Shown: positions 1-64,000, numbered from the stretch's first letter. The stretch is DNA of 64,000 nt from Pseudotabrizicola sp. (GCF_030656345.1 NZ_JAUSNR010000007.1:47365-111364); one strand, 5' to 3'. Program-made: numbers and translations. The notes: generated from the letters alone by a model not told the origin.

Positions 1-179
1 CCGTCTGGCTGTGGCAGGGGCAGTCCGGGGCTTTGACGGCGCAGCAGATCTGGACAACCTTTGGCGGTCTGGATGACGACGGGTCTTTGGTGCTGTCCTT
101 TGACGCCGCAAACACCATGATCACCCTTGTCGGCCTGTCGGGGATTGACGGGCTGGATCAGTCCATCGTCATCATCTGA
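1..179 (+). CDS. C-terminal end of a possible RTX/type I-secreted protein (5' partial)
   Basis: The frame is open from the left edge to a TGA at 177-179 and reads WLWQGQSGALTAQQIWTTF then LSFDAANTMITLVGLSGID. The tail with hydrophobic and Asp-rich short strands ending in IVII resembles the C-terminal secretion region of hemolysin-type calcium-binding proteins, whose extreme C-terminus is the type I secretion signal. No GGxGxD nonapeptide is visible in the 58 residues present, so the assignment is an inference. The neighbour on its 3' side is a capsule exporter on the opposite strand, so it is not co-transcribed. Any other secreted protein with an aliphatic C-terminus is possible. Confidence 0.45.
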   Translation, partial: VWLWQGQSGALTAQQIWTTFGGLDDDGSLVLSFDAANTMITLVGLSGIDGLDQSIVII

Positions 180-200
180 ACCGGCTTTGCGGCCTGCAGG

Positions 201-854
201 TCACTTCATCAGCGCGGCATGGGTGGCAAGGGCGGCTTTCACATCATCAAAATAGCTGAGCTGGCCATCGTGCAGCAGAATGGCCGCATCGCAGAACTTC
301 AGGATATCCGATGAGTTGTGGCTGACCAGCACCGCGCTGGAGGTTTTCATGCGTTCGGCAAACACCGCCGCACTTTTTTCCCGGAACCGCGCATCACCCA
401 CGGCGGTGACCTCATCCACCAGATAGGTATCAAAGGCGATACCCATCGACACCCCAAAGGCGAGGCGCGAATACATGCCCGAGGAATAGGTGCTCATCGG
501 CATGTGGAAATGTTTGCCCAACTCGGCAAAGTCTTCGACAAAGCTGGTCAGTGTTTCAGTATCAACGCCGTAAACCCGGGCAAGGAACTTGGTGTTCTGC
601 GCCCCGGTCAGGTCGCGGTGAAAGCTGCCCGCAAAGCCCACCGGCCAGGACACAGAGCCCTGCACCACCACCCGCCCCGTGGTCGGGGGCATCGTGCCCG
701 AGATGATTTTCAGCAGCGTCGACTTGCCCGCCCCGTTGCGCCCCAACAGCGCGAGCGACTTGCCGGTGGGCAGCACAAGGTTCAGGTTGTCCAGCACCTG
801 ATGCCACTCTCCCCTGACCCAGAAGCCTTTTGACAGGCCCTCAAACACCATCAT
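201..854 (-). CDS. kpsT: Capsule/polysaccharide ABC-2 exporter ATPase (KpsT-like)
   Basis: 217 aa, the usual length for KpsT. It is the cytoplasmic ATPase that powers export of a lipid-linked polysaccharide through the KpsM channel. Walker A is GRNGAGKST (about residues 38-46). The signature loop is the variant YSSGM typical of polysaccharide exporters, followed by RLAFGVSMG, and Walker B is YLVDEVTAVGD. The N-terminus MMVFEGLSKGFWVRG matches the family start. It lies 34 bp downstream of the kpsE-like gene on the same strand, and KpsM is encoded divergently, so one complete inner-membrane exporter is present. KpsT rather than a teichoic-acid-type ATPase is supported by the short length and the kpsE/kpsM neighbours. 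Confidence 0.9.
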   Translation of the reverse strand: MMVFEGLSKGFWVRGEWHQVLDNLNLVLPTGKSLALLGRNGAGKSTLLKIISGTMPPTTGRVVVQGSVSWPVGFAGSFHRDLTGAQNTKFLARVYGVDTETLTSFVEDFAELGKHFHMPMSTYSSGMYSRLAFGVSMGIAFDTYLVDEVTAVGDARFREKSAAVFAERMKTSSAVLVSHNSSDILKFCDAAILLHDGQLSYFDDVKAALATHAALMK

Positions 855-888
855 GGCCGGGCACCATCCTGCCGTGCGCAGGCAGACA

Positions 889-2181
889 TCAGCCCCGGTC
901 CCGCAGGCTGTAATAGATCAGCGCAGCAGTTGCCCATGCCATCAGCAAAAAGCCCAGGATCATCGACAGCAGTATGAACCGGCGCGGAAACTCGGCATCC
1001 TGCGCCTTGGTGGGCGGGATATAGGCGGCCAGATACAGCGACTGGCGGTTGGCGTTCGACACGGCGGCCTGCCGTGCGGCAAGGGCTGCGGTGTAATTGC
1101 GCTGCGCAAATTCCAGATCGACGCTCAGCCCTTCGTATTGTGCAATCATTTCGGGGTAGGTGCTGTCAGACAGATCCGTGGTGGCACCGAAAAAGTTACG
1201 CTCCTGATCGATGCGGTCGCGGATCACGGTGATCCGGCGTTCCAGCTGTGCGCGGCGCGGATCATCGACGCGGGTTGACGGGTCCAGCAGATCAAGCTCG
1301 ACCAGCGCCTGCGCCAGTTGTTGCTGCAGGTTGGACACCACGCCGAGCCTGCCCTGAATATCGGCGATCGGATCGACGATCCGGGTCTGGGCGCGGAACA
1401 CGGTCAGCGCACCACGCGCCACCCGCAGGCTTTCGACCGCATCCGCCAGCTCCCGGTCGGCATTGGCCAGCGCCTCGCGCCGGGCGGTGTCGTTCAGCTG
1501 GTTGATCATGGTCTGGCTGGTTTCAAGAATGACCATGGCGATGTTTTGCGCGGTGTCAGGGTCCAGCGCCTGAACCGTCAGGTCGATCAGCCCCGACGAG
1601 GAATCATAAGACAGGCGCAGAACCCGTTTCCAGAAGCCGAACAGCTCTTCCGTCGTGGCATCTGGCCAGATCGAATAGACCGGATCATAGGGCCAGCCCT
1701 GCGCATAATGGGCGCGCAGATCGATGCGGGCATCGACCTGTTCCATCATGGTCTGGCTTTGCATGAATTCATGCAGCACCCCGGCGTTCACGCCTTGGCT
1801 CCCGCCGGTCAGAAACGACAACCCGCCCAGAATTGCACTGGCGGTGTTGCCGTCTTCCTGCCGGATGGTGAACCCCGCACGTGAGGCATACTGGTCATTG
1901 GCCAGCACAAACAGATAGAGCGCGCAGAGGATCACCGGCACCAGCACCATGGCCCCGAAAGACAGCATCAGCCCGTAGTGCCGCCGCTGCAATTTGGCGG
2001 GGCCGGCGACGGGCCGCATCTGCACAGCCGGTGCGGCGGGGATGGGGTTGGGGGCGGCGGGGGGCACCTGGACCGGGGGAACCACGGTCATGGGTCTTGG
2101 CGTGGGTCGGGGCGCATCAACCGATGCGTCTTGCGGTTTTGCCGGTTCGGTCAAGGCAGGCCCGTCCTGAATAATTTGCAC
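889..2181 (-). CDS. kpsE: Capsule polysaccharide export inner-membrane PCP protein (KpsE/CtrB-like)
   Basis: 430 aa. This is a polysaccharide co-polymerase type protein that spans the periplasm and links the KpsMT exporter to the outer-membrane channel. Visible order: a Pro-rich cytoplasmic N-terminus (about 1-65), TM1 near 70-92 (LMLSFGAMVLVPVILCALY), a periplasmic region with long helices (ANADRELADAVESLRVARG, then a Gln/Leu-rich coiled coil), and TM2 near 402-424 (FILLSMILGFLLMAWATAA). Two flanking TMs with a coiled-coil periplasmic domain are diagnostic of KpsE/BexC/CtrB. The 5' end faces kpsM with about 105 bp between starts, so both probably fire from a shared divergent promoter region. 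The gene symbol is assigned by analogy. Confidence 0.85.
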   Translation of the reverse strand: MQIIQDGPALTEPAKPQDASVDAPRPTPRPMTVVPPVQVPPAAPNPIPAAPAVQMRPVAGPAKLQRRHYGLMLSFGAMVLVPVILCALYLFVLANDQYASRAGFTIRQEDGNTASAILGGLSFLTGGSQGVNAGVLHEFMQSQTMMEQVDARIDLRAHYAQGWPYDPVYSIWPDATTEELFGFWKRVLRLSYDSSSGLIDLTVQALDPDTAQNIAMVILETSQTMINQLNDTARREALANADRELADAVESLRVARGALTVFRAQTRIVDPIADIQGRLGVVSNLQQQLAQALVELDLLDPSTRVDDPRRAQLERRITVIRDRIDQERNFFGATTDLSDSTYPEMIAQYEGLSVDLEFAQRNYTAALAARQAAVSNANRQSLYLAAYIPPTKAQDAEFPRRFILLSMILGFLLMAWATAALIYYSLRDRG

Positions 2182-2286
2182 TCGTTACACAGATCCAGCA
2201 TACCTGAAGGCAGTTTCATCAGACAAGGACCATTTCCCTTGGCAGAGGCCGGCACACCGCAGCGGACAGAGGCACCGCTTTTGCCC

Positions 2287-3075
2287 ATGGACCGCCCAAG
2301 GCCGGGGCGGTCGTGGGCCACATTCCGCACGGTTTCCGCCCTGATGCTGCGCGAGATGTCCACCCGCTATGGCCGCTCGCCCGGGGGGTATTCCTGGGCC
2401 GTGCTGGAGCCGGTGGGGGCGATCATCGTGATGGCGGTCGGGTTCGGGCTGATGTTCAGCAGCCCGCCACTGGGGTCGGATTTCCTGTTGTTCTATGCCA
2501 CCGGCTACCTGCCGTTTTCGCTGTATCAGTCGATTGCCAACACCACCGCCCGGTCCCTGTCGTTTTCAAAACCGCTGCTGATGTACCCGGCGGTGACCTG
2601 GATGGACGCGCTGCTGGCCCGCTTTCTGCTGAACACGCTGACCGGGTTTCTGGTCACCATCATTATCTTTTGGGGTATTCTTGCGGTGTCGCAGACCACC
2701 ACCATCCTTGACCTGCCGACAATTGCTCTGGCGATGGGACTTTCGGCCCTGCTGGGGCTGGGGCTGGGCACGATGAACTGCTACCTTGGCACCCGGATCG
2801 AGGTCTGGGATATCGCCTGGTCAATCCTGAGCCGCCCGTTGTTCATCGTATCTGGGGTGTTCTTCATCTACGAAGGCGTACCGGCGGCGGCGCAAAAGGT
2901 GCTGTATTACCTGCCGTGGATGCATATCACCGGACTGGCCCGCGCCGGGTTTTACCCCACTTACCGACCGGAATATGTGTCAGTGCTTTATGTGTTGCTG
3001 TGGTGCATGCTGCCGCTGTGCTTTGGTCTGATGCTGCTGCGGCGCTATCACAAGGACCTGCTGAACCGGAACTGA
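2287..3075 (+). CDS. kpsM: Capsule polysaccharide ABC-2 permease (KpsM-like)
   Basis: About 262 aa from ATG 2287. It is the membrane channel of the capsule exporter that works with KpsT. About six hydrophobic segments are visible, starting after ALMLREMSTRYGRSPGGY, the conserved N-terminal amphipathic motif of KpsM/Wzm proteins in this order. The C-terminus ends RRYHKDLLNRN. The ORF track extends to 1978, but that part is antisense to kpsE. A TTG at 2239, with AAGGA about 10 nt upstream, is an alternative start with a better ribosome-binding site and adds 16 residues. Divergent from kpsE/kpsT. Confidence 0.9.
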   Translation: MDRPRPGRSWATFRTVSALMLREMSTRYGRSPGGYSWAVLEPVGAIIVMAVGFGLMFSSPPLGSDFLLFYATGYLPFSLYQSIANTTARSLSFSKPLLMYPAVTWMDALLARFLLNTLTGFLVTIIIFWGILAVSQTTTILDLPTIALAMGLSALLGLGLGTMNCYLGTRIEVWDIAWSILSRPLFIVSGVFFIYEGVPAAAQKVLYYLPWMHITGLARAGFYPTYRPEYVSVLYVLLWCMLPLCFGLMLLRRYHKDLLNRN

Positions 3076-3212
3076 GGGGGGCTGGGGCCAGATCAAAGGT
3101 TTGCGGCACGCCTGAACTGCCGTTTTCACAGAATGCGGGGCGCAGGCGGGTTGCAGACAACCCTGTGCCGGGCCGCGCAGGGCCTGACAAAACACGAAGA
3201 TGCAAGGACAAG

Positions 3213-3287
3213 TGGCAGCCCGTAGGGGAGTCGAACCCCTCTTCCCAGGTTGAAAACCTGGTGTCCTAACCGATAGACGAACGGGCC
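3213..3287 (-). tRNA. tRNA-Glu (anticodon UUC)
   Basis: The reverse complement folds as a full cloverleaf: acceptor GGCCCGT pairs with ACGGGCT (one G:U), D-arm GTCTATCGGTTAGGAC, anticodon stem CCAGG/CCTGG with loop TTTTCAA giving anticodon TTC, and T-arm GGGGTTCGACTCCCC. CCA is genomically encoded. No selenocysteine or suppressor features are seen. It stands alone between kpsM and recJ, with no adjacent integrase. Confidence 0.97.
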
Positions 3288-3351
3288 ACGCTGTCGGTGG
3301 GGGGTGTGTAGTGGCACCGGCCCTGACTCGCAAGAGGAAAAACGCGGGGCG

Positions 3352-5100
3352 TCAGCCGGTCGCGGGGGCGGCGTCTTCGAGCCGCAGCTGCACCTTGGTC
3401 CGGCCGCCCCAGTGGTTCAGTTCCAGCCGTCCGGCCAGATGAAACCGGCGGTGGCCGGCCCCGTCCAGCGCGGGGCCGAGGGGCGTGTCATAGGCCCCGA
3501 AGGCCATCGCCTCGACCTGCGCGCCCATACCGTCAGACACTGCCAGTTTCAGGTGCTTGTCGCCGATCCGGCGCGGGGTGACCGCCACATCGGCAAAGGC
3601 GAAACGCGGGGCGGGGGCACCCTGGCCGAAGGGACCGGCAGCCTCGATCTGCTCGACAAAGGCGGGGGTGCAGGCCGATGGCATCAGCAGACTGTCGATC
3701 CGCAGGGCGCGCGGGCCTTCGGTGCCTGCGCCCTGACGGCCCAGCAGGTCGGACAGCCGCGCCATTGCTTCTTCCAGCCGGTCTTGGGCGACTGTCAGGC
3801 CAGCGGCCATCTTGTGCCCGCCGCCCTTGATCAGCAGCCCCTCTGCCGCCACGCGCTGCACCGCAGCCCCCAGATCTACACCCGCGACAGAGCGGCCCGA
3901 GCCCTTGCCCTCACCCCCCTCCAGTCCGATGACGATGGCGGGGCGGTTGAACGCCTCTTTCAGCCGGGCGGCCACGATGCCAACGACGCCGGGGTGCCAG
4001 CCCTCAGACGCGGCCCAGATCAGCGGGGCATCCAGACCCCGCGCCTCGGCCTGCGCCATCGCCTCTTCGCGGACGCGTTCGGTGATCTCGCGGCGCTCAG
4101 AGTTTAGCTGGTCCAGCCGGGCGGCCATTGCCGCCGCCGCGCGCGGGTCATCGCTGGCCAGCAGCCGCGCGCCCAGATCGGCCTGCCCGATCCGTCCACC
4201 CGCATTCACCCGCGGCCCCAGCACGAAGCCAAGCGCATAGGGCGTGGGGGCCTGATCCATGCGCGCCACATCGGCCAGCGCCACCAGCCCGGCCCGTTCG
4301 CGCCGCGCCATCACCTTCAGGCCCTGCCGCACCAGTGCCCGGTTCACCCCGATCAGCGGGGCCACATCGGCGACGGTGGCAAGCGCCACCAGATCCAGCA
4401 TCGCCATCAGATCGGGGCCTTGCACGCCATCTGTCCGCAGGCGGCGGTTCGCCTCGACCAGCATCAGGAACACCACGGACGCCGCACACAGATGCGCCAG
4501 ATCGCCGGACTCGTCCTGCCGGTTGGGGTTCACCACGGCCACGGCTGCGGGCAGGGTATCGGTGCCAAGGTGATGGTCCAGCACCACCACATCGCAGCCC
4601 GCCGCCGCAATTGGCTCATGCGAAAGCGTGCCGCAATCGACGCAGAGGATCAGCTCATGCGCCGCCCCCAGCGCCTGCATCGCGGGCACATTGGGGCCGT
4701 AGCCTTCGTCAATGCGGTCGGGGATATACAGCGTCGCCTCGCGCCCCATCGCGCGCAGCCAGATGATCAGCAGCGCCGCCGAGGCCCCGCCATCGACATC
4801 GTAATCGGCAAAGACCGCGATGCGCTGGCGCTGCTTCACCGCGTGCAGAAAGCGGTCGGTGGCGGGGGCCATGTCGCGCAGGGTCAGCGGGTCGGGCAGC
4901 AGGTCGCGCAGGGCAGGGGCCAGGAAGGCAGGGGCATCGCCGGGCGAGACCCCGCGCCGGACCAGCGTGTGGCACAGGGCCATCGGCAGGCGGGTCTGTT
5001 GCGCCATCGCTTCGGCCAGACGTTCTTCCTCGATCTCGGGGCCAGTCCAGCGGCGACCAAGGACAGAAGCATCGACGTTGAGGAATGCGCGCGGGTTCAT
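3352..5100 (-). CDS. recJ: Single-stranded-DNA-specific exonuclease RecJ
   Basis: 582 aa from ATG 5100. This is the 5'-3' ssDNA exonuclease of RecF-pathway recombination and mismatch repair. DHH phosphoesterase motifs are visible: FADYDVDGGASA (motif I, near residue 90), LCVDCGT (motif II) and VLDHHLG (motif III). The DHHA1 motif GGGHKMAAGLT lies near residue 430, followed by an OB-like C-terminus. I chose MNPRAFLNVDAS as the start. The ORF track's 615-aa version begins at 5199 inside an intergenic repeat element and adds residues not typical of RecJ. glpX lies 138 bp upstream on the same strand, separated by that repeat. Confidence 0.95.
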   Translation of the reverse strand: MNPRAFLNVDASVLGRRWTGPEIEEERLAEAMAQQTRLPMALCHTLVRRGVSPGDAPAFLAPALRDLLPDPLTLRDMAPATDRFLHAVKQRQRIAVFADYDVDGGASAALLIIWLRAMGREATLYIPDRIDEGYGPNVPAMQALGAAHELILCVDCGTLSHEPIAAAGCDVVVLDHHLGTDTLPAAVAVVNPNRQDESGDLAHLCAASVVFLMLVEANRRLRTDGVQGPDLMAMLDLVALATVADVAPLIGVNRALVRQGLKVMARRERAGLVALADVARMDQAPTPYALGFVLGPRVNAGGRIGQADLGARLLASDDPRAAAAMAARLDQLNSERREITERVREEAMAQAEARGLDAPLIWAASEGWHPGVVGIVAARLKEAFNRPAIVIGLEGGEGKGSGRSVAGVDLGAAVQRVAAEGLLIKGGGHKMAAGLTVAQDRLEEAMARLSDLLGRQGAGTEGPRALRIDSLLMPSACTPAFVEQIEAAGPFGQGAPAPRFAFADVAVTPRRIGDKHLKLAVSDGMGAQVEAMAFGAYDTPLGPALDGAGHRRFHLAGRLELNHWGGRTKVQLRLEDAAPATG

Positions 5101-5164
5101 GCGGGCGGTCTGCACCAAGCGGGACGGGGCTTCAACCGTAAAGGCTGCGTTTGCGGGGAGGGCG

Positions 5165-5206
5165 GCTGCCTCCGGCGGGAGTATTTGGCAAAGCTGCAAT
5201 GCAAAG
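5165..5206. repeat. Dispersed Rhodobacterales-type intergenic repeat, copy 1
   Basis: Contains gcctccggcgggagtattt followed by gcaaagctgcaatgcaaa. The same core (CCGGCGGGAGTATTT or its complement AAATACTCC) recurs near 6.45, 14.99, 15.05, 18.9 and 44.93 kb, always between genes. Here it sits between glpX and recJ and would be transcribed in the recJ leader. Confidence 0.75.
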
Positions 5207-5237
5207 GGGCGCAGGGTTGGCCTGCGCCCCGACGGGA

Positions 5238-6218
5238 TCAGCGGCGGATCGGGTTGCGGTAGGTCATGCGGCGAACCGAGCCGGTTTTTGACCGCATCAG
5301 AATGGTTTCAGTCGTCAGGTGGCCGGGCTCGCGCTTGATGCCGGCCAGCAGGCTGCCGTCGGTGACGCCGGTGGCGGCAAAGATCACGTCGCCGCGCACG
5401 AGGTCATCGCGGGTGTAGACGCGGTCGAAGTTTTCGATCCCTGCCTTGCGGGCGCGGGCGCGTTCATCGTCGTTGCGGAACAGAAGTTTGCCGAAGAACT
5501 GGCCGCCCATGCATTTCAGCGCCGCCGCCGCCAGCACGCCTTCGGGGGCACCGCCGGAGCCCATATACATGTCAATGCCGGTCAGGTCGGGCTCGGCGCA
5601 ATGCATCACGCCCGCCACGTCGCCGTCGGTGATCAGGCGGATCGCGGCGCCGGTGGAGCGGATTTCGGCGATCATTTCCTCGTGCCGGGGGCGTTCCAGC
5701 ACGCAGACGGTGATGTCATTGGTGGAGCAACCCTTGGCGGCGGCCAGCGCCGACACCCGCTCGGACGGGGTCATCGTCAGCGTGACGGTGCCGATGCGGT
5801 GGCCGGGGCCGATGGCGAGCTTTTCCATATAGACATCCGGCGCGTGCAGGAGCGAGCCGCGCGGGGCCATGGCGATGACGGTCAGGGCGTTGGGCATATC
5901 CTTGGCGGTCAGCGTGGTGCCTTCCAGCGGGTCGAGCGCAATGTCGACCGCCGGGCCATTGCCGGTGCCGACCTCTTCGCCGATGTAGAGCATCGGGGCC
6001 TCGTCGCGTTCACCCTCGCCGATCACGACCACGCCTTTGATGTCGAGCAGGTTCAGCTGGTCGCGCATGGCGTTGACCGCCGCCTGATCGGCGGCCTTTT
6101 CATCGCCGCGACCGATCAGCCCGGCGCTGGCCAGAGCCGCCGCCTCGGACACGCGGGCGAGGCCGAGGGACAGCAGGCGGTCCTGGAACTCGGCGACTTT
6201 GGGCGGGGCGACGGTCAT
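5238..6218 (-). CDS. glpX: Class II fructose-1,6-bisphosphatase (GlpX)
   Basis: 326 aa, the normal class II length. It hydrolyses fructose-1,6-bisphosphate to fructose-6-phosphate in gluconeogenesis and, in autotrophs, the Calvin cycle. Family motifs include VVIGEGERDEAPMLYIGEEVG (substrate/metal site) and the metal-binding DPLEGTT, followed by DVYMEKLAIGPG. The N-terminus MTVAPPKVAEFQDRLLSLGLARV is typical. It lies downstream of hom on the same strand with about 360 bp between them, so it probably has its own AT-rich promoter at about 6380-6425. Nothing is unusual about the gene. Confidence 0.96.
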   Translation of the reverse strand: MTVAPPKVAEFQDRLLSLGLARVSEAAALASAGLIGRGDEKAADQAAVNAMRDQLNLLDIKGVVVIGEGERDEAPMLYIGEEVGTGNGPAVDIALDPLEGTTLTAKDMPNALTVIAMAPRGSLLHAPDVYMEKLAIGPGHRIGTVTLTMTPSERVSALAAAKGCSTNDITVCVLERPRHEEMIAEIRSTGAAIRLITDGDVAGVMHCAEPDLTGIDMYMGSGGAPEGVLAAAALKCMGGQFFGKLLFRNDDERARARKAGIENFDRVYTRDDLVRGDVIFAATGVTDGSLLAGIKREPGHLTTETILMRSKTGSVRRMTYRNPIRR

Positions 6219-6581
6219 GATCTGTCCTTTGATCTGGAAATGCTTGTGCGCCGGTTTAGCCTGCCCGGTTGCCGTGGGGCAAGTCTGATGGCGCTAACCG
6301 GGGCGGGAAATTGGTGGGGTGCCGGGGGTTTTGGCAGATATCGTGCAGGGGCGCTCACTGTGACGCAGCTTTTTGGTGTTCAATAAAAACAAGGGGTTGG
6401 TGTTTGTGTTTTCATGAAATTTTAAGGGTTGCGCGGCGGGAGGGGCAGGACCGGGGGGCCAGCCCCCCCGGCCCCCCGGGATATTTATGAACAGATGAAT
6501 GGGGGGGCGGAGCATCTGGGGCGGGCTGGCCGCGCCCTGACGGGGGCTGGGCTGATGGCGGACGGTCCAGCCCTGCCCCGG
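6219..6581. other. hom-glpX intergenic region with repeat copy 2 and likely glpX promoter
   Basis: 363 bp without a supported gene. The AT-rich block at about 6375-6425 (caataaaaacaagggg, ttttcatgaaattttaa) is the likely glpX promoter region on the minus strand. At 6435-6490 a very GC-rich palindrome (ccggggggccagccccccc followed by ccgggatattt) is another member of the dispersed repeat family. Placed right after hom on the minus strand, it could act as a terminator. The 820-aa ORF track entry running through here is a shadow upstream of the true start at 8403. Confidence 0.6.
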
Positions 6582-7892
6582 TCAGACCTCTTCGATGCGG
6601 ATGGCGACGGGGGCGCCGATCAGCACGCCGGTGTGGCCGAACTGGGCCAGTGCGAAGGCCACATCGGCGGGCTGCGCCTTGTGGGTCACGATCAGCACCG
6701 TCGCCTTGTTATCCGCCTCGTTCGGCTGGTTCAGCTGGCGCATCTGGTCGATGGAGATCCCCGCCTCTCCCAACGCGGTGGCGATCTTGGCCAATGCGCC
6801 GGGTTTGTCGAGCAAGGTCATGCGCAGGTAATAGGGGGCGGGTGTGGCCGATTTTGCGGCGACCGGCGTGGCGAGGGACGCCGCTGGGCGGCCAAAGGTC
6901 GACAGACGTGTGCCGCGCGCGATGTCGATGACATCGGCCATCACCGCGCTGGCGGTCGGGCCTTCGCCGGCACCGGCACCGCGCATCACGATCTGGCCGA
7001 CGCTGTCGCCTTCAAGCACCACCATATTTGTGCCGCCCTGCAACTGGCCCAGCGGGCTGTCGGCGGGGACAAGGCAGGGCGTCATGCGCTGTTCCAGACC
7101 GCGCCCTGTCATCTGCGCCACGCCCAGCAGCTTGATGTGATAGCCCATGTCATCGGCAAGGTTGATGTCTTCGATCGAGACATTGCCGATGCCTTCGAGT
7201 TCCACCTTGTCAAAGCTGACTTTGGTGCCAAAGGCGATGGCGGCCAGCAGCGACAGTTTGTGGCCCGCGTCGATGCCGCCGACATCGAGGTTGGGGTCTG
7301 CCTCCAAGTAGCCCAGCTGCCGCGCCTCTTCGAACACGGTTTCATACGGCAAGCCGGAGGCTTGCATCCGGGTCAGGATATAGTTGCAGGTGCCGTTCAT
7401 CACGCCCATGACACGGCGCATCTGGTTGCCGGCCAGACCTTCGGTCAGCACCTTGATGACCGGGATGCCGCCTGCGACCGCAGCCTCGAACCGGATCACC
7501 CGGCCCTGCGCCTCGGCGGCCACGGCAAGCGCGTGGCCGTGATGCGCCAGCAGGGCCTTGTTGGCGGTGACCACATCCTTGCCCGCCGCGATGGCGGCTT
7601 CGGTTGCCAGACGGGCCGGCCCTTCATGGCCGCCCATCACCTCGACAAACACGTCGATGTCATCGCGTTGTGCCAGCGCCAACGGGTCGGTTTCCCATGG
7701 ATAATTGGACAGGTCAGCATCGCGGTTCTTTTGCGGATCGCGGGCCGAGACGGCGGTGATCACCACCGGGCGGCCGGCGCGGGCAGAGATCAGATCGGCG
7801 TGGCCCTGCACGATTTTGACCACACCGATTCCGACGGTTCCCAGACCGGCAAGACCAATGCGCAGGGGGGCGGTCAGGGAGGGGGCGGTCAT
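6582..7892 (-). CDS. hom: Homoserine dehydrogenase
   Basis: 436 aa, the length of ACT-containing Hom. It reduces aspartate semialdehyde to homoserine, the branch point to threonine and methionine. The N-terminal Rossmann motif is IGLAGLGTVGIGVVKIV. The catalytic domain has MNGTCNYILTRM (a Hom hallmark), EADPNLDVGGIDAGHKLSLL and the Lys-containing TANKALLAHHG. A C-terminal ACT domain (about 355-430, YYLRMTLLDKPGALAKIA) implies feedback control by threonine, as known for the family. The gene follows a small lipoprotein gene on the same strand after 75 bp. Confidence 0.96.
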   Translation of the reverse strand: MTAPSLTAPLRIGLAGLGTVGIGVVKIVQGHADLISARAGRPVVITAVSARDPQKNRDADLSNYPWETDPLALAQRDDIDVFVEVMGGHEGPARLATEAAIAAGKDVVTANKALLAHHGHALAVAAEAQGRVIRFEAAVAGGIPVIKVLTEGLAGNQMRRVMGVMNGTCNYILTRMQASGLPYETVFEEARQLGYLEADPNLDVGGIDAGHKLSLLAAIAFGTKVSFDKVELEGIGNVSIEDINLADDMGYHIKLLGVAQMTGRGLEQRMTPCLVPADSPLGQLQGGTNMVVLEGDSVGQIVMRGAGAGEGPTASAVMADVIDIARGTRLSTFGRPAASLATPVAAKSATPAPYYLRMTLLDKPGALAKIATALGEAGISIDQMRQLNQPNEADNKATVLIVTHKAQPADVAFALAQFGHTGVLIGAPVAIRIEEV

Positions 7893-7967
7893 GGGGGCAA
7901 CTCCGTATCAGCGTGTGCAGCGGTCTTAGCCTGCCTGCCGGGCCAAGGCAACGCGGCGCGGGTGTGG

Positions 7968-8249
7968 CTATTGGCTGCGCAGGGCGGCGGCGCGGGCGCG
8001 CAGGCGGGCGGCGCGGGCGTTGACAGGGTCGATGGCCCCGGCACCGCTGCCCACCGCATCGGCCTGCGCCAGAATGCCGCCCAGCGGCACCAGAACCGGG
8101 GGTGGGGCTGTGGTCTGGGTGTTGGTGCGGGCCGCGATATCGGGCAAGGGGGCGCAGGCCGTGACCGCAAGGCCGATCAGGCCCGCAAGCAGGGCGCGGG
8201 GGGTACGGCGGGGGCGCGGTTGGGCAAGCGGCATCATCGGGCAATCCAT
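7968..8249 (-). CDS. Small predicted lipoprotein
   Basis: Up to 93 aa. The N-terminus has Arg-rich residues (RPRRTPR), a hydrophobic stretch (ALLAGLIGLAV) and a lipobox LAVTAC, so Cys near position 32 would be lipidated and the protein anchored in a membrane. The mature part is short (about 60 aa) and Ala/Pro-rich, with no recognisable domain. The start could be ATG 8249 or 8237. It is co-directional with hom, 75 bp upstream, and could share a transcript. Function unknown. Confidence 0.65.
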   Translation of the reverse strand: MDCPMMPLAQPRPRRTPRALLAGLIGLAVTACAPLPDIAARTNTQTTAPPPVLVPLGGILAQADAVGSGAGAIDPVNARAARLRARAAALRSQ

Positions 8250-8402
8250 GTCAGCCAGAGCGGCTGGGTTGCGCCGACCCTAGGCCGGTCCAGCGGGACG
8301 GGCAAGGGGGCGGGGTGGGGACGCGCGCCGGCGCAAGCCCCTATCGCTGCGGCAAGCGCTGCTTTATGGCTGCGGGTCAGAGTGCCAACCCCGGAGCCGC
8401 CG

Positions 8403-8891
8403 ATGCCTGACACAAGCGCTGAAATCCTGCCCGTGCTTGCCGAATTGCGCCCGTCGCCGCCGCGCCGGGTGGTGGGGGTGGTCCTTCTGGCGGTGCTGGG
8501 GGCGTCGCTGGTATATCTGGCGCTGACCTATCCGGCGGCGGCGATCGGCTGGACGGTGTTCCTGCTGGGCTTTGGCGCGGCCTGTCTGTGGCTGTCGGTG
8601 CGGATGTGGCAGTCGACCGGGCAGGGCCTGATGCTGACCCGCGCGGCGCTGAGCGATCACCACGGGGTGGTGCTGGCGCGGGTGGATCAGATCCGCGCCG
8701 TGCGCCGGGGGGTGTTTGCGTTCAAGCCGGCGGGGGGGTTTACGCTGTTGCTGGCAGAAGCGGCCCCGCGTGGCTGGGCACCGGGGCTGTGGTGGCGGCT
8801 GGGCCGGTCAGTGGGGGTGGGCGGCGTCACCCACCGGCACGAGGCGCGCTATATGGCCGAGGTGCTAAACGCGATGATCCGCAAGGAGTGA
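8403..8891 (+). CDS. Small membrane protein of unknown function, two TM segments
   Basis: 162 aa from ATG 8403 (MPDTSAEILPVLAELRPSP). Two adjacent hydrophobic segments near 24-43 (VVGVVLLAVLGASLVYLAL) and 49-68 (IGWTVFLLGFGAACLWLSV) are followed by a cytosolic part of about 95 aa (GLMLTRAALSDHHGVVLARVDQIRAVRRG) that resembles PH-like domains of small bacterial membrane proteins. The ORF track start at 6429 is antisense to hom and not real. It stands alone between divergent and convergent genes. Function unknown. Confidence 0.75.
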   Translation: MPDTSAEILPVLAELRPSPPRRVVGVVLLAVLGASLVYLALTYPAAAIGWTVFLLGFGAACLWLSVRMWQSTGQGLMLTRAALSDHHGVVLARVDQIRAVRRGVFAFKPAGGFTLLLAEAAPRGWAPGLWWRLGRSVGVGGVTHRHEARYMAEVLNAMIRKE

Positions 8892-8909
8892 GGGGGCTTT
8901 GCCTGCGGA

Positions 8910-9530
8910 TCAGCTGCAGGCGTAGCCGCGCAGGCAGATTTTCGACATGAAGCGCGGCCGGGTCACGACAACATGGTACATGCGGTCCAGATCGAGTGCC
9001 TGCATCGCCCAGTTGGTCAGGCTGAACATCGGTTCAAACTCGACCGTCGCCTCGACCACGATCAGCGCATCGCCATCATACATGATCGGAAGATGGCTTT
9101 GAATCGTCGACAGAGTGGCGGTGGTCAGCCGCGGGATGGTGGTGGTGCTGGAGCGCGACCACAGCACCCGGTAGCCGTTGGTATCGTCGAAAAAGATGCT
9201 GGTGACCCGGGTGTTGGTCGGCAGTGTGTCGCCCATCATGTATTGCATGGTGCCGAACATGCCGTTCACATACGCCTCTGGCACGCCTTGCAGATCCTGA
9301 TTGCGGGTCAACAGGTCAGACACCGAATAGGCGGCCTTTTGCGAGCGGTTGATCACATCAAAGGCATCCCAATAGGTGAAGGTGCCCAGGATGCAGAACA
9401 GGTACAGCGGCAGCATCATCAGCATTTCGACCGAGGCGACGCCGTGTTCGTCGCGGGCAAAACCGCGCATGCGCGAGCAGAGCCGGGCGCGAAGGCGGGT
9501 CAACGCTGCTGTTACAAGTGTGGGGCGCAT
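8910..9530 (-). CDS. TadE-like pilus/secretion protein
   Basis: 206 aa. A basic cytosolic N-terminus of about 25 aa is followed by FARDEHGVASVEMLMMLPLYLF, the TadE pattern: a Glu at +5-like position in a hydrophobic segment, cut by prepilin-type processing in known TadE proteins. The rest is an extracytoplasmic domain with CLRGYACS at the end, giving two Cys. It is last of three same-strand TadE/TadG genes, 20 bp after the previous one. No other tad/flp genes occur in the window, so the rest of the machinery must be elsewhere. Confidence 0.8.
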   Translation of the reverse strand: MRPTLVTAALTRLRARLCSRMRGFARDEHGVASVEMLMMLPLYLFCILGTFTYWDAFDVINRSQKAAYSVSDLLTRNQDLQGVPEAYVNGMFGTMQYMMGDTLPTNTRVTSIFFDDTNGYRVLWSRSSTTTIPRLTTATLSTIQSHLPIMYDGDALIVVEATVEFEPMFSLTNWAMQALDLDRMYHVVVTRPRFMSKICLRGYACS

Positions 9531-9550
9531 CGTAGGTATCTCTCTGATCC

Positions 9551-10087
9551 TTAAGACGGTTCGTTGACGAAGCTGGAAATGGCGGCGATGCCGATGCCGC
9601 CGGTGCTGTCTTTTTTCAGCGTGCGGCCGAACATCGTGTTCGGCAGCAGCACCGGAATGATGATGCAGGCGCGCACCAGCATCAGTTCCTGCTGACGGCC
9701 GGGTGAGAAGGTGACGACGGGCTGGATATTCTCGTCGTTGTTGACGCAGGTGACCGGGGTCTGCGGCATTGCCCAGGTGGTGGTGTTGACTGGTTGCAGT
9801 TCGATCATCATCTGGTCTTCGCAGTTGCCGATCATGACAGTGCGGCTGCAGATCGCGGTCTTCAGCTTGTCGGCGGTCGGCTCGTCGACCAGTCCCAGCC
9901 GCAGCTCGCGGATCGACAGGTCCAGCGCGTGATCCAGCATGACCGATTTGATCGAGATGATCCCCAGCTCTGCCGCCCAGAAGAACAGGCCCAGATACAG
10001 CGGGAAGAACAGGGCGAATTCCACCGAGGCGAGGCCGCGTTCGTCCTTGCGGAACCGGCGGAAGTGGGTGCGGATGCGGCGGGTCAT
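9551..10087 (-). CDS. TadE-like pilus/secretion protein (second paralogue)
   Basis: 178 aa from ATG 10087 (MTRRIRTHFRRFRKDERGLASVEFALFFPLYLGLF). It has the same architecture as its neighbour: a short basic N-terminus, a Glu-containing hydrophobic segment, then an extracytoplasmic domain with a Cys pair region (AICSRTVMIGNCEDQ). Its start codon overlaps the stop of the vWA TadG-like gene in an ATGA, so translation is coupled. The ORF track's longer start (10189) is inside the upstream gene and rejected. Probably a minor pseudopilin-like partner. Confidence 0.82.
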   Translation of the reverse strand: MTRRIRTHFRRFRKDERGLASVEFALFFPLYLGLFFWAAELGIISIKSVMLDHALDLSIRELRLGLVDEPTADKLKTAICSRTVMIGNCEDQMMIELQPVNTTTWAMPQTPVTCVNNDENIQPVVTFSPGRQQELMLVRACIIIPVLLPNTMFGRTLKKDSTGGIGIAAISSFVNEPS

Positions 10088-11805
10088 TGGGTCAGTTTCA
10101 GCTGGCTGATGTTGGTGGCAATGGAGCGGAAGGCGGTGCTGATCTCCAGCCCGCTGGCGTTGAAGTAATGCGCGGGCGAGCTGGCACATTTCTCGATCTC
10201 GGCGCGGCCGTTGGACGGGGCCTCAAACGCAATGCCATAGATCATCACATTGCGCGCGCCGGCCAGAGTGCAGACCTGTTGCAGCTGGGTGTTCATGGTG
10301 CCGGTGGGGGTCTGGGTGCGCATGAGGTTCATCCGGGCCGCCTGTGTGCCGCCGATGGCCCGAACGTAAAGCTGCTGCGCGACCCAGGACATGCGCAAGT
10401 TGTTTTCACTGGATGACCACATGCTTTGCCACGTTTGTCTCGTGGATCCGCTGTAGGTGGTTGTTGTCGCACTATAGCAAGCGGAGCTGGACGGCGTGGA
10501 GCCGTTCCAGGGCCGGGAATGCCAGGCGTTCAGATGCGGCACGTAGAACGGGCGGCTGTTGCACAGCTTGGTAGATGTTGACGCGTCAACCTTGGTCGAA
10601 TGAAAGATCGAATACTGGTTGACCGAATTGGCGCGCCAGATCGGCGAGTCGCCGTGGCGGTAGTCTGCGGTCACCCGCTCTTCGGCGAAGTGTTCGCCAT
10701 CGGTCATCAGCACGATGATTTTCATCGCATCTTCTGCGGTGTAGTCAAACGGCCGGTCGCTGAAATACGACGGCGTGTGCCCGGCCGCCACCAGCCCGGT
10801 GTACAGCCCTCTGGCCGACGGGTCGAGCAGGGCCATGCCCCATTTCATCCCGGCGTTGATCGAGGTGGCACCGATGGCGGTCAGGTTCGATATATGGCTT
10901 TTCAGCTGGGTCTTGTTGTTGGTCGGCGCGCGGATCACGTTGACCTTTGAGGGCGGGCACCAGCGGTTGCCGGTGTCCACCACTGCGTTGCTGTGGGTGG
11001 GGGCGATGTAGCTGCCGGTGGTGGTGCTTGAATAGGTGTCGGCATGGGCGGTGACCGGCATCGGCGTGGTGCGCGACAGGGTCAGGCTGTTGTAGGTCGA
11101 GGCGGGCAGGTCAAAGCAATTGACGTCTTCGACCCCATGATCGTCTTCGGCGTTGAACAGGTCCTGCATATACTGCGGCAGGTTTACTTGACCGTTGTAC
11201 GGCACGATCCCGATCGAGACCCGGTTCTCGAAATCCTGATCAAGCACAGTGTCAATAAACTCACGCGCCGCCGATTTCAGGTTGGTCAGCTTGCTGCCGG
11301 CCATCGAGCCGGACACGTCAAGCACCAGCATGATTTCAATGTTGTTGATGCGCTGTTCGGCCTGCGATGCGCCTGCCGCGCTCAGCCCTTGGCCGTTGGT
11401 CAGGTCATAAAGGTTCATGAAAACCGGGTTTACGAGGGTTGCTGCCTCGGCCCGCACGGTCGAGCCGTTGAAGGTCCGCTCATACTGCACCATTTTCAGG
11501 TTGTCGCTCAGCCCGGCCTTGGCGAAATAATCGCGCACCACGTCTTCGGCCTCCAGCTCCTGCGTCAGCGAGGCGGCGGCCAGTGTGGCGCGGTCCAGCG
11601 TCTGTTGCTGCTTGGTGCGGACCGTTTCAAAATGGATGATATCCACCCCGATCCCGGCCAGCGTCAGCATCAGCGTCAGCATGACAACGGTGAAAGCGAT
11701 GATATGGCCGTCCTCGTTCCTGACGAAGCGGGTCACCTGGCGGCGCGAAAGTCTTTTGGCAGCACTCAACATTCTGTGGCCCATCTCAATGTCCCTGAAC
11801 GCCAT
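10084..11805 (-). CDS. TadG-like protein with von Willebrand factor A domain
   Basis: 573 aa from ATG 11805, preceded by GGCGGAG. The Tad-type N-terminus RFVRNEDGHIIAFTVVMLTLMLTLAGIGVD marks a membrane anchor. The vWA domain starts near IEIMLVLDVSGSMAGS, where the MIDAS DxSxS is intact, and further metal-site segments follow (TSINAGMKWG, VLMTDGEH). TadG proteins are cell-envelope components of Flp pilus systems. The region between the vWA strands has a Ser/Thr-rich insertion (SSTTTGSYIAPTHSN). First gene of a three-gene unit with the two TadE-like genes. The longer ORF start at 11988 lacks a ribosome-binding site. Confidence 0.85.
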   Translation of the reverse strand: MAFRDIEMGHRMLSAAKRLSRRQVTRFVRNEDGHIIAFTVVMLTLMLTLAGIGVDIIHFETVRTKQQQTLDRATLAAASLTQELEAEDVVRDYFAKAGLSDNLKMVQYERTFNGSTVRAEAATLVNPVFMNLYDLTNGQGLSAAGASQAEQRINNIEIMLVLDVSGSMAGSKLTNLKSAAREFIDTVLDQDFENRVSIGIVPYNGQVNLPQYMQDLFNAEDDHGVEDVNCFDLPASTYNSLTLSRTTPMPVTAHADTYSSTTTGSYIAPTHSNAVVDTGNRWCPPSKVNVIRAPTNNKTQLKSHISNLTAIGATSINAGMKWGMALLDPSARGLYTGLVAAGHTPSYFSDRPFDYTAEDAMKIIVLMTDGEHFAEERVTADYRHGDSPIWRANSVNQYSIFHSTKVDASTSTKLCNSRPFYVPHLNAWHSRPWNGSTPSSSACYSATTTTYSGSTRQTWQSMWSSSENNLRMSWVAQQLYVRAIGGTQAARMNLMRTQTPTGTMNTQLQQVCTLAGARNVMIYGIAFEAPSNGRAEIEKCASSPAHYFNASGLEISTAFRSIATNISQLKLTQ

Positions 11806-12140
11806 GTCTCCGCCCCCACGGGGACCTGGCTGGCATAATCTGGACATAGAAAGCCTATGCAGCGCGGCAAAATTGTGGCGCTGGCCCGCGACAGGGTGTT
11901 GCACCGGGGTCGCAGGAAACGATGGCGGGAAAAGTGGCGGAATTGTCGTCCGTATCGCAACACAAGGACCGCCAAAGCAGTCTGCCACAGCTTTGATTTC
12001 GCCGTCCAGCGCGATGTCAGAGCGATTCGATTCGCTTTTTCATCACTTCGCAGCGACGTTTTGCGGTGAACTGTTCACAAACAGCCGTTAGGTTGGGGCC
12101 GGGTGCGGGTATTCGCGCCCTGCCTGACAGGAGGAATGGC
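11806..12140. promoter_or_regulatory. Divergent promoter region between tadG-like and gdhA genes
   Basis: 335 bp with no supported gene. It must hold the leftward promoter for the Tad genes and the rightward one for gdhA. An AT-richer stretch lies near 12025-12085 (gattcgattcgctttttca, ttcacaaacagccgttagg). I see no convincing operator. AGGAGG at 12129-12134 is the gdhA ribosome-binding site. Confidence 0.45.
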
Positions 12141-13571
12141 ATGACCAGAGATGGTGAACTCAGCTTTCGGGACTCGGTAGATCTGATGTTCAACCGCGCC
12201 GTGCGGCTGATGGATCTGAGCCCCGGGTTGGAACAGAAAATCCGGGTCTGCAATTCGACCTATACCGTGCGGTTCGGCGTGCGTCTGCGCGGCAAGATCG
12301 AGACGTTTACCGGCTATCGGTCAGTCCATTCCGAACATATGGAGCCGGTCAAGGGCGGCATCCGCTATGCCCTGTCGGTCAACCAGAACGAGGTTGAGGC
12401 GCTGGCCGCGCTGATGACCTACAAATGCGCGCTGGTGGAAACGCCGTTCGGCGGGTCCAAGGGCGGCCTTTGCATCGATCCGCGCGCGTGGGACGAGCAC
12501 GAGCTGGAACTGATCACCCGGCGTTTCGCCTATGAGCTGATCAAGCGCGACCTGATCCACCCGGCACAGAACGTGCCCGCGCCCGACATGGGCACGGGCG
12601 AGCGCGAAATGGCCTGGATCGCCGACCAGTACAAACGGATGAACACCACTGACATCAACGGCAATGCCTGCGTGACCGGCAAGCCGACCTATGCGGGCGG
12701 CATTCAGGGCCGGGTCGAGGCGACGGGGCGCGGCGTGCAATACGCGCTGCAGGAATTCTTCCGCCACCCCGAAGACAAGGCCAAGGCAGGCCTGACCGGC
12801 GGGCTGCAAGGCAAGCGTGTGATCGTGCAGGGGCTGGGCAATGTGGGCTATCACGCCGCCAAGTTCCTGTCGGAAGAAGACGGCTGCATCATCACCGCCA
12901 TCATCGAACGCGACGGCGCGCTGCAATGCGACACCGGGCTGAACGTCGAAGAGGTGCACCAGTGGATGGCCAAGCAGGGCACGATTCAGGGCTACCCCTC
13001 GGCCGCCTTTGTCGAAGACGGCACCTATCTGCTGGAAGCCGACTGTGACATCCTGATCCCCGCCGCGATGGAGGGGGTGATCCACAAGGACAATGCCGCC
13101 AATATCAAGGCCCCGCTGATCATCGAGGCCGCGAATGGCCCGGTGACCTTTGGCGCGGATGAGATTCTGCGGACCAAAGGCGTGGTGATCATTCCGGATA
13201 TGTATGCCAATGCCGGTGGTGTGACGGTGTCATATTTCGAATGGGTCAAGAACCTGTCGCACATCCGCTTTGGCCGGATGCAGCGCCGCGCCGAAGAGGC
13301 GCGGTCGCGCCTGCTGGTCGAAGAGCTGGAGCGGTTGTCGGCCGATCAGGATCTGGGCTGGACGCTGGCCCCGGGGTTCAAGGACAAGTTCCTGACCGGT
13401 TCGGACGAGCTTGCACTGGTACGCTCGGGTCTGGAAGACACGATGCGCACCGCCTATCAGGCGATGCGCAAGGTCTGGCACGAACGCGATGACGTCGATG
13501 ATCTGCGCACGGCGGCCTATATCGTGTCGATCAGCCGGGTGGCGACGGCGTACCGCTCCAAAGCCTTGTAG
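12141..13571 (+). CDS. gdhA: Glu/Leu/Phe/Val dehydrogenase, probably glutamate dehydrogenase
   Basis: 476 aa from ATG 12141, with AGGAGG 7 nt upstream. It catalyses reversible oxidative deamination of glutamate to 2-oxoglutarate and ammonia. Catalytic-domain motifs are MTYKCALVETPFGGSKGGL (the catalytic Lys region) and VPAPDMGTGEREMAWIAD. The NAD(P)-binding motif is VIVQGLGNVGYHAAKF near residue 235, followed by the family's C-terminal helix bundle. PMYANAGGVTVSYFEW is typical of hexameric GDHs. The ORF track's earlier start at 12066 is unsupported. Leucine or phenylalanine as substrate cannot be excluded by sequence alone. Confidence 0.92.
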   Translation: MTRDGELSFRDSVDLMFNRAVRLMDLSPGLEQKIRVCNSTYTVRFGVRLRGKIETFTGYRSVHSEHMEPVKGGIRYALSVNQNEVEALAALMTYKCALVETPFGGSKGGLCIDPRAWDEHELELITRRFAYELIKRDLIHPAQNVPAPDMGTGEREMAWIADQYKRMNTTDINGNACVTGKPTYAGGIQGRVEATGRGVQYALQEFFRHPEDKAKAGLTGGLQGKRVIVQGLGNVGYHAAKFLSEEDGCIITAIIERDGALQCDTGLNVEEVHQWMAKQGTIQGYPSAAFVEDGTYLLEADCDILIPAAMEGVIHKDNAANIKAPLIIEAANGPVTFGADEILRTKGVVIIPDMYANAGGVTVSYFEWVKNLSHIRFGRMQRRAEEARSRLLVEELERLSADQDLGWTLAPGFKDKFLTGSDELALVRSGLEDTMRTAYQAMRKVWHERDDVDDLRTAAYIVSISRVATAYRSKAL

Positions 13572-13580
13572 CCTGATATG

Positions 13581-13611
13581 GCCATCTGCGACAAAGCGTG
13601 TCGCAGATGGC
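13581..13611 (+). terminator. Perfect hairpin downstream of gdhA
   Basis: GCCATCTGCGACA and TGTCGCAGATGGC form a 13-bp perfect stem with a 5-nt loop, 10 bp after the gdhA stop. No clear U-tract follows (attggcttt), so it may be a mRNA 3'-stabilising or weak terminator structure between gdhA and soxB. Confidence 0.65.
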
Positions 13612-13685
13612 ATTGGCTTTGGCGGCGAACCTTGATTATCTGGCGCAGACCCGGTTGACTGCCGCAGGTCAGGGAAAGGTCTGCC

Positions 13686-14936
13686 ATGCGCTATTCGGGT
13701 TTCAGGGTGATCGCTCAGGGTCTGGCTGGCAACACCGGGTGGAAACCGGCGTGGCGCGATCCGGCCCCCAAGGCCGAATATGATGCGCTGATCATCGGCG
13801 GCGGCGGGCATGGGCTGGCGACCGCCTATTATCTGGCAAAAAACCATGGGCTGACCAATATTGCGGTGCTGGAAAAGGGCTACCTGGGGTCCGGCAATAT
13901 CGGGCGCAATACCACGATTGTGCGGGCGAATTACTTTTTGCCCGGCAATTCGGAATTCTACAGCCATTCCCTGAAACTGTGGGAGGGGCTGGAGGCGGAC
14001 CTGAACTACAACGTGATGCACAGCCAGCGCGGGCTGATCAACCTGTTCCATTCCGACGGGCAGCGCGATGCCTTTGCCCGGCGTGGAAATGCGATGATCA
14101 ATCAGGGCGATGATGCGGTGCTCTTGGACCGCGAGGGCGTGCGCGAGCTGCTGCCCTATCTTGATTTCGACAACACCCGGTTCCCGATCTACGGCGGGCT
14201 GCTGCATCCGCGCGGCGGCACGGCCCGGCATGATGCGGTTGCCTGGGGCTATGCCCGCGCGGCGGACCGGCGCGGGGTGGATCTGATCCAGAATTGCGAA
14301 GTGACCGGGATTGATATCGCTGATGGCCGGGTCACGGGCGTGCAGACCACGCGCGGGGCGATCCGGGCGAAAAAGGTCGGTATGGTGGTCGCGGGCCGGT
14401 CGGGCCAGGTGGCGGCGATGGCGGGGATGCGGCTGCCGATTGAATCACACGTGCTGCAGGCTTTTGTCACCGAAGGGCTGAAGCCGGTGATCGACCATGT
14501 GATCAGCTTTGGCATGGGACATTTCTACATCAGCCAGTCCGACAAGGGCGGTCTGGTGTTCGGCGGCGATCTGGATTTCTACGCGTCCTATGCCGCGCGT
14601 GGCAACCTGCCGATGGTGGAACATGTGATGGAGGCCGGCATGACGCTGATGCCGATGATCGGCCGCGCCCGCGTGCTGCGGTCCTGGGGCGGGATCATGG
14701 ACATGACACCGGACGGATCACCCATCATCGACAAAACGCATGTCGACGGGTTGTTCATTGACGCCGGATGGAACTACGGCGGGTTCAAGGCGGTGCCGGC
14801 GAGCGGCTATTGCATGGCGCATCTGATGGCGACGGGGGAAAGCCATGCCGTTGCCGCGAAGTTCCGGCTGAACCGATTTGCAACGGGGCATCTTCTTGAC
14901 GAAGAAGGCACCGGCAGCCAGCACAATCTGCATTGA
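13686..14936 (+). CDS. soxB: Sarcosine oxidase beta subunit
   Basis: 416 aa. This is the FAD/FMN-carrying catalytic subunit of heterotetrameric sarcosine oxidase, which demethylates sarcosine to glycine with formation of 5,10-methylene-THF and H2O2. The dinucleotide-binding motif DALIIGGGGHGLATAYYLAKNHG lies near residue 32, followed by SGNIGRNTTIVRANY, which is characteristic of SoxB. The C-terminal DAO fold has GWNYGGFKAVPASG. It is first in soxB-D-A-G, the usual order. A 189-bp spacer with two dispersed repeats separates it from soxD, unusually long for this operon. Confidence 0.96.
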   Translation: MRYSGFRVIAQGLAGNTGWKPAWRDPAPKAEYDALIIGGGGHGLATAYYLAKNHGLTNIAVLEKGYLGSGNIGRNTTIVRANYFLPGNSEFYSHSLKLWEGLEADLNYNVMHSQRGLINLFHSDGQRDAFARRGNAMINQGDDAVLLDREGVRELLPYLDFDNTRFPIYGGLLHPRGGTARHDAVAWGYARAADRRGVDLIQNCEVTGIDIADGRVTGVQTTRGAIRAKKVGMVVAGRSGQVAAMAGMRLPIESHVLQAFVTEGLKPVIDHVISFGMGHFYISQSDKGGLVFGGDLDFYASYAARGNLPMVEHVMEAGMTLMPMIGRARVLRSWGGIMDMTPDGSPIIDKTHVDGLFIDAGWNYGGFKAVPASGYCMAHLMATGESHAVAAKFRLNRFATGHLLDEEGTGSQHNLH

Positions 14937-14980
14937 GGGCGTGATGGGTCTGACCGCTTGTTCCCCTGCTCTGGCACCGG

Positions 14981-15092
14981 ATGCCTCCGGCGGGAGTATT
15001 TCAGAAAGGTGCAAATCGCACAGGGAGCTCTTTGCATTGCAGCTTTTAAAAATACTCCGGGGTGAGGCCGCAGGCCGGGGGGCATCGCCCCT
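14981..15092. repeat. Two dispersed intergenic repeats in opposite orientation between soxB and soxD (copies 3 and 4)
   Basis: Copy 3 (14981-15014) reads gcctccggcgggagtattt. Copy 4 (15030-15092) reads tttgcattgcagctttta then aaatactccggggtgaggc, in the opposite orientation, ending in GC-rich ccgcaggccggggggcatcg. They face each other inside an operon. Confidence 0.75.
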
Positions 15093-15125
15093 GACGACGC
15101 TGACCATAAAGAGAGGCTTTTCAAG

Positions 15126-15404
15126 ATGCGCCTGACCTGCCCGCTGTGCGGACCGCGTGACCGGCGGGAGTTCTATTATTATGGGGCGGCGGAGTATCTG
15201 AACCGGCCCGCCGCTGATGCTGCGCCGGAAGCCTGGGATGACCATCTGCACAACCGCGACAACCCTGCCGGGGTGACGCAGGATCTTTGGTATCATGAAC
15301 AGGGGTGCTGTTCCTGGCTGAAGGTCACCCGCAATACGGTGACGCATGAGATTCTGGCGGTGGAAAGTGTTGCCGGTGACAGCACCGCAGGGGGTGGGGC
15401 ATGA
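15126..15404 (+). CDS. soxD: Sarcosine oxidase delta subunit
   Basis: 92 aa, the normal size. A zinc-binding small subunit of tetrameric sarcosine oxidase. MRLTCPLCGPRDRREFYYYGAAEY contains the conserved CPxCG knuckle, and WYHEQGCCSWLKVTRNTVTHEI is the family C-terminal signature. Its stop overlaps the soxA start in an ATGA, so translation is coupled. A leader spacer of about 190 bp with two repeats lies upstream. Confidence 0.96.
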   Translation: MRLTCPLCGPRDRREFYYYGAAEYLNRPAADAAPEAWDDHLHNRDNPAGVTQDLWYHEQGCCSWLKVTRNTVTHEILAVESVAGDSTAGGGA

Positions 15405-18319
15405 GGATTGATGGCAAGGGCCGGATCGACCGGACGCGGCCCGTCACCTTCAGCTTCGACGGGCGCAGCTATGCCGGGTACAAGGGTGATACGCTGGCCT
15501 CGGCCCTGATGGCCAATGATGTGCGGGTGGTGGGGCGCAGTTTCAAGTATCACCGCCCGCGCGGGATTTTGACCGCCGGGTCGGAAGAACCCAACGCGCT
15601 GGTCGAGATTGTCGGCCCCGCCAACCAGACCCCGAACACGCGGGCGACCGTGCAGGAGCTGTTTGAGGGGCTGGTGGCGCGCAGCCAGAACCGTTGGCCA
15701 TCTTTGCGCTTTGACGCGCTGGAGGTGAATGATCTGGCCGCGCCTTTGCTGTCGGCGGGGTTCTATTACAAGACCTTCATGTGGCCGCGCCGGTTCTGGG
15801 AAGGTATTTATGAGCCGCTGATCCGCCGGGCGGCGGGCTTGGGCAGCCTGTCGGGGCACCATGATGAGGGCGTCTATGAAAAGGCCTGGGCGCATTGTGA
15901 TTTGCTGGTGATCGGGGCGGGGCCTGCGGGGCTGATGGCGGCGCTGACGGCCGCGCGCGCCGGGGCGGATGTTATCCTGGCTGACGAGTCATCCGAGCCG
16001 GGGGGGCGGTTGCTGGCGGATGACGGCGTGATCGGCGATCTGCCCGCCGCGGGCTGGGTGGCCGGGGTGCTGGCCGAACTGGCCAGCCTGCCCAATGTGC
16101 GGGTGATGACGCGCACCACGGTGACCGGGGCCTATGATGACGGCACTTACGGTGCGCTGGAGCGTGTGGGGCTGCACCGCCGCCCGCGCCCGAACCTGCC
16201 GCGCGAATGTTTCTGGCGGATCGTGGCCAAACGGTCAGTGCTGACGACGGGGGCTCTGGAGCGCGGGATTGCGTTTGAGGGCAATGACCGGCCGGGCGTG
16301 ATGCTGGCATCGAGCCTGCCCGCCTATCTGAACCGCTATGGCGTGGTGCCGGGGCAGCGGGTGACGCTGTTTGGCAATAATGACAGCCTGCGCGGCGTCG
16401 CCCGCAGCCTGATGGCGGCGGGGGTGACGGTGGCGGCGATCATCGATCCGCGCGAGGATGCGCCGGACGAGCCGGGAACCACGGTACACAAGGGCGCGCA
16501 GGTGACGCGCGCCCGGGGCCGGATGGGCCTGCGCGAGGTTGTGGTGCGTGTGGGGGAGCGTGAGATTACGGTTGAGACGGATTGTCTGGGGGTATCAGGC
16601 GGCTGGAACCCGACGCTGCACCTGACCTGCCATCTGAACGGGCGGCCACGCTGGTCGGAAGAGTTGGCAGCCTTTGTGCCGGTTGATGGCGCTGTGCCGG
16701 GGATGCTGGTGGCCGGGGCGGCGAATGGCAGCTTTTCCACCCATGGCTGTCTGGCGGCGGGGGCAGAGGCGGCGCGGGCTAGTCTTGAAGCGCTGGGCCG
16801 GTCGGTCGCGGCGGCGGATCTTCCGCAGGCCGAGGATGCGCCCTACCGCATTGCACCTTTGTGGGCGGTGCCGGGCAAGGGGCGTGCCTGGCTCGATTTT
16901 GCCAATGATGTGACGGTCAAGGATGTGGCCCTGTCGGCGCAGGAGGGGTTCCGCAGCGTTGAGCATATGAAGCGCTATACCACGCAAGGCATGGCACCGG
17001 ATCAGGGGAAAAACTCCAACGTGGCGGCGCTGGCGGTGCTGGCGGATGCCACCGGGCGCGGCATTGCCCAGACCGGGACCACAACCTTCCGCCCGCCCTT
17101 TGCGCCGGTGTCGATTGCCGCGCTGGGGGCCGGGGGGCGCGGCGCGGGGTTTGCGCCGCAGCGGTTCCTGACCAGCGATCAGGCCAGCCGCGACCGGGGC
17201 GCACCGATGGTGGAGGCGGGGCTGTGGTACCGGCCCGGTTATTTCCCCAAACCGGGGGAGACGACGTGGCGCGAGTCCTGTGACCGTGAGGTGCGCATGG
17301 TGCGGGCGTCGGTCGGGGTGACAGATGTCTCGACCTTGGGCAAGATCGACATTCAGGGGCCGGATGCCGGGCGGTTTCTGGATTTCGTCTATACCAACAC
17401 CCTGTCCTCCCTGCCGGTCGGCAAGGTGCGTTATGGGCTGATGCTGCGCGAGGATGGGCATGTGCTGGATGACGGCACCTGTGCGCGGCTGGGGGAAGAC
17501 CATTGGCTGATGACCACCACCACTGCCGCCGCCGGGCTGGTGATGCGGCATCTGGATTTTGTGAGCCAGGCGTTTTGCGCCGGGTGGCAGGTGCGCTTTG
17601 TGTCGGTGACGGAAAGCTGGGCACAGTTTGCCGTGGCCGGGCCGCTGGCGCGGGATATGGTGACATCCGCCCTTGGCCATGCGCCTGACCTGCCATTCAT
17701 GGGCTGCGCGCCGGTGGTGGTGCAAGGCGTGGCGGGGCGGTTGTTCCGCATCTCCTTCTCCGGCGAGGAGGGGTATGAGCTGGCCGTGCCCACCCGCTAT
17801 GGCGAGGCGCTGTTCCGAGACCTGACGGCGCGGGCCGAAACCATGGGTGGCGGGCTCTATGGGATGGAGGCGCTGAATGTGCTGCGGATCGAGAAAGGGT
17901 TCATCACCCATGCCGAGATCCATGGCCGCACCACCGCCTTTGACATCGGTATGGAAAAGATGATCAGCGGCAAGAAAGACTGTATCGGCAAGGCGTCGGC
18001 GGCGCGCCCCGGCATGACCGGGCCTCTGCGCGAGCAGATGGTGGGGCTGATGCCGCTGACCGATACCGTGCTGACGGCGGGGGCGCATCTGTTTGCCCAA
18101 GGCGCGGAGCTGACGCGCGAAGGCTCGGCGGGTTATGTCACATCCGTGGGCTATTCGCCGACCCAGCAAAGCCATCTGGCGCTGGGGTTCCTGAGGAATG
18201 GCCGCGCCCGCATGGGTGAAACGGTGCGGCTGGTCGACCGGCTGCGCGGGGTGGACGTGCTGTGCCGGGTGAGCGACCCGGTGTTTCATGATCCCAAGGG
18301 GGAGAAGCTGCGTGCCTGA
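15401..18319 (+). CDS. soxA: Sarcosine oxidase alpha subunit
   Basis: 972 aa. The N-terminal FSFDGRSYAGYKGDTLASAL and RSFKYHRPRGI form the 2Fe-2S-ferredoxin-like/POR-type fold of SoxA. An NAD-binding motif LLVIGAGPAGLMAAL lies near residue 168. The last 370 aa are a GcvT/aminomethyltransferase-like folate-binding domain (DVSTLGKIDIQGPDAGRFLDF, FRISFSGEEGYELAVP) that captures the one-carbon unit on THF. It overlaps soxD by 4 bp and soxG by 8 bp. Length and domain order match known alpha subunits with no truncation. Confidence 0.96.
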   Translation: MRIDGKGRIDRTRPVTFSFDGRSYAGYKGDTLASALMANDVRVVGRSFKYHRPRGILTAGSEEPNALVEIVGPANQTPNTRATVQELFEGLVARSQNRWPSLRFDALEVNDLAAPLLSAGFYYKTFMWPRRFWEGIYEPLIRRAAGLGSLSGHHDEGVYEKAWAHCDLLVIGAGPAGLMAALTAARAGADVILADESSEPGGRLLADDGVIGDLPAAGWVAGVLAELASLPNVRVMTRTTVTGAYDDGTYGALERVGLHRRPRPNLPRECFWRIVAKRSVLTTGALERGIAFEGNDRPGVMLASSLPAYLNRYGVVPGQRVTLFGNNDSLRGVARSLMAAGVTVAAIIDPREDAPDEPGTTVHKGAQVTRARGRMGLREVVVRVGEREITVETDCLGVSGGWNPTLHLTCHLNGRPRWSEELAAFVPVDGAVPGMLVAGAANGSFSTHGCLAAGAEAARASLEALGRSVAAADLPQAEDAPYRIAPLWAVPGKGRAWLDFANDVTVKDVALSAQEGFRSVEHMKRYTTQGMAPDQGKNSNVAALAVLADATGRGIAQTGTTTFRPPFAPVSIAALGAGGRGAGFAPQRFLTSDQASRDRGAPMVEAGLWYRPGYFPKPGETTWRESCDREVRMVRASVGVTDVSTLGKIDIQGPDAGRFLDFVYTNTLSSLPVGKVRYGLMLREDGHVLDDGTCARLGEDHWLMTTTTAAAGLVMRHLDFVSQAFCAGWQVRFVSVTESWAQFAVAGPLARDMVTSALGHAPDLPFMGCAPVVVQGVAGRLFRISFSGEEGYELAVPTRYGEALFRDLTARAETMGGGLYGMEALNVLRIEKGFITHAEIHGRTTAFDIGMEKMISGKKDCIGKASAARPGMTGPLREQMVGLMPLTDTVLTAGAHLFAQGAELTREGSAGYVTSVGYSPTQQSHLALGFLRNGRARMGETVRLVDRLRGVDVLCRVSDPVFHDPKGEKLRA

Positions 18320-18842
18320 CCTGATTGCCAAACCCGCGCTGGGCGCGGCCCCGGTGACCCATGCCGGCACCACGCTGGCAGAAGCAGCGATGCCGCAGAT
18401 GACGTCGATCGCGCCCTGGCCGGGGCACGCGGCGGCGGTAGGGCTGGCACTGGGGATGGCGTTTCCGGCCCCGAATTGCATGACCGAAGCCGGGCGCGCA
18501 AGGCTGGTCTGGGCCGGGCGCGACATGGCCTTTCTGATCGGTGAGGTGCCGCCCGATGGTCTGCCCGCAGCGGTGACGGATCAGGCTGACGGCTGGGCCG
18601 CGCTGCACCTGTCGGGCGTGCGGGCTGTGGAGGTGCTGGCGCGGCTGGTGCCGCTGGATCTGCGCGACATGCGGCGGGGGCAGGCGTTGCGCACCGCGCT
18701 CAACCACCTGCCGCTGCTCCTGATTGCCGAAGGGGAGGGGGCGTTTACGCTGCTGACCTTCCGCTCAATGGCGCGGACCGCATGGCATGAGGTTGAAGAT
18801 GCGATGGTGAAGGTTGCGGCAAGGGTGGCGCTGACCCCATAA
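18312..18842 (+). CDS. soxG: Sarcosine oxidase gamma subunit
   Basis: 176 aa from GTG 18312, preceded by GGGGGAGAAG and overlapping the soxA stop by 8 bp. It is the GcvT-like small subunit at the core of the tetramer. The typical segment WAALHLSGVRAVEVLARLVPLDLR and the FRSMARTAWHEVEDAM tail are visible. The ORF track start at 18288 lies deeper in soxA and has no ribosome-binding site. Last gene of the operon. A GC-rich repeat/terminator-like element follows. Confidence 0.92.
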   Translation: MPDLIAKPALGAAPVTHAGTTLAEAAMPQMTSIAPWPGHAAAVGLALGMAFPAPNCMTEAGRARLVWAGRDMAFLIGEVPPDGLPAAVTDQADGWAALHLSGVRAVEVLARLVPLDLRDMRRGQALRTALNHLPLLLIAEGEGAFTLLTFRSMARTAWHEVEDAMVKVAARVALTP

Positions 18843-18885
18843 ACTTTCGCGGTGGTAGGTGGCAGGAGCGCGCCGCGCTCTCTAT

Positions 18886-18951
18886 GCTTTGCAGCTTTCA
18901 CAAATACTCCCGGGGGTCCGGGGGCAGGCAGCCCCCGGGGGTGGCCGCAGG
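18886..18951. repeat. Dispersed intergenic repeat, copy 5, with strong hairpin
   Basis: gctttcacaaatactcccgg is followed by a GC palindrome (cccgggggtccgggggcagg and gcagcccccgggggtggcc). It lies between convergent soxG and glyoxalase genes, where it could terminate transcription from both sides. Confidence 0.75.
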
Positions 18952-18953
18952 GC

Positions 18954-19382
18954 CTACCAGTGGCCGGTATTTTCCATGCTGACCCAGGGCTCTGCGTGGG
19001 CCAGCGCCTCACCCTTCTGCAGCAGTTCGACCGAGATGTTGTCGGGGCTGCGGACAAAGGCCATGCGGCCGTCGCGCGGCGGACGGTTGATCACCACGCC
19101 ATTGGCCTGCAAATGGGCGCAGGTGGCGTAGATGTCGTCCACCTCATAGGCCAGATGGCCGAAATGGCGGCTGTCCGAGGGCAGGCCATCATCGCCGTCC
19201 CAGTTATAGGTCAGCTCGACCGGGCATTCCGGCTGGCCGGGGGGGGCCATGAAGATCAGCGAGAACCGCCCGGTTTCGCTTTCATGACGGCGGGTTTCTT
19301 CCAGCCCGAGCAGGCGGTAAAACGCCATCGACGCCTCCAGATCCAGAACCCGGACCATGGTGTGCAGGTATTTCAAAGCCAT
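18954..19382 (-). CDS. gloA: Lactoylglutathione lyase (glyoxalase I)
   Basis: 142 aa from ATG 19382, preceded by AAGGAG. It isomerises the methylglyoxal-glutathione hemithioacetal to S-lactoylglutathione. The four expected metal ligands are present: His in LHTMVRV (residue about 6), Glu in PVELTYNWD, His in FGHLAYEVDD and Glu in ISVELLQKGEA. The N-terminal KYLHTMVRVLDLEASMAFY is the family signature. The track's 228-aa version includes about 86 aa of intergenic sequence. Convergent with soxG and divergent from thyX. Confidence 0.94.
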   Translation of the reverse strand: MALKYLHTMVRVLDLEASMAFYRLLGLEETRRHESETGRFSLIFMAPPGQPECPVELTYNWDGDDGLPSDSRHFGHLAYEVDDIYATCAHLQANGVVINRPPRDGRMAFVRSPDNISVELLQKGEALAHAEPWVSMENTGHW

Positions 19383-19644
19383 CGCAATTTCTCCTTGTAC
19401 TTCCGCACCTATCTTAACGCGGTTGCCGGGAAAGGCGAGGGGCGCGGTGGCCGCTGTTCCTGTGCCGATACCCCAGCCCCCGCCTTTGCGTCGCCCCCGC
19501 CTTTGTATCAATGAATCCATGCCCCTGCAGGATGACCTGCAACAGAATGGACGCGCACCCTTGCGAGGGTTCCCCAACCTCTCGTATCCTGCGCGCCAAT
19601 ACGACCCACATCTTGTGAACGCCCGGATTCGAAAGGCCACCCCT

Positions 19645-20550
19645 ATGCCGCTGTCCCCTGATCAGATCGCTGAAATCGAAGCCGCGCGCAGCACCCCGCG
19701 CCAGACCCTGCGGGCGGTGTCCGACGGGATGGAGGCGCATCTCTACCGCGCGCATGAGGTGCTGGACCACGGCTTCATCCGGGTCATCGACTATATGGGC
19801 GATGACGCGGCCATCGTGCAGGCCGCACGCGTCAGCTATGGCGCGGGCACCAAGCATGTGTCGAATGACGAAGGGCTGATCCGTTACCTGATGCGGCACT
19901 GGCATTCGACCCCGTTCGAGATGTGCGAAATCAAGCTGCACGTCAAACTGCCGGTCTTTGTCGCCCGCCAGTGGATCAGGCACCGCACCGCCAACGTCAA
20001 CGAATACTCCGCGCGCTATTCGATTCTGGACCGCGAATTCTACATCCCCGCCCCCGACCAGCTGGCCGCGCAAAGCACGGTCAACAATCAGGGGCGCGGG
20101 GCTGTGCTGGAGGGCGAGGAGGCCGCCCGGGTGCTGGAGATCCTGAAACGCGACGCGGGGCAGGCGTTTGACAGCTACGAGTCGATGCTGAGTCAGGACG
20201 GCCAGCAGGGGCTGGCGCGCGAACTGGCGCGGATGAACCTGCCGATGAACACCTATACCCAATGGTATTGGAAAACCGACCTGCACAACCTGTTCCACTT
20301 CCTGCGCCTGCGCGCCGACGCCCATGCGCAATATGAAATCCGGGTGTTCGCCGACGCGATTGCGGCTTGTGTGAAGGACTGGGTGCCTTTGGCCTTCGCC
20401 GCGTTCGAAGATTACCGGATGGGCGGGGTGACGTTGAGTGCGAAGGCGGTGGAGGTGTTGAAGCGGCGGCTGGCGGGCGAAGTCGTGGGCCAGCCGGAGA
20501 GCGGGATGAGCAAGGGGGAATGGCGGGAGTTTGAGGGGGTTTGGGGGTGA
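19645..20550 (+). CDS. thyX: Flavin-dependent thymidylate synthase ThyX
   Basis: 301 aa from ATG 19645. It methylates dUMP to dTMP using FAD and methylene-THF. The ThyX motif appears as QWIRHRTANVNEYSARY (RHRxxxxNxxSxRY, near residue 115). Preceding conserved residues HVSNDEGLIRYLMRHWHSTPFEM and LPMNTYTQWYWKTDLHNLFHFLRLR are intact. Length is typical of alphaproteobacteria. The ORF track's 397-aa start is antisense to the glyoxalase gene. Next comes an AT-richer HNH gene after 95 bp. Confidence 0.95.
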   Translation: MPLSPDQIAEIEAARSTPRQTLRAVSDGMEAHLYRAHEVLDHGFIRVIDYMGDDAAIVQAARVSYGAGTKHVSNDEGLIRYLMRHWHSTPFEMCEIKLHVKLPVFVARQWIRHRTANVNEYSARYSILDREFYIPAPDQLAAQSTVNNQGRGAVLEGEEAARVLEILKRDAGQAFDSYESMLSQDGQQGLARELARMNLPMNTYTQWYWKTDLHNLFHFLRLRADAHAQYEIRVFADAIAACVKDWVPLAFAAFEDYRMGGVTLSAKAVEVLKRRLAGEVVGQPESGMSKGEWREFEGVWG

Positions 20551-20645
20551 GTTGCGGCCCCGGCATCGCGGGGGCGAAAGCGATCAAGCGAAGCGTTTTC
20601 AGCGGCTCGCAATTCTGTGCGCCGTTGGTTGTAGGATAGGTGCAA

Positions 20646-21482
20646 ATGAAGCTGGAGATCACACAGGTAAGTCTTTCAACTTCAGATTTGTACTATATCT
20701 GCCAGATGGTAGATCAGGTAACGAGTGATCCATTTGGCTGGCTGAGACATATTGAAGACTTCGCTGGAGATATGTCCTGCTCACGACTGTTAAACAGCTT
20801 CCCCAAATGGACTCCCTTGCATGAGTTCATCGAGTTTGTAGTTTTGAGTGTAGCGCATGAAGATGCTATTTTAACTGCCGATGATTTTCTTGTTTCTGAG
20901 GGAGATCCAATCGAAAAGGCGCGCCGAGGTAAAATTCCTTGGATCGATACGCTTCTTGCATCAAACGGCTTCCAGCACTCGTATCGCAAGTATGTTTCTT
21001 CAGGCGGGGAAGAGTCATTTCAAGACTACTTGGACGAGATGGGGCTTGCTGGCCCGCTCGACGAACTATTGTACGGCGTGTCTCGGCAAGTCTTCCATGT
21101 TCTGTTCCAGAATCGAAAGGTGCTGCGGAACTTTGGTGAAATGATGGTACATTACGTTGCTAGTACTGGCCTTTCCCTTTATCCTGATAGCTACACTGAG
21201 CGTGGAGCGCTTAAAAGAGCTCGGCCACCAGTTTGGGCGCGAAATGCAGTGTTTCATAGAGACAAAGGATGCTGTGTGGTTTGTGGAACTGATTTAACCA
21301 AATTGATTAATCAGCGAACTCAACTCCATTTTGATCACATCATTCCTCTTGTTTCAGGTGGAATGAATGACATAACCAACCTTCAATTGCTTTGCTCTTC
21401 GTGCAATTTGTCAAAGGGAGGCCGCAACCGGAACACAAGTTTTCGTGTGGATGAGTGGTATTCCATTGAGGACGAGGAGTAA
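20646..21482 (+). CDS. HNH endonuclease domain protein, AT-richer than its surroundings
   Basis: 278 aa from ATG 20646 (GTG 20640 is also possible), with AGGATAGG upstream. The C-terminal HNH finger is clear: CCVVCG, then FDHIIPLVSGG, then LLCSSCNLSKGGRN, with two CxxC Zn knuckles and the His-Asn core (about residues 205-262). The first 200 aa have no recognised domain. Base use (many tat/gtt/ttt codons) is visibly more AT-rich than neighbours, which suggests horizontal acquisition between thyX and parA. No restriction, methylase or phage gene is adjacent, so a defence or homing role is only a guess. Confidence 0.85.
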   Translation: MKLEITQVSLSTSDLYYICQMVDQVTSDPFGWLRHIEDFAGDMSCSRLLNSFPKWTPLHEFIEFVVLSVAHEDAILTADDFLVSEGDPIEKARRGKIPWIDTLLASNGFQHSYRKYVSSGGEESFQDYLDEMGLAGPLDELLYGVSRQVFHVLFQNRKVLRNFGEMMVHYVASTGLSLYPDSYTERGALKRARPPVWARNAVFHRDKGCCVVCGTDLTKLINQRTQLHFDHIIPLVSGGMNDITNLQLLCSSCNLSKGGRNRNTSFRVDEWYSIEDEE

Positions 21483-21540
21483 CGTGACGGCTTCACCCCA
21501 CCATCCTTCCCCACCTCGAGCACCATCCATCCGCCGCATC

Positions 21541-21563
21541 GGCGGGGTGAACCCCGCCCTACG
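21541..21563. repeat. Short GC-rich hairpin repeat upstream of the parA-like gene
   Basis: GGCGGGGT and ACCCCGCC are separated by GA, then cctacg. This 'ggcggggttcaccccgccctacg'-type unit is, from memory, a frequent extragenic palindrome in Rhodobacterales. Only one copy occurs in this window. Confidence 0.5.
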
Positions 21564-21646
21564 CATGGTGCAAATGGCGCGCCCAACCTCCCCCTATCCC
21601 CCTAACCCGAATCGCCCTATGCTGCAGCGCAGAAACGGGGGTCCCT

Positions 21647-22273
21647 ATGGGTCAGGTCATCACGGTTGCGCAGCAGAAGGGTGGGTCGGGCAAGACCACG
21701 CTTTCGGTCAATCTGGCGGTGGAGCTGGTGCGGCGGGGGGTGTCGGTGGCGTTGCTCGACACCGATCCGCAAGGCTCACTTGGCCGCTGGTTCATGGCGC
21801 GGCGCGACCGGCTGGGTGATCCGGGGATGGATCTGTCGACCGCTTCTGCCTGGGGCGTGGGCTATGAATGTGAAAAGCTGCGCAAAACCCATGACGTCGT
21901 GATCATCGACACGCCACCCAAGATCGACGCCGATCTGCGGCCCAGCTTGCGCGAGGCGTCACTCGTGCTGATCCCGGTCTCGGCCAGCCATGTCGATCTG
22001 TGGGCGACCGACGGGGTGCTTGATCTGGCCGCGCGCGAAAGCCGACCCGTCATGATCGTGCTAAACCGCTGCAAGGCGGGCACGCGGCTGGGGGAAGAGG
22101 TGGCCAATGCCGCCGGCGATCTGGCCGAGGTGGCAAGCGCGCGGCTGGGCCAGCGGGTCGGCTATGCCGAGACGATGGGCAACGGGCTGGCCGTGGCGGA
22201 GGTGGGCAAATCGCCCGCTGCGGGCGAGATTGCAGCGCTGGCCACGGAAGTGATGGCGCGGCTTCAGTCCTGA
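21647..22273 (+). CDS. Orphan ParA/MinD-family ATPase
   Basis: 208 aa. Deviant Walker A is QQKGGSGKTTLSVNLA at the N-terminus, Walker A' is VALLDTDPQGSLGRW and Walker B is DVVIIDTPPK. This short form (no N-terminal HTH) resembles ParA-like proteins that position chromosomes, plasmids or protein clusters. No parB, parS array or rep gene lies next to it, so it is an orphan, and chromosome segregation is not implied. Upstream are an extragenic hairpin and the HNH gene; downstream is a convergent small membrane protein. Confidence 0.9.
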   Translation: MGQVITVAQQKGGSGKTTLSVNLAVELVRRGVSVALLDTDPQGSLGRWFMARRDRLGDPGMDLSTASAWGVGYECEKLRKTHDVVIIDTPPKIDADLRPSLREASLVLIPVSASHVDLWATDGVLDLAARESRPVMIVLNRCKAGTRLGEEVANAAGDLAEVASARLGQRVGYAETMGNGLAVAEVGKSPAAGEIAALATEVMARLQS

Positions 22274-22307
22274 AGCGTCTTGGCCTGAGGCGATTTGGCC
22301 TGAGCCT

Positions 22308-22553
22308 TCAGTCCTGAGGCGTTTCGCCCTGAGGTTTGCCGGGGTTCACCGGCGGCTGATCCGACGGCGCATCCGGCCCGCGCACGATCAGCACCCAGAA
22401 GGCAAAGGCACCCAGCGCGGCCGAGATCAGGCCCCAGCCGGTGCTGCCATTCACAAACTCCACCGCCGCCCAGACCACGGGGACCAGCGCGGACAGCCAG
22501 CGCACCAACGGTCTGGCAAAGAACGGGTGATTGGGGTCGAGGAACTTTTTCAT
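22308..22553 (-). CDS. Small membrane protein of unknown function
   Basis: 81 aa from ATG 22553 (MKKFLDPNHPFFARPLVRWLSALVPVVWAAVE). Two hydrophobic segments (about 17-31 and 35-55, WGLISAALGAFAFWVLIV) are followed by a Pro-rich hydrophilic tail. The start 22601 in the ORF track adds 16 residues without a ribosome-binding site. It resembles small conserved Rhodobacterales membrane proteins, but I cannot name a function. Confidence 0.7.
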   Translation of the reverse strand: MKKFLDPNHPFFARPLVRWLSALVPVVWAAVEFVNGSTGWGLISAALGAFAFWVLIVRGPDAPSDQPPVNPGKPQGETPQD

Positions 22554-22643
22554 GCGCGCCTTTCCGGTGTTGTGATGGAGGTAGCGATTAAGTCCGCGCA
22601 ATCCAACCCCTGAATGCCGTGAAATCTGCGCGAAGGTGCCGTT

Positions 22644-23246
22644 ATGTTGCCCAGATCAAAGCGTCAGGCTGGTGGCATGCGTGTGCCCTTTATCCTCTTC
22701 GTGCTCTCTTTTCTGGCAGCTCTGGCGGGGCTGTGGCTGACCGGCGCGTGGGATGCCCCGCCGGTGCTGCTGGCGCTGCTGTCGGCCTTTGCCGCGATGA
22801 TCCTGATGCTGCTGGCCAAGCCGGAAGCTGCGCCAAAGGTCCCGCCGCGCAGCATTGTCATCGACGGGTCCAACATCATGCACTGGAAGGATGACACCCC
22901 GCAGATGGCCACGCTGCGCGAGGTGGTGGGTTTGCTGAGCGATCAGGGGTATCAGCCCGGCGTGGTGTTCGATGCCAATGCCGGATACAAGCTGACGGGC
23001 CGCTATATGGACGACCGCCCGCTGGCGCGCGCGCTTGGCCTGCCCGCCGACCGGGTGCTGGTGGTGCCGAAGGGCGAGGCGGCGGACCCGGTGATCCTGA
23101 CCGTGGCGCGCGAGCTGGGGGCGTCGGTGCTGAGCAACGACCGCTTTCGCGACTGGGCCGCGGATTTTCCCGAAGTGGCGCAGCCGGGTTACGTGCGGCG
23201 CGGTGGCTATCGCGACGGGGTGCTGTGGATGGACACCGCGCGCTAA
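22644..23246 (+). CDS. Membrane-anchored NYN-domain (Zc3h12a-type) ribonuclease-like protein
   Basis: 200 aa. Two hydrophobic segments near 12-30 (RVPFILFVLSFLAALAGLW) and 38-57 (VLLALLSAFAAMILMLLAK) are followed by a cytosolic PIN/NYN-like domain. Acidic catalytic-type residues are visible in SIVIDGSNIMHW (about 70-81), GVVFDANAGYK, and ASVLSNDRFRDWA. The family includes endoribonucleases such as Zc3h12a/regnase. Membrane tethering of the nuclease domain is the notable point. It is convergent with uvrB, with 11 bp between stops. GAAGGTG precedes the start. Confidence 0.82.
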   Translation: MLPRSKRQAGGMRVPFILFVLSFLAALAGLWLTGAWDAPPVLLALLSAFAAMILMLLAKPEAAPKVPPRSIVIDGSNIMHWKDDTPQMATLREVVGLLSDQGYQPGVVFDANAGYKLTGRYMDDRPLARALGLPADRVLVVPKGEAADPVILTVARELGASVLSNDRFRDWAADFPEVAQPGYVRRGGYRDGVLWMDTAR

Positions 23247-23257
23247 CAAACGGCGCG

Positions 23258-25438
23258 CTAACGCTTGCGCCGTTTGACGCCGCCGCGCTGGCCGGGGCGG
23301 CCTGCGGTGGACCGGCCCGCCATTTTCTGCGCCTCATCCACCGCATCCTCGATCACCGATTGCCGGGCCATCGGGTCATCGTGGACCGCCAGCTCTACCG
23401 CTTCCAGCCGCTTGACCTCATCGCGCAGGCGGGCGGCCTCTTCAAACTCCAGGTTTTCGGCGGCCTTGCGCATCTGCAGGCGCAGGGCATCGAGGTGGGC
23501 GGCAAGGTTCTGGCCGACCATGGGCTTGCCGACCTTTGCGGTGACGCGGGCCATGTCGGTATCGCCCTGCCACAGGCCTTGCAGCACATCTTCAACGTTT
23601 TTCTTCACCGTCATCGGTGTGATGCCGTGTTCAAGGTTATAGGCGATCTGCTTGTCGCGGCGGCGGTTGGTTTCGCGCAAGGCCCGCTCCATGCTGCCGG
23701 TGACGCGGTCGGCATACATGATGACCCGGCCTTCGGAATTGCGCGCGGCACGCCCGATGGTTTGGATCAGCGAGGTTTCAGAGCGCAGGAAGCCTTCCTT
23801 ATCCGCGTCCAAGATCGCCACCAGCCCGCATTCGGGGATATCGAGACCCTCACGCAGCAGGTTGATGCCGACCAGCACATCGAACGCGCCAAGGCGCAGG
23901 TCGCGCAGGATCTCGATCCGTTCGATGGTGTCGATGTCGGAGTGCATATAGCGGATGCGGATGCCCTGTTCGTGGAAATACTCGGTCAGGTCTTCGGCCA
24001 TGCGTTTGGTCAACGTGGTGACCAGCACGCGCAGATCCTGAGCCGCCACTTTGCGGATTTCGTCCAGAAGGTCATCGACCTGCATCTCAACTGGGCGGAT
24101 CTCGACCATGGGGTCGACCAGCCCGGTGGGGCGGATCACCTGTTCGGTGAAGACGCCGCCGGCCTGCTCCATCTCCCACGCTGCCGGTGTGGCACTGACG
24201 AACACCGATTGCGGGCGCATCGCATCCCATTCCTCGAACTTCAATGGCCGGTTGTCCATGCAGGATGGCAGTCGGAAGCCGTGTTCGGCCAGCGTCATCT
24301 TGCGCCGGAAGTCGCCCTTGTACATGCCGCCGATCTGCGGGACGGAAACGTGGGATTCGTCGGCAAACACGATGGCATTGTCGGGAATGAATTCGAACAG
24401 GGTCGGTGGCGGTTCGCCGGGGGCACGGCCTGTCAGGTAGCGCGAATAATTCTCGATGCCGTTGCAGACGCCGGTGGCTTCCAGCATTTCCAGATCGAAA
24501 CTGGTGCGCTGTTCCAGCCGCTGCGCTTCCAGCAGCTTGCCCTCACTTACCAGCTGGTCCAGCCGCTGGCGCAGCTCCTTTTTGATGCCGATCACCGCCT
24601 GCTGCATCGTCGGGCGGGGGGTCACGTAATGGCTGTTGGCGTAGATACGGATCTGTTTGAAGCTGTCGGTTTTCGCCCCGGTCAGCGGATCGAATTCCAC
24701 AATCGCCTCAAGCTCTTCGCCAAAGAAGCTGAAGCGCCATGCACGGTCATCAAGGTGGGCGGGCCAGACCTCAAGGCTGTCGCCGCGCACCCGGAAGCTG
24801 CCGCGCTGAAACGCCTGATCATTGCGGCGGTATTGCTGGGCCACCAGTTCGGCCATCACCTTGCGCTGGTCGTAGGACTCGCCCACCAGCAGATCCTGCG
24901 TCATCGCCGAATAGGTCTCGACCGAGCCGATACCGTAGATGCACGACACCGAGGCGACGATGATCACATCATCGCGCTCCAACAGCGCCCGCGTGGCCGA
25001 GTGGCGCATGCGGTCGATCTGTTCGTTGATCTGGGATTCCTTCTCGATATAGGTGTCAGAGCGGGCGACATAGGCTTCGGGCTGGTAGTAATCGTAATAG
25101 CTGACGAAGTATTCCACGGCATTTTCGGGAAAGAACCCCTTGAATTCGCCGTATAATTGCGCCGCGAGGGTCTTGTTGGGGGCAAGGATAATTGCCGGTC
25201 GCTGGGTTTCTTCGATGATCTTGGCCATGGTAAAGGTCTTGCCAGTGCCGGTGGCCCCCAGCAGCACCTGATTATGCTCGCCCGCCCGCACGCCTGCGGA
25301 CAGTTCGGCAATCGCCGTCGGCTGGTCACCTGCAGGCTGAAACGGTGTGGACAGCACAAACCGCCGCCCGCCTTCCAGCTTTGGCCGGGTCAGCACCTCG
25401 GGGCGTTCGGTCAGGGCGTTGGCATTGTTGTGGGGCAT
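23258..25438 (-). CDS. uvrB: Excinuclease ABC subunit B
   Basis: 726 aa from ATG 25438. UvrB is the damage-verification helicase-like subunit of nucleotide excision repair. Walker A is [15 protein letters not shown], followed by the beta-hairpin [11 protein letters not shown] and the helicase motif [12 protein letters not shown]. The C-terminal UVR motif is [28 protein letters not shown], and the protein ends in a basic tail. I prefer ATG 25438 over the track's 25501 because GGAAAG precedes it and because a near-consensus SOS box sits just upstream, which the longer start would place in the coding region. Confidence 0.96.
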
Positions 25439-25482
25439 GGCAGCTTTCCGGTCGGGACGATTCCTTGGCAAGGCCCCAATGT

Positions 25483-25497
25483 ATTCCGTTTTTGTTC
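25483..25497 (-). promoter_or_regulatory. Probable LexA (SOS) box of uvrB
   Basis: On the + strand it reads ATTC-N7-GTTC, one mismatch from the GTTC-N7-GTTC box known for Rhodobacter/alphaproteobacterial LexA. It lies 45-59 bp upstream of ATG 25438, a normal operator position. Confidence 0.55.
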
Positions 25498-25777
25498 CCA
25501 TAAAAGGGGGGTGGCACCGGAAGATTAACCCTCATTGCGGCAGGGTTAAGGTATGTGATTCAATTTTAGCGAAAACAAGCCGCAAGCTTGCATCTTTTGG
25601 TTGAAAGACGGGGGCGGCTTTGGCACAGTGATCCGGCAAGCAGCAAACTGAAGCTGTCGGTTGATCGCACCACACCCCACCCACACCCCGTGATCAGCCG
25701 ACAGCGGCTTGCTTGGCCCTTGCGCCCTGTGGTGCTTTTCCTGCATATATCCCCTGTCTGTACCGGAGGTTTTCCCT

Positions 25778-26089
25778 ATGCGCGCCCGCATCTATCAGCC
25801 CACCAAGACCGCGATGCAATCGGGCACCGCCAAGACCAAAGGCTGGGTGCTGGATTTCGCCCCCGCCTCGGCGCGGGAAGTTGATCCGCTGATGGGTTGG
25901 ACCTCATCAGGTGACACGCAGGCACAGGTGGTGCTGCACTTTGACACGCTGGACGCGGCCGAAGCCTATGCGCAGGCCAAGGGCATCAACTATGACGTGC
26001 AACTGCCCAAGGCGCGCAAACCCCTGATCCGGGCGCGGGGCTATGGCGAGAACTTTGCCACCGACCGCCGTGGGGTCTGGACTCACTGA
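25778..26089 (+). CDS. NADH dehydrogenase (complex I) NDUFS4-like accessory subunit
   Basis: 103 aa from ATG 25778, with GGAGGT 8 nt upstream. It is a bacterial homologue of the mitochondrial 18-kDa subunit NDUFS4 ('ETC complex I subunit'). The N-terminus [24 protein letters not shown] and the segment [16 protein letters not shown] match the family core (mitochondrial WPLMGW-type motif), and the middle is [16 protein letters not shown]-like. It lies apart from any nuo operon, as is common in alphaproteobacteria. The 275-bp upstream region is shared with divergent uvrB. Confidence 0.9.
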
Positions 26090-26135
26090 CGTTTGTTGTA
26101 AATCGGGACATAGTTGCTGCCGTTTGGGGTAAGGT

Positions 26136-26161
26136 TTTGCCGGTTACGGGCAAAGGTTTTT
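26136..26161 (+). terminator. Weak candidate terminator after the NDUFS4-like gene
   Basis: A short stem TTTGCC/GGCAAA with a 7-nt loop is followed by ggttttt, 47 bp after the stop codon. The stem is only 6 bp, so confidence is low. Confidence 0.35.
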
Positions 26162-26358
26162 AAGTCGTTATTTTTGTTGGGGCTGGATTCGGAAGTCGCT
26201 CTCGCACTGCAGGTGCATTTGAACGAGTGGCCAAACAGGCGTGCAGCGTCCGAAAGTTAGATCTGGCTGGGCGCGGTCTGCCCCGAGAACGGGCGAAAGT
26301 CAGGTGAAATCCTTGAATTTGCCTGGGACCGTGCCTCAACAAGGCAGCCTGCTGGGAT

Positions 26359-26658
26359 ATGGCGCACACTGATACCCCGGTCATCAGTCGCAACGGGCTG
26401 AGATGGTGTGACCCGCCTCGGGAGTATGGCCCGCCGAAGACCCTCTACAATCGCTGGAAGCGTTGGGGCGACATGGGCGTTTTCGCACGGATGAAGGGGC
26501 TAGCCTCCGAAGGCGGCGAAGAGAAGGTCGTCATGATCGACGCGACGTACCCGACGCGACCGTTGATCGGGAAGGCCGGATCACGCCCCAAGAGTTACAC
26601 GTTCCGGGGGGCAAAGTGCCAAAAAATCAGACGCACGGATATGCCGGGCCACCCGTGA
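26359..26658 (+). pseudogene. IS5-family transposase remnant
   Basis: The frame reads RNGLRWCDPPREYGPPKTLYNRWKRWGDMGVFARM and then VMIDATYP, which is the conserved N-terminal/DDE entry region of IS5 (IS427-group) transposases (typically NGLRWRDAP-YGPPKTLYNRW-RW--MGVF and MIDAT). The upstream 70-80 residues are missing and the sequence degrades soon after DATY, so the catalytic domain is gone. No terminal inverted repeats were found. It marks an old insertion at the border of the catabolic cluster. Confidence 0.75.
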
Positions 26659-26819
26659 TCATCGCTCGGCGAAGGGCGGGCGGGCAGGATGACCGGACGC
26701 AATCACTGGCCCGATGTCGCAAACCCTGCACCCACAAGCAGGGAGGGGAGCATACACCCGCACACATTGAGCCGATGCTACGGGCCTGCGTTGGCGGCCT
26801 TGTCTCAGGGAGGAATAAC

Positions 26820-28082
26820 ATGAAGCGACATATTATCGGAACCGTTTCGGCTGCGGCGCTGCTGCTGCCGGGGGCGGCATTTGCGCAGGACACAATCAAG
26901 GTCGGCATTCTTGTGGCATTGGAGGGTGCCTTTGCCGAAGGGGGTGCGGACGCTGTGCGCAACGTCGAACTGGCGCTGCAGCAGGCGGGTGGCATGGCCG
27001 GGGGCAAGACGATTGAAACCGTGATTGCGCCCACCGACACCACGCCTGACACCGCCGTCCGTCAGGCCCGCCGGCTGATTGAGCAGGATGGGGTGGATAT
27101 CATCCTTGGCCCGCTGTCCGGATCGGAAGGCATCGCGATGCGCGACTATGCCAAGACCATTCCGGACAAGACGGTCATCAACGGCATCTCCGGCGCGCTG
27201 GAGACAACATGGGTTGACCCGGCACCGAACTTCTTCCGCTTCAATCTGGACGGGGCGCAATGGGGATCGGGCCTTGGGGCCTATGTGGTCAATGAAAAGG
27301 GCTGGAACCGGGTTGTGACGGTCGCGGCCGACTATTCGTTCGGCTACACCAACTTTCTCGGCTTTGCCGTCGACTTCTGCAAATCAGGCGGCGAAATTGT
27401 CGAAAAGTTTTGGGTACCGCTGGGCAGCAGCGACTTTGGCGGCGTGATCGCGGCCCTCCCGGATGATGTGGATGCCATCTATCTGGGGATGGGTGGCACG
27501 GATGCCATCAACTTCCTGAACCAGTTCGAACAGGCGGGTGCCGAGACCAATCTGATCGGCGGTTCGATCATGGCAGATGCCACGGTTCTGGGCTCGCGCG
27601 GGCGGGCAAAGGAGGCGCTGATCGGCACGCCGACTTCGGGTCCGCTGGCCAATGACAACCCCGATGAGGCGTGGCAGACCTATCTGCAGGCCTATCAGGA
27701 GGCCTTCCCTGAAAATGAGCGGCTCCCGACGCCTTCGCTGTTTGGCGTCGGCTACTACAATGCCACGCTGGCGATGATCGCGGGGCTGAACGCTGTGAAC
27801 GGCGATATGGGCGAGGGTCAGGCGGCACTGCACGAGGCCTTGTCGTCGCTGTCGCTCGACACACCGCTGGGCAATGTGACGCTGAACGAAAACCGTCAGG
27901 CGACCGGGTCGGTCTTTGTGACCGAGGTGGTCGAGGGGGCCGATGGCAATCTGACCAGCACGTTCAAGGCCCGCACCGATGGTGTGACCCAGACGCTGGG
28001 CATGACGGCGGAAGAATTCACCGCCATGGGCCTGCCGTCGCGCGACAATCCGGATTGCACCGCATTGGGCGGGAAAGGCTGA
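26820..28082 (+). CDS. HAAT-type ABC transporter substrate-binding protein (LivK-like)
   Basis: 420 aa from ATG 26820, with GGAGGAAT upstream. Signal peptide MKRHIIGTVSAAALLLPGAAFAQ has a likely cut after AFA. The mature protein has the type I periplasmic binding fold of the branched-chain/amide/aromatic family: IKVGILVALEGAFAEGGADAVRNVELALQ, DTTPDTAVRQARRLIEQDGVDIILGPLSGSEG. It delivers its ligand to the permeases encoded at 30.4-33.2 kb. An Fe-ADH-like and an AraC gene separate them. The ligand cannot be told from sequence; in such clusters it is often aromatic or heterocyclic rather than an amino acid. Confidence 0.92.
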   Translation: MKRHIIGTVSAAALLLPGAAFAQDTIKVGILVALEGAFAEGGADAVRNVELALQQAGGMAGGKTIETVIAPTDTTPDTAVRQARRLIEQDGVDIILGPLSGSEGIAMRDYAKTIPDKTVINGISGALETTWVDPAPNFFRFNLDGAQWGSGLGAYVVNEKGWNRVVTVAADYSFGYTNFLGFAVDFCKSGGEIVEKFWVPLGSSDFGGVIAALPDDVDAIYLGMGGTDAINFLNQFEQAGAETNLIGGSIMADATVLGSRGRAKEALIGTPTSGPLANDNPDEAWQTYLQAYQEAFPENERLPTPSLFGVGYYNATLAMIAGLNAVNGDMGEGQAALHEALSSLSLDTPLGNVTLNENRQATGSVFVTEVVEGADGNLTSTFKARTDGVTQTLGMTAEEFTAMGLPSRDNPDCTALGGKG

Positions 28083-28106
28083 TCTGCCGCTGCTGCGACG
28101 ACTTGT

Positions 28107-28130
28107 CCGGGCGACCTTCAGGCCGCCCGG
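28107..28130 (+). promoter_or_regulatory. Stem-loop between the SBP and downstream genes
   Basis: CCGGGCG and CGCCCGG pair around a 10-nt loop, 25 bp after the SBP stop, without a U-tract. Such hairpins often stabilise the binding-protein part of a transporter transcript so that SBP is made in excess. Confidence 0.5.
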
Positions 28131-28181
28131 CCATTTCAGCAAGGCCGGTCGCAGAAAGCGGTTCCCAAAAGGCCGCGTCCC

Positions 28182-29270
28182 ATGTCCCTGATCACCTATC
28201 TCACGCGCATCCATTTTGCTGACCGCGTCCTGGAAGACGCGTTGTCAGAAGAATTGCGCATTCTTAAGGTCCACCGCCCTCTTGTGGTCACAGACGATTC
28301 GAGCGGGATCGAGGATGCTTATGACCGGCTGCAGGATGCCATGCCGCGCGGTTGCACGCCGAACCGGGTCGCCGTGACGGCGGCAACCGGGGCTGTCGCG
28401 CGGTCGCTTGCGTCAACGGTTCACGGTTTTGCCTGTGATGCGGTGCTGGCCCTTGGCGGCGCGGTGGCACTTGGTCTTGCCCGCCGCGTGGTGCAGGGTC
28501 TTCCGCACCGGCCGGGCGCGCCCGAATGGCCACTTATCACCATTCCGATGACGACCGAAACCGTGGGTCTCGGGCCGTTGCCGACCTCGCTGGCCGAGGC
28601 AGGGCCGCGTCTTGGGACCGGCAAGTCCCGGCGCGGTCCGGGCATGGTTCCGACCATGGTCCTTTGCGATCCGACGCTGACGCTGGGGGCCGGGCAAGAG
28701 GCAACGGCGGCGGCCGGCATGGATGCGCTGACCCATTGTATCGAGGCCTATCTGGGCGCGGGATGGAACCCGCCCGCCGATGGGATTGCGCTGGATGGTG
28801 TGCGCCGGGCGGCGGGGCATCTTGAGCGGGCTGTCAGCGATGGCAACGACCTGGGCGCGCGGCGTGAACTGCTGGCGACCGCCCTGAATGCCGGTCTGGT
28901 CACGCAAAAGGGGCTTGGCGCGGTACACGCACTGGCCTACGCTATCGAGGCAGAGACCGGATCGCCGTACCGGCACGGCTGGCTGCATGCGTCGATCCTG
29001 CCGCCGGTGCTCAAGTTCAACGCGCCCGCAGTCGGGGACCGCTACGATCTGGTGTTGCAGGCGATGGGTGCGCCGCCGGGGGCGTCTCTGTCCGATGCGC
29101 TGGCAGCGCTGGGGGCGCGGTTGTCGCTGCCGCTCTGCCTTGGCCCGATTGCCGCGGATGTCAGCCACCGTATTGCCCGCCGGGCCGAGGAAGACCCCGC
29201 CACACGCACCAATCCGCGCCACATCACGGCGGCAGATTATCAGCGGATGCTGGAAGGGGCTCAGCGATGA
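28182..29270 (+). CDS. Iron-containing alcohol dehydrogenase / maleylacetate reductase-like protein with altered motifs
   Basis: 362 aa. The C-terminal half keeps the Fe-ADH hallmark GMDALTHCIEAYLG, giving the Asp and first His metal ligands, then GAVHALAYAIEAE and YRHGWLHASILPPVLKFN, where the two remaining His ligands align. The catalytic-loop His that follows the third ligand by 4 residues in FucO-type enzymes is Tyr here (HALAY). The NAD motif, normally GGGSxxDxAK, reads LGGAVALGLARRV with no Asp or Lys. So the fold is clear but cofactor and reaction may differ from family norms. Maleylacetate reductase is an alternative given the catabolic setting. Confidence 0.75.
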   Translation: MSLITYLTRIHFADRVLEDALSEELRILKVHRPLVVTDDSSGIEDAYDRLQDAMPRGCTPNRVAVTAATGAVARSLASTVHGFACDAVLALGGAVALGLARRVVQGLPHRPGAPEWPLITIPMTTETVGLGPLPTSLAEAGPRLGTGKSRRGPGMVPTMVLCDPTLTLGAGQEATAAAGMDALTHCIEAYLGAGWNPPADGIALDGVRRAAGHLERAVSDGNDLGARRELLATALNAGLVTQKGLGAVHALAYAIEAETGSPYRHGWLHASILPPVLKFNAPAVGDRYDLVLQAMGAPPGASLSDALAALGARLSLPLCLGPIAADVSHRIARRAEEDPATRTNPRHITAADYQRMLEGAQR

Positions 29271-29364
29271 AAGGGGGCATCGCACCGCAAACAGGGTTGT
29301 TTAACTGCGTCGTTACCCTAAGCTTTAACGCGGACTGCATCGCAAGATTGCGGGAGGGAGGAGA

Positions 29365-30204
29365 ATGAGTTCTGCACTCGCCGTGTTTCACGGGCCGTTC
29401 GGTCGTGTCTGCCTGTATGGTATGGACCGGTCGATGGTGCCTCATGCCCACCGCGAAGGGCATCTGATCTTTCATGTTCAGGGCCCCCCCAGCCAGGTGG
29501 TTGTCGAAGGGCGCACATTTCCGTTTTCGGCCGGGCAGGCGGTGGCGATCAGCCCCTGGCAGCCGCATTATTACCAGACGCTGGACCACAGCACGCCCAC
29601 GCTCGCGCTGGTGTGTTATATCCGCCCTGCATGGTTTCTGGAAGCCAGCCGCCGGTCGACAGCATCGCTGCGCTTTGGCCGTGTGGGGATAGAGGTGACC
29701 GATCCGCTGGCAAGGCTGGTCTATGCCAACGCCCATGCAATGCTGGATGCCGAACACGACGATCCGTTCATCGAAGAGCGTCTGTGTGCGCTGACCCAAG
29801 GGTGTTTCGACCAGTCCTGGCAATGGACCGAGCGCGGGGCGGGGTTCGTCGGGCAAGACCTGCCGATGCGCGATTTTCGTGTGCGCAAGGCCATGCGCCT
29901 GTTCCGCGACCAGCTTGGCGAGCCGTTCGACATGGACGCCGTGGCGCGCGAGGTTGGTCTGTCCCGTCCCCATTTCTTCAAACTGTTCCGCCTGCAGATC
30001 GGCGTGACGCCGAACGTCTATCTGAACGCGCTGCGGATGGAGCATGCCATCGAGCGGCTGTCGGCAGGGCAGGCTGCCGTGGCCGAGATCGGGTTCGACC
30101 TGGGGTTTTCCAGCCAGGCGAGTTTTTCGCGGTTCTTCATCGCCAATGGGGTGGTGGCACCCAGCGCCTACCGGCGCAGCGTGCAGGTCTCTGCCGCCCT
30201 GTAA
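29365..30204 (+). CDS. AraC-family transcriptional regulator
   Basis: 279 aa from ATG 29365, with GGGAGGAGA upstream. The N-terminal cupin-like sensor (about 1-150) has MVPHAHREGHLIFHVQG and SPWQPHYYQTLDHS. The C-terminal AraC double HTH (about 175-270) has FDMDAVAREVGLSRPHFFKLFRLQIGVTPNVYLNALRMEHA and AVAEIGFDLGFSSQASFSRFF. Its position inside the cluster, between the binding protein and permeases, makes it the likely inducer-responsive activator of the pathway. The His-rich cupin patch could bind a small ligand. Confidence 0.93.
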   Translation: MSSALAVFHGPFGRVCLYGMDRSMVPHAHREGHLIFHVQGPPSQVVVEGRTFPFSAGQAVAISPWQPHYYQTLDHSTPTLALVCYIRPAWFLEASRRSTASLRFGRVGIEVTDPLARLVYANAHAMLDAEHDDPFIEERLCALTQGCFDQSWQWTERGAGFVGQDLPMRDFRVRKAMRLFRDQLGEPFDMDAVAREVGLSRPHFFKLFRLQIGVTPNVYLNALRMEHAIERLSAGQAAVAEIGFDLGFSSQASFSRFFIANGVVAPSAYRRSVQVSAAL

Positions 30205-30354
30205 CGGGCTGATCTTTTCCCGACACAGGCGCATTTGCCGACCCCGGGGGCAAGGAACAGACTGTCGGGTATGCCCTTTCTTCGCCCCGCAGCCTAGCGT
30301 TTTACGGGGGAACGGCCATCCGCAGGATCGCCAAGAGGAGCAACAACGTCACCA

Positions 30355-31368
30355 ATGCACAGGTTTGCCACGCGCCATCCGGTCTGGGCCTTCGTCATCG
30401 CCATTGCGGCGGTGCTTGTGCTGTGGCTGATCTTCGCCCCCTGGCCTGCAGGTCTGGAACAGGTGATGGGCCGCAAGCGCGTCTTTCTGAATGCAGTGTT
30501 TGGCGGCATCACGCTTGGGGCCCTTTATTTTCTGGTGGCGTCCGGATTTACACTGATCTTCGGGCTGATGCGGAATGTGAACCTGGCGCATGGGTCGCTG
30601 TACCTGATCGGCGGCTATCTGGGATATGAGGTTTCCGATGCGACGGGGTCATGGCTGCTGGCCTTTCCGGTGGTGTTTGTCGTCGTCGCGGCGCTGGGCC
30701 TTGTTTTGCAACATCAGGTGTTTCGCCGGATGGAGGGACAGGATCTGCGCCAGACCATGGTGACCATCGGCCTGTCCATCGTTCTGGCCGATATCATGCT
30801 GTGGACCTGGGGCGGGCAGTCCTACACGGTGCTGGCCCCTGACTGGTTGTCGGGGCCGGTGGAACTGCCCATCATCAGCGGGATCGGGCAGGACGGGACC
30901 CCAGCCTACTTGCGTTATCCCAGCGTGCGCATCGCCATTCTGGTGGCGGCCATCCTGATCGGCCTTGCGATGTGGCTGGTTCTGAACCGCACACGGCTTG
31001 GCATGCTGATCCGCGCCGGCGTGGACGATCGCGAGATGCTGGCGGCGTCCGGGGTGCGGATTCAGGTGGTGTTTCTGGGCGTGTTTGCCTTCGGGGCCGG
31101 GCTGGCGGGCATCGCCGGGATCGTGGGCGGCACGTTTCAGTCTCTGTCGCCCGGTGAGGATACGCGGTTTTTGCTGGCCAGTCTGGTGGTGGTGATCGTA
31201 GGCGGCATGGGGTCCATTCCCGGCGCTGCCCTCGGTGCGGTGATCATCGGGCTGGCGGAACAACTGGGCCTTGTCTATGCGCCGACCTATTCGGTCGTCT
31301 CCACCTTCCTGATCATGGCGGTTGTGCTGGCCTTCCGCCCGCAGGGATTGCTGGGAGAGGGGCGCTGA
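30355..31368 (+). CDS. livH: HAAT ABC transporter permease (LivH-like)
   Basis: 337 aa. A multi-pass permease of the branched-chain family. An N-terminal TM (WAFVIAIAAVLVLWLIFA) precedes the LivH core with FGGITLGALYFLVASGFTLIFGLMRNVNLAHGSLYLIGGYL, which is the family signature. The EAA-like loop shows GMLIRAGVDDREMLAASGVRIQ. It overlaps livM at a shared base run (TGATG), so translation is coupled. It has an extra cytosolic/TM N-terminus of about 45 aa compared with a typical LivH. Confidence 0.93.
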   Translation: MHRFATRHPVWAFVIAIAAVLVLWLIFAPWPAGLEQVMGRKRVFLNAVFGGITLGALYFLVASGFTLIFGLMRNVNLAHGSLYLIGGYLGYEVSDATGSWLLAFPVVFVVVAALGLVLQHQVFRRMEGQDLRQTMVTIGLSIVLADIMLWTWGGQSYTVLAPDWLSGPVELPIISGIGQDGTPAYLRYPSVRIAILVAAILIGLAMWLVLNRTRLGMLIRAGVDDREMLAASGVRIQVVFLGVFAFGAGLAGIAGIVGGTFQSLSPGEDTRFLLASLVVVIVGGMGSIPGAALGAVIIGLAEQLGLVYAPTYSVVSTFLIMAVVLAFRPQGLLGEGR

Positions 31369-32414
31369 TGTCCGTGGTTGACCGCGATGCACCAGCCGTG
31401 CGGCTGTCTTTGATCGAGCGGGTGGACCCGGTGTGGTGGGTTATCGGGCTTGTGTTGCTGGCCATGCCCGCCTTTGCATCGAATTTCTTTCTGTTTCAGG
31501 TCTTTGGCTGGACCTTCATCCTTGGGATGATCGCGCTCAGTCTGATGTTCCTGGCGGGTTATGGCGGTATGGTCAGCCTGTTGCAGATGACGGTTGCGGC
31601 GCTGGCGGGCTATATGGTGGCGATCCTTGGCACCTCCGGGGTCGCGCTGAGCATCGGCTTGCCATGGTGGATCCATATCCCGGCGGCCATCCTCATCGCG
31701 GCGATCTTTGCCACGCTGATTGGCGCGCTGGCGGTGCGGACCGAAGGGATCTACACCATCATGATCACCCTCGCCATTGCCTCGGCCTTCTTTTACTTCA
31801 CCCGTCAGAACTACGGTGTGTTCAACGGCTATTCCGGCTTCAACCTGGTGGTCCCGCCGCGTCTGTTCGGGGTCGACTGGCGCCAGCCGGTGCCGTTCTA
31901 CTATCTGACGCTGGGCTGCGCGGTTCTGTCCTATGCCGCCGTTGTCTATGTGTCGCGCGCGCCGTTCGGGCTGGCGTTGCAGGGCGTGCGCGACAACCCG
32001 CGCCGGATGGCAGCCCTTGGGTTTTCCGTCACGGCGCACCGCATCGCGGCCTATACTTTTGCCAGTGTGATTGCCGCCATGGGGGGCATTCTGCTGGTCT
32101 GGCAAAATGCGCAGATCTCGCCGGGCACAGCAGGTCTGCCGGCGGTGTTCGACATTCTGGTGATTGCCGTGGTGGGCGGACTTAAGCGGCCCATTGGCCC
32201 CTTTATCGGTGCGCTCATCTACGTGCTGTTGCGCGTGTTCTCGCCCGATGTGCTGCTGGCCTTTGGGCTGTCGGGGGAACGCTTCAAGCTGATCATCGGG
32301 CTGGGCTTTCTGCTGATCGTGTTCTTCTCTCCTGATGGTGTGCTTGGCCTGTGGGAAAAATGGCGCGCCCGTCAGGCCCGGGGGTCAGATCCCTTGCGCG
32401 GAGGGCGGCCATGA
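31368..32414 (+). CDS. livM: HAAT ABC transporter permease (LivM-like)
   Basis: 348 aa, the second permease. LivM signatures: IALSLMFLAGYGGMVSLLQMTVAALAGYMVAI, LAVRTEGIYTIMITLAIASAFFY and FGLALQGVRDNPRRMAALGF, the last being the cytosolic coupling loop. The C-terminus is FFSPDGVLGLWEKWRARQARG. The start follows the livH stop in an overlapping TGATG and the stop overlaps the livG start, so this is a tight operon. The standard family motif GYGGQVSLG is a variant here (GYGGMVSLL). Confidence 0.93.
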   Translation: MSVVDRDAPAVRLSLIERVDPVWWVIGLVLLAMPAFASNFFLFQVFGWTFILGMIALSLMFLAGYGGMVSLLQMTVAALAGYMVAILGTSGVALSIGLPWWIHIPAAILIAAIFATLIGALAVRTEGIYTIMITLAIASAFFYFTRQNYGVFNGYSGFNLVVPPRLFGVDWRQPVPFYYLTLGCAVLSYAAVVYVSRAPFGLALQGVRDNPRRMAALGFSVTAHRIAAYTFASVIAAMGGILLVWQNAQISPGTAGLPAVFDILVIAVVGGLKRPIGPFIGALIYVLLRVFSPDVLLAFGLSGERFKLIIGLGFLLIVFFSPDGVLGLWEKWRARQARGSDPLRGGRP

Positions 32415-33202
32415 CGATGCTTGATGCCGCTGCCGACCGGCTGGGGTCCGTCAGTTCCGGCAATGCGCTGGAGTTGCGCGGTGTGACCAAGATGTTCGGC
32501 GCACTGGCCGCGATTTCCGACATCACCCTGTCGGTCCGTCCGGGGGAACGGCGGGCCGTGCTGGGGTCGAACGGGGCGGGCAAGACCACGCTGTTCAATT
32601 GCGTGACCGGGGACTTTTTGCCGACATCCGGCACGATCCGGCTGTTTGGCGAGGATGTGACGGCCTTTCCCGCCCATGAACGCATCCGCCGTGGCCTGCG
32701 CCGGACCTACCAGATATCGCTGCTGTTCGGTGGGCTGACGGTGGCCGACAACGTCTACCTTGCCTGCCGGGGTGTCAGCCGCAGCCGGTTTTCCCTTGTG
32801 CGTCCGCGTCGGGGCGACCCTTTGCTGATCCGCGCGGCAGAACTGATCGAGGCGGTTCACATGACCGCCTCGCGCCATGCGATGGTGTCCGACCTGTCCT
32901 ACGGCCAGCAGCGCCAGCTTGAAATCGCGCTGGCGCTGGCGGGTGCCCCGCGCTTCATCCTGTTTGACGAACCGGCAGCGGGCCTGTCGCCGACCGAGCG
33001 GCAGGAGCTGGTGGCGATCCTCACCGGGCTGCCGCGCCACATCGGGTTCATCATCATCGAGCATGACATGGATGTGGCGCTGCGCGTGGCCGAAAACGTG
33101 ACGATGATGCACAACGGCCGCATTTTCAAAGAGGGCACCCCGGCCGAGATCGAGGGCGACCCCGAGGTTCAGGCGCTGTATCTCGGAGGTGGCCATGACT
33201 GA
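32411..33202 (+). CDS. livG: HAAT ABC transporter ATPase (LivG-like)
   Basis: 263 aa from ATG 32411, which overlaps the livM stop by 4 bp. Walker A is [16 protein letters not shown], the signature is [19 protein letters not shown] and Walker B is [13 protein letters not shown]. The LivG-type Q-loop segment [23 protein letters not shown] is present. It powers the importer with the LivF-like fusion protein encoded next, whose start lies 8 bp inside this gene. The track's 32351 start has no ribosome-binding site and lies inside livM. Confidence 0.94.
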
Positions 33203-35360
33203 GCGCAAGGGACCCGCCGCGCTGGAGGTGCGTGGTCTGAACGTCTATTATGGGGCCAGTCATGCCCTGCAGGGGGTGGACCTGCGGCTGTCGGGCGGCG
33301 TGCTGTCGGTCGTCGGGCGCAACGGCATGGGCAAGACCACGCTGTGCAAGGCGATCATGGGGTTGGTGCCGGTGTCTTCGGGCACGATCACCTTTGCGGG
33401 CCAGCCGCTGGTGGGCAAGGGATCTGCCGAGATTGCGAACATGGGCATTGGCTATGTGCCGCAGGGGCGCCGGCTGTGGCGGTCGCTGACCGTGGACGAA
33501 CATCTGCGCATGATGGCGGGCAGGCGGCCCGGCCCCTGGACCGTTGACCGGGTCTATGCAACCTTTCCGCGTCTGGCCGAGCGCAAGGGCAACGGCGGCG
33601 CGCAGCTTTCGGGGGGCGAGCAGCAGATGCTGGCAATTTCCCGCGCGCTTCTGGCCAACCCGCGCCTTCTGGTGATGGACGAGCCGACCGAGGGCCTTGC
33701 CCCGGTGATCGTGGCGCAGGTCGAAGAGATGCTGGTCCGTCTGGCCGAGGACGGCGACATGGACGTGCTGGTGATCGAACAGAACATCGGCGTCGCCTGC
33801 GGCGTGGCCGATACGGTCGCAATCATGGTCAACGGGCGGATCAACCGCATCGCCCCCGCCCGCGAACTGGCCGCCGACCGCGAATTGCAACAGCGCCTGC
33901 TGGGTGTGGGCCGCCACGGCGAGGAGGATGCGCCCGAGGCACAGGCCGCCGCGCCTCAGGCCACCGACGCGCCGAAGGCCGCGAAAATCTACATGGCCAA
34001 TCCAAAGCCGCCGACCCGCTGGTCGCAGCCCGTGCCGGTGCTGCAGCTGGAACAGATGGCGCGGCTGCAGACCACGGCCCCGGTGGCGCTGGCGCAGGCC
34101 GAAATCCGCCCGCTCAGCGCCACGGGCGAACAGGTGGTGATCGTGGCCGGAACGCTGGACACCAAGGGCGACGAGCTGCGCTATATCCGCGACCTGATCC
34201 GCGCGGGTGGGCTGGCCGTGCGGATGGTGGACCTGTCCACCACCGGCGGCCATTTTGGGGCCGAAATCCCCGCCCATCAGGTCGCGGCTTTCCACCCGCG
34301 CGGGGCTGCGGGCGTGTTTACCGGCGACCGTGGCACGTCGGTTGCCGGCATGACCGAGGCTTTCACGCGCTGGATGGCGCGGGCCTCCGGGGTGGCGGGC
34401 GTGATTTCCGCAGGCGGGTCTGGGGGCACCGCGATGGTGGCCCCGGCGCTGCGCGGACTGCCCGTGGGCGTGCCCAAGCTGATCGTCTCGACCGTGGCGA
34501 GCGGCGAGGTGTCAAAATACGTCGGCCCCAGCGATATCATGATGATGCATTCGGTGGCCGATGTGCAGGGCCTGAATGCCATTACCGAAGAGGTGCTGGG
34601 CAACGCGGCACAGGCCATGATCGGCATGGTGCAGGCCCGCCGTGCCGCGCGCCCGCGCGCGGCTGGCAAACCTGCGATCGGGCTGACCATGTTCGGTGTC
34701 ACCACGCCTTGCGTCCAGCAGATCACCACGGCGCTGCGCGACGAATACGATTGCCTCGTGTTCCACGCCACCGGCATCGGCGGGCAGGCGATGGAAAAGC
34801 TGGTGGATGGCGGCAAGGTTCAGGGCGTCATCGACGTGACCACGACCGAGGTCTGCGACATGATGTGGGGCGGCGTCTTTCCGGCTACCGAAGACCGCTT
34901 CGGCGCGGTCATCCGCCGCCGCATGCCATACGTGGGATCGGTCGGCGCGCTGGATATGGTGAATTTTGGCGCACCCGACACCGTGCCCGAAAAATACCGT
35001 GGGCGGCTGTTTTATGAACACAACCCGCAGGTCACGCTGATGCGGACCACGCCTGCCGAGAACACCGCGATGGGCCGATGGATCGCCGCGCGGCTGAACG
35101 AGATGGAGGGGCCGGTGCGGTTCTTCCTGCCCGAGGGCGGCGTCTCGGCGCTGGATGCGCCCGGCCAGCCGTTTCACGATCCCGCCGCCCGCGCCGCCCT
35201 TTACACCGCGATCGGGGAAACGCTGCGCCAGACCGCGACGCGCCAGCTGATCCGCCTGCCGCATCATATCAATGATCCAGCCTTTTCCCAGGCGCTTGTC
35301 GCTGCGTTCCGCAGCCTGCATGGGGCCCCGAAAACCCGCCGAAAGGATGCCCGCAAATGA
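33195..35360 (+). CDS. LivF-type ABC ATPase fused to a Tm-1-like (UPF0261) ATP-binding domain
   Basis: 721 aa from ATG 33195, with GGAGGT 5 nt upstream. Residues 1-235 are a full LivF: Walker [17 protein letters not shown], signature [16 protein letters not shown], Walker [14 protein letters not shown]. An Ala/Pro-rich linker of about 75 aa follows. From about 312 comes [22 protein letters not shown], the start of a UPF0261/Tm-1 domain that continues to the end ([49 protein letters not shown]). Plant Tm-1 binds ATP and viral replication proteins; the bacterial role is unknown. Normal LivF proteins end near 235-240 aa. No frameshift or stop separates the halves, so the fusion is real in this sequence. 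Confidence 0.92.
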
Positions 35361-36184
35361 TCCGCCGCGACGATATCCTGCACAAGTTCCGTGGCATGAT
35401 CGCCGATGGCATTCCCATCGTGGGCGGCGGCGCGGGCACGGGCCTGTCGGCCAAATGCGAAGAGGCGGGCGGGATCGATCTGATCGTCATCTACAACTCG
35501 GGCCGCTACCGCATGGCGGGCCGGGGCTCGCTCGCAGGGCTGATGCCTTATGGCGACGCGAACGGCATCGTGGTCGAGATGGCCGCCGAGGTTTTGCCGG
35601 TGGTGAAGCACACCCCCGTTCTGGCCGGCGTCTGCGCCACCGACCCCTTCCGCCTGATGGATGTGTTTCTGGACGACCTCAAGCGGATCGGCTTTTCCGG
35701 TGTCCAGAACTTTCCCACCGTGGGGCTGATCGACGGCACCTTCCGCGCGAACCTTGAAGAAACCGGGATGAGCTATGCGCTGGAAGTGGAGATGATCGCC
35801 AAGGCCCGCGCCCGCGACATGCTGACCACGCCTTACGTGTTTGACGCGGCATCGGCGGCCGCCATGGCGGGGGCGGGGGCCGATATCATCGTGTGTCATC
35901 TGGGCCTGACCACCGGCGGCAGCATCGGGGCGGAAACCGCGCTGAAACTAAGCGATTGCCCGGCACTGGTTGATGACTGGGCCGCGGCGGCTCTGGCGGT
36001 GAACCCTGATGCCATCGTGCTGGTCCATGGCGGGCCGGTGGCGATGCCGGAGGATGCCGAATACGTCCTGAAAAATACAAAGCACTGCCACGGCTTCTAC
36101 GGAGCCTCTTCCATGGAGCGGCTGCCGACAGAGATGGCGCTGACCGAACAGACCAAGCGTTTCAAACAAATTCAAGGCCGATAG
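35357..36184 (+). CDS. Phosphoenolpyruvate hydrolase-family TIM-barrel protein (counterpart of the Tm-1 C-terminal half)
   Basis: 275 aa. Its start overlaps the fusion gene's stop in an ATGA. Family features: [78 protein letters not shown] and [19 protein letters not shown]. The family is annotated PEP hydrolase-like on structural grounds only. In plants the Tm-1 protein has a UPF0261 half followed by a TIM-barrel half of this kind, so here the two halves are split into neighbouring genes. A catabolic aldolase or hydrolase reaction is plausible. Confidence 0.88.
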
Positions 36185-36194
36185 GGAGCATGAC

Positions 36195-39134
36195 ATGACC
36201 GGGCAACTGATCGGACAACTGATCTTGTGGCTGATTGTGGCGATTGTCGCCATCGCAATCCTCTACTGGGTGATGCAATGGCTGTTTCGCAGGTCCACCA
36301 AGGAAGTCGCCTTTGTGCGCACCGGATTTCTGGGCGAAAAGGTGGTGATCGACGGCGGTGCCTTCGTCTGGCCGATCATTCACGATATCACGCCTGTGAA
36401 CATGAACGTGCTTCCGCTCAAGGTCAGCCGCACCAAAGGGGCCGCGCTGATCACCAAGGACCGGATGCGCGTGGATGTGGAGGCAGAATTCTACGTCCGC
36501 GTGCGGCCCACCCCGGCCTCGGTTGCCACTGCGGCCTCGACCCTTGGCCGCCGCACACTGGAACCCGAAACGCTGCATGCGCTGCTGTCGGGCAAGTTCG
36601 AAAGTGCGCTTCGTGCGGTTGCCGCCGAGATGGAAATGGGTGCCATGCACGAGACCCGCGCCACCTATGTGGCCCGCGTGCGTGAGGCGGCACAGGAAGA
36701 TCTGGAGAAGAACGGGCTTGAACTGGAATCCGTGGCCATTCTGGACATTGACCAGACCAGCCTGGAATTCTTCAACCCCTCCAACCGGTTCGATGCCGAA
36801 GGTCTGACCGTCCTGATCAAGGACATCGAGGCCCGCCGCAAGATCCGCAACGACATCGAACAGGATGCGATGATCCAGATCCGCACCCGCAACCTTGAGG
36901 CCGAAAAGCAGGCGCTGGAGATCGAGCGGGCATCCGAGGAAGCGCGCCTTGAGCAGGAACGCGATGTGGAATTCCGCCGCGCCCGGCAGCGCGCCGAACT
37001 GGCCCGTGAACGTGCCACCCGCGAGACCGAGGCGGAAGAGGCCCAGATCACCTCACGCGAGGTGATCGAGATGGCACGCATCGCCAATGAGCGCACCATT
37101 GCCGAGGCCCGGATCGCATCGGAGCTTGATATCCGGGGCCGCGAGATTGCACGGCAAAAGGCGGTCGATGCCGATGAGCTTGCCGCGCGCGAAGACATCG
37201 AACGCGCGCGGATTCTTCAGGAACGTGCTCTGAAAGAGGCGCGCATCACGAATGAACAGGAAACCAGCACACAGGAAATCGCCCGCGCCCGCGCGCTGGA
37301 GGCCGCAGAGATCGAGGCACGCGAGGCCACCGAACGCGCCCGTATCGCGCAGGAAAAGGCGCTGACAGAGGCGCGCATTGCCAAGGACCGGGAAACTCAG
37401 GCCCTTGAAATCGCGCGCCAGCAGGCCACCGCCCAGGCCGAGATCGAGGCGGCCGAGGCCACTGAGAAGCGCAACATGGCCAAGACCTTGCTGATCAATC
37501 AGACCCGCATCCGGGGCGAGGAAACCATCCGCAAGCAGGAGATTGACCGTCAGAAGTCGTTGGACGAGGCCGAAATCGCCGCCCATGAGGCGACTGAACG
37601 GCTGCGCATCGTACAGGCAGCGCAGGTGTCCGAGGCGCGCATCAGCGAGGACCAGCGCATCCGTGAGATGGAAATCAGCCGCCAGCAGGCTATCGAGGCG
37701 GCCGAGATCGCCGCCGGTCAGGCCGTCGATGCCGCACGCATCGCACGCGAAAAGGCGGTGGCCGCAGAACGCATCGCCGCAGACCTTGCGACCCGCAGCA
37801 CCGAGATTGCGCGCGACACCGCGCTGGATCAGGCGCGCGTGGCGTCAAGCCAGACCGTCGATCAGGCCCGCATTGTCACCGAACAGGCGCTGGACGAGGC
37901 GCGCGTCGCCGCCGAACAGGCGGTGGAGGCCGCCCGCATCGCCCAGAAACGCAGTCTGGAGGCTGAACGCATTACCGCCGAACAGGCGGTGCGCACCCAG
38001 GCCATCACCCGCGATAAGGCGCTGGAAGCGGCCGAGATTGCCCGCCGCGAGGCGGTGGAGCGCGCCCGTATTGCCGCCGATCTGGCGCTGGAACAGGACC
38101 GCATCAGCAGTCAGAAAACCCGCGAGGTCACCGATATCGACCGCAAGCGCGAGGTCGAGGCCGCCGAAGATGCACGCGTGGTCGATCTGGCCACGGCCAA
38201 ATCTGCCCGCGCCGCAGCCGAGGCCGAGGTCCGGCGCGCGCAACTGGCCGCGCAGGCCTCTGTAGAGACCGCTGAGGTGGAGCGCGACCGCGCCGTCGAG
38301 ACCGCCCGCGTGGAACGCCGCCAGTCTTTGGAGCAGTTGGAAATCGCCCGCGTGCAGGCCCTGCGCGAAGCCGAGATCGAGTCACAGGAAGATGTGGAAC
38401 GCACCCGGATCGCTTCGGAACGCGGCCTCGACGAGATCCGCATCGCCCATCAGACCGAACGCCGCCGTCTGGAGGTGGAGCGCGAGCGCAGTGTGGAAAC
38501 GGCCCAGATGGAAAAGGCCATTTCCCTTTACCAGAAGTCACTGGAGGAAAGTGCCGCCCGGGCCGAGGCCGACGTTGCCCGCGCTCTGGCAGCGCAGGCC
38601 GAGGAAAAGGTCAAGACCGTGCGCGAAACCGAAGTGGCCGAGCGCCGGAAATCCGTCGATGTGCTGATGGCCGAGAAAGCCGCAGCAGAGGCACGGCTGA
38701 TGGCCGAGGCGGCGCAGGTCCGCGCCGTGGTCGAGGCGGAAGCGGCCAAGCTGATCAACGAAGCCGAAAACATCCTGACCGACGAAGCGCGCCATTCGTT
38801 GTTCAAGCGCAAGATGCTGGAGCATGTCGAAGGGATCGTCGCCGCATCGGTGAAGCCGTTGGAGAAAATTCAGGACATCAGGATCATGCAGCTTGACGGC
38901 ATGGGCGGCGGCGGTGGCAGCGGTGGCAGCCCCACCGATGAGGTCATCAACTCTGCCCTGCGCTACCGGGTGCAGGCCCCGCTGATCGACAGCCTGTTGT
39001 CTGACATCGGGATCGAGGGCGGCACCCTTGCCAAACAGGGCGGCCTGATCCGCGAGGCTTCTGATCTGGGCCGCATCGCTGCTGAGGCGTCGAAGAAAAG
39101 GCCCGAGGAGAAAAAGCCCGAGGAGAAGAAATAG
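36195..39134 (+). CDS. Giant flotillin-like SPFH protein with a long hendecad-repeat coiled coil
   Basis: 979 aa, about twice a normal flotillin/YqiK. An N-terminal TM (LIGQLILWLIVAIVAIAIL, 4-24) precedes an SPFH/PHB domain (about 35-215: EVAFVRTGFLGEKVVIDGG, RMRVDVEAEFYVRV, LDIDQTSLEFFNPSN). Residues 243 to about 770 form an Arg/Glu/Ala-rich helix. Residues 286-648 are 33 back-to-back 11-residue units ending mostly in RI, EI or RV (e.g. AQEKALTEARI). The C-terminus has a flotillin-like end, a Gly-rich MGGGGGSGG and a Lys/Glu tail. Flotillins scaffold membrane microdomains. It sits between transporter/Tm-1 genes and CoxG-like and Mo-hydroxylase genes, so it may hold this pathway at the membrane. 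Confidence 0.9.
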   Translation: MTGQLIGQLILWLIVAIVAIAILYWVMQWLFRRSTKEVAFVRTGFLGEKVVIDGGAFVWPIIHDITPVNMNVLPLKVSRTKGAALITKDRMRVDVEAEFYVRVRPTPASVATAASTLGRRTLEPETLHALLSGKFESALRAVAAEMEMGAMHETRATYVARVREAAQEDLEKNGLELESVAILDIDQTSLEFFNPSNRFDAEGLTVLIKDIEARRKIRNDIEQDAMIQIRTRNLEAEKQALEIERASEEARLEQERDVEFRRARQRAELARERATRETEAEEAQITSREVIEMARIANERTIAEARIASELDIRGREIARQKAVDADELAAREDIERARILQERALKEARITNEQETSTQEIARARALEAAEIEAREATERARIAQEKALTEARIAKDRETQALEIARQQATAQAEIEAAEATEKRNMAKTLLINQTRIRGEETIRKQEIDRQKSLDEAEIAAHEATERLRIVQAAQVSEARISEDQRIREMEISRQQAIEAAEIAAGQAVDAARIAREKAVAAERIAADLATRSTEIARDTALDQARVASSQTVDQARIVTEQALDEARVAAEQAVEAARIAQKRSLEAERITAEQAVRTQAITRDKALEAAEIARREAVERARIAADLALEQDRISSQKTREVTDIDRKREVEAAEDARVVDLATAKSARAAAEAEVRRAQLAAQASVETAEVERDRAVETARVERRQSLEQLEIARVQALREAEIESQEDVERTRIASERGLDEIRIAHQTERRRLEVERERSVETAQMEKAISLYQKSLEESAARAEADVARALAAQAEEKVKTVRETEVAERRKSVDVLMAEKAAAEARLMAEAAQVRAVVEAEAAKLINEAENILTDEARHSLFKRKMLEHVEGIVAASVKPLEKIQDIRIMQLDGMGGGGGSGGSPTDEVINSALRYRVQAPLIDSLLSDIGIEGGTLAKQGGLIREASDLGRIAAEASKKRPEEKKPEEKK
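37050..38138 (+). repeat. 33 tandem 33-bp coding units (11-residue hendecads) inside the flotillin-like gene
   Basis: Read in frame, residues 286-648 divide exactly into 33 units of 11 with no indel: TSREVIEMARI, ANERTIAEARI ... ARREAVERARI, AADLALEQDRI, SSQKTREVTDI. The last residue is Ile, Val, Leu or Met in every unit and the one before is usually R or E. The unit sequences differ, so the array is old or selected for register rather than freshly amplified. Confidence 0.9.
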
Positions 39135-39572
39135 ATGCCGCGCGTATATATCTCTTCGGTCATCGACGCGCCCGCGGCAAAGGTATGGGACAAGGTCCGC
39201 GATTTCAACGGATTGCCGCGCTGGCATCCCCGTATCCGCGACAGCCGGATCGAGAATGGCGAACCCGCAGACCGGGTGGGGTGCGTCCGCGACTTTCACC
39301 TGCAAAACGGTGACCGCATCCGCGAAAAGCTGCTGGGCCTGTCGGATTTCGATCTGTTCTGCACCTATGCGATCCTCGAATCCCCGATGCCCCTGACCGG
39401 CTATGTTGCGACCCTGCGGCTGACGCCGGTTACGGATGGCGACCGGACCTTTGCGGAATGGACGGCCGAGTTCGACTGCGAGGATGCGGTGGCCGAAGAT
39501 CTGGTGTCAGGCATCGGCACGAATGTCTTTCAGGCCGGTTTCGACGCGCTCAAGCGCCAGATGGCGGGTTGA
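39135..39572 (+). CDS. SRPBCC-family protein (polyketide cyclase/CoxG-like), first paralogue
   Basis: 145 aa. The start directly follows the flotillin stop, with GAGGAGAAG in the flotillin 3' end as the ribosome-binding site. START/SRPBCC features: SSVIDAPAAKVWDKVRDFNGLPRWHP and RTFAEWTAEFDCE. These helix-grip folds bind hydrophobic ligands. CoxG of carbon monoxide dehydrogenase clusters, which recruits the molybdoenzyme to the membrane, belongs to the same superfamily. Together with the next gene it forms a tandem paralogous pair (DFNG-x2-RWH and RxGCVRxF in both). Confidence 0.85.
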   Translation: MPRVYISSVIDAPAAKVWDKVRDFNGLPRWHPRIRDSRIENGEPADRVGCVRDFHLQNGDRIREKLLGLSDFDLFCTYAILESPMPLTGYVATLRLTPVTDGDRTFAEWTAEFDCEDAVAEDLVSGIGTNVFQAGFDALKRQMAG

Positions 39573-39575
39573 GCG

Positions 39576-40022
39576 ATGGTAAAGGTGGTCAAAAGCACGG
39601 TCATGCAGGCCCCCGTCGAGGCGGTCTGGGATGTGATCCGCGATTTCAACGGTCATGACCGCTGGCATACCATCGTGGCGGAAAGCCATGTGGAAAAGGG
39701 CTGGCCCTCTGACCGGATCGGCTGCGTGCGCAATTTCCGCCTGACGGACGGGGCGAACCTGCGCGAGCAGCTCCTGACCCTGTCAGATGCAGACATGGCG
39801 TTCAGCTATTGCCTGCTCGACACGCCGGTGCCGCTTCTGAACTACGTCGCCCATGTGCGGCTGTCGCCCGTCACCGATGGCGACCGCACCTTCTGGCATT
39901 GGGAAAGCCGCTTCGACACGCCGCCGGGACGCGAGCGGGAATTGCACGACATGGTGGCAGAGCACGTCTATCAGGGCGGCTTTGATGCCGTCCGCGCCCA
40001 TATGGGGCTGGAGGGATCATGA
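39576..40022 (+). CDS. SRPBCC-family protein, second paralogue
   Basis: 148 aa, 3 bp after its paralogue. TVMQAPVEAVWDVIRDFNGHDRWHTIV, RIGCVRNFRLTDG and RTFWHWESRFDTPP align one-to-one with the preceding protein. Its stop overlaps the start of the FAD-subunit gene in an ATGA. The tandem may form a heterodimer. The position immediately upstream of the Mo-hydroxylase FAD subunit recalls CoxG or other ligand-binding helpers. Substrate binding or a cyclase step is the alternative. Confidence 0.85.
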   Translation: MVKVVKSTVMQAPVEAVWDVIRDFNGHDRWHTIVAESHVEKGWPSDRIGCVRNFRLTDGANLREQLLTLSDADMAFSYCLLDTPVPLLNYVAHVRLSPVTDGDRTFWHWESRFDTPPGRERELHDMVAEHVYQGGFDAVRAHMGLEGS

Positions 40023-40819
40023 CGATACAGGTGGAAACCTATACCACGCTGGCCGAGGCGGCGCGCGCCATGGGGACGGATGCCACCTATCTTGGGGGCG
40101 GTACGCTGGTCATGCGCGACGTGAATGCCGGCGTGGCCCCGGCGCGGATCCTGCGGGTGACAGACCCGACCTTACAACAGATCCGCACGCAGGGGGACGG
40201 GGTATCCATCGGGGCCGGGGTGACGATGGCAGCGGTTCTCGCCGCGCGGGAACTGGACTGGCTGCACCCGGTCGCGCGGTCCGTGGGCGGGCCGCAGGTG
40301 CGCAACATGGCCACGGTGGGGGGCAATCTGTTTGCCGCCCATCCTTACGGCGATTTCACCGCGGCACTGCTGGCTTTGGGCGCGCGCGTTGTGGCGGTCG
40401 GGCAGGGCGCACGCCCGCTGGAAGACCTGCTGCGCGACCGTGGACGCGCCGCGCTGATCGCCAGCATCGAGGTGCCGCGCCCGCGCAACCCGGCTGACTT
40501 TGCCTTTGCCAAGGTCAGCCGGATCAAGCCCAAGGGCGTGTCGGTTCTGTCCATTGCCGTGCATCTGCCGCGTGAAGGCGGGCGGATACGGGGCGCGCGC
40601 GTGGCTTTCGGTGCCATGGGGCCGACGCCGCTGCGCGCGGCGGCGGTGGAGCGGGTGCTGGAAGGGCAGGCGCTGGACGCGGCCACGATCGCGCGAGCGG
40701 CGCAGGTGGCATCCGAGGGGCTGGACCCGCCGACCGATGCCATCGCCAGCGCATGGTATCGGCGCGAGGTGGCGGGGGTGCATCTGCGCCGCCTGCTGGA
40801 ACGGATGGGGGGCCGCTAG
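40019..40819 (+). CDS. Molybdenum hydroxylase FAD-binding (medium) subunit
   Basis: 266 aa. This FAD subunit of the xanthine-oxidase family passes electrons from the 2Fe-2S centres to the final acceptor. Near residue 22 it has YLGGGTLVMRDVNAG (a variant of the first FAD loop AGGTDLL), then the second FAD motif NMATVGGNLFAAHPYGDF, and the C-terminal CO_deh_flav_C region. The order medium-small-large is as in cox/xdh-type operons. It is translationally coupled to the SRPBCC gene, and the small-subunit gene starts 1 bp after its stop. Confidence 0.93.
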   Translation: MTIQVETYTTLAEAARAMGTDATYLGGGTLVMRDVNAGVAPARILRVTDPTLQQIRTQGDGVSIGAGVTMAAVLAARELDWLHPVARSVGGPQVRNMATVGGNLFAAHPYGDFTAALLALGARVVAVGQGARPLEDLLRDRGRAALIASIEVPRPRNPADFAFAKVSRIKPKGVSVLSIAVHLPREGGRIRGARVAFGAMGPTPLRAAAVERVLEGQALDAATIARAAQVASEGLDPPTDAIASAWYRREVAGVHLRRLLERMGGR

Positions 40820-41293
40820 ATGGCGAAACGACCTGTGACATTCACCCTGAACGGACACGACCGCGCGGCCTTTGCCGATGACGGTCAGAACCTGCTGGAC
40901 TTTCTGCGCCGCAGTGTCGGCGACATGTCGCCAAAATATGGCTGCGGTCAGGGCACCTGCGGTGCCTGCACCGTCACCATCGACGGAGCCACGCATCTGG
41001 CCTGCCTGACGCTGGCCGAGGCGGTGCAGGGCTGCCGGGTCGAGACCGCCGCAGGGCTGGCCACACCCGCATTGCACCCGCTGCAAGAGGCGTTCATGGA
41101 ACATTTCGCGGCCCAGTGCGGCTATTGCACGCCCGGCATGCTGATTTCGGCCAAGGCGCTTCTGGACCGCAATCCTGCGCCCACGCGCGATGAGGTGATC
41201 GAGGCGATCAGCGGCAATATCTGCCGCTGCACCGGGTATGAGCCGATTATCTCGGCCATCCTGTCGGTGGCTGGCGGGAGGGTGCGGGCATGA
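40820..41293 (+). CDS. Molybdenum hydroxylase 2Fe-2S (small) subunit
   Basis: 157 aa. The N-terminal plant-type ferredoxin cluster is YGCGQGTCGACTVTIDG plus a fourth Cys in HLACLTL. The C-terminal four-helix cluster is CGYCTPGMLISAKALL with ICRCTGYEPI. Both 2Fe-2S sites are complete, so the subunit is expected to be functional. The stop overlaps the start of the large-subunit N-half by 4 bp. Confidence 0.96.
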   Translation: MAKRPVTFTLNGHDRAAFADDGQNLLDFLRRSVGDMSPKYGCGQGTCGACTVTIDGATHLACLTLAEAVQGCRVETAAGLATPALHPLQEAFMEHFAAQCGYCTPGMLISAKALLDRNPAPTRDEVIEAISGNICRCTGYEPIISAILSVAGGRVRA

Positions 41294-42984
41294 CCGGCGG
41301 CAACGGGATCGAATTCCGCAAGGAGTTTTTCGCGGATGAGCGCGACGACAATCTGAATGAAGTGGGCAAGCCCACGCGCCGACAGGATATTCCCGGCCAT
41401 GTCACCGGCCGTTCGCCCTTTTATGACGACCACAGGTTCGACGGCCTGCTGCACATCCGCTGCGTGCGCTCGCCCCATCACCACGCCCGCATCCGCCGCA
41501 TCGATACCACTGACGCGGCCCGCATGCCCGGCGTGCGGCGGGTGCTGGTGGGCGCGGATGTGCCGCGCAACCTCAACACCCTGCTGTCGCTGCTGGATTT
41601 CGGCCTCGACGACGAACCGCTGCTGGCCGAAACCAAGGTGGCCTACAAGGGAGAGCCGGTGGCGGCGGTGATCGCCGAGACAGAGGCGCAGGCCCGCGCG
41701 GCGGTGGCACGGGTGCGGGTGGACTGGGAGGTTATGCCCCATGTCCTCGACGTCGAAGAGGCGATCAAGCCGGGGGCCCCCACGGTGTGTGAGGTCTATC
41801 CGACCAACAAGTTCATCTATCACGGCAAGTATGACCACCAGAAGCTGCGGTTCGGCGATGTGGAGGCGGCCTTCGCCCGCGCCGACCACATCGTCGAGGG
41901 GCGCTATCAGATGTCGCCCATCGAACAGGCCCCGATCGAGACCTGCGGTGCCATCGCCGCCCCCGAACAGAACGACCGCTATGTCTGCTATACCTCTACG
42001 CAGGCGCTGTTCTTCTCGCTGGGCACGGCGGCCAAGGTGCTGACCATGCCATCCTCGCGCCTGCATTTCATCGGCGGCACCGTGGGCGGCGGCTTTGGCG
42101 GCAAGGTGGACAGCATCCACGAACCCATCGCGATTCTGGGCGCCATGCTGACCGGGCGGCCCTGCAAGTTCATGTGGGACCGCGAGGAAGAGATGCAGGT
42201 GGGTGCCCCGCGTGGGGCCGAACGCTGGTATCTGAAAGATGCCGTCATGCGCGATGGCCGGATCATCGCGCGCAAGTTCACTGGCTATTTCGACAGCGGC
42301 GCCTATACCCGCCTGTCATCCTACGCGATCATCAAGGGCGTGGGGCACCTGCCGGGCCCCTATACGATCCCGAATGTGCATGCCGATGTCTACTGCGTCT
42401 ATACCAACCGGACGCCTGCGACAGCGATGCGCGGCTTTGGCATCACCGGTGTCGATTTCGCCATCGAAACCCATATGGACAAGGTGGCCGATGTGGTCGG
42501 GATGAACCCGGTCGATCTGCGCATCCTCAATGCGTATCGCGACGGCGACATGAAGGCGCATCGGCGTCTGGCCAAGAACACCGCGCTGATCGAATGCTGT
42601 CAGGTGGTGGCAGACAAGGCCGGCATCGCCCTTACCCCCGCGTCCCGCGCGGCCTCGTCGCTGAAAGACGGCGGGGGAGAGCGGGCCGCGCTGCCATCGC
42701 ATACCGTGACCGATCAGGCGGGCCGGGTTCAGGGGTTTGATACCGGCAGCTATGCCAGAAAGGGCGCGAAACCCGCACCCGAGGCGATGATGCCGCCAGC
42801 CTCCCCCCGCGTGCCCCCCACCCCCATCCCCTTCCCAACAGGGGGAGGGGAGGTGCCGCCGCCGCCGGTCGCCCCCACACCGGCCCCCAAACCGAGCCCC
42901 GCGCAGGCACCCGAAACCACGCCCGCACCCGCCCGCACCGGCGCGTTGCGCTTTTCGTCCCTTTCCGGTTTCAGGAGGCGCTGA
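41290..42984 (+). CDS. Molybdenum hydroxylase large subunit, N-terminal half, with Pro-rich C-terminal tail
   Basis: 564 aa. It contains the first aldehyde-oxidase/XDH domain (VGKPTRRQDIPGHVTGRSPFYDD, VAYKGEPVAAVIAET) and the first part of the Mo-cofactor domain (GGTVGGGFGGKVDS, WDREEEMQVGAPRG, TPATAMRGFGITGVDFAIE). The active-site loop reads AMRGFGIT, as in XDH-like enzymes, not the AYRCSFR of Cu-Mo CO dehydrogenase. Homology stops near residue 450 (CCQVVADKAGI). Then come about 55 low-conservation residues and a Pro/Ala-rich tail encoded partly by a GC-rich hairpin. The catalytic Glu is not here but in the next gene. Confidence 0.9.
   Translation: MTGGNGIEFRKEFFADERDDNLNEVGKPTRRQDIPGHVTGRSPFYDDHRFDGLLHIRCVRSPHHHARIRRIDTTDAARMPGVRRVLVGADVPRNLNTLLSLLDFGLDDEPLLAETKVAYKGEPVAAVIAETEAQARAAVARVRVDWEVMPHVLDVEEAIKPGAPTVCEVYPTNKFIYHGKYDHQKLRFGDVEAAFARADHIVEGRYQMSPIEQAPIETCGAIAAPEQNDRYVCYTSTQALFFSLGTAAKVLTMPSSRLHFIGGTVGGGFGGKVDSIHEPIAILGAMLTGRPCKFMWDREEEMQVGAPRGAERWYLKDAVMRDGRIIARKFTGYFDSGAYTRLSSYAIIKGVGHLPGPYTIPNVHADVYCVYTNRTPATAMRGFGITGVDFAIETHMDKVADVVGMNPVDLRILNAYRDGDMKAHRRLAKNTALIECCQVVADKAGIALTPASRAASSLKDGGGERAALPSHTVTDQAGRVQGFDTGSYARKGAKPAPEAMMPPASPRVPPTPIPFPTGGGEVPPPPVAPTPAPKPSPAQAPETTPAPARTGALRFSSLSGFRRR
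42802..42855. repeat. GC-rich hairpin-like element inside the Pro-rich tail region
   Basis: ccccacccccatcccctt ... aacagggggaggggagg forms an imperfect inverted repeat that looks like a common extragenic repeat ('ccctccccctgttggg'-type) yet is read through in frame as PPTPIPFPTGGGEVPPPP. It lies at the point where the large subunit is divided. Confidence 0.5.
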
Positions 42985-44012
42985 TGACCCTGCACCGTGG
43001 CCGCGGCTTTGCCGCCATCAACTATCCCATCGGCATGAACCTTGGCGGTGACCCGAGTCAGGCGCTGGTCCATTCCAACCCTGACGGCAAGTTCACCGTG
43101 GCCCTGTCGGCCATCGACCTGGGGCAAGGGATGAAATCGGTCACCCGCCAGATTGCGGCCGAAACCCTCGGGGTGCCGGTCGAGGATGTCTATGTCGACA
43201 CCGCCGACAGCGACACCGGCCCGCATGACATGGGGTCTTTCGCCAGCCGCGGCACGCACCGGATGGGCAATGCGGTGATCATGGCCGCACAGGAAGCCCG
43301 AGGCGTGATGCTGGAGGCCGCAGCGGAAGAGCTGGAGGTGGATGCGGCTGACCTTGTTACCGACGGGCGCGGCAACATCCATGTGAAGGGCGCGCCGTCG
43401 CGGTCCATCACCACCATGGCCGCGGCGCAGGCCGCCCAGTTCCGTCAGGGCCGCACCATTGCCGGGCGCGGCATTTTCCTCATCCCGCTGTCCGAGGTCG
43501 ATCCGGATACCGGCGAGATGACCCCGGTGTCGTGCTTCGCCCATGCGGCCCTGCTGGTCGAGATCGAGGTGGATGACGAGACGGGGGAAGTTTCGGTGCT
43601 CGACATGCAGTCGGCTTATGAGGTCGGCCGCGCCCTAAATCCGCGTCTGGTGGAACAGCAGTTGCGCGGCGGTGCCTGGATGGGGATGAGCCATGCGCTG
43701 TGGGAAACCACCGAACCGCATTATCCGTCGCGTGACCATGGGCCGATCGATTTCAACACCTATCTGATGCCCGGCCCCGGTGACCTGGCCCCGCACCACA
43801 TCTCGGTGCTCGAACGCCCCGCGCCCGATGGCCCCTATGGGGGCAAGGGCCCGGGCGAGATGTGCGCCAATCCGGTGCTGCCTGCGGTCGCCAACGCAGT
43901 CTATGACGCGGTGGGCGTGCGTATCGACGATCTGCCGATCACGCCCGAAAAAATCCTGCGCGGGTTGCAGGCCCTCGGCGGTGCCAAACCCCGCAACCGG
44001 CTGGGGCGGTAG
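42984..44012 (+). CDS. Molybdenum hydroxylase large subunit, C-terminal half
   Basis: 342 aa. It starts in an overlap (TGATG) with the preceding stop and has a strong AGGAGG 8 nt upstream. The protein begins TLHRGRGFAAINYP, exactly where the second Mo-cofactor domain of an intact large subunit would start, and continues with ALSAIDLGQGMKSVTRQIAAE, DTADSDTGPHDMGSFASRGTH and the catalytic-Glu motif GPYGGKGPGEMCANPVLPAVANAVYDAVG. Together, N-half plus C-half minus the Pro-rich tail give a normal large subunit of about 780-800 aa. The two halves must assemble, since the cofactor site is built from both. Confidence 0.9.
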   Translation: MTLHRGRGFAAINYPIGMNLGGDPSQALVHSNPDGKFTVALSAIDLGQGMKSVTRQIAAETLGVPVEDVYVDTADSDTGPHDMGSFASRGTHRMGNAVIMAAQEARGVMLEAAAEELEVDAADLVTDGRGNIHVKGAPSRSITTMAAAQAAQFRQGRTIAGRGIFLIPLSEVDPDTGEMTPVSCFAHAALLVEIEVDDETGEVSVLDMQSAYEVGRALNPRLVEQQLRGGAWMGMSHALWETTEPHYPSRDHGPIDFNTYLMPGPGDLAPHHISVLERPAPDGPYGGKGPGEMCANPVLPAVANAVYDAVGVRIDDLPITPEKILRGLQALGGAKPRNRLGR

Positions 44013-44016
44013 GCGC

Positions 44017-44898
44017 ATGGTCATCCGCCCCTCCATCCTTGGCATCGACGGGCCGGCTCCGCTGGCGCAATCGCTGCGCGACGCGCAATACATCGCGGAC
44101 GAGGGGCTTTCGACCGCTGCCTATCTGGCGCTTGCCCTTGGCAAACCTTTGTTGCTTGAAGGGGCACCGGGGGTGGGCAAGACCGAAGCTGCCAAGGCGA
44201 TTGCTTCGGTGCTGGGCCGCGAACTGGTGCGGCTGCAATGCTATGAAGGGATCGATTCCGCCGCAGCCCTGTATGACTGGAACTTTCCCCGCCAGATGCT
44301 GGCAATCCGGCAGGCGGGCGACGGCTACATCAACCTTTATGCCGACGACTACCTTCTGGCGCGCCCGATGCTTCAGGCCCTGCAGGCCCCCCGCGACTGT
44401 GTCCTGCTGATCGACGAGATCGACCGCGCGGATCATGAGTTCGAGGCGTTCCTGCTCGAATTCCTGTCCGATTTCACCATATCGATCCCCGAACGCGGCA
44501 CCATCCGCGCGACGGAACCGCCCGTCGTGGTTCTGACCTCCAACCGCACGCGCGAGTTGCACGAGGCCCTGCGCCGCCGCTGTGTTTATCACTGGATCGG
44601 CTATCCCGATCCGTCGCTGGAGGCGCAGATCGTGATGATGCGCGCCTCGACTGTCGCGCAGGATACGGCGCACAGGGTCGTCGCCGCCGTCAACCGCCTG
44701 CGCGCCGAACCGCTGGCCAAGCCGCCCGGCGTGGCCGAAACCGTTGAATGGGCCGAAGCCGCCACGCTGTTGCAGAAACAGGGGGCACCATGGCCCCGGG
44801 CCTTTGCCCGCGCCATCGGCGTGGTTCTGAAGGATCAGGATGATCTGACCTATATCGCTCCCCGCCTCGACGCGCTGTTGCAGGGGACGGCGGCATGA
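44017..44898 (+). CDS. MoxR-family AAA+ ATPase (CoxD-like maturation factor)
   Basis: 293 aa from ATG 44017. Walker A is LLLEGAPGVGKTEAAKAIA, Walker B is CVLLIDEIDRADHEFEAFLLEFL, sensor 1 is PVVVLTSNRTRELHEALRRRC. MoxR ATPases paired with vWA proteins act as chaperones that insert or activate metal cofactors; CoxD does so for CO dehydrogenase. The location directly after the Mo-hydroxylase genes and before a vWA gene fits. The ORF track start at 43780 lies inside the preceding gene and is not used. Confidence 0.93.
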   Translation: MVIRPSILGIDGPAPLAQSLRDAQYIADEGLSTAAYLALALGKPLLLEGAPGVGKTEAAKAIASVLGRELVRLQCYEGIDSAAALYDWNFPRQMLAIRQAGDGYINLYADDYLLARPMLQALQAPRDCVLLIDEIDRADHEFEAFLLEFLSDFTISIPERGTIRATEPPVVVLTSNRTRELHEALRRRCVYHWIGYPDPSLEAQIVMMRASTVAQDTAHRVVAAVNRLRAEPLAKPPGVAETVEWAEAATLLQKQGAPWPRAFARAIGVVLKDQDDLTYIAPRLDALLQGTAA

Positions 44899-44910
44899 TC
44901 CAACCGATCT

Positions 44911-44980
44911 GCATTTTCAGTCCCGCAAATATCCTCGGGGGGAGGCCGCAGGCCGGGGGGCAGACAACCCCCCTGCACGG
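44911..44980. repeat. Dispersed intergenic repeat, copy 6
   Basis: tttcagtcccgcaaatatcc is followed by the GC-rich part ggaggccgcaggccgggggg and cagacaacccccctgc. It lies in the 103-bp gap between the moxR and vWA genes and is the only sizeable spacer in this part of the operon. Confidence 0.7.
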
Positions 44981-45001
44981 GTTGCCACGGGGAGGGCGGC
45001 C

Positions 45002-46111
45002 ATGACGCGCGCCATGCCACTTCCACGCGCTCTTGCCCCCTTTCTCACCTTCGCACAGGTGCTGCGCGGCCATGGCTTTCTGGCCGCGCCAGACCAGACC
45101 CGGACCTTCATTGCCGCCACCGGCCTGCTTGGCCCCGCATCCCTGCGCGACATCCGCCGCGCAGCACACGCGACCTTCGGCCCGCCCCCCGAACGCCACG
45201 CGGAATTCGATGCGCTGTTTGACAAGGTCTTTCTTGGCATGGCTTTTGCCGCCCCCGCGCCGGGCGAGGCCGAAGATCTGCCGACCGCCTATGATGCGGG
45301 CGATGCGGCGCTTTTGCCCGAACCTGAAGACGAAGATCCATCGGGTGCCGAGGCGACGGCCCTTGAACGCCTGACCGCGCGGGCGTTCGCTGAGGATGCG
45401 GATGGCCTGCGCGCCTTTGCCCGCGCGGTGCCACGCGCTTTGCCACGCCGCCGGGCCCGCCGCTTGACCCCGGGCAGGGGCCGTGCCCCTGATCCGTCGC
45501 GCACCTTTCGCGCCATGCTGCGTCATGACGGCGAAATCACCCGCCTGCCACGCCGGACCCGTCAGACCCGGCAGCGGCGCGTGTTGCTGCTGATCGACGT
45601 GTCAGGCTCGATGAAAGCGGGCACCGAAGGCGCGATGCGGCTGAGTCACGCTCTGGTGCAGGCGGGGGAACGGGTGGAGGTCTTTACCCTTGGCACCCGG
45701 TTGACCCGCGTCAGCCGTGCCCTGCGCCACCGCAACCGCGATCAGGCGCTGATACGGGCGGCGGGGCTGGTGGCCGACTGGGACGGCGGCACGCGGCTGG
45801 GTGAGGCGCTGCAGGTCTTCCTCGCCGTGCCACGCTTTGCCGGCTTTGCGCGGGGTGCCTTGGTGGTCGTGCTGTCCGACGGGCTGGAACGCGGCGGGCC
45901 GGAGGCGCTGGTGCAGGCCATGGACCGGATGCGCGGCCTTGCCTGGTCGGTGCTGTGGTTGTCACCGCTGGCCGCCGATCCGGCCTACCGGGTTGAGACC
46001 GGGGCGATGCGGGCGATTGCGCCGATGATCGACCGGCTGGGCAACGGGGCCACCCCGCAGGCCATCGCGGCCGAGATCCTGACTTTCGCAAAGGGAGCAC
46101 GCGCGGCATGA
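45002..46111 (+). CDS. CoxE-like von Willebrand factor A domain protein
   Basis: 369 aa. The N-terminal helical part (residues 1-180) has an acidic stretch (LPEPEDEDPSGAEAT) and an Arg-rich segment. The vWA fold starts at RRVLLLIDVSGSMKAGTEGA, where MIDAS DxSxS is intact, and continues VAVFTLGTRLTRVSRAL-like and LVVVLSDGLERGG. CoxE partners MoxR ATPases in molybdoenzyme maturation. The stop overlaps the amidohydrolase start in an ATGA. Likely soluble, as no TM is seen. Confidence 0.9.
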   Translation: MTRAMPLPRALAPFLTFAQVLRGHGFLAAPDQTRTFIAATGLLGPASLRDIRRAAHATFGPPPERHAEFDALFDKVFLGMAFAAPAPGEAEDLPTAYDAGDAALLPEPEDEDPSGAEATALERLTARAFAEDADGLRAFARAVPRALPRRRARRLTPGRGRAPDPSRTFRAMLRHDGEITRLPRRTRQTRQRRVLLLIDVSGSMKAGTEGAMRLSHALVQAGERVEVFTLGTRLTRVSRALRHRNRDQALIRAAGLVADWDGGTRLGEALQVFLAVPRFAGFARGALVVVLSDGLERGGPEALVQAMDRMRGLAWSVLWLSPLAADPAYRVETGAMRAIAPMIDRLGNGATPQAIAAEILTFAKGARAA

Positions 46112-46992
46112 GGGTGATCGACGCACATTTCCACGTCTGGCGGCAGGCCGATCTGCCCTGGCTGTCAGGCCCGATGCAGCCGCGTATCTTCGGCCCCTAT
46201 GAGCCGATCCGGCGCGACTATCCGATGACTGAATATCTGGCCGATGCCGTGCCGCAGGGCGTGGAGCGGGCGGTCTATGTGCAGGCCAACTGGCCTGTTG
46301 AAAGGGCTTTGGACGAAGTGGCCTGGCTGGAGGGGCTGGCGCAGGACACCGGCTGGCCGCACGGCATCGTGGCCTTTGCCGACATGACGGTGGCCGATGC
46401 CCGCCCGGCGCTGGACCGCCTGATGCGCTTTCCCCGCCTGCGCGGCATTCGCCAGCAACTGCATTATCACGATAACCCGCTCTATCGCTTTGCCTCGGGG
46501 CCGGACCTTTGCGAGGATAGGGCAGTACAGAAAAACATTGCAACCTTAGGCGGTTACGGCCTGACCTTCGACCTTCAGGTCTTTCCTGCGCAGATGGCCG
46601 GGGCAGCGCGTCTGGCGCAGGCTTGTCCTGCGACGACATTCGTCCTGCAACACGCCGGAATGCTGGAGGATACCACCGATGCCGGACGCGCCGCATGGCG
46701 CGAGGCGATGGCCACGCTGGCCGCCTGCCCGAATGTGGTGGCAAAGCTGTCCGGCTTCGGCACCTTCATCCACCGCAACGATCCGGCCCATATCGGCTGG
46801 CTGATCTCGGAAACCATTGGCCTGTTCGGCGCTGACCGCTGCCTCTGGGGGTCGAACTTCCCCATCGAAAAGCTCTGGACCGGCTATGCCGCGCTGCTGT
46901 CTGCGCACCGCGCGGGGGCTGCTGCCTTCACCCAGTCCGAACAGGACGCGATCTTCTGGAACACCGCAGCCCGGGTCTACCGGCTGACCTGA
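46108..46992 (+). CDS. Amidohydrolase-family (COG3618-type) lactonase/hydrolase
   Basis: 294 aa. A TIM-barrel metal-dependent hydrolase of the L-fuconolactonase / 2-pyrone-4,6-dicarboxylate lactonase group. The N-terminal metal motif is VIDAHFHVW (HxH), then the barrel strand His in TTFVLQHAGML and the C-terminal LWGSNFPIEKLW, where this subgroup carries Asn in place of the usual Asp. It is coupled to the vWA gene by a 4-bp overlap. In a pathway with a ring hydroxylase this would be a ring-opening step. The substrate is unknown. Confidence 0.88.
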   Translation: MRVIDAHFHVWRQADLPWLSGPMQPRIFGPYEPIRRDYPMTEYLADAVPQGVERAVYVQANWPVERALDEVAWLEGLAQDTGWPHGIVAFADMTVADARPALDRLMRFPRLRGIRQQLHYHDNPLYRFASGPDLCEDRAVQKNIATLGGYGLTFDLQVFPAQMAGAARLAQACPATTFVLQHAGMLEDTTDAGRAAWREAMATLAACPNVVAKLSGFGTFIHRNDPAHIGWLISETIGLFGADRCLWGSNFPIEKLWTGYAALLSAHRAGAAAFTQSEQDAIFWNTAARVYRLT

Positions 46993-47011
46993 CACTCAAG
47001 GGAGAACCATC

Positions 47012-47863
47012 ATGGCGCTAGAAATCCGCATCCTCGACTTTGGCGATATCGAGCTGGAATCGTCCTTTCTGGTGCTTGGCCGCGATTGCGGGCGGGTGCG
47101 GCGGGTGCCGGTTTACGGGTTTCTGATCCTTGGCGGACAGTATCCCATCGTCGTCGATACCGGCTACCGCGACAATGCGATCATGGAAACGCTGGGGATG
47201 CGCGGCCTGCAGTTTCACGAGAACATGGTCGAACGGCAACTGGCCAAACACGGCGTCAAGGTGGGTGATGTGCGCTACATCCTGCACACCCATCTGCATA
47301 TCGACCATGCCGGCAAGGATGACTGCTTTCCGATGAACACCACCGTGGTGATCAACCGGCGCGAGCTGGAATATTCTGTATCGGGCCTGATGCACCCGCA
47401 ATATCCCAAGCCCGACATCATCCACCTGATCGAACGCCTGCACCATCCGGGTGCCCTGCGGCTGGAGGATCTGGAAATTTCGGGGCCGGTCGAGCTGATG
47501 CCCGGCGTCGTGCTGGAGGCGGCTGGCGCGCATACCGAAGGGTCGATGAACGTGCATGTGCAGACCGCCGAAGGGCTGGCCACGATCTGCGGCGACGTGA
47601 TCTATGACTTCAATGACCAGGTGATCGAGCCCCTGCGCAGCTTTGGCCCCGAGGAATATCAGGTGACGGGCAATCACAGCGGGTCCAAGCGCGCCGAAAA
47701 AGGGCAGGTGCGCAAGCTGATGTATTCTGGCGCAAAATTCATCCTGCCGGTGCATGACAAGCCCGCAAAGGTCGAGGGCGGGCGCGTCGTGGGGCGGCTC
47801 GACATGGTGGTGCCCGGTCCGGTCAGCCAGTCGGTGCCGCGGCGCGACTGGTTCCCGGCCTGA
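47012..47863 (+). CDS. Metallo-beta-lactamase-fold lactonase (N-acyl-homoserine lactonase family-like)
   Basis: 283 aa, with GGGAGA 8 nt upstream. The dinuclear Zn motif is ILHTHLHIDHAGKD (HxHxDH, near residue 92), with further ligands in EAAGAHTEGSMNVHV and the downstream GDVIYDFN Asp and VTGNHSGSKRAEK. The layout resembles AttM/AiiB lactonases. In this operon setting it may open a pathway lactone rather than quench a signal. It lies between two other hydrolase genes. Confidence 0.88.
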   Translation: MALEIRILDFGDIELESSFLVLGRDCGRVRRVPVYGFLILGGQYPIVVDTGYRDNAIMETLGMRGLQFHENMVERQLAKHGVKVGDVRYILHTHLHIDHAGKDDCFPMNTTVVINRRELEYSVSGLMHPQYPKPDIIHLIERLHHPGALRLEDLEISGPVELMPGVVLEAAGAHTEGSMNVHVQTAEGLATICGDVIYDFNDQVIEPLRSFGPEEYQVTGNHSGSKRAEKGQVRKLMYSGAKFILPVHDKPAKVEGGRVVGRLDMVVPGPVSQSVPRRDWFPA

Positions 47864-47873
47864 GGGGGCGGCC

Positions 47874-49427
47874 ATGGCCCATGCAGCCCATGATCCCGCC
47901 TTCCGCCGCCTGATTGACGAACACGCCCCCGTCCGGCAGGCGGGCAGCGGATTCACCTTTACTGAAGGCCCTGTCTGGCATCCGGTGGACCAGTATCTGC
48001 TGTTTTCCGACATGCCGGCCGATGTGCGCCGCCGGCTGGACCGTGCCGGGGTGCGCGAGGTGATGCGCCCGTCGCACAAGGGCAATGGCATGACCTATGA
48101 TGCCGACCTCAACCTGATCGTCTGCGAACATGCGACCAGTTCCGTCGCGCGCTTTCGCCCTGATGGCACGCGCGAGGTACTTTGCAGCCATTTCGAGGGG
48201 CGCGAGCTGAACTCTCCCAACGATCTTTGCGTGAAATCCGATGGCTCGATCTGGTTCACCGACCCGTGGTACGGGCGGATGCCGCATTTCGGGGTAGAGC
48301 GTCCGCGTCAGCTTGGCTGGCAGGGTGTGTTTCGTCTGCCCCCCGGGCACCGCCCCGGCGATGAACCGCAGCTTGTGGTGGATCGGTATACCTTCACACA
48401 GCCGAACGGGCTGTGCTTCTGCCCGGATGAATCGAAGCTCTATGTGAACGACACCGAACAGGCCAGCATCCGTGTCTACCGCGTGCAGCAGGACGGCACC
48501 TTGGCCGATGGCCGCATCTTTGCCAGCGGCATCCGCGACAGCCTTTTGCCGGGCGTGCCGGATGGCATGAAATGCGATGCCGAGGGCAATGTCTGGGTGA
48601 CCGCGCCGGGGGGGCTCTGGGTCTATGCGCCGGACGGGCGGCATCTGGGGCGCGTGTCCCTCCCCGAACTGCCCGCCAACCTGCACTGGGGCGGGCCGGA
48701 CTGGCGCACGCTTTATGTCTGCGCATCCACCAGCGTCTACACGGTCGATGTGAAGGTGGGCCCGCGCGCCGAGCCGTTCATGAAGGCCAAGGCGATGGCG
48801 AAAGCGGCACCTGCGGACGAGGGACTGCGGCTGGACCCGGCGCGCTGTGCGCTGATCATTCAGGACATGCAGAACGATGTCGTGATGGAGGGCGGGGCCT
48901 TTGCCGCATCGGGCAGCCCGGCACATTGCCGCGAACAGGGGGCCATTGGCAACGCCGGGCGGCTGGCGGAACGCGCGCGGGCGCTGGGGATGCCGGTGAT
49001 TCATGTCTGGTTCGTGCGCCGCGCCGACGGGGCCGACATGACCCTGAACGCGCCGCTGTTCGAAGGTGCGGTCGACGCGAATGCGCTGATCGAGGGCACA
49101 TGGGGCGCAGAGCCCGTGCCGGGGCTGGAGGCGAAGCCCGGCGATTACATCGTCACGAAAAACCGCATGAGCGCCTGGGAGGGCACACGGCTGGAGACGA
49201 TTCTGAAAGCCACCGGGCGCGACATCCTTATCGAGACCGGGGCCTGGACCAACATGAGCATCGAACACACAGCACGGACCGGGGCCGACAAGGGATTTGT
49301 CATGGTCATCCCCGAAGACGGATGCAGCACGATGAACGCCGACTGGCATCGCGCCAGCATCGACTACGCGCTGCAGAACGTGGCGCTGGTGACAACGACG
49401 GCAGAGGTAATCTCGGCGCTGGGCTAG
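47874..49427 (+). CDS. SMP-30/gluconolactonase domain fused to an isochorismatase-fold domain with Cys-to-Ser change
   Basis: 517 aa from ATG 47874. Residues 1 to about 305 are an SMP-30/gluconolactonase propeller (SGFTFTEGPVWHPVDQYLLFSD, ELNSPNDLCVKSDGSIWFTDP, TQPNGLCFCPDESKLYV). From about 317 an isochorismatase/cysteine-hydrolase fold begins: CALIIQDMQNDVV (Asp) and YIVTKNRMSAW (Lys). The nucleophile position, normally GxxTNxCVxxTA, reads GAWTNMSIEHTA, so Cys is replaced by Ser (AGC at 49257-49259). The fused domain may be inactive as an amidase, or use Ser. No frameshift separates the two domains. The ORF track start at 47754 is inside the previous gene. Confidence 0.9.
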   Translation: MAHAAHDPAFRRLIDEHAPVRQAGSGFTFTEGPVWHPVDQYLLFSDMPADVRRRLDRAGVREVMRPSHKGNGMTYDADLNLIVCEHATSSVARFRPDGTREVLCSHFEGRELNSPNDLCVKSDGSIWFTDPWYGRMPHFGVERPRQLGWQGVFRLPPGHRPGDEPQLVVDRYTFTQPNGLCFCPDESKLYVNDTEQASIRVYRVQQDGTLADGRIFASGIRDSLLPGVPDGMKCDAEGNVWVTAPGGLWVYAPDGRHLGRVSLPELPANLHWGGPDWRTLYVCASTSVYTVDVKVGPRAEPFMKAKAMAKAAPADEGLRLDPARCALIIQDMQNDVVMEGGAFAASGSPAHCREQGAIGNAGRLAERARALGMPVIHVWFVRRADGADMTLNAPLFEGAVDANALIEGTWGAEPVPGLEAKPGDYIVTKNRMSAWEGTRLETILKATGRDILIETGAWTNMSIEHTARTGADKGFVMVIPEDGCSTMNADWHRASIDYALQNVALVTTTAEVISALG

Positions 49428-49479
49428 GGGCGGGGTCATCAGCGGCGGAAGGTGGTAGCAGATGTCAGGGGCAGGATAC

Positions 49480-50226
49480 ATGAACACATATGATCTGGCC
49501 GGTCAGGTGGCCGTAGTGACCGGCGGCGCACAGGGCATCGGCCTTGCGGTGGCGCGCAGGTTGCATGCGTCGGGCGCGCATGTCTGTCTGTGGGACATGG
49601 ACGCGGACCTTGCCGCCGCCAGTGCCGCAGCGCTGGGCGGGCGGGCCGAAGGCGCGGGCCTTGATGTGACCGATGCCTCGGCCACGCAGGCGCTGGCCGA
49701 TGCCACCTTTGCGCGGCTGGGCCGCCTGGATGTGCTGGTGAATTCAGCCGGGATCGCGGGGTCTAACGGGCCGCTTGAGGCTTATCCGGTCGAAGAATTC
49801 CACCGCATCATCGAGGTGAACCTGCATGGCACATTTCACGCCTGCAGGGCAGTCCTGCCCCATATGCAGGCGCGCGGCTATGGCCGCATTGTCAACATCG
49901 CCTCGGTCGCCGGGAAGGAGGGCAACCCGAACGCGGCCCCCTATTCCGCGTCTAAGGCAGCGGTGATCGCGCTGACCAAAGCGATGGGCAAGGAAAACGC
50001 AGGCACCGACATCGCGGTCAACTGCGTGACCCCGGCAGCGGCCCGCACCCGGATTTTTGATCAGATGAGCCAGTCGCATATTGACTTCATGCTGTCCAAA
50101 ATCCCCCGCGCCCGGTTTCTGGAGGTGGACGAGGCCGCAGCCATGATCGTCTGGATGTGCACGAAAGAAAACTCCTTCACCACCGCAGGCGTGTTCGATC
50201 TTTCAGGCGGTCGCGCAACCTATTGA
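49480..50226 (+). CDS. Short-chain dehydrogenase/reductase (SDR)
   Basis: 248 aa from ATG 49480 (49462 is also possible, each with a usable ribosome-binding site). The classical SDR cofactor motif is AVVTGGAQGIGLAVARRL, then VNSAGIAG (NNAG variant) and the catalytic Ser-Tyr-Lys with IVNIASVAGKEGNPNAAPYSASKAAVIALTKAMG. It is the last gene of the rightward catabolic cluster. It probably oxidises a hydroxy or sugar-acid-like intermediate released by the lactonases. Substrate undetermined. Confidence 0.92.
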   Translation: MNTYDLAGQVAVVTGGAQGIGLAVARRLHASGAHVCLWDMDADLAAASAAALGGRAEGAGLDVTDASATQALADATFARLGRLDVLVNSAGIAGSNGPLEAYPVEEFHRIIEVNLHGTFHACRAVLPHMQARGYGRIVNIASVAGKEGNPNAAPYSASKAAVIALTKAMGKENAGTDIAVNCVTPAAARTRIFDQMSQSHIDFMLSKIPRARFLEVDEAAAMIVWMCTKENSFTTAGVFDLSGGRATY

Positions 50227-50527
50227 CGCGTCCGGTGGCGCTGTCAGAGGAAAATTCGGCACGGCACGGCGGAGCGCGTTGCCTGATGACCCACGCGCAC
50301 TGTTCAGGTACTTCAGGAGGCGCCCTGAGACCGTCCGTCTGGCGGCATTGCTCCATCCGGTGCCCGCTGTCGAAGCGCAACGACGAGGATTTCCTGCACG
50401 AGCGGGGTTCTGCGGTAGAGGGGTTTGCAAGCTGAACGCCGTCGACCCTTGCGCCTTTGCAGGAGCGGTTGGCGGATCTGGGTTTGGGGGATGTCGGCAG
50501 CGCTTGCGATGAAGGCCATTTCCCGCC
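50227..50527. other. Convergent intergenic region, no gene recognised
   Basis: 301 bp between the end of the rightward cluster and the LacI-type gene on the other strand. ORFs of up to 131 aa are predicted here, but none has a ribosome-binding site, a family motif or typical codon use. I see no strong terminator hairpin. Confidence 0.4.
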
Positions 50528-51544
50528 TCAGCCCGTCGATTGGCGGAGCAGCAGGTCTGGTGAGATGGCCAGTCTGGCCGGTGTGCATTGTCTCCCATCC
50601 AGCACGTCGAGGATCAGCGCTGCGGTGCGGGTGCCGATTTCGCGCGGGAAGGGGTTGATGGTGGTCAGGGCCGGAACCGCGATGCCGGCGATCTCGTAAT
50701 CGCCGAAGCCTGCGATCCAGACGCGGCCCGGCACCTCGACCCCACGCCTCTGGCATTCGGTCAGTGCGCCAAAGGCCGACAGGTCGGACACACAGATCAC
50801 CGCCTGCGTGTCGGGCAGGGTTTCCAGCAGGCGGGCCATGGCATCGGCCCCTTCGCGCATCGAAATGGGCGGGGGTCCGGCTGCGATCAGGCGGGTGGCG
50901 TCCAGGCCCTGCGCCTGCATGGCGGCGACAAATCCGGCGCGGCGGTCGGCGCCGCGCGTATCCCGCGTGGCATCGCCGCCGATAAAGCCAATCCGCGTCA
51001 GGCCCCTGGCCACAAAATGATCGACCATGCCCTGCACCGCCCGGGCGTTGGAAAAGCCGACCACATGGCCGATCGGATCATCGGGCAGATCCCAGATCTC
51101 GACCACCGGGATGTCCGCATTTTCCAGCAACCGCCGGGCGCGCGGCGTATGGCGGCCCCCGGTCACGACAACCGCCTCGGGCCGGCGGCGCAGCAACTGG
51201 CCGATCAGGTGTTCCTCTTCTGCCATGTCGTAATCGGTGTAGCCCAGCAGAACCTGCAACCCGCGCGGTTTCAGCCCGTCTGACAGGCCCCGGACCGTTT
51301 CGGCAAAGTTGGCGTTGTTGATCGACGGGATGGTGACGGCGATAAAATCCGTGCGCTGTGACCGCAGGTTTGATGCCGTGCTGTCAAAGACATAGCCCAG
51401 ATCATCCGCAGCCTTCAGGATCGCGCGGCGCGTGGCCGCGCTGACCGGACGGTCGGTCCTGAAGGCGCGGCTGACCGTCATGGGAGAGACCCCCGCAAGG
51501 CGGGCAACATCTGCCATGGTCGTGGTTCTGCGCGGCGGGATCAC
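50528..51544 (-). CDS. LacI-family transcriptional regulator (GntR/IdnR-like)
   Basis: 338 aa. The N-terminal LacI HTH is TMADVARLAGVSPMTVSRAFRTDRPVSAATR, and the hinge and periplasmic-binding-like effector domain follow (FIAVTIPSINNANFAETVRG, IGFIGGDATRDTRGADRRAGF). It is last in a gluconate/idonate-type operon. The 28-bp palindrome upstream of that operon matches the operator type of E. coli GntR, so autoregulation through the operon promoter is likely. Gluconate or 6-phosphogluconate are the expected effectors by analogy only. Confidence 0.92.
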   Translation of the reverse strand: MIPPRRTTTMADVARLAGVSPMTVSRAFRTDRPVSAATRRAILKAADDLGYVFDSTASNLRSQRTDFIAVTIPSINNANFAETVRGLSDGLKPRGLQVLLGYTDYDMAEEEHLIGQLLRRRPEAVVVTGGRHTPRARRLLENADIPVVEIWDLPDDPIGHVVGFSNARAVQGMVDHFVARGLTRIGFIGGDATRDTRGADRRAGFVAAMQAQGLDATRLIAAGPPPISMREGADAMARLLETLPDTQAVICVSDLSAFGALTECQRRGVEVPGRVWIAGFGDYEIAGIAVPALTTINPFPREIGTRTAALILDVLDGRQCTPARLAISPDLLLRQSTG

Positions 51545-51574
51545 GGCGCAGCGGTGGTGCCGTGGCAGGGATGG

Positions 51575-51910
51575 CTAGACCAGATCATGATCATGCGCTG
51601 TGGTGATGTGGTGGTGGATGCGCCCGGTGAAAAAGCGCGCGAGCACAGCCTCGGTCGCGGCCTTGCCCTCGGCCCGGACGGGGCTGGCAAGGGCCGCGTC
51701 AACAGCGGCAAGGTCGGGGTAGCTGATGGCAAGGATCAGCGGATACTCCGGCGCGCCCTCATCCCGGCTTTCGGCAAAGGTCACCCGCACGGCAAGCGCG
51801 CCGGGAAACGCCTTCCACTTCGGCAGCACCTCGGTCAGGATCGCCTGGCGGAAGGCTTCGGTCTGGCCGTCGTGGATGCGGCCCTCAAACAGGGCATAGC
51901 GGGTGATCAT
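51575..51910 (-). CDS. Dimeric alpha/beta-barrel (EthD/ABM-like) small protein
   Basis: 111 aa from ATG 51910, which overlaps the upstream stop in an ATGA. MITRYALFEGRIHDGQTEAFRQAILTEVLPKWKAFPGALAVRV, then PLILAISYPDLAAVDAALASPVR, is the ferredoxin-like dimeric barrel pattern (EthD or antibiotic monooxygenase-like). The tail is His-rich (HHHITTAHDHD). The track's 228-aa ORF includes about 117 residues of antisense reading. Its role in sugar-acid metabolism is unknown. Similar small proteins appear in catabolic operons without a proven reaction. Confidence 0.82.
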   Translation of the reverse strand: MITRYALFEGRIHDGQTEAFRQAILTEVLPKWKAFPGALAVRVTFAESRDEGAPEYPLILAISYPDLAAVDAALASPVRAEGKAATEAVLARFFTGRIHHHITTAHDHDLV

Positions 51911-52794
51911 TCGAACATCTCCTTTTGCGGTCCTTTGAAAAATTCCATCAGCGCCGCCTGATCTTCGCCGCCCAGACCAGCGGCGGTCAGCATGCGGTGA
52001 ATCTCGGCACACAGGGCGGTCAGCGGCATCGGCGTATGGGTCAGCCGGGCCAAGTCGGCGGCGCCGTTCAGATCCTTGACCATGTTGTCGATGCGGCCGG
52101 TGCGGCGGTAGTCGCGCGCGGCAAAGCGGGGCATGTATTCCTGCAAGATGGCAGAATCGGCGCGGCCGCCTTTGAGCGCCTTGGGGATCATACCGGCATC
52201 GACCCCGGCGGCTTCGGCCAGGGCCGTCGCCTCGGCAACCGCCAGAAATCCAAGACCGCACAGCACCTGATTGATCAGCTTGGTGGTCTGGCCCGCGCCG
52301 GGCCCGCCCATCCGGGTCTGGTTTGACGCAACCCGTGACAGGATCGCCTGTGCGGCGGCCACATCCTCGGGCGCGCCGCCCTGCATCAGGGTCAGCTCGC
52401 CGGTTGCAGCCTTCGGGATGCCGCCGGACAGCGGGCTGTCAACCCAGGCCAGACCCTTTGCGGCGGCGTCAGTGGCAAGCGCCTTGGTCGCTTCGGGATC
52501 GATCGAGGACATGTCGATGATCAGCGTGCCGGGTGCTGCGCCATCCGCAACCCCGCCCGGGCCGAACACCGCCGCCCGCACGATATGGGGTGCATTCAGC
52601 GACAGGATGACGGCCCGCGCGCCGCGTGCGGCGTCGGCGGCGGATGTGGCAGCCGTCGCCCCCGCCTCGATCAACGCGGCCAGCTTTGCGGGATCAAGGT
52701 CGAACACGGCAAGCCGGGTTCCGGTGGCGACCAGACGGGCACCAATCGCGCCCCCCATGGCACCTGCGCCGATCAGCGCGATGGTATCGGTCAT
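51907..52794 (-). CDS. NAD(P)-dependent beta-hydroxyacid dehydrogenase (3-hydroxyisobutyrate DH-like)
   Basis: 295 aa. N-terminal Rossmann motif TIALIGAGAMGGAIGARLVATG. The family substrate segment is WVDSPLSGGIPKAATGELTLMQGG (DAPVSGG variant) and the catalytic-Lys helix GAGQTTKLINQVLCG. The family includes tartronate semialdehyde and 2-hydroxy-3-oxopropionate reductases and 4-phosphoerythronate-type enzymes. In a gluconate/idonate operon it may handle a related sugar-acid. It overlaps gntK by 4 bp and the small barrel gene by 4 bp. Confidence 0.9.
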   Translation of the reverse strand: MTDTIALIGAGAMGGAIGARLVATGTRLAVFDLDPAKLAALIEAGATAATSAADAARGARAVILSLNAPHIVRAAVFGPGGVADGAAPGTLIIDMSSIDPEATKALATDAAAKGLAWVDSPLSGGIPKAATGELTLMQGGAPEDVAAAQAILSRVASNQTRMGGPGAGQTTKLINQVLCGLGFLAVAEATALAEAAGVDAGMIPKALKGGRADSAILQEYMPRFAARDYRRTGRIDNMVKDLNGAADLARLTHTPMPLTALCAEIHRMLTAAGLGGEDQAALMEFFKGPQKEMFE

Positions 52795-53288
52795 AAGCGG
52801 GGTCCTTTCAAATATGTGGCAATGGTGTCGATCAGCGCGGGCAGGGGCTGGTCGATGGCAACGGTCTGCGCCTCCTCCGGGCCCGGGGGTTCAAGCGCGG
52901 CAAACTGGCTGTCGAGCAGGCTGGCCGGCATATAATGGCCCGTGCGCGCCGCCATGCGTGCGGCAATCAGATCGCGGCTGCCGGACAGGTGGATAAACTG
53001 CACCGACCCGCCCGCGCCTGCGCGCAGCCGGTCGCGATAGCTGTGGCGCAGGGCTGAACATCCGACAATCACCGGCGCTTCCTGCGCCAGCACGGCCGCA
53101 ACCCGGTCCAGCCATGGCCAGCGGTCTTCATCGGTCAGCTGTATCCCTGCGCGCATCTTGTCGACATTCTGTGCCGGATGCAGATCGTCGCCATCGCGGT
53201 AGGCGATGCCAAGCCGCGCCGACAGACCGTCGCCCACCGAAGATTTGCCGCAGCCCGCAACCCCCATGATCACCACCCGCAAGGTCAT
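52791..53288 (-). CDS. gntK: Gluconokinase (GntK family)
   Basis: 165 aa, the usual size. It phosphorylates D-gluconate to 6-phosphogluconate for the Entner-Doudoroff or pentose phosphate path. The P-loop is VVIMGVAGCGKSSVGDGLSARLG, followed by YRDGDDLHPAQNVDKMRAGIQLTDEDRWPWLDRV, which is the gluconate-binding signature of GntK. The C-terminus has FIHLSGSRDLIAARMAARTGHYMPASLLDSQFAALE. It overlaps both neighbours by 4 bp. Confidence 0.95.
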   Translation of the reverse strand: MTLRVVIMGVAGCGKSSVGDGLSARLGIAYRDGDDLHPAQNVDKMRAGIQLTDEDRWPWLDRVAAVLAQEAPVIVGCSALRHSYRDRLRAGAGGSVQFIHLSGSRDLIAARMAARTGHYMPASLLDSQFAALEPPGPEEAQTVAIDQPLPALIDTIATYLKGPRL

Positions 53289-54040
53289 AGCGAGGCTGTG
53301 ATGCCGCCGTCGACGTAAAGGATATGGCCGTTGACGAAACTGGCGGCATCCGAGGCGAGGAAGATGCAGGCACCCTGCAATTCCTCAACCTTGCCCCAGC
53401 GCCCGGCAGGGGTGCGCTTTTCCAGCCATGTGGTGAAGGCGCGGTCGGCGATCAGCGCCGCGTTCAGCGGTGTGTCAAAATACCCCGGCGCGATGGCGTT
53501 GCAATTCAGCCCGTGTTTCGCCCAGTCGGTCGCCATGCCCTTGGTCAGATTGCCGACAGCACCTTTGGTGGCGGTATAGGGCGCGATGCCGGGCCGGGCG
53601 AGGGCAGTCTGCACGCTGGCGATGTTGATGATCCGGCCACGCCCGCGTGCGATCATGTGGCGCGCAACCGCTTGTCCGACATGGAAGACGCTGGCGATAT
53701 TGGTCTGCAACAGCCGCTCGAACGCATCGGCGGGAAACTCCTCCAGCGGGGCACGGTGCTGCATCCCGGCGTTGTTCACCAGAATGTCGATGGGCTTGCC
53801 CGAGGCCTCGAACCCATCAACCGCGGCGCGCACGGCGCTGTGGTCGGTGGCGTCGAACGCCAGCACCTCTGCCCCCGGGATGCGCGCAGCCGCCTCGGCG
53901 AGTTTGGCCGCATCCCGCCCGTTCAGCACCACCTGCGCCCCCGCCGCGACCAGCCCCTGCGCCAGAGCAAAGCCGATGCCCTGCGACGACCCGGTGATCA
54001 GCGCCCGCCGCCCGGTCAGATCAAAAAGCTGGTGTCCCAA
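53285..54040 (-). CDS. SDR oxidoreductase, probably gluconate 5-dehydrogenase (IdnO-like)
   Basis: 251 aa. The SDR motif ALITGSSQGIGFALAQGL, NNAG in ILVNNAGMQHRAPLEEFPADAFERLL and the active site IINIASVQTALARPGIAPYTATKGAVGNLTKGMATDWAKHGLNCNAIAPGYFDTPLN are all present. The segment HRAPLEEF with NCNAIAPGYF is typical of 5-keto-D-gluconate reductases. First gene of the leftward operon, with the palindromic operator about 43 bp upstream. Together with gntK it would route idonate or 5-ketogluconate to 6-phosphogluconate. Confidence 0.9.
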   Translation of the reverse strand: MGHQLFDLTGRRALITGSSQGIGFALAQGLVAAGAQVVLNGRDAAKLAEAAARIPGAEVLAFDATDHSAVRAAVDGFEASGKPIDILVNNAGMQHRAPLEEFPADAFERLLQTNIASVFHVGQAVARHMIARGRGRIINIASVQTALARPGIAPYTATKGAVGNLTKGMATDWAKHGLNCNAIAPGYFDTPLNAALIADRAFTTWLEKRTPAGRWGKVEELQGACIFLASDAASFVNGHILYVDGGITASL

Positions 54041-54082
54041 GGTTTGCGTCCTTTCAGGTTGCTGGCAACAGATGTCGCTCTG

Positions 54083-54110
54083 CAGCCTATGTTATCGATA
54101 ACATAGGCTG
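54083..54110. promoter_or_regulatory. 28-bp perfect palindrome, GntR/LacI-type operator
   Basis: The half-site CAGCCTATGTTATC is followed directly by its exact reverse complement. Its core ATGTTATCGATAACAT differs by few bases from the E. coli GntR operator (ATGTTACC-type). It lies 43-70 bp upstream of the first gene of the gluconate operon, whose last gene encodes a LacI-family regulator. Confidence 0.85.
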
Positions 54111-54318
54111 TCAAGCCGCGACCGTAAAGCGCGTGGCAACACCGGGGTCTGGCAGAGAGCGGGCCGGGGGCAGGGGCTGACCGTGCCGCATGACACCAGT
54201 GTAACGTCGCGTCAGACGGCCCCGGTTGCCCGATCCACGTCGCCATTCCGCCTTATTTCTTCCCAAACCGACTGTTAGTTGAGCGGCATGTAACCTGTTT
54301 ATCCGTTTGGAGATGATG

Positions 54319-54924
54319 ATGTTGAAGACCTTTGCAGCACCGCTTGCTGTGGCTCTGTCGCTGATGGCGGGCATTGCCCCGGCCGCGACAGTGCTTGAAA
54401 GCGACGTGGGTGATTTTTCCAATGCCTGGAAGACCCCGACGGCCATCGCTGCCGGGGTCACATCGGTGTCCGGCACGTGGTCCGGTTCCAATGATCATGA
54501 CATTCTGAGCTTCGGCTTTCTGCCCACCGGAAAGCAGATCCTGACTTTGGTGTTCGAGGCCATGCCCGGCTTTGGCTACAGCTATTCTGCCGGTGGGCAG
54601 GTCCTGTTCAGCACCTCGGCCTTTCGCTGGGCGTGGGACGGCATCTACGCAGCGGGCGGCGGTGTGAGTTTCAACTACAACAACGCCGGAACCCCGATCG
54701 TGCGGACAATCGAGCTGGGCGATGACTTTGCCGGCCAGCTGTGGCTGGGGCTGTATGGCACAAATAACAACCCGCTGAGCTACACCATCTCGTCCACCGC
54801 CTGGGCCCCAGCTCCTGATCTTTCCCCCGCCGCTGTGCCGGTTCCTGCCAGCCTTGGCCTGATGCTGACCGCTTTGGGCGGGCTTGGGGCGCTGGCCCTG
54901 CGCCGCCGCCGCACCGCTGCCTGA
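54319..54924 (+). CDS. VPLPA-CTERM-type sorted, exported protein
   Basis: About 201 aa; ATGs at 54313, 54316 and 54319 and a TTG at 54307 are all possible, and GGAG at 54309 best fits 54319. The N-terminus is a signal peptide (LKTFAAPLAVALSLMAGIAPAAT). The body is a jelly-roll-like domain (WSGSNDHDILSFGFLPTGKQI, GDDFAGQLWLGLYG). The C-terminus VPVPASLGLMLTALGGLGALALRRRR has the VPxPA motif, a TM and an Arg cluster of the VPLPA/PEP-CTERM sorting signal, processed by an exosortase in known systems. No exosortase gene is in the window. A strong terminator follows. Confidence 0.88.
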   Translation: MLKTFAAPLAVALSLMAGIAPAATVLESDVGDFSNAWKTPTAIAAGVTSVSGTWSGSNDHDILSFGFLPTGKQILTLVFEAMPGFGYSYSAGGQVLFSTSAFRWAWDGIYAAGGGVSFNYNNAGTPIVRTIELGDDFAGQLWLGLYGTNNNPLSYTISSTAWAPAPDLSPAAVPVPASLGLMLTALGGLGALALRRRRTAA

Positions 54925-54957
54925 GATCAGCGGACCCTTTGCGTCAAAGCACTTGAA

Positions 54958-54987
54958 GCGGCACCGGACCATCCGGTGCCGCTTTTT
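54958..54987 (+). terminator. Strong rho-independent terminator after the VPLPA-CTERM gene
   Basis: An 11-bp perfect stem, GCGGCACCGGA/TCCGGTGCCGC with loop CCA, is followed by TTTTT. It lies 34 bp after the stop codon of the + strand gene. Confidence 0.93.
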
Positions 54988-55193
54988 CATCTTGCGCCGC
55001 CCTTGCGTTCCACGGCCTCCGCCCTTGCCGGATAGTGCAATTGGTCTGATTTGCCGGTTGCGGCCAGCCACTCCGCCTCTGCCATGTCGCTTTCGCGTGT
55101 CGTCAGGGACGGATCGGCAAAGGCGGCAAAGATTGGCCCGGCCAATCCGTCACAGGCTTCGGGGATCAGGTCCGTCAGCGGAATGTCTGTGCC
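54987..55193 (-). pseudogene. Truncated 3' gene fragment, possibly the tail of an SDR
   Basis: An open minus-strand frame of 69 codons ends at TGA 54989-54987 and reads GTDIPLTDLIPEACDGLAGP, then DMAEAEWLAATGKSDQLHYP. It is preceded in frame by TAG at 55196-55194, so it has no start. The composition is coding-like and the 'AEAEWLAAT..SDQLHYPA' end recalls SDR C-termini ('VAEAVWRAVTDP..LRIPAG'). The rest of the gene is not visible upstream; 55.2-55.5 kb holds no matching frame. It may have been cut when the adjacent element inserted. Confidence 0.4.
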
Positions 55194-55677
55194 CTAGCCA
55201 AGCCCAGCATTTCAACGTGTGATGGCAGCATGTGAAGCAGGGAACCTGCAGACCTGTTCCAGCAATGGAAGAAAGTCTGCACGCCTCCATGCCACCGCCT
55301 CAGGTTTTTCAAACGCCATGCCCGGATCCTGCACCCGTCAGGAACCAGAACCGCAGCCTCCGCACTGTCTGTAACCCGACCTTTGGGGGCGATGTTGACG
55401 GCATAGGCAGGCGAGGTGCATCCGCAGCCAGTGCCAAGCGTTTTCACGTGGTGGGCCTGGATGATGGGCATATAAGAAAATGCCCAAAACAATCAGAGGG
55501 GAGTGGCGGAGAGGGTGCCCGCCATTGATAGAATGCTTCCCGTTGCATCCCGTAGTGGAATGTGGTCGGCAACTCTATGATTCAACGTTAGTTACCTCAG
55601 AACTTGGATTTATCCCATTGCAACTCATTGCACCCTGTCGTTTACTCTTTGATGGGTAGTAGGTGGGGTGTGCAGGA
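54988..55677. other. Junction region between host genes and the integrated element
   Basis: Apart from the fragment at 54987-55193 and the tRNA-Ser-like 14-mer at 55504-55517, I recognise no gene. ORFs of 98 aa (+) and 105 aa (-) at 55.2-55.5 kb overlap each other and lack ribosome-binding sites. From about 55540 the sequence becomes more AT-rich (element side) up to the integrase start. A single TGCATCCC at 55544 matches the repeats near the alpA-like gene. Confidence 0.5.
55504..55517 (-). other. Possible attachment site: tRNA-Ser 3'-end fragment
   Basis: The reverse complement CACCCTCTCCGCCA equals the 3' strand of a tRNA-Ser T-stem/acceptor plus discriminator and CCA. No cloverleaf extends from it, so it is a fragment, as left by integration into a tRNA gene. 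Only 14 nt match, so chance cannot be excluded. Confidence 0.4.
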
Positions 55678-56982
55678 ATGCCAAAGATTGCCGAGGAACT
55701 GGGGCCGCTGGATGTTAAGCGGCTGACTCATGCCGGGGGCAAGGGTAATGCGTTGGTCGCGGTTGGTGGTGTTGCTGGCCTTTACCTGCAGCTGACCCCC
55801 AAGAACGGCAAGACGTGGATTTTGCGCATGAGGATTGGTGACCGTCGCCGCGATATCGGCTTGGGCGGTTTTCCTACCGTGACCCTTGCCCTTGCCCGTG
55901 AGAAGGCACGCACAGCACGCGCCAAGGTGGAAGCTGGCATAGATCCCGTAGAGGAACGCAAGGCCGCCCGCGCTACGTTGGTGGCAGAGCGCAAGCGGGG
56001 CATGCTGTTTTCCGATGCTGTAGACAAGGCGCTGGGCGCAAAGCTGGATGCCTTCAAGAACGAAAAGCACCGCAAGCAATGGCGTGCCACCCTTGATGCC
56101 TACGCTTTGCCCGAACTTGGGCAGATGGCGGTGCAGGACATTGGGGTGCAGGACGTCCTGCGAGTTCTGCAACCGATCTGGCAAACCAAGACAGAAACCG
56201 CATCCCGCCTTCGCGGGCGGATTGAAGCTGTTCTGTCATGGGCCACAGTTTCGGGCCACCGTTCTGGCGACAACCCGGCGCGATGGGGTGGCAATCTGAA
56301 AGAGCTGTTGCCTGCCGCATCGGCGGTGGCGGTCACGGGCAATCATCCTGCCTTGGCGCTGGGCGATGCCGCCGCGTGGTTTGCCGACCTTCGCACCCGT
56401 GAAGGGTTTGGCGCGCGGGCTGTAGAGTTTGCCGCTCTGACTGCCGCCCGATCCGGCGAGGTGCGCGGCGCGGTTTGGGATGAAATCGACCTGGAGGCCG
56501 CAATCTGGACTATCCCCGCCGCCCGGATGAAAATGAAGCGCGAACACCGCGTGCCTCTGACCCCTGTAGCCGCGGCCTTGCTGGAAGCCCTGCCGCGCCT
56601 TGACGGCACAGCACTGGTATTCCCTGCCGCCAAGGGTGGCCAGTTGTCAGACATGACCCTTTCGGCGACCATGCGGCGCATCCATGAAGCCGCCAAGGAA
56701 GGGGCAGGGGGCGGGGATGACACAGGGTACCTCGACCCGCGCAACAAGCGCCCAGCCGTGCCGCATGGCCTGCGCTCGACGTTCCGCGACTGGGCGGCAG
56801 AGAAGACGCAATATCCCGGCGACATGGCCGAGGTGGCATTGGCGCACCGCATATCTAGCGCAGTGGAAGCCGCCTATCGGCGTGGCGACATGGTGGAAAA
56901 GCGGCGGCGCATGATGGCGGACTGGGCAGATTTTCTGACCGGGCGCGCGGTGGGCGGCAATGTTGTGAGGATTGGCGCATGA
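55678..56982 (+). CDS. int: Tyrosine integrase (P4-type, DUF4102 N-terminus)
   Basis: 434 aa from ATG 55678. The N-terminal DUF4102 arm-binding domain (GLYLQLTPKNGKTWILRMRIGDRRRDIGLGGFPTVTLALAREKA) is diagnostic of P4-family integrases. Catalytic residues of the C-terminal domain are visible: Arg in LTAARSGEVRGA, HGLRSTFRDWA (HxxR), LAHRISSAVEAAYRRGD (His then the Tyr nucleophile). Such integrases commonly use tRNA 3' ends as targets. Its stop overlaps the next start in an ATGA. Fully intact. Confidence 0.95.
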   Translation: MPKIAEELGPLDVKRLTHAGGKGNALVAVGGVAGLYLQLTPKNGKTWILRMRIGDRRRDIGLGGFPTVTLALAREKARTARAKVEAGIDPVEERKAARATLVAERKRGMLFSDAVDKALGAKLDAFKNEKHRKQWRATLDAYALPELGQMAVQDIGVQDVLRVLQPIWQTKTETASRLRGRIEAVLSWATVSGHRSGDNPARWGGNLKELLPAASAVAVTGNHPALALGDAAAWFADLRTREGFGARAVEFAALTAARSGEVRGAVWDEIDLEAAIWTIPAARMKMKREHRVPLTPVAAALLEALPRLDGTALVFPAAKGGQLSDMTLSATMRRIHEAAKEGAGGGDDTGYLDPRNKRPAVPHGLRSTFRDWAAEKTQYPGDMAEVALAHRISSAVEAAYRRGDMVEKRRRMMADWADFLTGRAVGGNVVRIGA

Positions 56983-57434
56983 CCAAGAAAAGCAGCGTCG
57001 TTGAGGCTCTTGTGAACCAACAAATTGCCGCCGAAACTGCCGGGCTTGAGCGGCTTCTGCGGCATTTCAGGCTGATGGATAAACTGGCCGCTATTATCAT
57101 GCCTTTGGGCATACCCTTCGACCTGAAAAACAGCTTTGTTGCGGCGCATGCGTGGTATTTGATCGGCCCAGAACTGGCGTCTGATCACCCTGTTTATTTG
57201 GGCAGAGGTAGAGGCAGGCCCAAGCGTGTGGCCAGCAAGCATGTTGTGAGGCATGCATTTGTCGAACAAGTTCGACTGGAGATTCAAAAGGCAGGATTTT
57301 CCATTACGGACGTTGAAATCATCGAGCTGGCGCAGGAGCATAAAAGCCCACTGTTTGCTCATAGCACGGTCAGGGGCCTGAAAAACTCGGTCACAAAGGG
57401 ACGAAATATTTTGAGAAAGCCGTCCGAGGAATAA
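56979..57434 (+). CDS. Element-encoded protein of unknown function
   Basis: 151 aa, starting in an ATGA overlap with the integrase stop, so translation is coupled. It has a helical N-terminus (EALVNQQIAAETAGLERLLRHFRLMDKLAAI), a middle GRGRGRPKR basic patch and a mixed C-terminus (SITDVEIIELAQEHKSPLFAHSTVRGLKN). No family is recognised. The basic patch suggests nucleic-acid contact, perhaps as an integration helper, but this is a guess. Confidence 0.75.
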   Translation: MTKKSSVVEALVNQQIAAETAGLERLLRHFRLMDKLAAIIMPLGIPFDLKNSFVAAHAWYLIGPELASDHPVYLGRGRGRPKRVASKHVVRHAFVEQVRLEIQKAGFSITDVEIIELAQEHKSPLFAHSTVRGLKNSVTKGRNILRKPSEE

Positions 57435-57522
57435 AGCCATTTATCTTTTGCATTCTGCTTTCTGTCACCTTTTATTCGGATGAATTTAGGGTGACTGCAT
57501 TTTGCACTCACTTAGTCCAAGT

Positions 57523-57558
57523 TGCATCCCATGAAGTCACGCTGACATGAGGGATGCA
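57523..57558. promoter_or_regulatory. Inverted repeat around the start of the alpA-like gene
   Basis: TGCATCCC (57523-57530) and GGGATGCA (57551-57558) are separated by 20 nt. The right arm contains the upstream ATG of the alpA-like gene. A third copy, TGCATCCC, lies at 55544 in the integrase leader. They are candidate binding sites for the AlpA-like protein. Confidence 0.5.
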
Positions 57559-57775
57559 GACAATGCCCAAGCACATTCAAGCACATACCGACCGGCCCGC
57601 CTATGTGGCTGACATAGCTCTTGCCGCGCATTTTGGCGTAAACCGTGCGACTATCTGGGGATGGGTGAACCGCAATGGCTTTCCGGCCCCGGTGAAGCTG
57701 TCACCCCAAATGACACGTTGGAAATGGTCCGAGGTGGAAGCGTGGGAAGCCACGCAAGCACAGGTCGCCGCATAA
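57554..57775 (+). CDS. AlpA-like helix-turn-helix regulator/excisionase
   Basis: 73 aa (or 70 from ATG 57563). A MerR/AlpA-type winged HTH: ADIALAAHFGVNRATIWGWVNRNGFPAPVKLSPQMTRWKWSEVEAWEATQ, with the typical FPxPVKL and W-x3-EV-x-W ending. AlpA-type proteins activate int or act as excisionase in P4-like elements. The gene stands after a 119-bp AT-richer spacer with an inverted repeat over its start, which suggests autoregulation. Confidence 0.9.
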   Translation: MQTMPKHIQAHTDRPAYVADIALAAHFGVNRATIWGWVNRNGFPAPVKLSPQMTRWKWSEVEAWEATQAQVAA

Positions 57776-57878
57776 GAAAACCGCCACCCGAGGGCGGCGG
57801 CGTATTCGAGATGCGGTATGAGGATACCCCATACGATACCACCACTTGCCCGAGGCATCAACAGCCGAGGCAGATACA

Positions 57879-58193
57879 ATGAAAATCAATTGGGCGCTTA
57901 CCGCCTTCGATATCACAAAAACCGATGGCCAGACCTTCCGGGCACTGGTGAAAGGTCGCGACCTCTGGGCGCTGCAGAACCTGATTGCAGCGGGGGCAAA
58001 TGGCTGCACACCAATAGATCACCCCGGCCCCAGATGGTCTGCATACGTCAAGAATTTGCGCGATGCTGGCTTTGAAATCGACACCATCACCGAGACCCAC
58101 AAAGGCGAATTCCCCGGCCATCATGCCCGCTATGTGCTGCGCTCGAGCGTTAAATGCGCTTTCGACTCCATGCAGATGGAGGGTGCAGCATGA
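57879..58193 (+). CDS. Small element protein with a possible winged-helix fold
   Basis: 104 aa from ATG 57879, with GAGGCAG upstream. FRALVKGRDLWALQNLIAAGANGCTPIDHPGPRWSAYVKNLRDAGFEIDTI resembles the winged-helix proteins found in Rhodobacterales prophages ('LxxLIxAGxxGCTPIxxPGPRWSAYVxxLRxxG'). Its stop overlaps the next gene in an ATGA. Function unknown; a regulatory role is likely from the fold. Confidence 0.75.
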   Translation: MKINWALTAFDITKTDGQTFRALVKGRDLWALQNLIAAGANGCTPIDHPGPRWSAYVKNLRDAGFEIDTITETHKGEFPGHHARYVLRSSVKCAFDSMQMEGAA

Positions 58194-58516
58194 GCAATGT
58201 CGAAAAAATACCGACCGCCCCAACATCTTATTACACCGTGGAAAAGACCGGGAATTGCTGGTTCACGGTATTAGTAACCCCGACTGGCGATAAATCCATC
58301 AGGACCAAGATTTGCAAGTTTTCCAGCCATGAGGCAGCAATTGCGCGGACGAAGGAACTTGCCGCCGCACCGCAGCGCCCTGTCAAACTCCCCGGCGCAC
58401 GCAGCGCGACCCATATTCAAAAGATGTATCTGCGCCGCCTGCATGGATTGAACGATAGCCAAGCGCAAACCGTCGCCTCTCTGATCTGGGGAGGCATGAT
58501 TTGGCCGACACCGTAA
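58190..58516 (+). CDS. Small element protein of unknown function
   Basis: 108 aa from ATG 58190, overlapping the previous stop by 4 bp. SNVEKIPTAPTSYYTVEKTGNCWFTVLVTP, then SSHEAAIARTKELAAAPQRP, and a C-terminal helix LRRLHGLNDSQAQTVASLIWGGM. No recognised family. The 3' end overlaps the next ORF by 16 bp. Confidence 0.65.
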   Translation: MSNVEKIPTAPTSYYTVEKTGNCWFTVLVTPTGDKSIRTKICKFSSHEAAIARTKELAAAPQRPVKLPGARSATHIQKMYLRRLHGLNDSQAQTVASLIWGGMIWPTP

Positions 58517-58728
58517 ACAACGTCATCGCATTGCTTCCCAGAACGCTGCCGGGCGGTTTTCGGGTGGAGTATTCCCCCGAGGTATCCGAACTAGGCGGGC
58601 TGCAGGTTATCATTTGGAAGGATGCCGCACGCAATGAAGGCTTTTGCTTCAGCGCGCCGACGCCCTTTGACGCTTATCGGATCCTGACCAAAATTGCGGA
58701 GCAATCCAAGAGGCGCGCGCATGGGTGA
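58501..58728 (+). CDS. Small element protein of unknown function
   Basis: 75 aa from TTG 58501, with GGGGAGG about 7 nt upstream. ADTVNNVIALLPRTLPGGFRVEYSPEVSELGGLQVIIWKDAARNEGFCFSAPTPFDAYRILTKIAE is compact and coding-like. The stop overlaps the primase/VapE gene by 8 bp. Tight packing supports a real gene. No function is suggested. Confidence 0.6.
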   Translation: MADTVNNVIALLPRTLPGGFRVEYSPEVSELGGLQVIIWKDAARNEGFCFSAPTPFDAYRILTKIAEQSKRRAHG

Positions 58729-60907
58729 AGCCTTCCCGATCCGACAAGAGGCCGCGCTATCACAGATGCCCGCTCAAAACGCGGCAAGCTGGGCGCGGGC
58801 TGGCTTCCCGGTGTTTCCTTGTGGGCCGAGCAAGCAACCCTTGACGCCGCACGGGTTCAAGGATGCGACCGCCGATCTGGGCGAAGTCGCAGCATTCTGG
58901 CAGGCGCACCCCAAGGCGCTCGTGGGCATCCCCACCGGGGGGGCAAGCGGGTTATTCGTGGTGGACCTCGACACCGACCGCGACACCGGCGAGGCCATAG
59001 GGGAGGCTTCCTTTGGCGCGCTGGGCCTGTCCTACTTGATCGGCAGCGTTCCGACCGTCGCAACCCCAAGCGGGGGGCGGCATCTGTATTTCCGTGCCTG
59101 CGGGGTTGGAAGCACCACCGGCAAACTAGGCCGGAAAATCGACACGCGGGGCGATGGTGGATACATCATTGCGCCCGGCTCTGTAACGCCGCTGGGGGCC
59201 TATCGGCTCTTGAACGGCTCAATCACCCCTGACGCCCTGACAAGCGTTCCTGCGGCCATTCTGGAACCCCTGCGGGGCAAGCCTTCAGACACCGCTGCAA
59301 CGCTGTTTCAGGTCGCCACAGAAGGCCACTATTCTTTTGTTGGCGACCGTCACAAGGCCGACCAGACCGAGGTGCAGGAAATCCTCTCCTACATCCCGCC
59401 AGACTGCGGGTATGACGAATGGTGCGGGGTGCTGATGGGCCTGCATGACCATTTCAGCGGATCGACTGCGGGCCTCGACCTTGCCGATGGATGGAGTGCG
59501 CAGGGGTCAAAGTATCAGCCTGGCGAACCCGCTGCAAAGTGGAACAGTTTCAAGGCTGGCGGCGGCAAGGGGTGGGGCAGCGTCTGCGAGTTGGCCCGGC
59601 AGAACGGGGCCGATCTGGCAGATATTGCTCGCCGCCACAGAGGGCGGCAGACAACGCCAATGTTTAGCGCGGCAGCGGGCCGAGGCGGCGGCATCGAGGC
59701 TGCGCCGAAGGCCGCTAGGTCAAAGCGACAAGACCGCGTGAAGTGGTGCGCCGATGTCGCCTGCACCATTTTGGAGGAAAGCCCCGACTGGGCGGAGGTG
59801 CTAGCGCATGATGAATTTACCGGGCTGGATATGCTCTTGAAGCCTATCCCCGGAACGACTGTGCCGCGCTCGACCTTTGCCGCCCGCCCCCTGACTGACA
59901 ACGATATCACGGCGGCGGTGCGTTGGTTTAACCGCAACGGCTTTCCCGATGCCACGAAGAACGGCACTGCGGACGCCCTTTTTCTGGTAGCGGGGCAAAA
60001 CATCATTTCCCCGGTGCGCCATTTCCTTGAGGGGCTGGCGTGGGATGGTGTTCACAGGGCGGGGGATTGGCTTACCCGGTATTGTGGCGCGGAACCTGCT
60101 GACCTGACCGCAAAGGTGGGCAAGGCTTGGCTGGTGGCGGCGGTGGCGCGGGCCTTGAGGCCCGGTTGCAAGGCCGATTGCGCATTAGTGCTGGAAGGCA
60201 GACAGGGGGCCGGAAAGTCATCCATCCTGCGCGCCTTGGCCGGGGATGACTGGTTTAGCGATAGCCTGCGCGACATGCACGGCAAGGATGCCAGCGCTGC
60301 GCTGCGAGGCAAATGGATTATCGAATTGCCGGAACTGTCGGCAATGCGCCGATCCGACACCGAAGCCGTCAAAGCATTCCTGAGCCGCACCGAAGAACGC
60401 TACCGCCCCGCCTATGGCCGCACAGAGGTTATCGAACCCCGGCGGTGCATCTTTGCCGGAACCACCAACCGCAATGATTACCTGACCGATGACACAGGGG
60501 GGCGGCGGTTCTGGCCGGTTGTGGTGGGTGCGGTGGATCTGGATGGCCTGACCCGCGACCGGGAACAACTCTGGGCCGAAGCTGTGGCGTTGTATCAGGC
60601 CGGGGAACGCTGGTGGCTCGACCGTGCAGACGAAGGCACAGCAGCGGCAGTGGTGGCGACACGGGCGGCGGATGACCCTTGGGCGGCTGATGTGCTGCGC
60701 GTAGTCGATGGCCTGTCAGAGGTAAGCACCCGCGATGTGTTTCAGCTTTTGGAAATCCCGTTGGATCGACGCAACAAGGCCGACGCCATGCGGATTACCG
60801 GCATCATCACCCGCGCGGGCTGGGCACGTTCTGGCAAGTTTACGAGCGGGCCGAGCCGTGACCTGTCGCGGTTCCTGCCACCGGGGGGGGCGGCAAGCCA
60901 TGTATGA
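58721..60907 (+). CDS. Bifunctional DNA primase/polymerase plus VapE-type helicase (satellite replication protein)
   Basis: 728 aa from ATG 58721, with AGAGG upstream. The N-terminal prim-pol domain (about 15-200) has FPVFPCGPSKQPLTPHGFKDATAD, FVVDLDTD (DxD metal pair) and GRHLYFRA, GGYIIAPGS. The C-terminal virulence-associated E (VapE) ATPase (about 370-650) has LVLEGRQGAGKSSILRALAG (Walker A), KWIIELPELSAM (Walker B), FAGTTNRNDYLTDDTGGRRFWPV (sensor). Such proteins replicate phage satellites and some plasmids. It is directly followed by iterons, the position expected for the origin it would act on. Confidence 0.92.
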   Translation: MGEAFPIRQEAALSQMPAQNAASWARAGFPVFPCGPSKQPLTPHGFKDATADLGEVAAFWQAHPKALVGIPTGGASGLFVVDLDTDRDTGEAIGEASFGALGLSYLIGSVPTVATPSGGRHLYFRACGVGSTTGKLGRKIDTRGDGGYIIAPGSVTPLGAYRLLNGSITPDALTSVPAAILEPLRGKPSDTAATLFQVATEGHYSFVGDRHKADQTEVQEILSYIPPDCGYDEWCGVLMGLHDHFSGSTAGLDLADGWSAQGSKYQPGEPAAKWNSFKAGGGKGWGSVCELARQNGADLADIARRHRGRQTTPMFSAAAGRGGGIEAAPKAARSKRQDRVKWCADVACTILEESPDWAEVLAHDEFTGLDMLLKPIPGTTVPRSTFAARPLTDNDITAAVRWFNRNGFPDATKNGTADALFLVAGQNIISPVRHFLEGLAWDGVHRAGDWLTRYCGAEPADLTAKVGKAWLVAAVARALRPGCKADCALVLEGRQGAGKSSILRALAGDDWFSDSLRDMHGKDASAALRGKWIIELPELSAMRRSDTEAVKAFLSRTEERYRPAYGRTEVIEPRRCIFAGTTNRNDYLTDDTGGRRFWPVVVGAVDLDGLTRDREQLWAEAVALYQAGERWWLDRADEGTAAAVVATRAADDPWAADVLRVVDGLSEVSTRDVFQLLEIPLDRRNKADAMRITGIITRAGWARSGKFTSGPSRDLSRFLPPGGAASHV

Positions 60908-60909
60908 GA

Positions 60910-61142
60910 GCGGAACCTTGTGCGGAACCTCATGCGGAACCTGCCCTGAAAAACCCTGTAAAAACAGACATACCCCGCAAATGCGGAACCTCGCGGAACC
61001 TTTTCCCACACATTTCACCAGAACATCTAACCAACTGAAAATAATGAGGTAATCGGGTATATGTCTGTTCCGCAGGTTCCGCACTTAAGGGGGTTTGGTG
61101 GTTCTGGACGAAATGTATGGAAAAAGGTTCCGCAGGTTCCGC
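60910..61142. repeat. Iterons and inverted repeats: candidate replication origin of the element
   Basis: GCGGAACCT occurs at 60910, 60922 and 60934 (12-bp spacing), 60983 and 60993. Its complement AGGTTCCGC occurs at 61074, 61125 and 61134. AACAGACATA (60963) pairs with TATGTCTGTT (61060). The two outer arms (60983-61016 and 61110-61142) are imperfect inverted copies. Between them lies an AT-rich stretch (accaactgaaaataatgagg). The ORF track entries here have no ribosome-binding site. Confidence 0.75.
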
Positions 61143-61184
61143 ACTCCCAGACGCAGGCACGTTCAAAACAGAAGGAAAGCGACC

Positions 61185-62876
61185 ATGACGACCGAAGAAA
61201 AGCGACAGGATCTCATAAGACAACAGCAGGCGGCAATTGCTCGCGCGGAGAGACGCATCGCCACACAACAGACGCAAGGCGGCGGCGGGGGCATTGACTA
61301 CGATGCTCTTGCGGAGAAAGCGCTGGCTGCGCGTAAAGCCCAGCCCGCAGGTACAGCGGTTAACCCGTTTGCGGAGTTTGCGCCTAAGCCCAACCCGTTT
61401 GCAAAGTTCGCACCCGAGAGTCCCATCTCCGGTCAGAGCATGAATCCGGAACAGATAGCCGCGCGCGCCCGCGCGCGCCGTAGGCTCGCTGAGCAACAAG
61501 CACAGGCGCAGGCACTGGAAGGCCCAAGCGTCTCCAGTGTGGCGGGAAACTTTGGAGCGGGAACGCAAACTGGCATCGCGCAAATGGCTGGCTTCCCAGT
61601 CGATGCCGTCACCGGCGCAATCAATGGCGTGGGCGAGATGACAGGCATGTGGGGGCCGATTGAAAGCCCATTGGGCGGTTCCGCCAGCATAGACGCTGCG
61701 CTACAGCCCTTTCGGGCGAACATCCCTGAACCACAGAACACCACAGAGCGCATGGCACGGCGCGTAGGAGAGGAAGTAGGGGCGTCGGTTGTCGCTGCGC
61801 CCGTGGCAATGGGCAGCGCCGCTGTACGGGCTGCTCCGGGCTTGTTCGCGGGCACTGAGGCGGCGTCTGCCATCGGTTCGGGCGCGGGAGCGGCAATTGC
61901 CAATGAGATTGCGCCTGGCAGCACGACTGCGGAAATCGTCGGGCTCCTTGCTGGTGGCGTTCCTGCGGGCTATGCGGCGGGCCGCGCGCTGGGTGCCAAC
62001 GGATCAGATGCTGTGGTGCGCGGTGGGATTGAAGACCAACGTATGATGGCAGCGGACGCATATGCGCCCGTGCGGGCAGACACTCGGGTTCTGCCTCAAG
62101 ATTCAGTTGATAACTTTGCGCTGGGCATTTCAAACCGGATGAGTGCGGAACGGATCAACTCCCGCCTGCAGCCGTCATCGTCTGCGGTTCTTGATGCAAT
62201 TGTGGCTGATACTGCAAACCCCATGCGGATTGAGGATATTGAAAACCTGCGTCGCCTGACTGAGAGCAGTATTCCTGGCACCGCTGCGCCAGCGGATCGT
62301 CGCCTTGCTGGCATCATGAAAAGCGAAATCACCGACTACCTGAACAACTTGAACGATCCGATAGCCGATAGCTTGCGAGAAGGCCGGGACGCGCATCGCC
62401 GCGCAACAGCGGCGCAATCCATTGATGACGCTTCCACAAAAGCGGTGCGGCGCGCTGCCAGCACAGGAAGTGGCGGAAATGAAATCAACGCCATGCGGCA
62501 AAATCTGCGCAGCATTCTGGACAACCCGCGCAAAGCTCGATCCTTCAAGCCGGAAGAACTGGCCTTGATGGAGCAAGTCGTTCGCGGAACAGGCGGGCAA
62601 AATGCCCTGCGCAGCCTTTCGCGCCTCGCCCCGACCAGTGGCGGGCTTTCGGCCATGCTTGGCGTCGGGGGCGTGATGGCAAGCCCTGCCGTGGCGCTAC
62701 CAATCATGGCCATAACTGAACTGGCAAAGGCTGGGGGGGAGCGGTCAACACGCAGGGTTGTTGACGCGCTTATGCAGAGCATAGCCCCTGACCGAGTGCT
62801 GAAAACCGGCGAGACAGGTATAAACTCGGTTGTCAGAGCCTTGCTGGCAGGCCGCGCTATTGCTGGGGGCGAGTGA
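61185..62876 (+). CDS. Large phage/satellite protein of unknown function, possibly virion-associated
   Basis: 563 aa from ATG 61185, with AAGGAA upstream. Highly Ala/Gln/Arg-rich N-terminal helix (EEKRQDLIRQQQAAIARAERRIATQQ), a Gly run and repeated NPFAEFAPKPNPFAKFAP. The centre has hydrophobic Gly/Ala segments (EVGASVVAAPVAMGSAAVRAAPGLFAG, IVGLLAGGVPAGYAAGRALG) of the kind seen in phage ejection/pilot proteins. The C-terminal half is helical (RIEDIENLRRLTESSIPGTAAPADRRLAGIMKSEITDYL). No catalytic motif. A DNA-ejection or internal virion role is my best guess and is weak. Confidence 0.7.
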   Translation: MTTEEKRQDLIRQQQAAIARAERRIATQQTQGGGGGIDYDALAEKALAARKAQPAGTAVNPFAEFAPKPNPFAKFAPESPISGQSMNPEQIAARARARRRLAEQQAQAQALEGPSVSSVAGNFGAGTQTGIAQMAGFPVDAVTGAINGVGEMTGMWGPIESPLGGSASIDAALQPFRANIPEPQNTTERMARRVGEEVGASVVAAPVAMGSAAVRAAPGLFAGTEAASAIGSGAGAAIANEIAPGSTTAEIVGLLAGGVPAGYAAGRALGANGSDAVVRGGIEDQRMMAADAYAPVRADTRVLPQDSVDNFALGISNRMSAERINSRLQPSSSAVLDAIVADTANPMRIEDIENLRRLTESSIPGTAAPADRRLAGIMKSEITDYLNNLNDPIADSLREGRDAHRRATAAQSIDDASTKAVRRAASTGSGGNEINAMRQNLRSILDNPRKARSFKPEELALMEQVVRGTGGQNALRSLSRLAPTSGGLSAMLGVGGVMASPAVALPIMAITELAKAGGERSTRRVVDALMQSIAPDRVLKTGETGINSVVRALLAGRAIAGGE

Positions 62877-62877
62877 C

Positions 62878-63576
62878 ATGGCATTGCCGAAGAAAAGTCC
62901 CCAACGAGAAAAGAAACTCGCGCCTTTTACCCCATCCCCAACACTTATGGGCGGGGCAGACATCAAGCCCGAACAAGATGAAGCCGTTTTTGATGGGTTG
63001 ACCGAGGCCGAAAGAGAAAAGGTCAAACAAACGCTTGCGAAAGCTCGCGCACGAACCAATGGCCCGCCAATGGGTCTGAAGATGGAAGATGGCGTTCTAA
63101 ACGTCTTGCACAGGGCATCACACAACGAAGCCGCGACGGGTTTATTGTTGATGGCCGATCTGGGGACAGCAGACCCCCATTTTCACGCCGGCGTCACAGG
63201 ACAGGTTGCGACTCTGGGCTCACATGGCAAAAAGCTGGACGAAGTTAACAGCAACTTTGTCTTGTCGGTCGTCAGAGCAGTTGAACCGCGCGACGAGTTG
63301 GAAGCCATGCTCGCTGTCCAAATGGGTGCTATCCATGCAGCCACAATGATGATGGCGCGAAAGTTCAACCATGTTGACACCATCCCCCAGCAAGACGCGG
63401 CAGAACGGGCCTTGAACAAGCTGGCGCGCACCTATGCCATGCAGATGGAAGCCCTGAAACGATACCGCACTGGGGGGCAGCAAAAGGTGACGGTGGAGCA
63501 TGTGACGGTTAACGCGGGCGGGCAGGCGATTGTCGGGGCTGTCGCGCATGGGGTGGGGGGGCAGCATGAAAAGTGA
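62878..63576 (+). CDS. Phage-associated protein of unknown function
   Basis: 232 aa from ATG 62878, starting right after the previous stop. The body has ERDELEAMLAVQMGAIHAATMMMARKF-type helices and the C-terminus reads KVTVEHVTVNAGGQAIVGAVAHG, a tail I recognise from small proteins next to HGGxSTG genes in alphaproteobacterial prophages ('VEHVTVN.GGQAIVG'). The pair may be conserved. Function unknown. It overlaps the next start by 11 bp. Confidence 0.75.
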   Translation: MALPKKSPQREKKLAPFTPSPTLMGGADIKPEQDEAVFDGLTEAEREKVKQTLAKARARTNGPPMGLKMEDGVLNVLHRASHNEAATGLLLMADLGTADPHFHAGVTGQVATLGSHGKKLDEVNSNFVLSVVRAVEPRDELEAMLAVQMGAIHAATMMMARKFNHVDTIPQQDAAERALNKLARTYAMQMEALKRYRTGGQQKVTVEHVTVNAGGQAIVGAVAHGVGGQHEK

Positions 63577-63838
63577 CGATAACCCCATGCACCCCGCACA
63601 AAGGCTGATGGATGCGCCCAGATGCTGTGCGAGGTCGAAGCGCAGCGGGGAACCATGTAAGGCCCCAGCGGTCAAAGGCTGGGATGTGTGCCGGATGCAT
63701 GGCGCGGGTGGCGGTGCGCCTGCAGGCGAGGGCCACGGCATGTGGCGGCACGGTGGACGAACTAAGCAGAGCGACGATATCCGGTTGATAACACAAACTG
63801 CGGGGCGCTGGGCAAAGTGGCTGGGGCAGATGGCTTAG
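63566..63838 (+). CDS. HGGxSTG-like small Cys-motif protein
   Basis: 90 aa from ATG 63566. MDAPRCCARSKRSGEPCKAPAVKGWDVCRMHGAGGGAP fits the CGAxTRxGxPCxxPAxxGKxRCRxHGG pattern of HGGxSTG/zinc-binding-like proteins of prophages and integrated elements, though the final HGG reads HGAGG here. C-terminal GMWRHGGRTKQSDDI. The 3' end overlaps by 4 bp a minus-strand frame that runs to the window edge. The exact role in known elements is unproven. Confidence 0.75.
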   Translation: MKSDDNPMHPAQRLMDAPRCCARSKRSGEPCKAPAVKGWDVCRMHGAGGGAPAGEGHGMWRHGGRTKQSDDIRLITQTAGRWAKWLGQMA

Positions 63839-64000
63839 CGGCCAAGGGGTGTCGTTCTAACCGACATTCCCCAAGTGGCCTGCCGCTTGACTTCAAGATC
63901 GCCTGATTTTGCTCGCTGGGCAAGCGTTCTTCGCCCCGAGCGGTGTCTGTCGTCGCGCAAACGGCCGAAGTCGGGTGGATCAAGCCTCGAACCCGCAGCA
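63835..64000 (-). CDS. C-terminal end of an unknown gene (5' partial at the window edge)
   Basis: An open minus-strand frame runs from the right edge to TAA at 63837-63835 and reads SRLDPPDFGRLRDDRHRSG, then AQRAKSGDLEVKRQATWGMS. It is Arg-rich and stop-free for 54 codons, and it meets the + strand gene stop to stop with 4 bp overlap. No family is recognised. It may be a host gene beyond the element or another element gene on the opposite strand. The ORF track gives other frames here, so confidence is low. Confidence 0.4.
   Translation of the reverse strand, partial: AAGSRLDPPDFGRLRDDRHRSGRRTLAQRAKSGDLEVKRQATWGMSVRTTPLGR

Follow-up and report, generated by a model that had tools for sequence, protein, structure and literature searches.

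A 64,000-nucleotide stretch of DNA from Pseudotabrizicola sp., referred to here as the window, encodes a giant flotillin whose long wall helix follows an exact code of 11-residue units (hendecads). The unit carries two hydrophobic stripes, the length of the wall changes almost exclusively in whole units across relatives, and the gene is part of a fixed operon. The reading that is considered moderately probable is that this SPFH protein is the subunit of a closed, helical-walled basket on the inner membrane, with a wall built from 11-residue units, that would corral the encoded pathway. Giant flotillins as such are already known (PMC2636767). As far as the open-access literature shows, in which no paper joining 'hendecad' with SPFH proteins was found, what is new comprises an exact hendecad code with two faces, quantised wall lengths with a conserved stutter, the four-unit super-repeat, flotillin walls that reach 924 aa and a fixed operon.

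Domains and predicted structure of the giant flotillin

The gene is a real open reading frame on the plus strand (36195..39134) that encodes 979 aa and has orthologues in 80 named loci. The SPFH (Band_7) domain lies at residues 37-186 (36303..36752; PF01145, E 3.5e-17, 63.4 bits against a cut-off of 23.6), which places the protein in the SPFH / Band 7 superfamily. The flotillin C-terminal domain Flot lies at residues 826-940 (38670..39014; PF15975, E 1.1e-31, 110 bits against a cut-off of 27) and covers the end of the wall helix and the presumed cage cap. The flotillin identity proposed in the preliminary description is borne out by these two Pfam domains. The FloT equivalog model NF058507 is not reached (33.5 bits against a cut-off of 700). 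By sequence profile, the SPFH domain matches the human Flotillin-1 structures 9bq2 and 9l3g (E 2.8e-8). A phmmer search with the full protein also returned the Rab-family leucine-rich structures 8r4b and 5il7, which were set aside as compositional matches to the repeat. Band_7 is found at five places in the genome and Flot only at this gene. The nearest relatives assign the window to a Rhodobacteraceae genome.

The protein begins with a hydrophobic membrane segment at residues 3-38 (36201..36308), recognised from the sequence and predicted as a helix over the same residues by AF2. It is directly followed by the basic residues RR..K, so that by the positive-inside rule the SPFH domain and the wall probably face the cytoplasm. 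The wall helix spans residues ~201-860 (36795..38774) in AF2 models of the full-length protein and of residues 713-979. The full-length model has helices at 201-418 and 444-860 at low confidence (mean pLDDT 59.6, pTM 0.23), and the model of residues 713-979 has a helix at 714-862 with a pLDDT above 90 over most of it, a break after ~862 (placed at ~863 for the Flot boundary) and then weak helices where the cap should begin. A long helix, earlier put at about 520 residues, is supported in its order of size. The break at residues 419-443 in the full-length model (37449-37523) coincides with the least regular units, TEKRNMAKTLL and INQTRIRGEET. The 11-residue register continues unchanged through this break, which may be a hinge in the modelled protein.

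An exact register of 11-residue units

Residues 286-648 divide into 33 units of 11, as had been noticed before, and the last residue is I, V, L or M in 33/33: IIILIIIIIIIIMIIIIIIIIIIVIVIIIIIII. The array is even longer than these 33 units, since an 11-state HMM trained on the flotillin family follows a continuous register from 244 to 668 (38.6 units; 36924..38198), then a shift of exactly +3, and then a second array from 669 to 774 (9.6 units; 38199..38516). The same HMM has the register start at residue 244 in almost every relative, those of 685 aa among them, and the +3 stutter is conserved in one class of homologues.

In the spectrum of large aliphatic residues in 286-648, the peaks are the harmonics of 11 at 5.50, 2.75 and 2.20 residues; their power is 49, 39 and 26, while 200 shuffles reached 11 at most. 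The same region gives no heptad signal (power of 0.05 at 7/2), and heptad orders reach 0.3 or less in the window flotillin, which does not fit a heptad coiled coil. A comparison of 11/3 with 7/2 had been suggested as a check. The array is not a simple 11/3 coiled coil with a single seam: the order-1 (11/3) power of 6-7 is at the shuffle level, and the power of orders 2, 3 and 5 is 27-50. A super-period of four units is also present: identity is 0.37-0.44 at lag 44, drops to 0.23-0.28 when the lag is 11, 22 or 33, and to 0.07-0.16 when it is no multiple of 11.

Two hydrophobic stripes on the wall helix

When the units are plotted on an 11/3 wheel, V, I, L and T occupy 0 degrees (position 1) and I (78%) occupies 131 degrees (position 6). 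At 33, 65 and 98 degrees R, E, D and Q prevail, and at 229-295 degrees A prevails. The wall helix has two hydrophobic seams that are ~131 degrees apart. A helix flanked by two neighbours in the wall of a barrel would be expected to have two such seams, and the two-stripe unit suits a cage wall of adjacent helices better than it suits a bundle or a rod.

Hendecads form right-handed coiled coils. A few helices could in this manner wind into a rod or bundle that would extend up to 100 nm into the cytoplasm as a tether or spacer, perhaps to a second membrane, and the helix is amply long for it. The narrow end of flotillin can indeed bind a second membrane (PMC11260169). However, the single-seam core (a, d, e and h, with a dominant 11/3 period) of a canonical hendecad coiled coil is not what the wheel displays: the 33-degree position is 87% R/E, order-1 power is at noise, and the SPFH and Flot ends belong to ring-forming proteins. 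A rod or bundle is therefore considered improbable. The preliminary description had offered a rod and a membrane cage side by side; the cage is the best reading and the rod the weaker option, because the unit is bifaceted rather than single-seamed.

The 11-residue period is also shared by alpha-synuclein, perilipins and LEA proteins, which have one continuous hydrophobic stripe. This likeness would suit a lipid-binding 3-11 amphipathic helix that lies flat on the membrane or on a storage granule. The single hydrophobic face of such 11-mer helices is not found in the window protein, as its large aliphatic residues form two stripes 131 degrees apart with charged residues in the short arc, which leaves this explanation very improbable.

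Wall lengths change in steps of 11 residues

Wall length was taken from an anchor in the SPFH domain to an anchor in the cap and was obtained for 75 of the 80 loci from named genomes, all with the same gene order as the window. L035 and L079 were left out, their frame being lost before the cap. The 75 loci have 31 distinct wall lengths between 484 and 924 aa, and 30 of these 31 fall into two residue classes modulo 11 that differ by the +3 stutter (relative to the window, 22 lengths are in class 0, 8 in class 8 and 1 in class 5). The nominal probability of this distribution is below 1e-18, with distinct lengths used as a conservative count for loci that are related. The C-terminal tails served as a control; among their 32 distinct lengths, only 11 are in the best two classes. 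The class 8 proteins are without the +3 stutter, and their HMM register is unbroken for up to 62.6 units. Walls of 539-822 aa are covered by cultured strains besides MAGs. Walls in class 8 are also found in shorter relatives, at 239, 250 and 371 aa where the operon is the same and at 261 and 272 aa in other short proteins.

L095 and L013 were considered as counter-examples and rejected. L095 (wall 588), the sole exception among the measured loci, has a normal array and a 6-aa gap that falls outside it, nearer the cap. L013 (wall 221) is a distant, long-branch row on the tree, and L156 (wall 323, class 4) is a more distant relative with no array detected. Freely varying registers and register-breaking indels in homologues had been named as outcomes that would speak against the repeat. 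The comparison of homologues did not refute it, and lengths step almost exclusively by 11 or by the +3 stutter. The SPFH-region tree, in which many branches are poorly resolved, requires at least 52 length changes and only 7 class changes.

Near-identical proteins display these steps directly. L081 and L089 differ by an exact 88-aa block, L091 and L096 by an exact 44-aa block, and L088 and L089 by 14 aa (11+3) with 876/884 aligned residues identical; this last difference is a clean gain or loss of the stutter. The 44-aa and 88-aa variants come from MAGs, where errors in assembling repeats may play a part. The steps might reflect repeat mutation only, by slippage or recombination between 33- or 132-bp units, and not selection on a barrel. 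The existence of the 44-aa super-repeat agrees with this, as does the pair that differs by exactly one 44-aa unit, beside which the neighbouring copy is 81% identical in DNA, the highest value observed. Elsewhere, identity between repeat copies in DNA is only 37-61% over the lags examined, and it is 45-57% for the copies on either side of the exact 88-aa difference. Since the DNA copies have diverged, slippage alone is unlikely to explain the 11-aa steps in full. Moreover, the register is common to the short walls of 239-371 aa, ordinary indels are frequent in the tails of the same proteins, and the 14-aa difference cleanly adds or removes the stutter. An explanation by mutation only is accordingly given a low probability.

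The operon and its genomic setting

All genes of the operon are on the plus strand. Upstream of the flotillin gene are an ABC importer periplasmic binding protein (26463..28082, start codon uncertain; Pfam Peripla_BP_6), a LivH-type permease (30355..31368), a LivM-type permease (31368..32414), a LivG-type ATPase (32351..33202, start codon uncertain), a LivF-type ATPase fused in one frame to UPF0261 (Tm-1-like) (33189..35360; Pfam ABC_tran, UPF0261 and UPF0261_C) and a PEP_hydrolase-like TIM-barrel protein (35357..36184; PF09370, E 3.8e-131). Downstream are two SRPBCC/START-like proteins (39135..39572 and 39576..40022; both Pfam Polyketide_cyc2), the FAD subunit of a molybdenum hydroxylase (CoxM-like; 40019..40819; Pfam FAD_binding_5 and CO_deh_flav_C), its 2Fe-2S subunit (CoxS-like; 40820..41293), and its molybdenum subunit, of which the first part (41290..42984; Pfam Ald_Xan_dh_C and MoCoBD_1) and the second part (42984..44012; Pfam MoCoBD_2) are separate genes. 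These are followed by a CoxD-like AAA+ ATPase (44017..44898; Pfam AAA), a CoxE-like VWA protein (45002..46111; Pfam VWA_CoxE) and an amidohydrolase (46108..46992; Pfam Amidohydro_2) that overlaps the end of the CoxE gene by 4 bases and possibly belongs to the same operon. LivH, LivM, LivG and CoxS were assigned from their reading frames and conserved synteny. These four and the other members of the set, namely the LivF-UPF0261 fusion, the flotillin, the two SRPBCC proteins, CoxM, the split molybdenum subunit, CoxD and CoxE, are present in the order given above in 52/52 giant loci with enough flanking DNA, and the PEP-hydrolase-like gene is present in 50/52.

Several features of these and neighbouring genes were also observed. 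In plants, Tm-1-like proteins join UPF0261 to a TIM-barrel domain (PMC5028733), and in the window the LivF-UPF0261 fusion gene (33189-35360) adjoins the PEP_hydrolase-like TIM barrel. The molybdenum-binding subunit is split into MoCoBD_1 and MoCoBD_2 genes in 56/56 loci in which both halves were found (41290-44012 in the window; L066-L145), and its first half ends in a Pro-rich tail in the window. In a short-flotillin operon (L060, 10366-11847), a single frame of 493 aa joins the second SRPBCC protein to a zinc-type alcohol dehydrogenase, possibly as a carrier-enzyme fusion. Farther off in the window, genes for a DAO-type oxidase and a sarcosine oxidase alpha-like protein (13686-18319) lie beside a glutamate-type dehydrogenase gene (12066-13571), and a Prim-Pol/PriCT_2/VapE-like protein near the window end (58694-60907) suggests an integrated mobile element or prophage remnant.

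The molybdenum hydroxylase genes resemble the Mo-CO dehydrogenase (cox) clusters in having CoxM/S/L-type subunits, CoxD and CoxE. They differ from them in that the molybdenum subunit is split and in their linkage to the importer, UPF0261, the PEP-hydrolase-like protein and the flotillin. The active-site loop motif of the CODH subunit CoxL is AYXCSFR. This Mo-Cu CO dehydrogenase loop is absent from 41290-42984, in which the corresponding region reads RTPATAMRGFG. The small SRPBCC proteins are comparable to CoxG of the cox clusters, for which recruitment of CODH to the membrane has been proposed (PMC4240915).

Core genes up to the SRPBCC genes are kept in 11/12 relatives with walls of 239-371 aa, whereas CoxM, CoxD and CoxE are found in 0/12 of them. 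Distant CoxS/CoxL-like genes occur on the other strand in 1/12, and one short-wall operon goes on with an alcohol dehydrogenase, an FAA hydrolase, an alpha/beta hydrolase and an amidohydrolase. The operon core is accordingly a catabolic module that includes an importer, and the wall became giant in the lineage that acquired the molybdenum hydroxylase. On the SPFH-region tree, giant length and the hydroxylase each correspond to one change, and their co-occurrence was for this reason rejected as independent evidence. The link to molybdenum hydroxylase clusters that had been suggested is thus universal among the giants, but a single evolutionary event provides neither independent replication nor independent proof of function.

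In the main functional rival to a corral, the cage would, together with CoxD and CoxE, hold the hydroxylase as a chaperone or house its maturation, and would not serve as a transporter or membrane corral. The flotillin FloA of Staphylococcus aureus has been reported to stabilise unfolded proteins (PMC11222466), and CoxD and CoxE mature Mo-CO dehydrogenase (PMC4240915). The same operon core with a shorter flotillin nevertheless occurs without any molybdenum hydroxylase, from which it follows that maturation of this enzyme was not the ancestral role; the chaperone reading is regarded as rather unlikely.

Comparison with known SPFH proteins

In 2009, Hinderhofer et al. reported giant SPFH2 proteins of 800-1000 aa (PMC2636767). 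Like these SPFH2b proteins, the window protein is a flotillin-type SPFH protein with a strongly expanded coiled-coil region and an overlapping size (979 aa, helix ~201-860, compared with ~800-1000 aa and an expanded helical region). In the accessible part of that account, periodicity, length quantisation and an operon of this kind are not found. The SPFH2 group is described there as typically paired with NfeD, which differs from the window genome, where no PF01957 match occurs at E<=0.001 in the whole genome. Since the same account describes SPFH2 partners with no more than weak similarity to NfeD, and some genomes that have SPFH2 but no NfeD, this absence makes SPFH2 membership less likely without excluding it.

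The human Flotillin-1/2 cage (9bq2; PMC11260169) shares with the window protein an SPFH base, a long wall helix, a cap and a heptad-free wall. Its wall is a right-handed barrel made up of 44 helices of 186 aa that stand side by side (PMC11260169). The wall helix of the window protein is ~660 residues, compared with 44-189 in solved or modelled SPFH proteins, and is ~3.5 times longer than the human one. The preliminary statement that flotillin coiled coils are heptad-like and far shorter is not supported, given the heptad-free solved wall (PMC11260169) and the 800-1000 aa giants already reported in 2009 (PMC2636767). Human flotillins are lipid-anchored SPFH1 proteins, and the window protein has its N-terminal hydrophobic segment instead. 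As the human FLOT1 wall gives no hendecad signal, the barrel analogy rests on the flanking domains.

Flotillin, HflK/C, prohibitins and erlins form baskets in which the SPFH domains sit on the membrane and adjacent helices make up the wall, which is capped at its narrow end (PMC11260169, PMC12624060), and the QmcA-YbbJ cage is cytoplasmic (PMC13086221). HflK/C, prohibitin, Erlin and QmcA-YbbJ are likewise membrane-anchored SPFH rings, with short walls and other operon partners, unlike the window protein. A second, separate giant SPFH group (L146-L154; 852-938 aa, ~37% identical in the SPFH domain) is without hendecads; its spectrum has peaks close to 2.22 and 2.86 residues, and repeats of another length can be seen. 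A hendecad code for all flotillins was rejected, as the code is absent in FLOT1 and L146-L154 and weak in ordinary 530-570-aa paralogues.

The proposed basket and its implications

In the proposed basket, the subunits would assemble like those of flotillin, HflK/C and prohibitin into a structure that is anchored in the inner membrane and projects into the cytoplasm. The location of the Band_7 and Flot domains at opposite ends of the helix, as found with Pfam, is counted in its support, as are the match to the Flotillin-1 structures, the stepped wall lengths, the two-stripe pattern, the predicted helix, the heptad-free barrel of flotillin and the constant operon. Against it count the low confidence of the full-length AF2 model and its break at 419-443, the FLOT1 wall without hendecads, the genome without an NfeD partner and the single gain of giant length and hydroxylase. 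A large aliphatic residue (V, I or L at position 1) and an isoleucine (position 6), ~131 degrees apart, would give each unit two hydrophobic faces. One arc between them would be lined by alanine and the other by charged residues, which would let each helix pack against two neighbours. A gain or loss of 11 residues would change the wall by ~16 Angstrom and, because 11 residues make three helical turns, would keep the lateral packing faces in phase and unrotated, which may account for the whole-unit steps in wall length. The Liv-type importer, the cytoplasmic molybdenum hydroxylase with its maturation partners CoxD and CoxE, and both SRPBCC carriers would be corralled by the basket on a single patch of membrane, and the most likely function of the basket would be to organise the pathway encoded around the flotillin gene.

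At 1.5 Angstrom per residue the wall helix is ~99 nm long, and the basket is expected to be very roughly 60-90 nm high when tilt is allowed for. A structural study from 2025 has proposed, from walls of ~190 aa at most (PMC11260169), that wall length sets the subunit number according to y = 0.1782x + 10.22 (PMC12624060). By this regression, extrapolated far outside its data, the window protein would form a ring of ~128 subunits. If the regression held, about two subunits would be added per unit, and rings of more than 100 subunits, heavier than the eukaryotic vault, would result. A wider and more tentative proposal, viewed as somewhat doubtful, is a family of bacterial membrane cages whose height would be set by a protein ruler, in which the bifaceted unit is repeated from ~7 to more than 70 times and cages could be 60-120 nm tall.

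The related operons provide a natural ladder of orthologues, with walls from 239 to 924 aa in steps of 11 and many in cultured strains, that could reveal whether wall length sets the height of an SPFH cage, its subunit number or both. Protein designers could also adopt the hendecad as a simple code for building right-handed walls of helices, and the operon is a tractable system for finding what a flotillin does.
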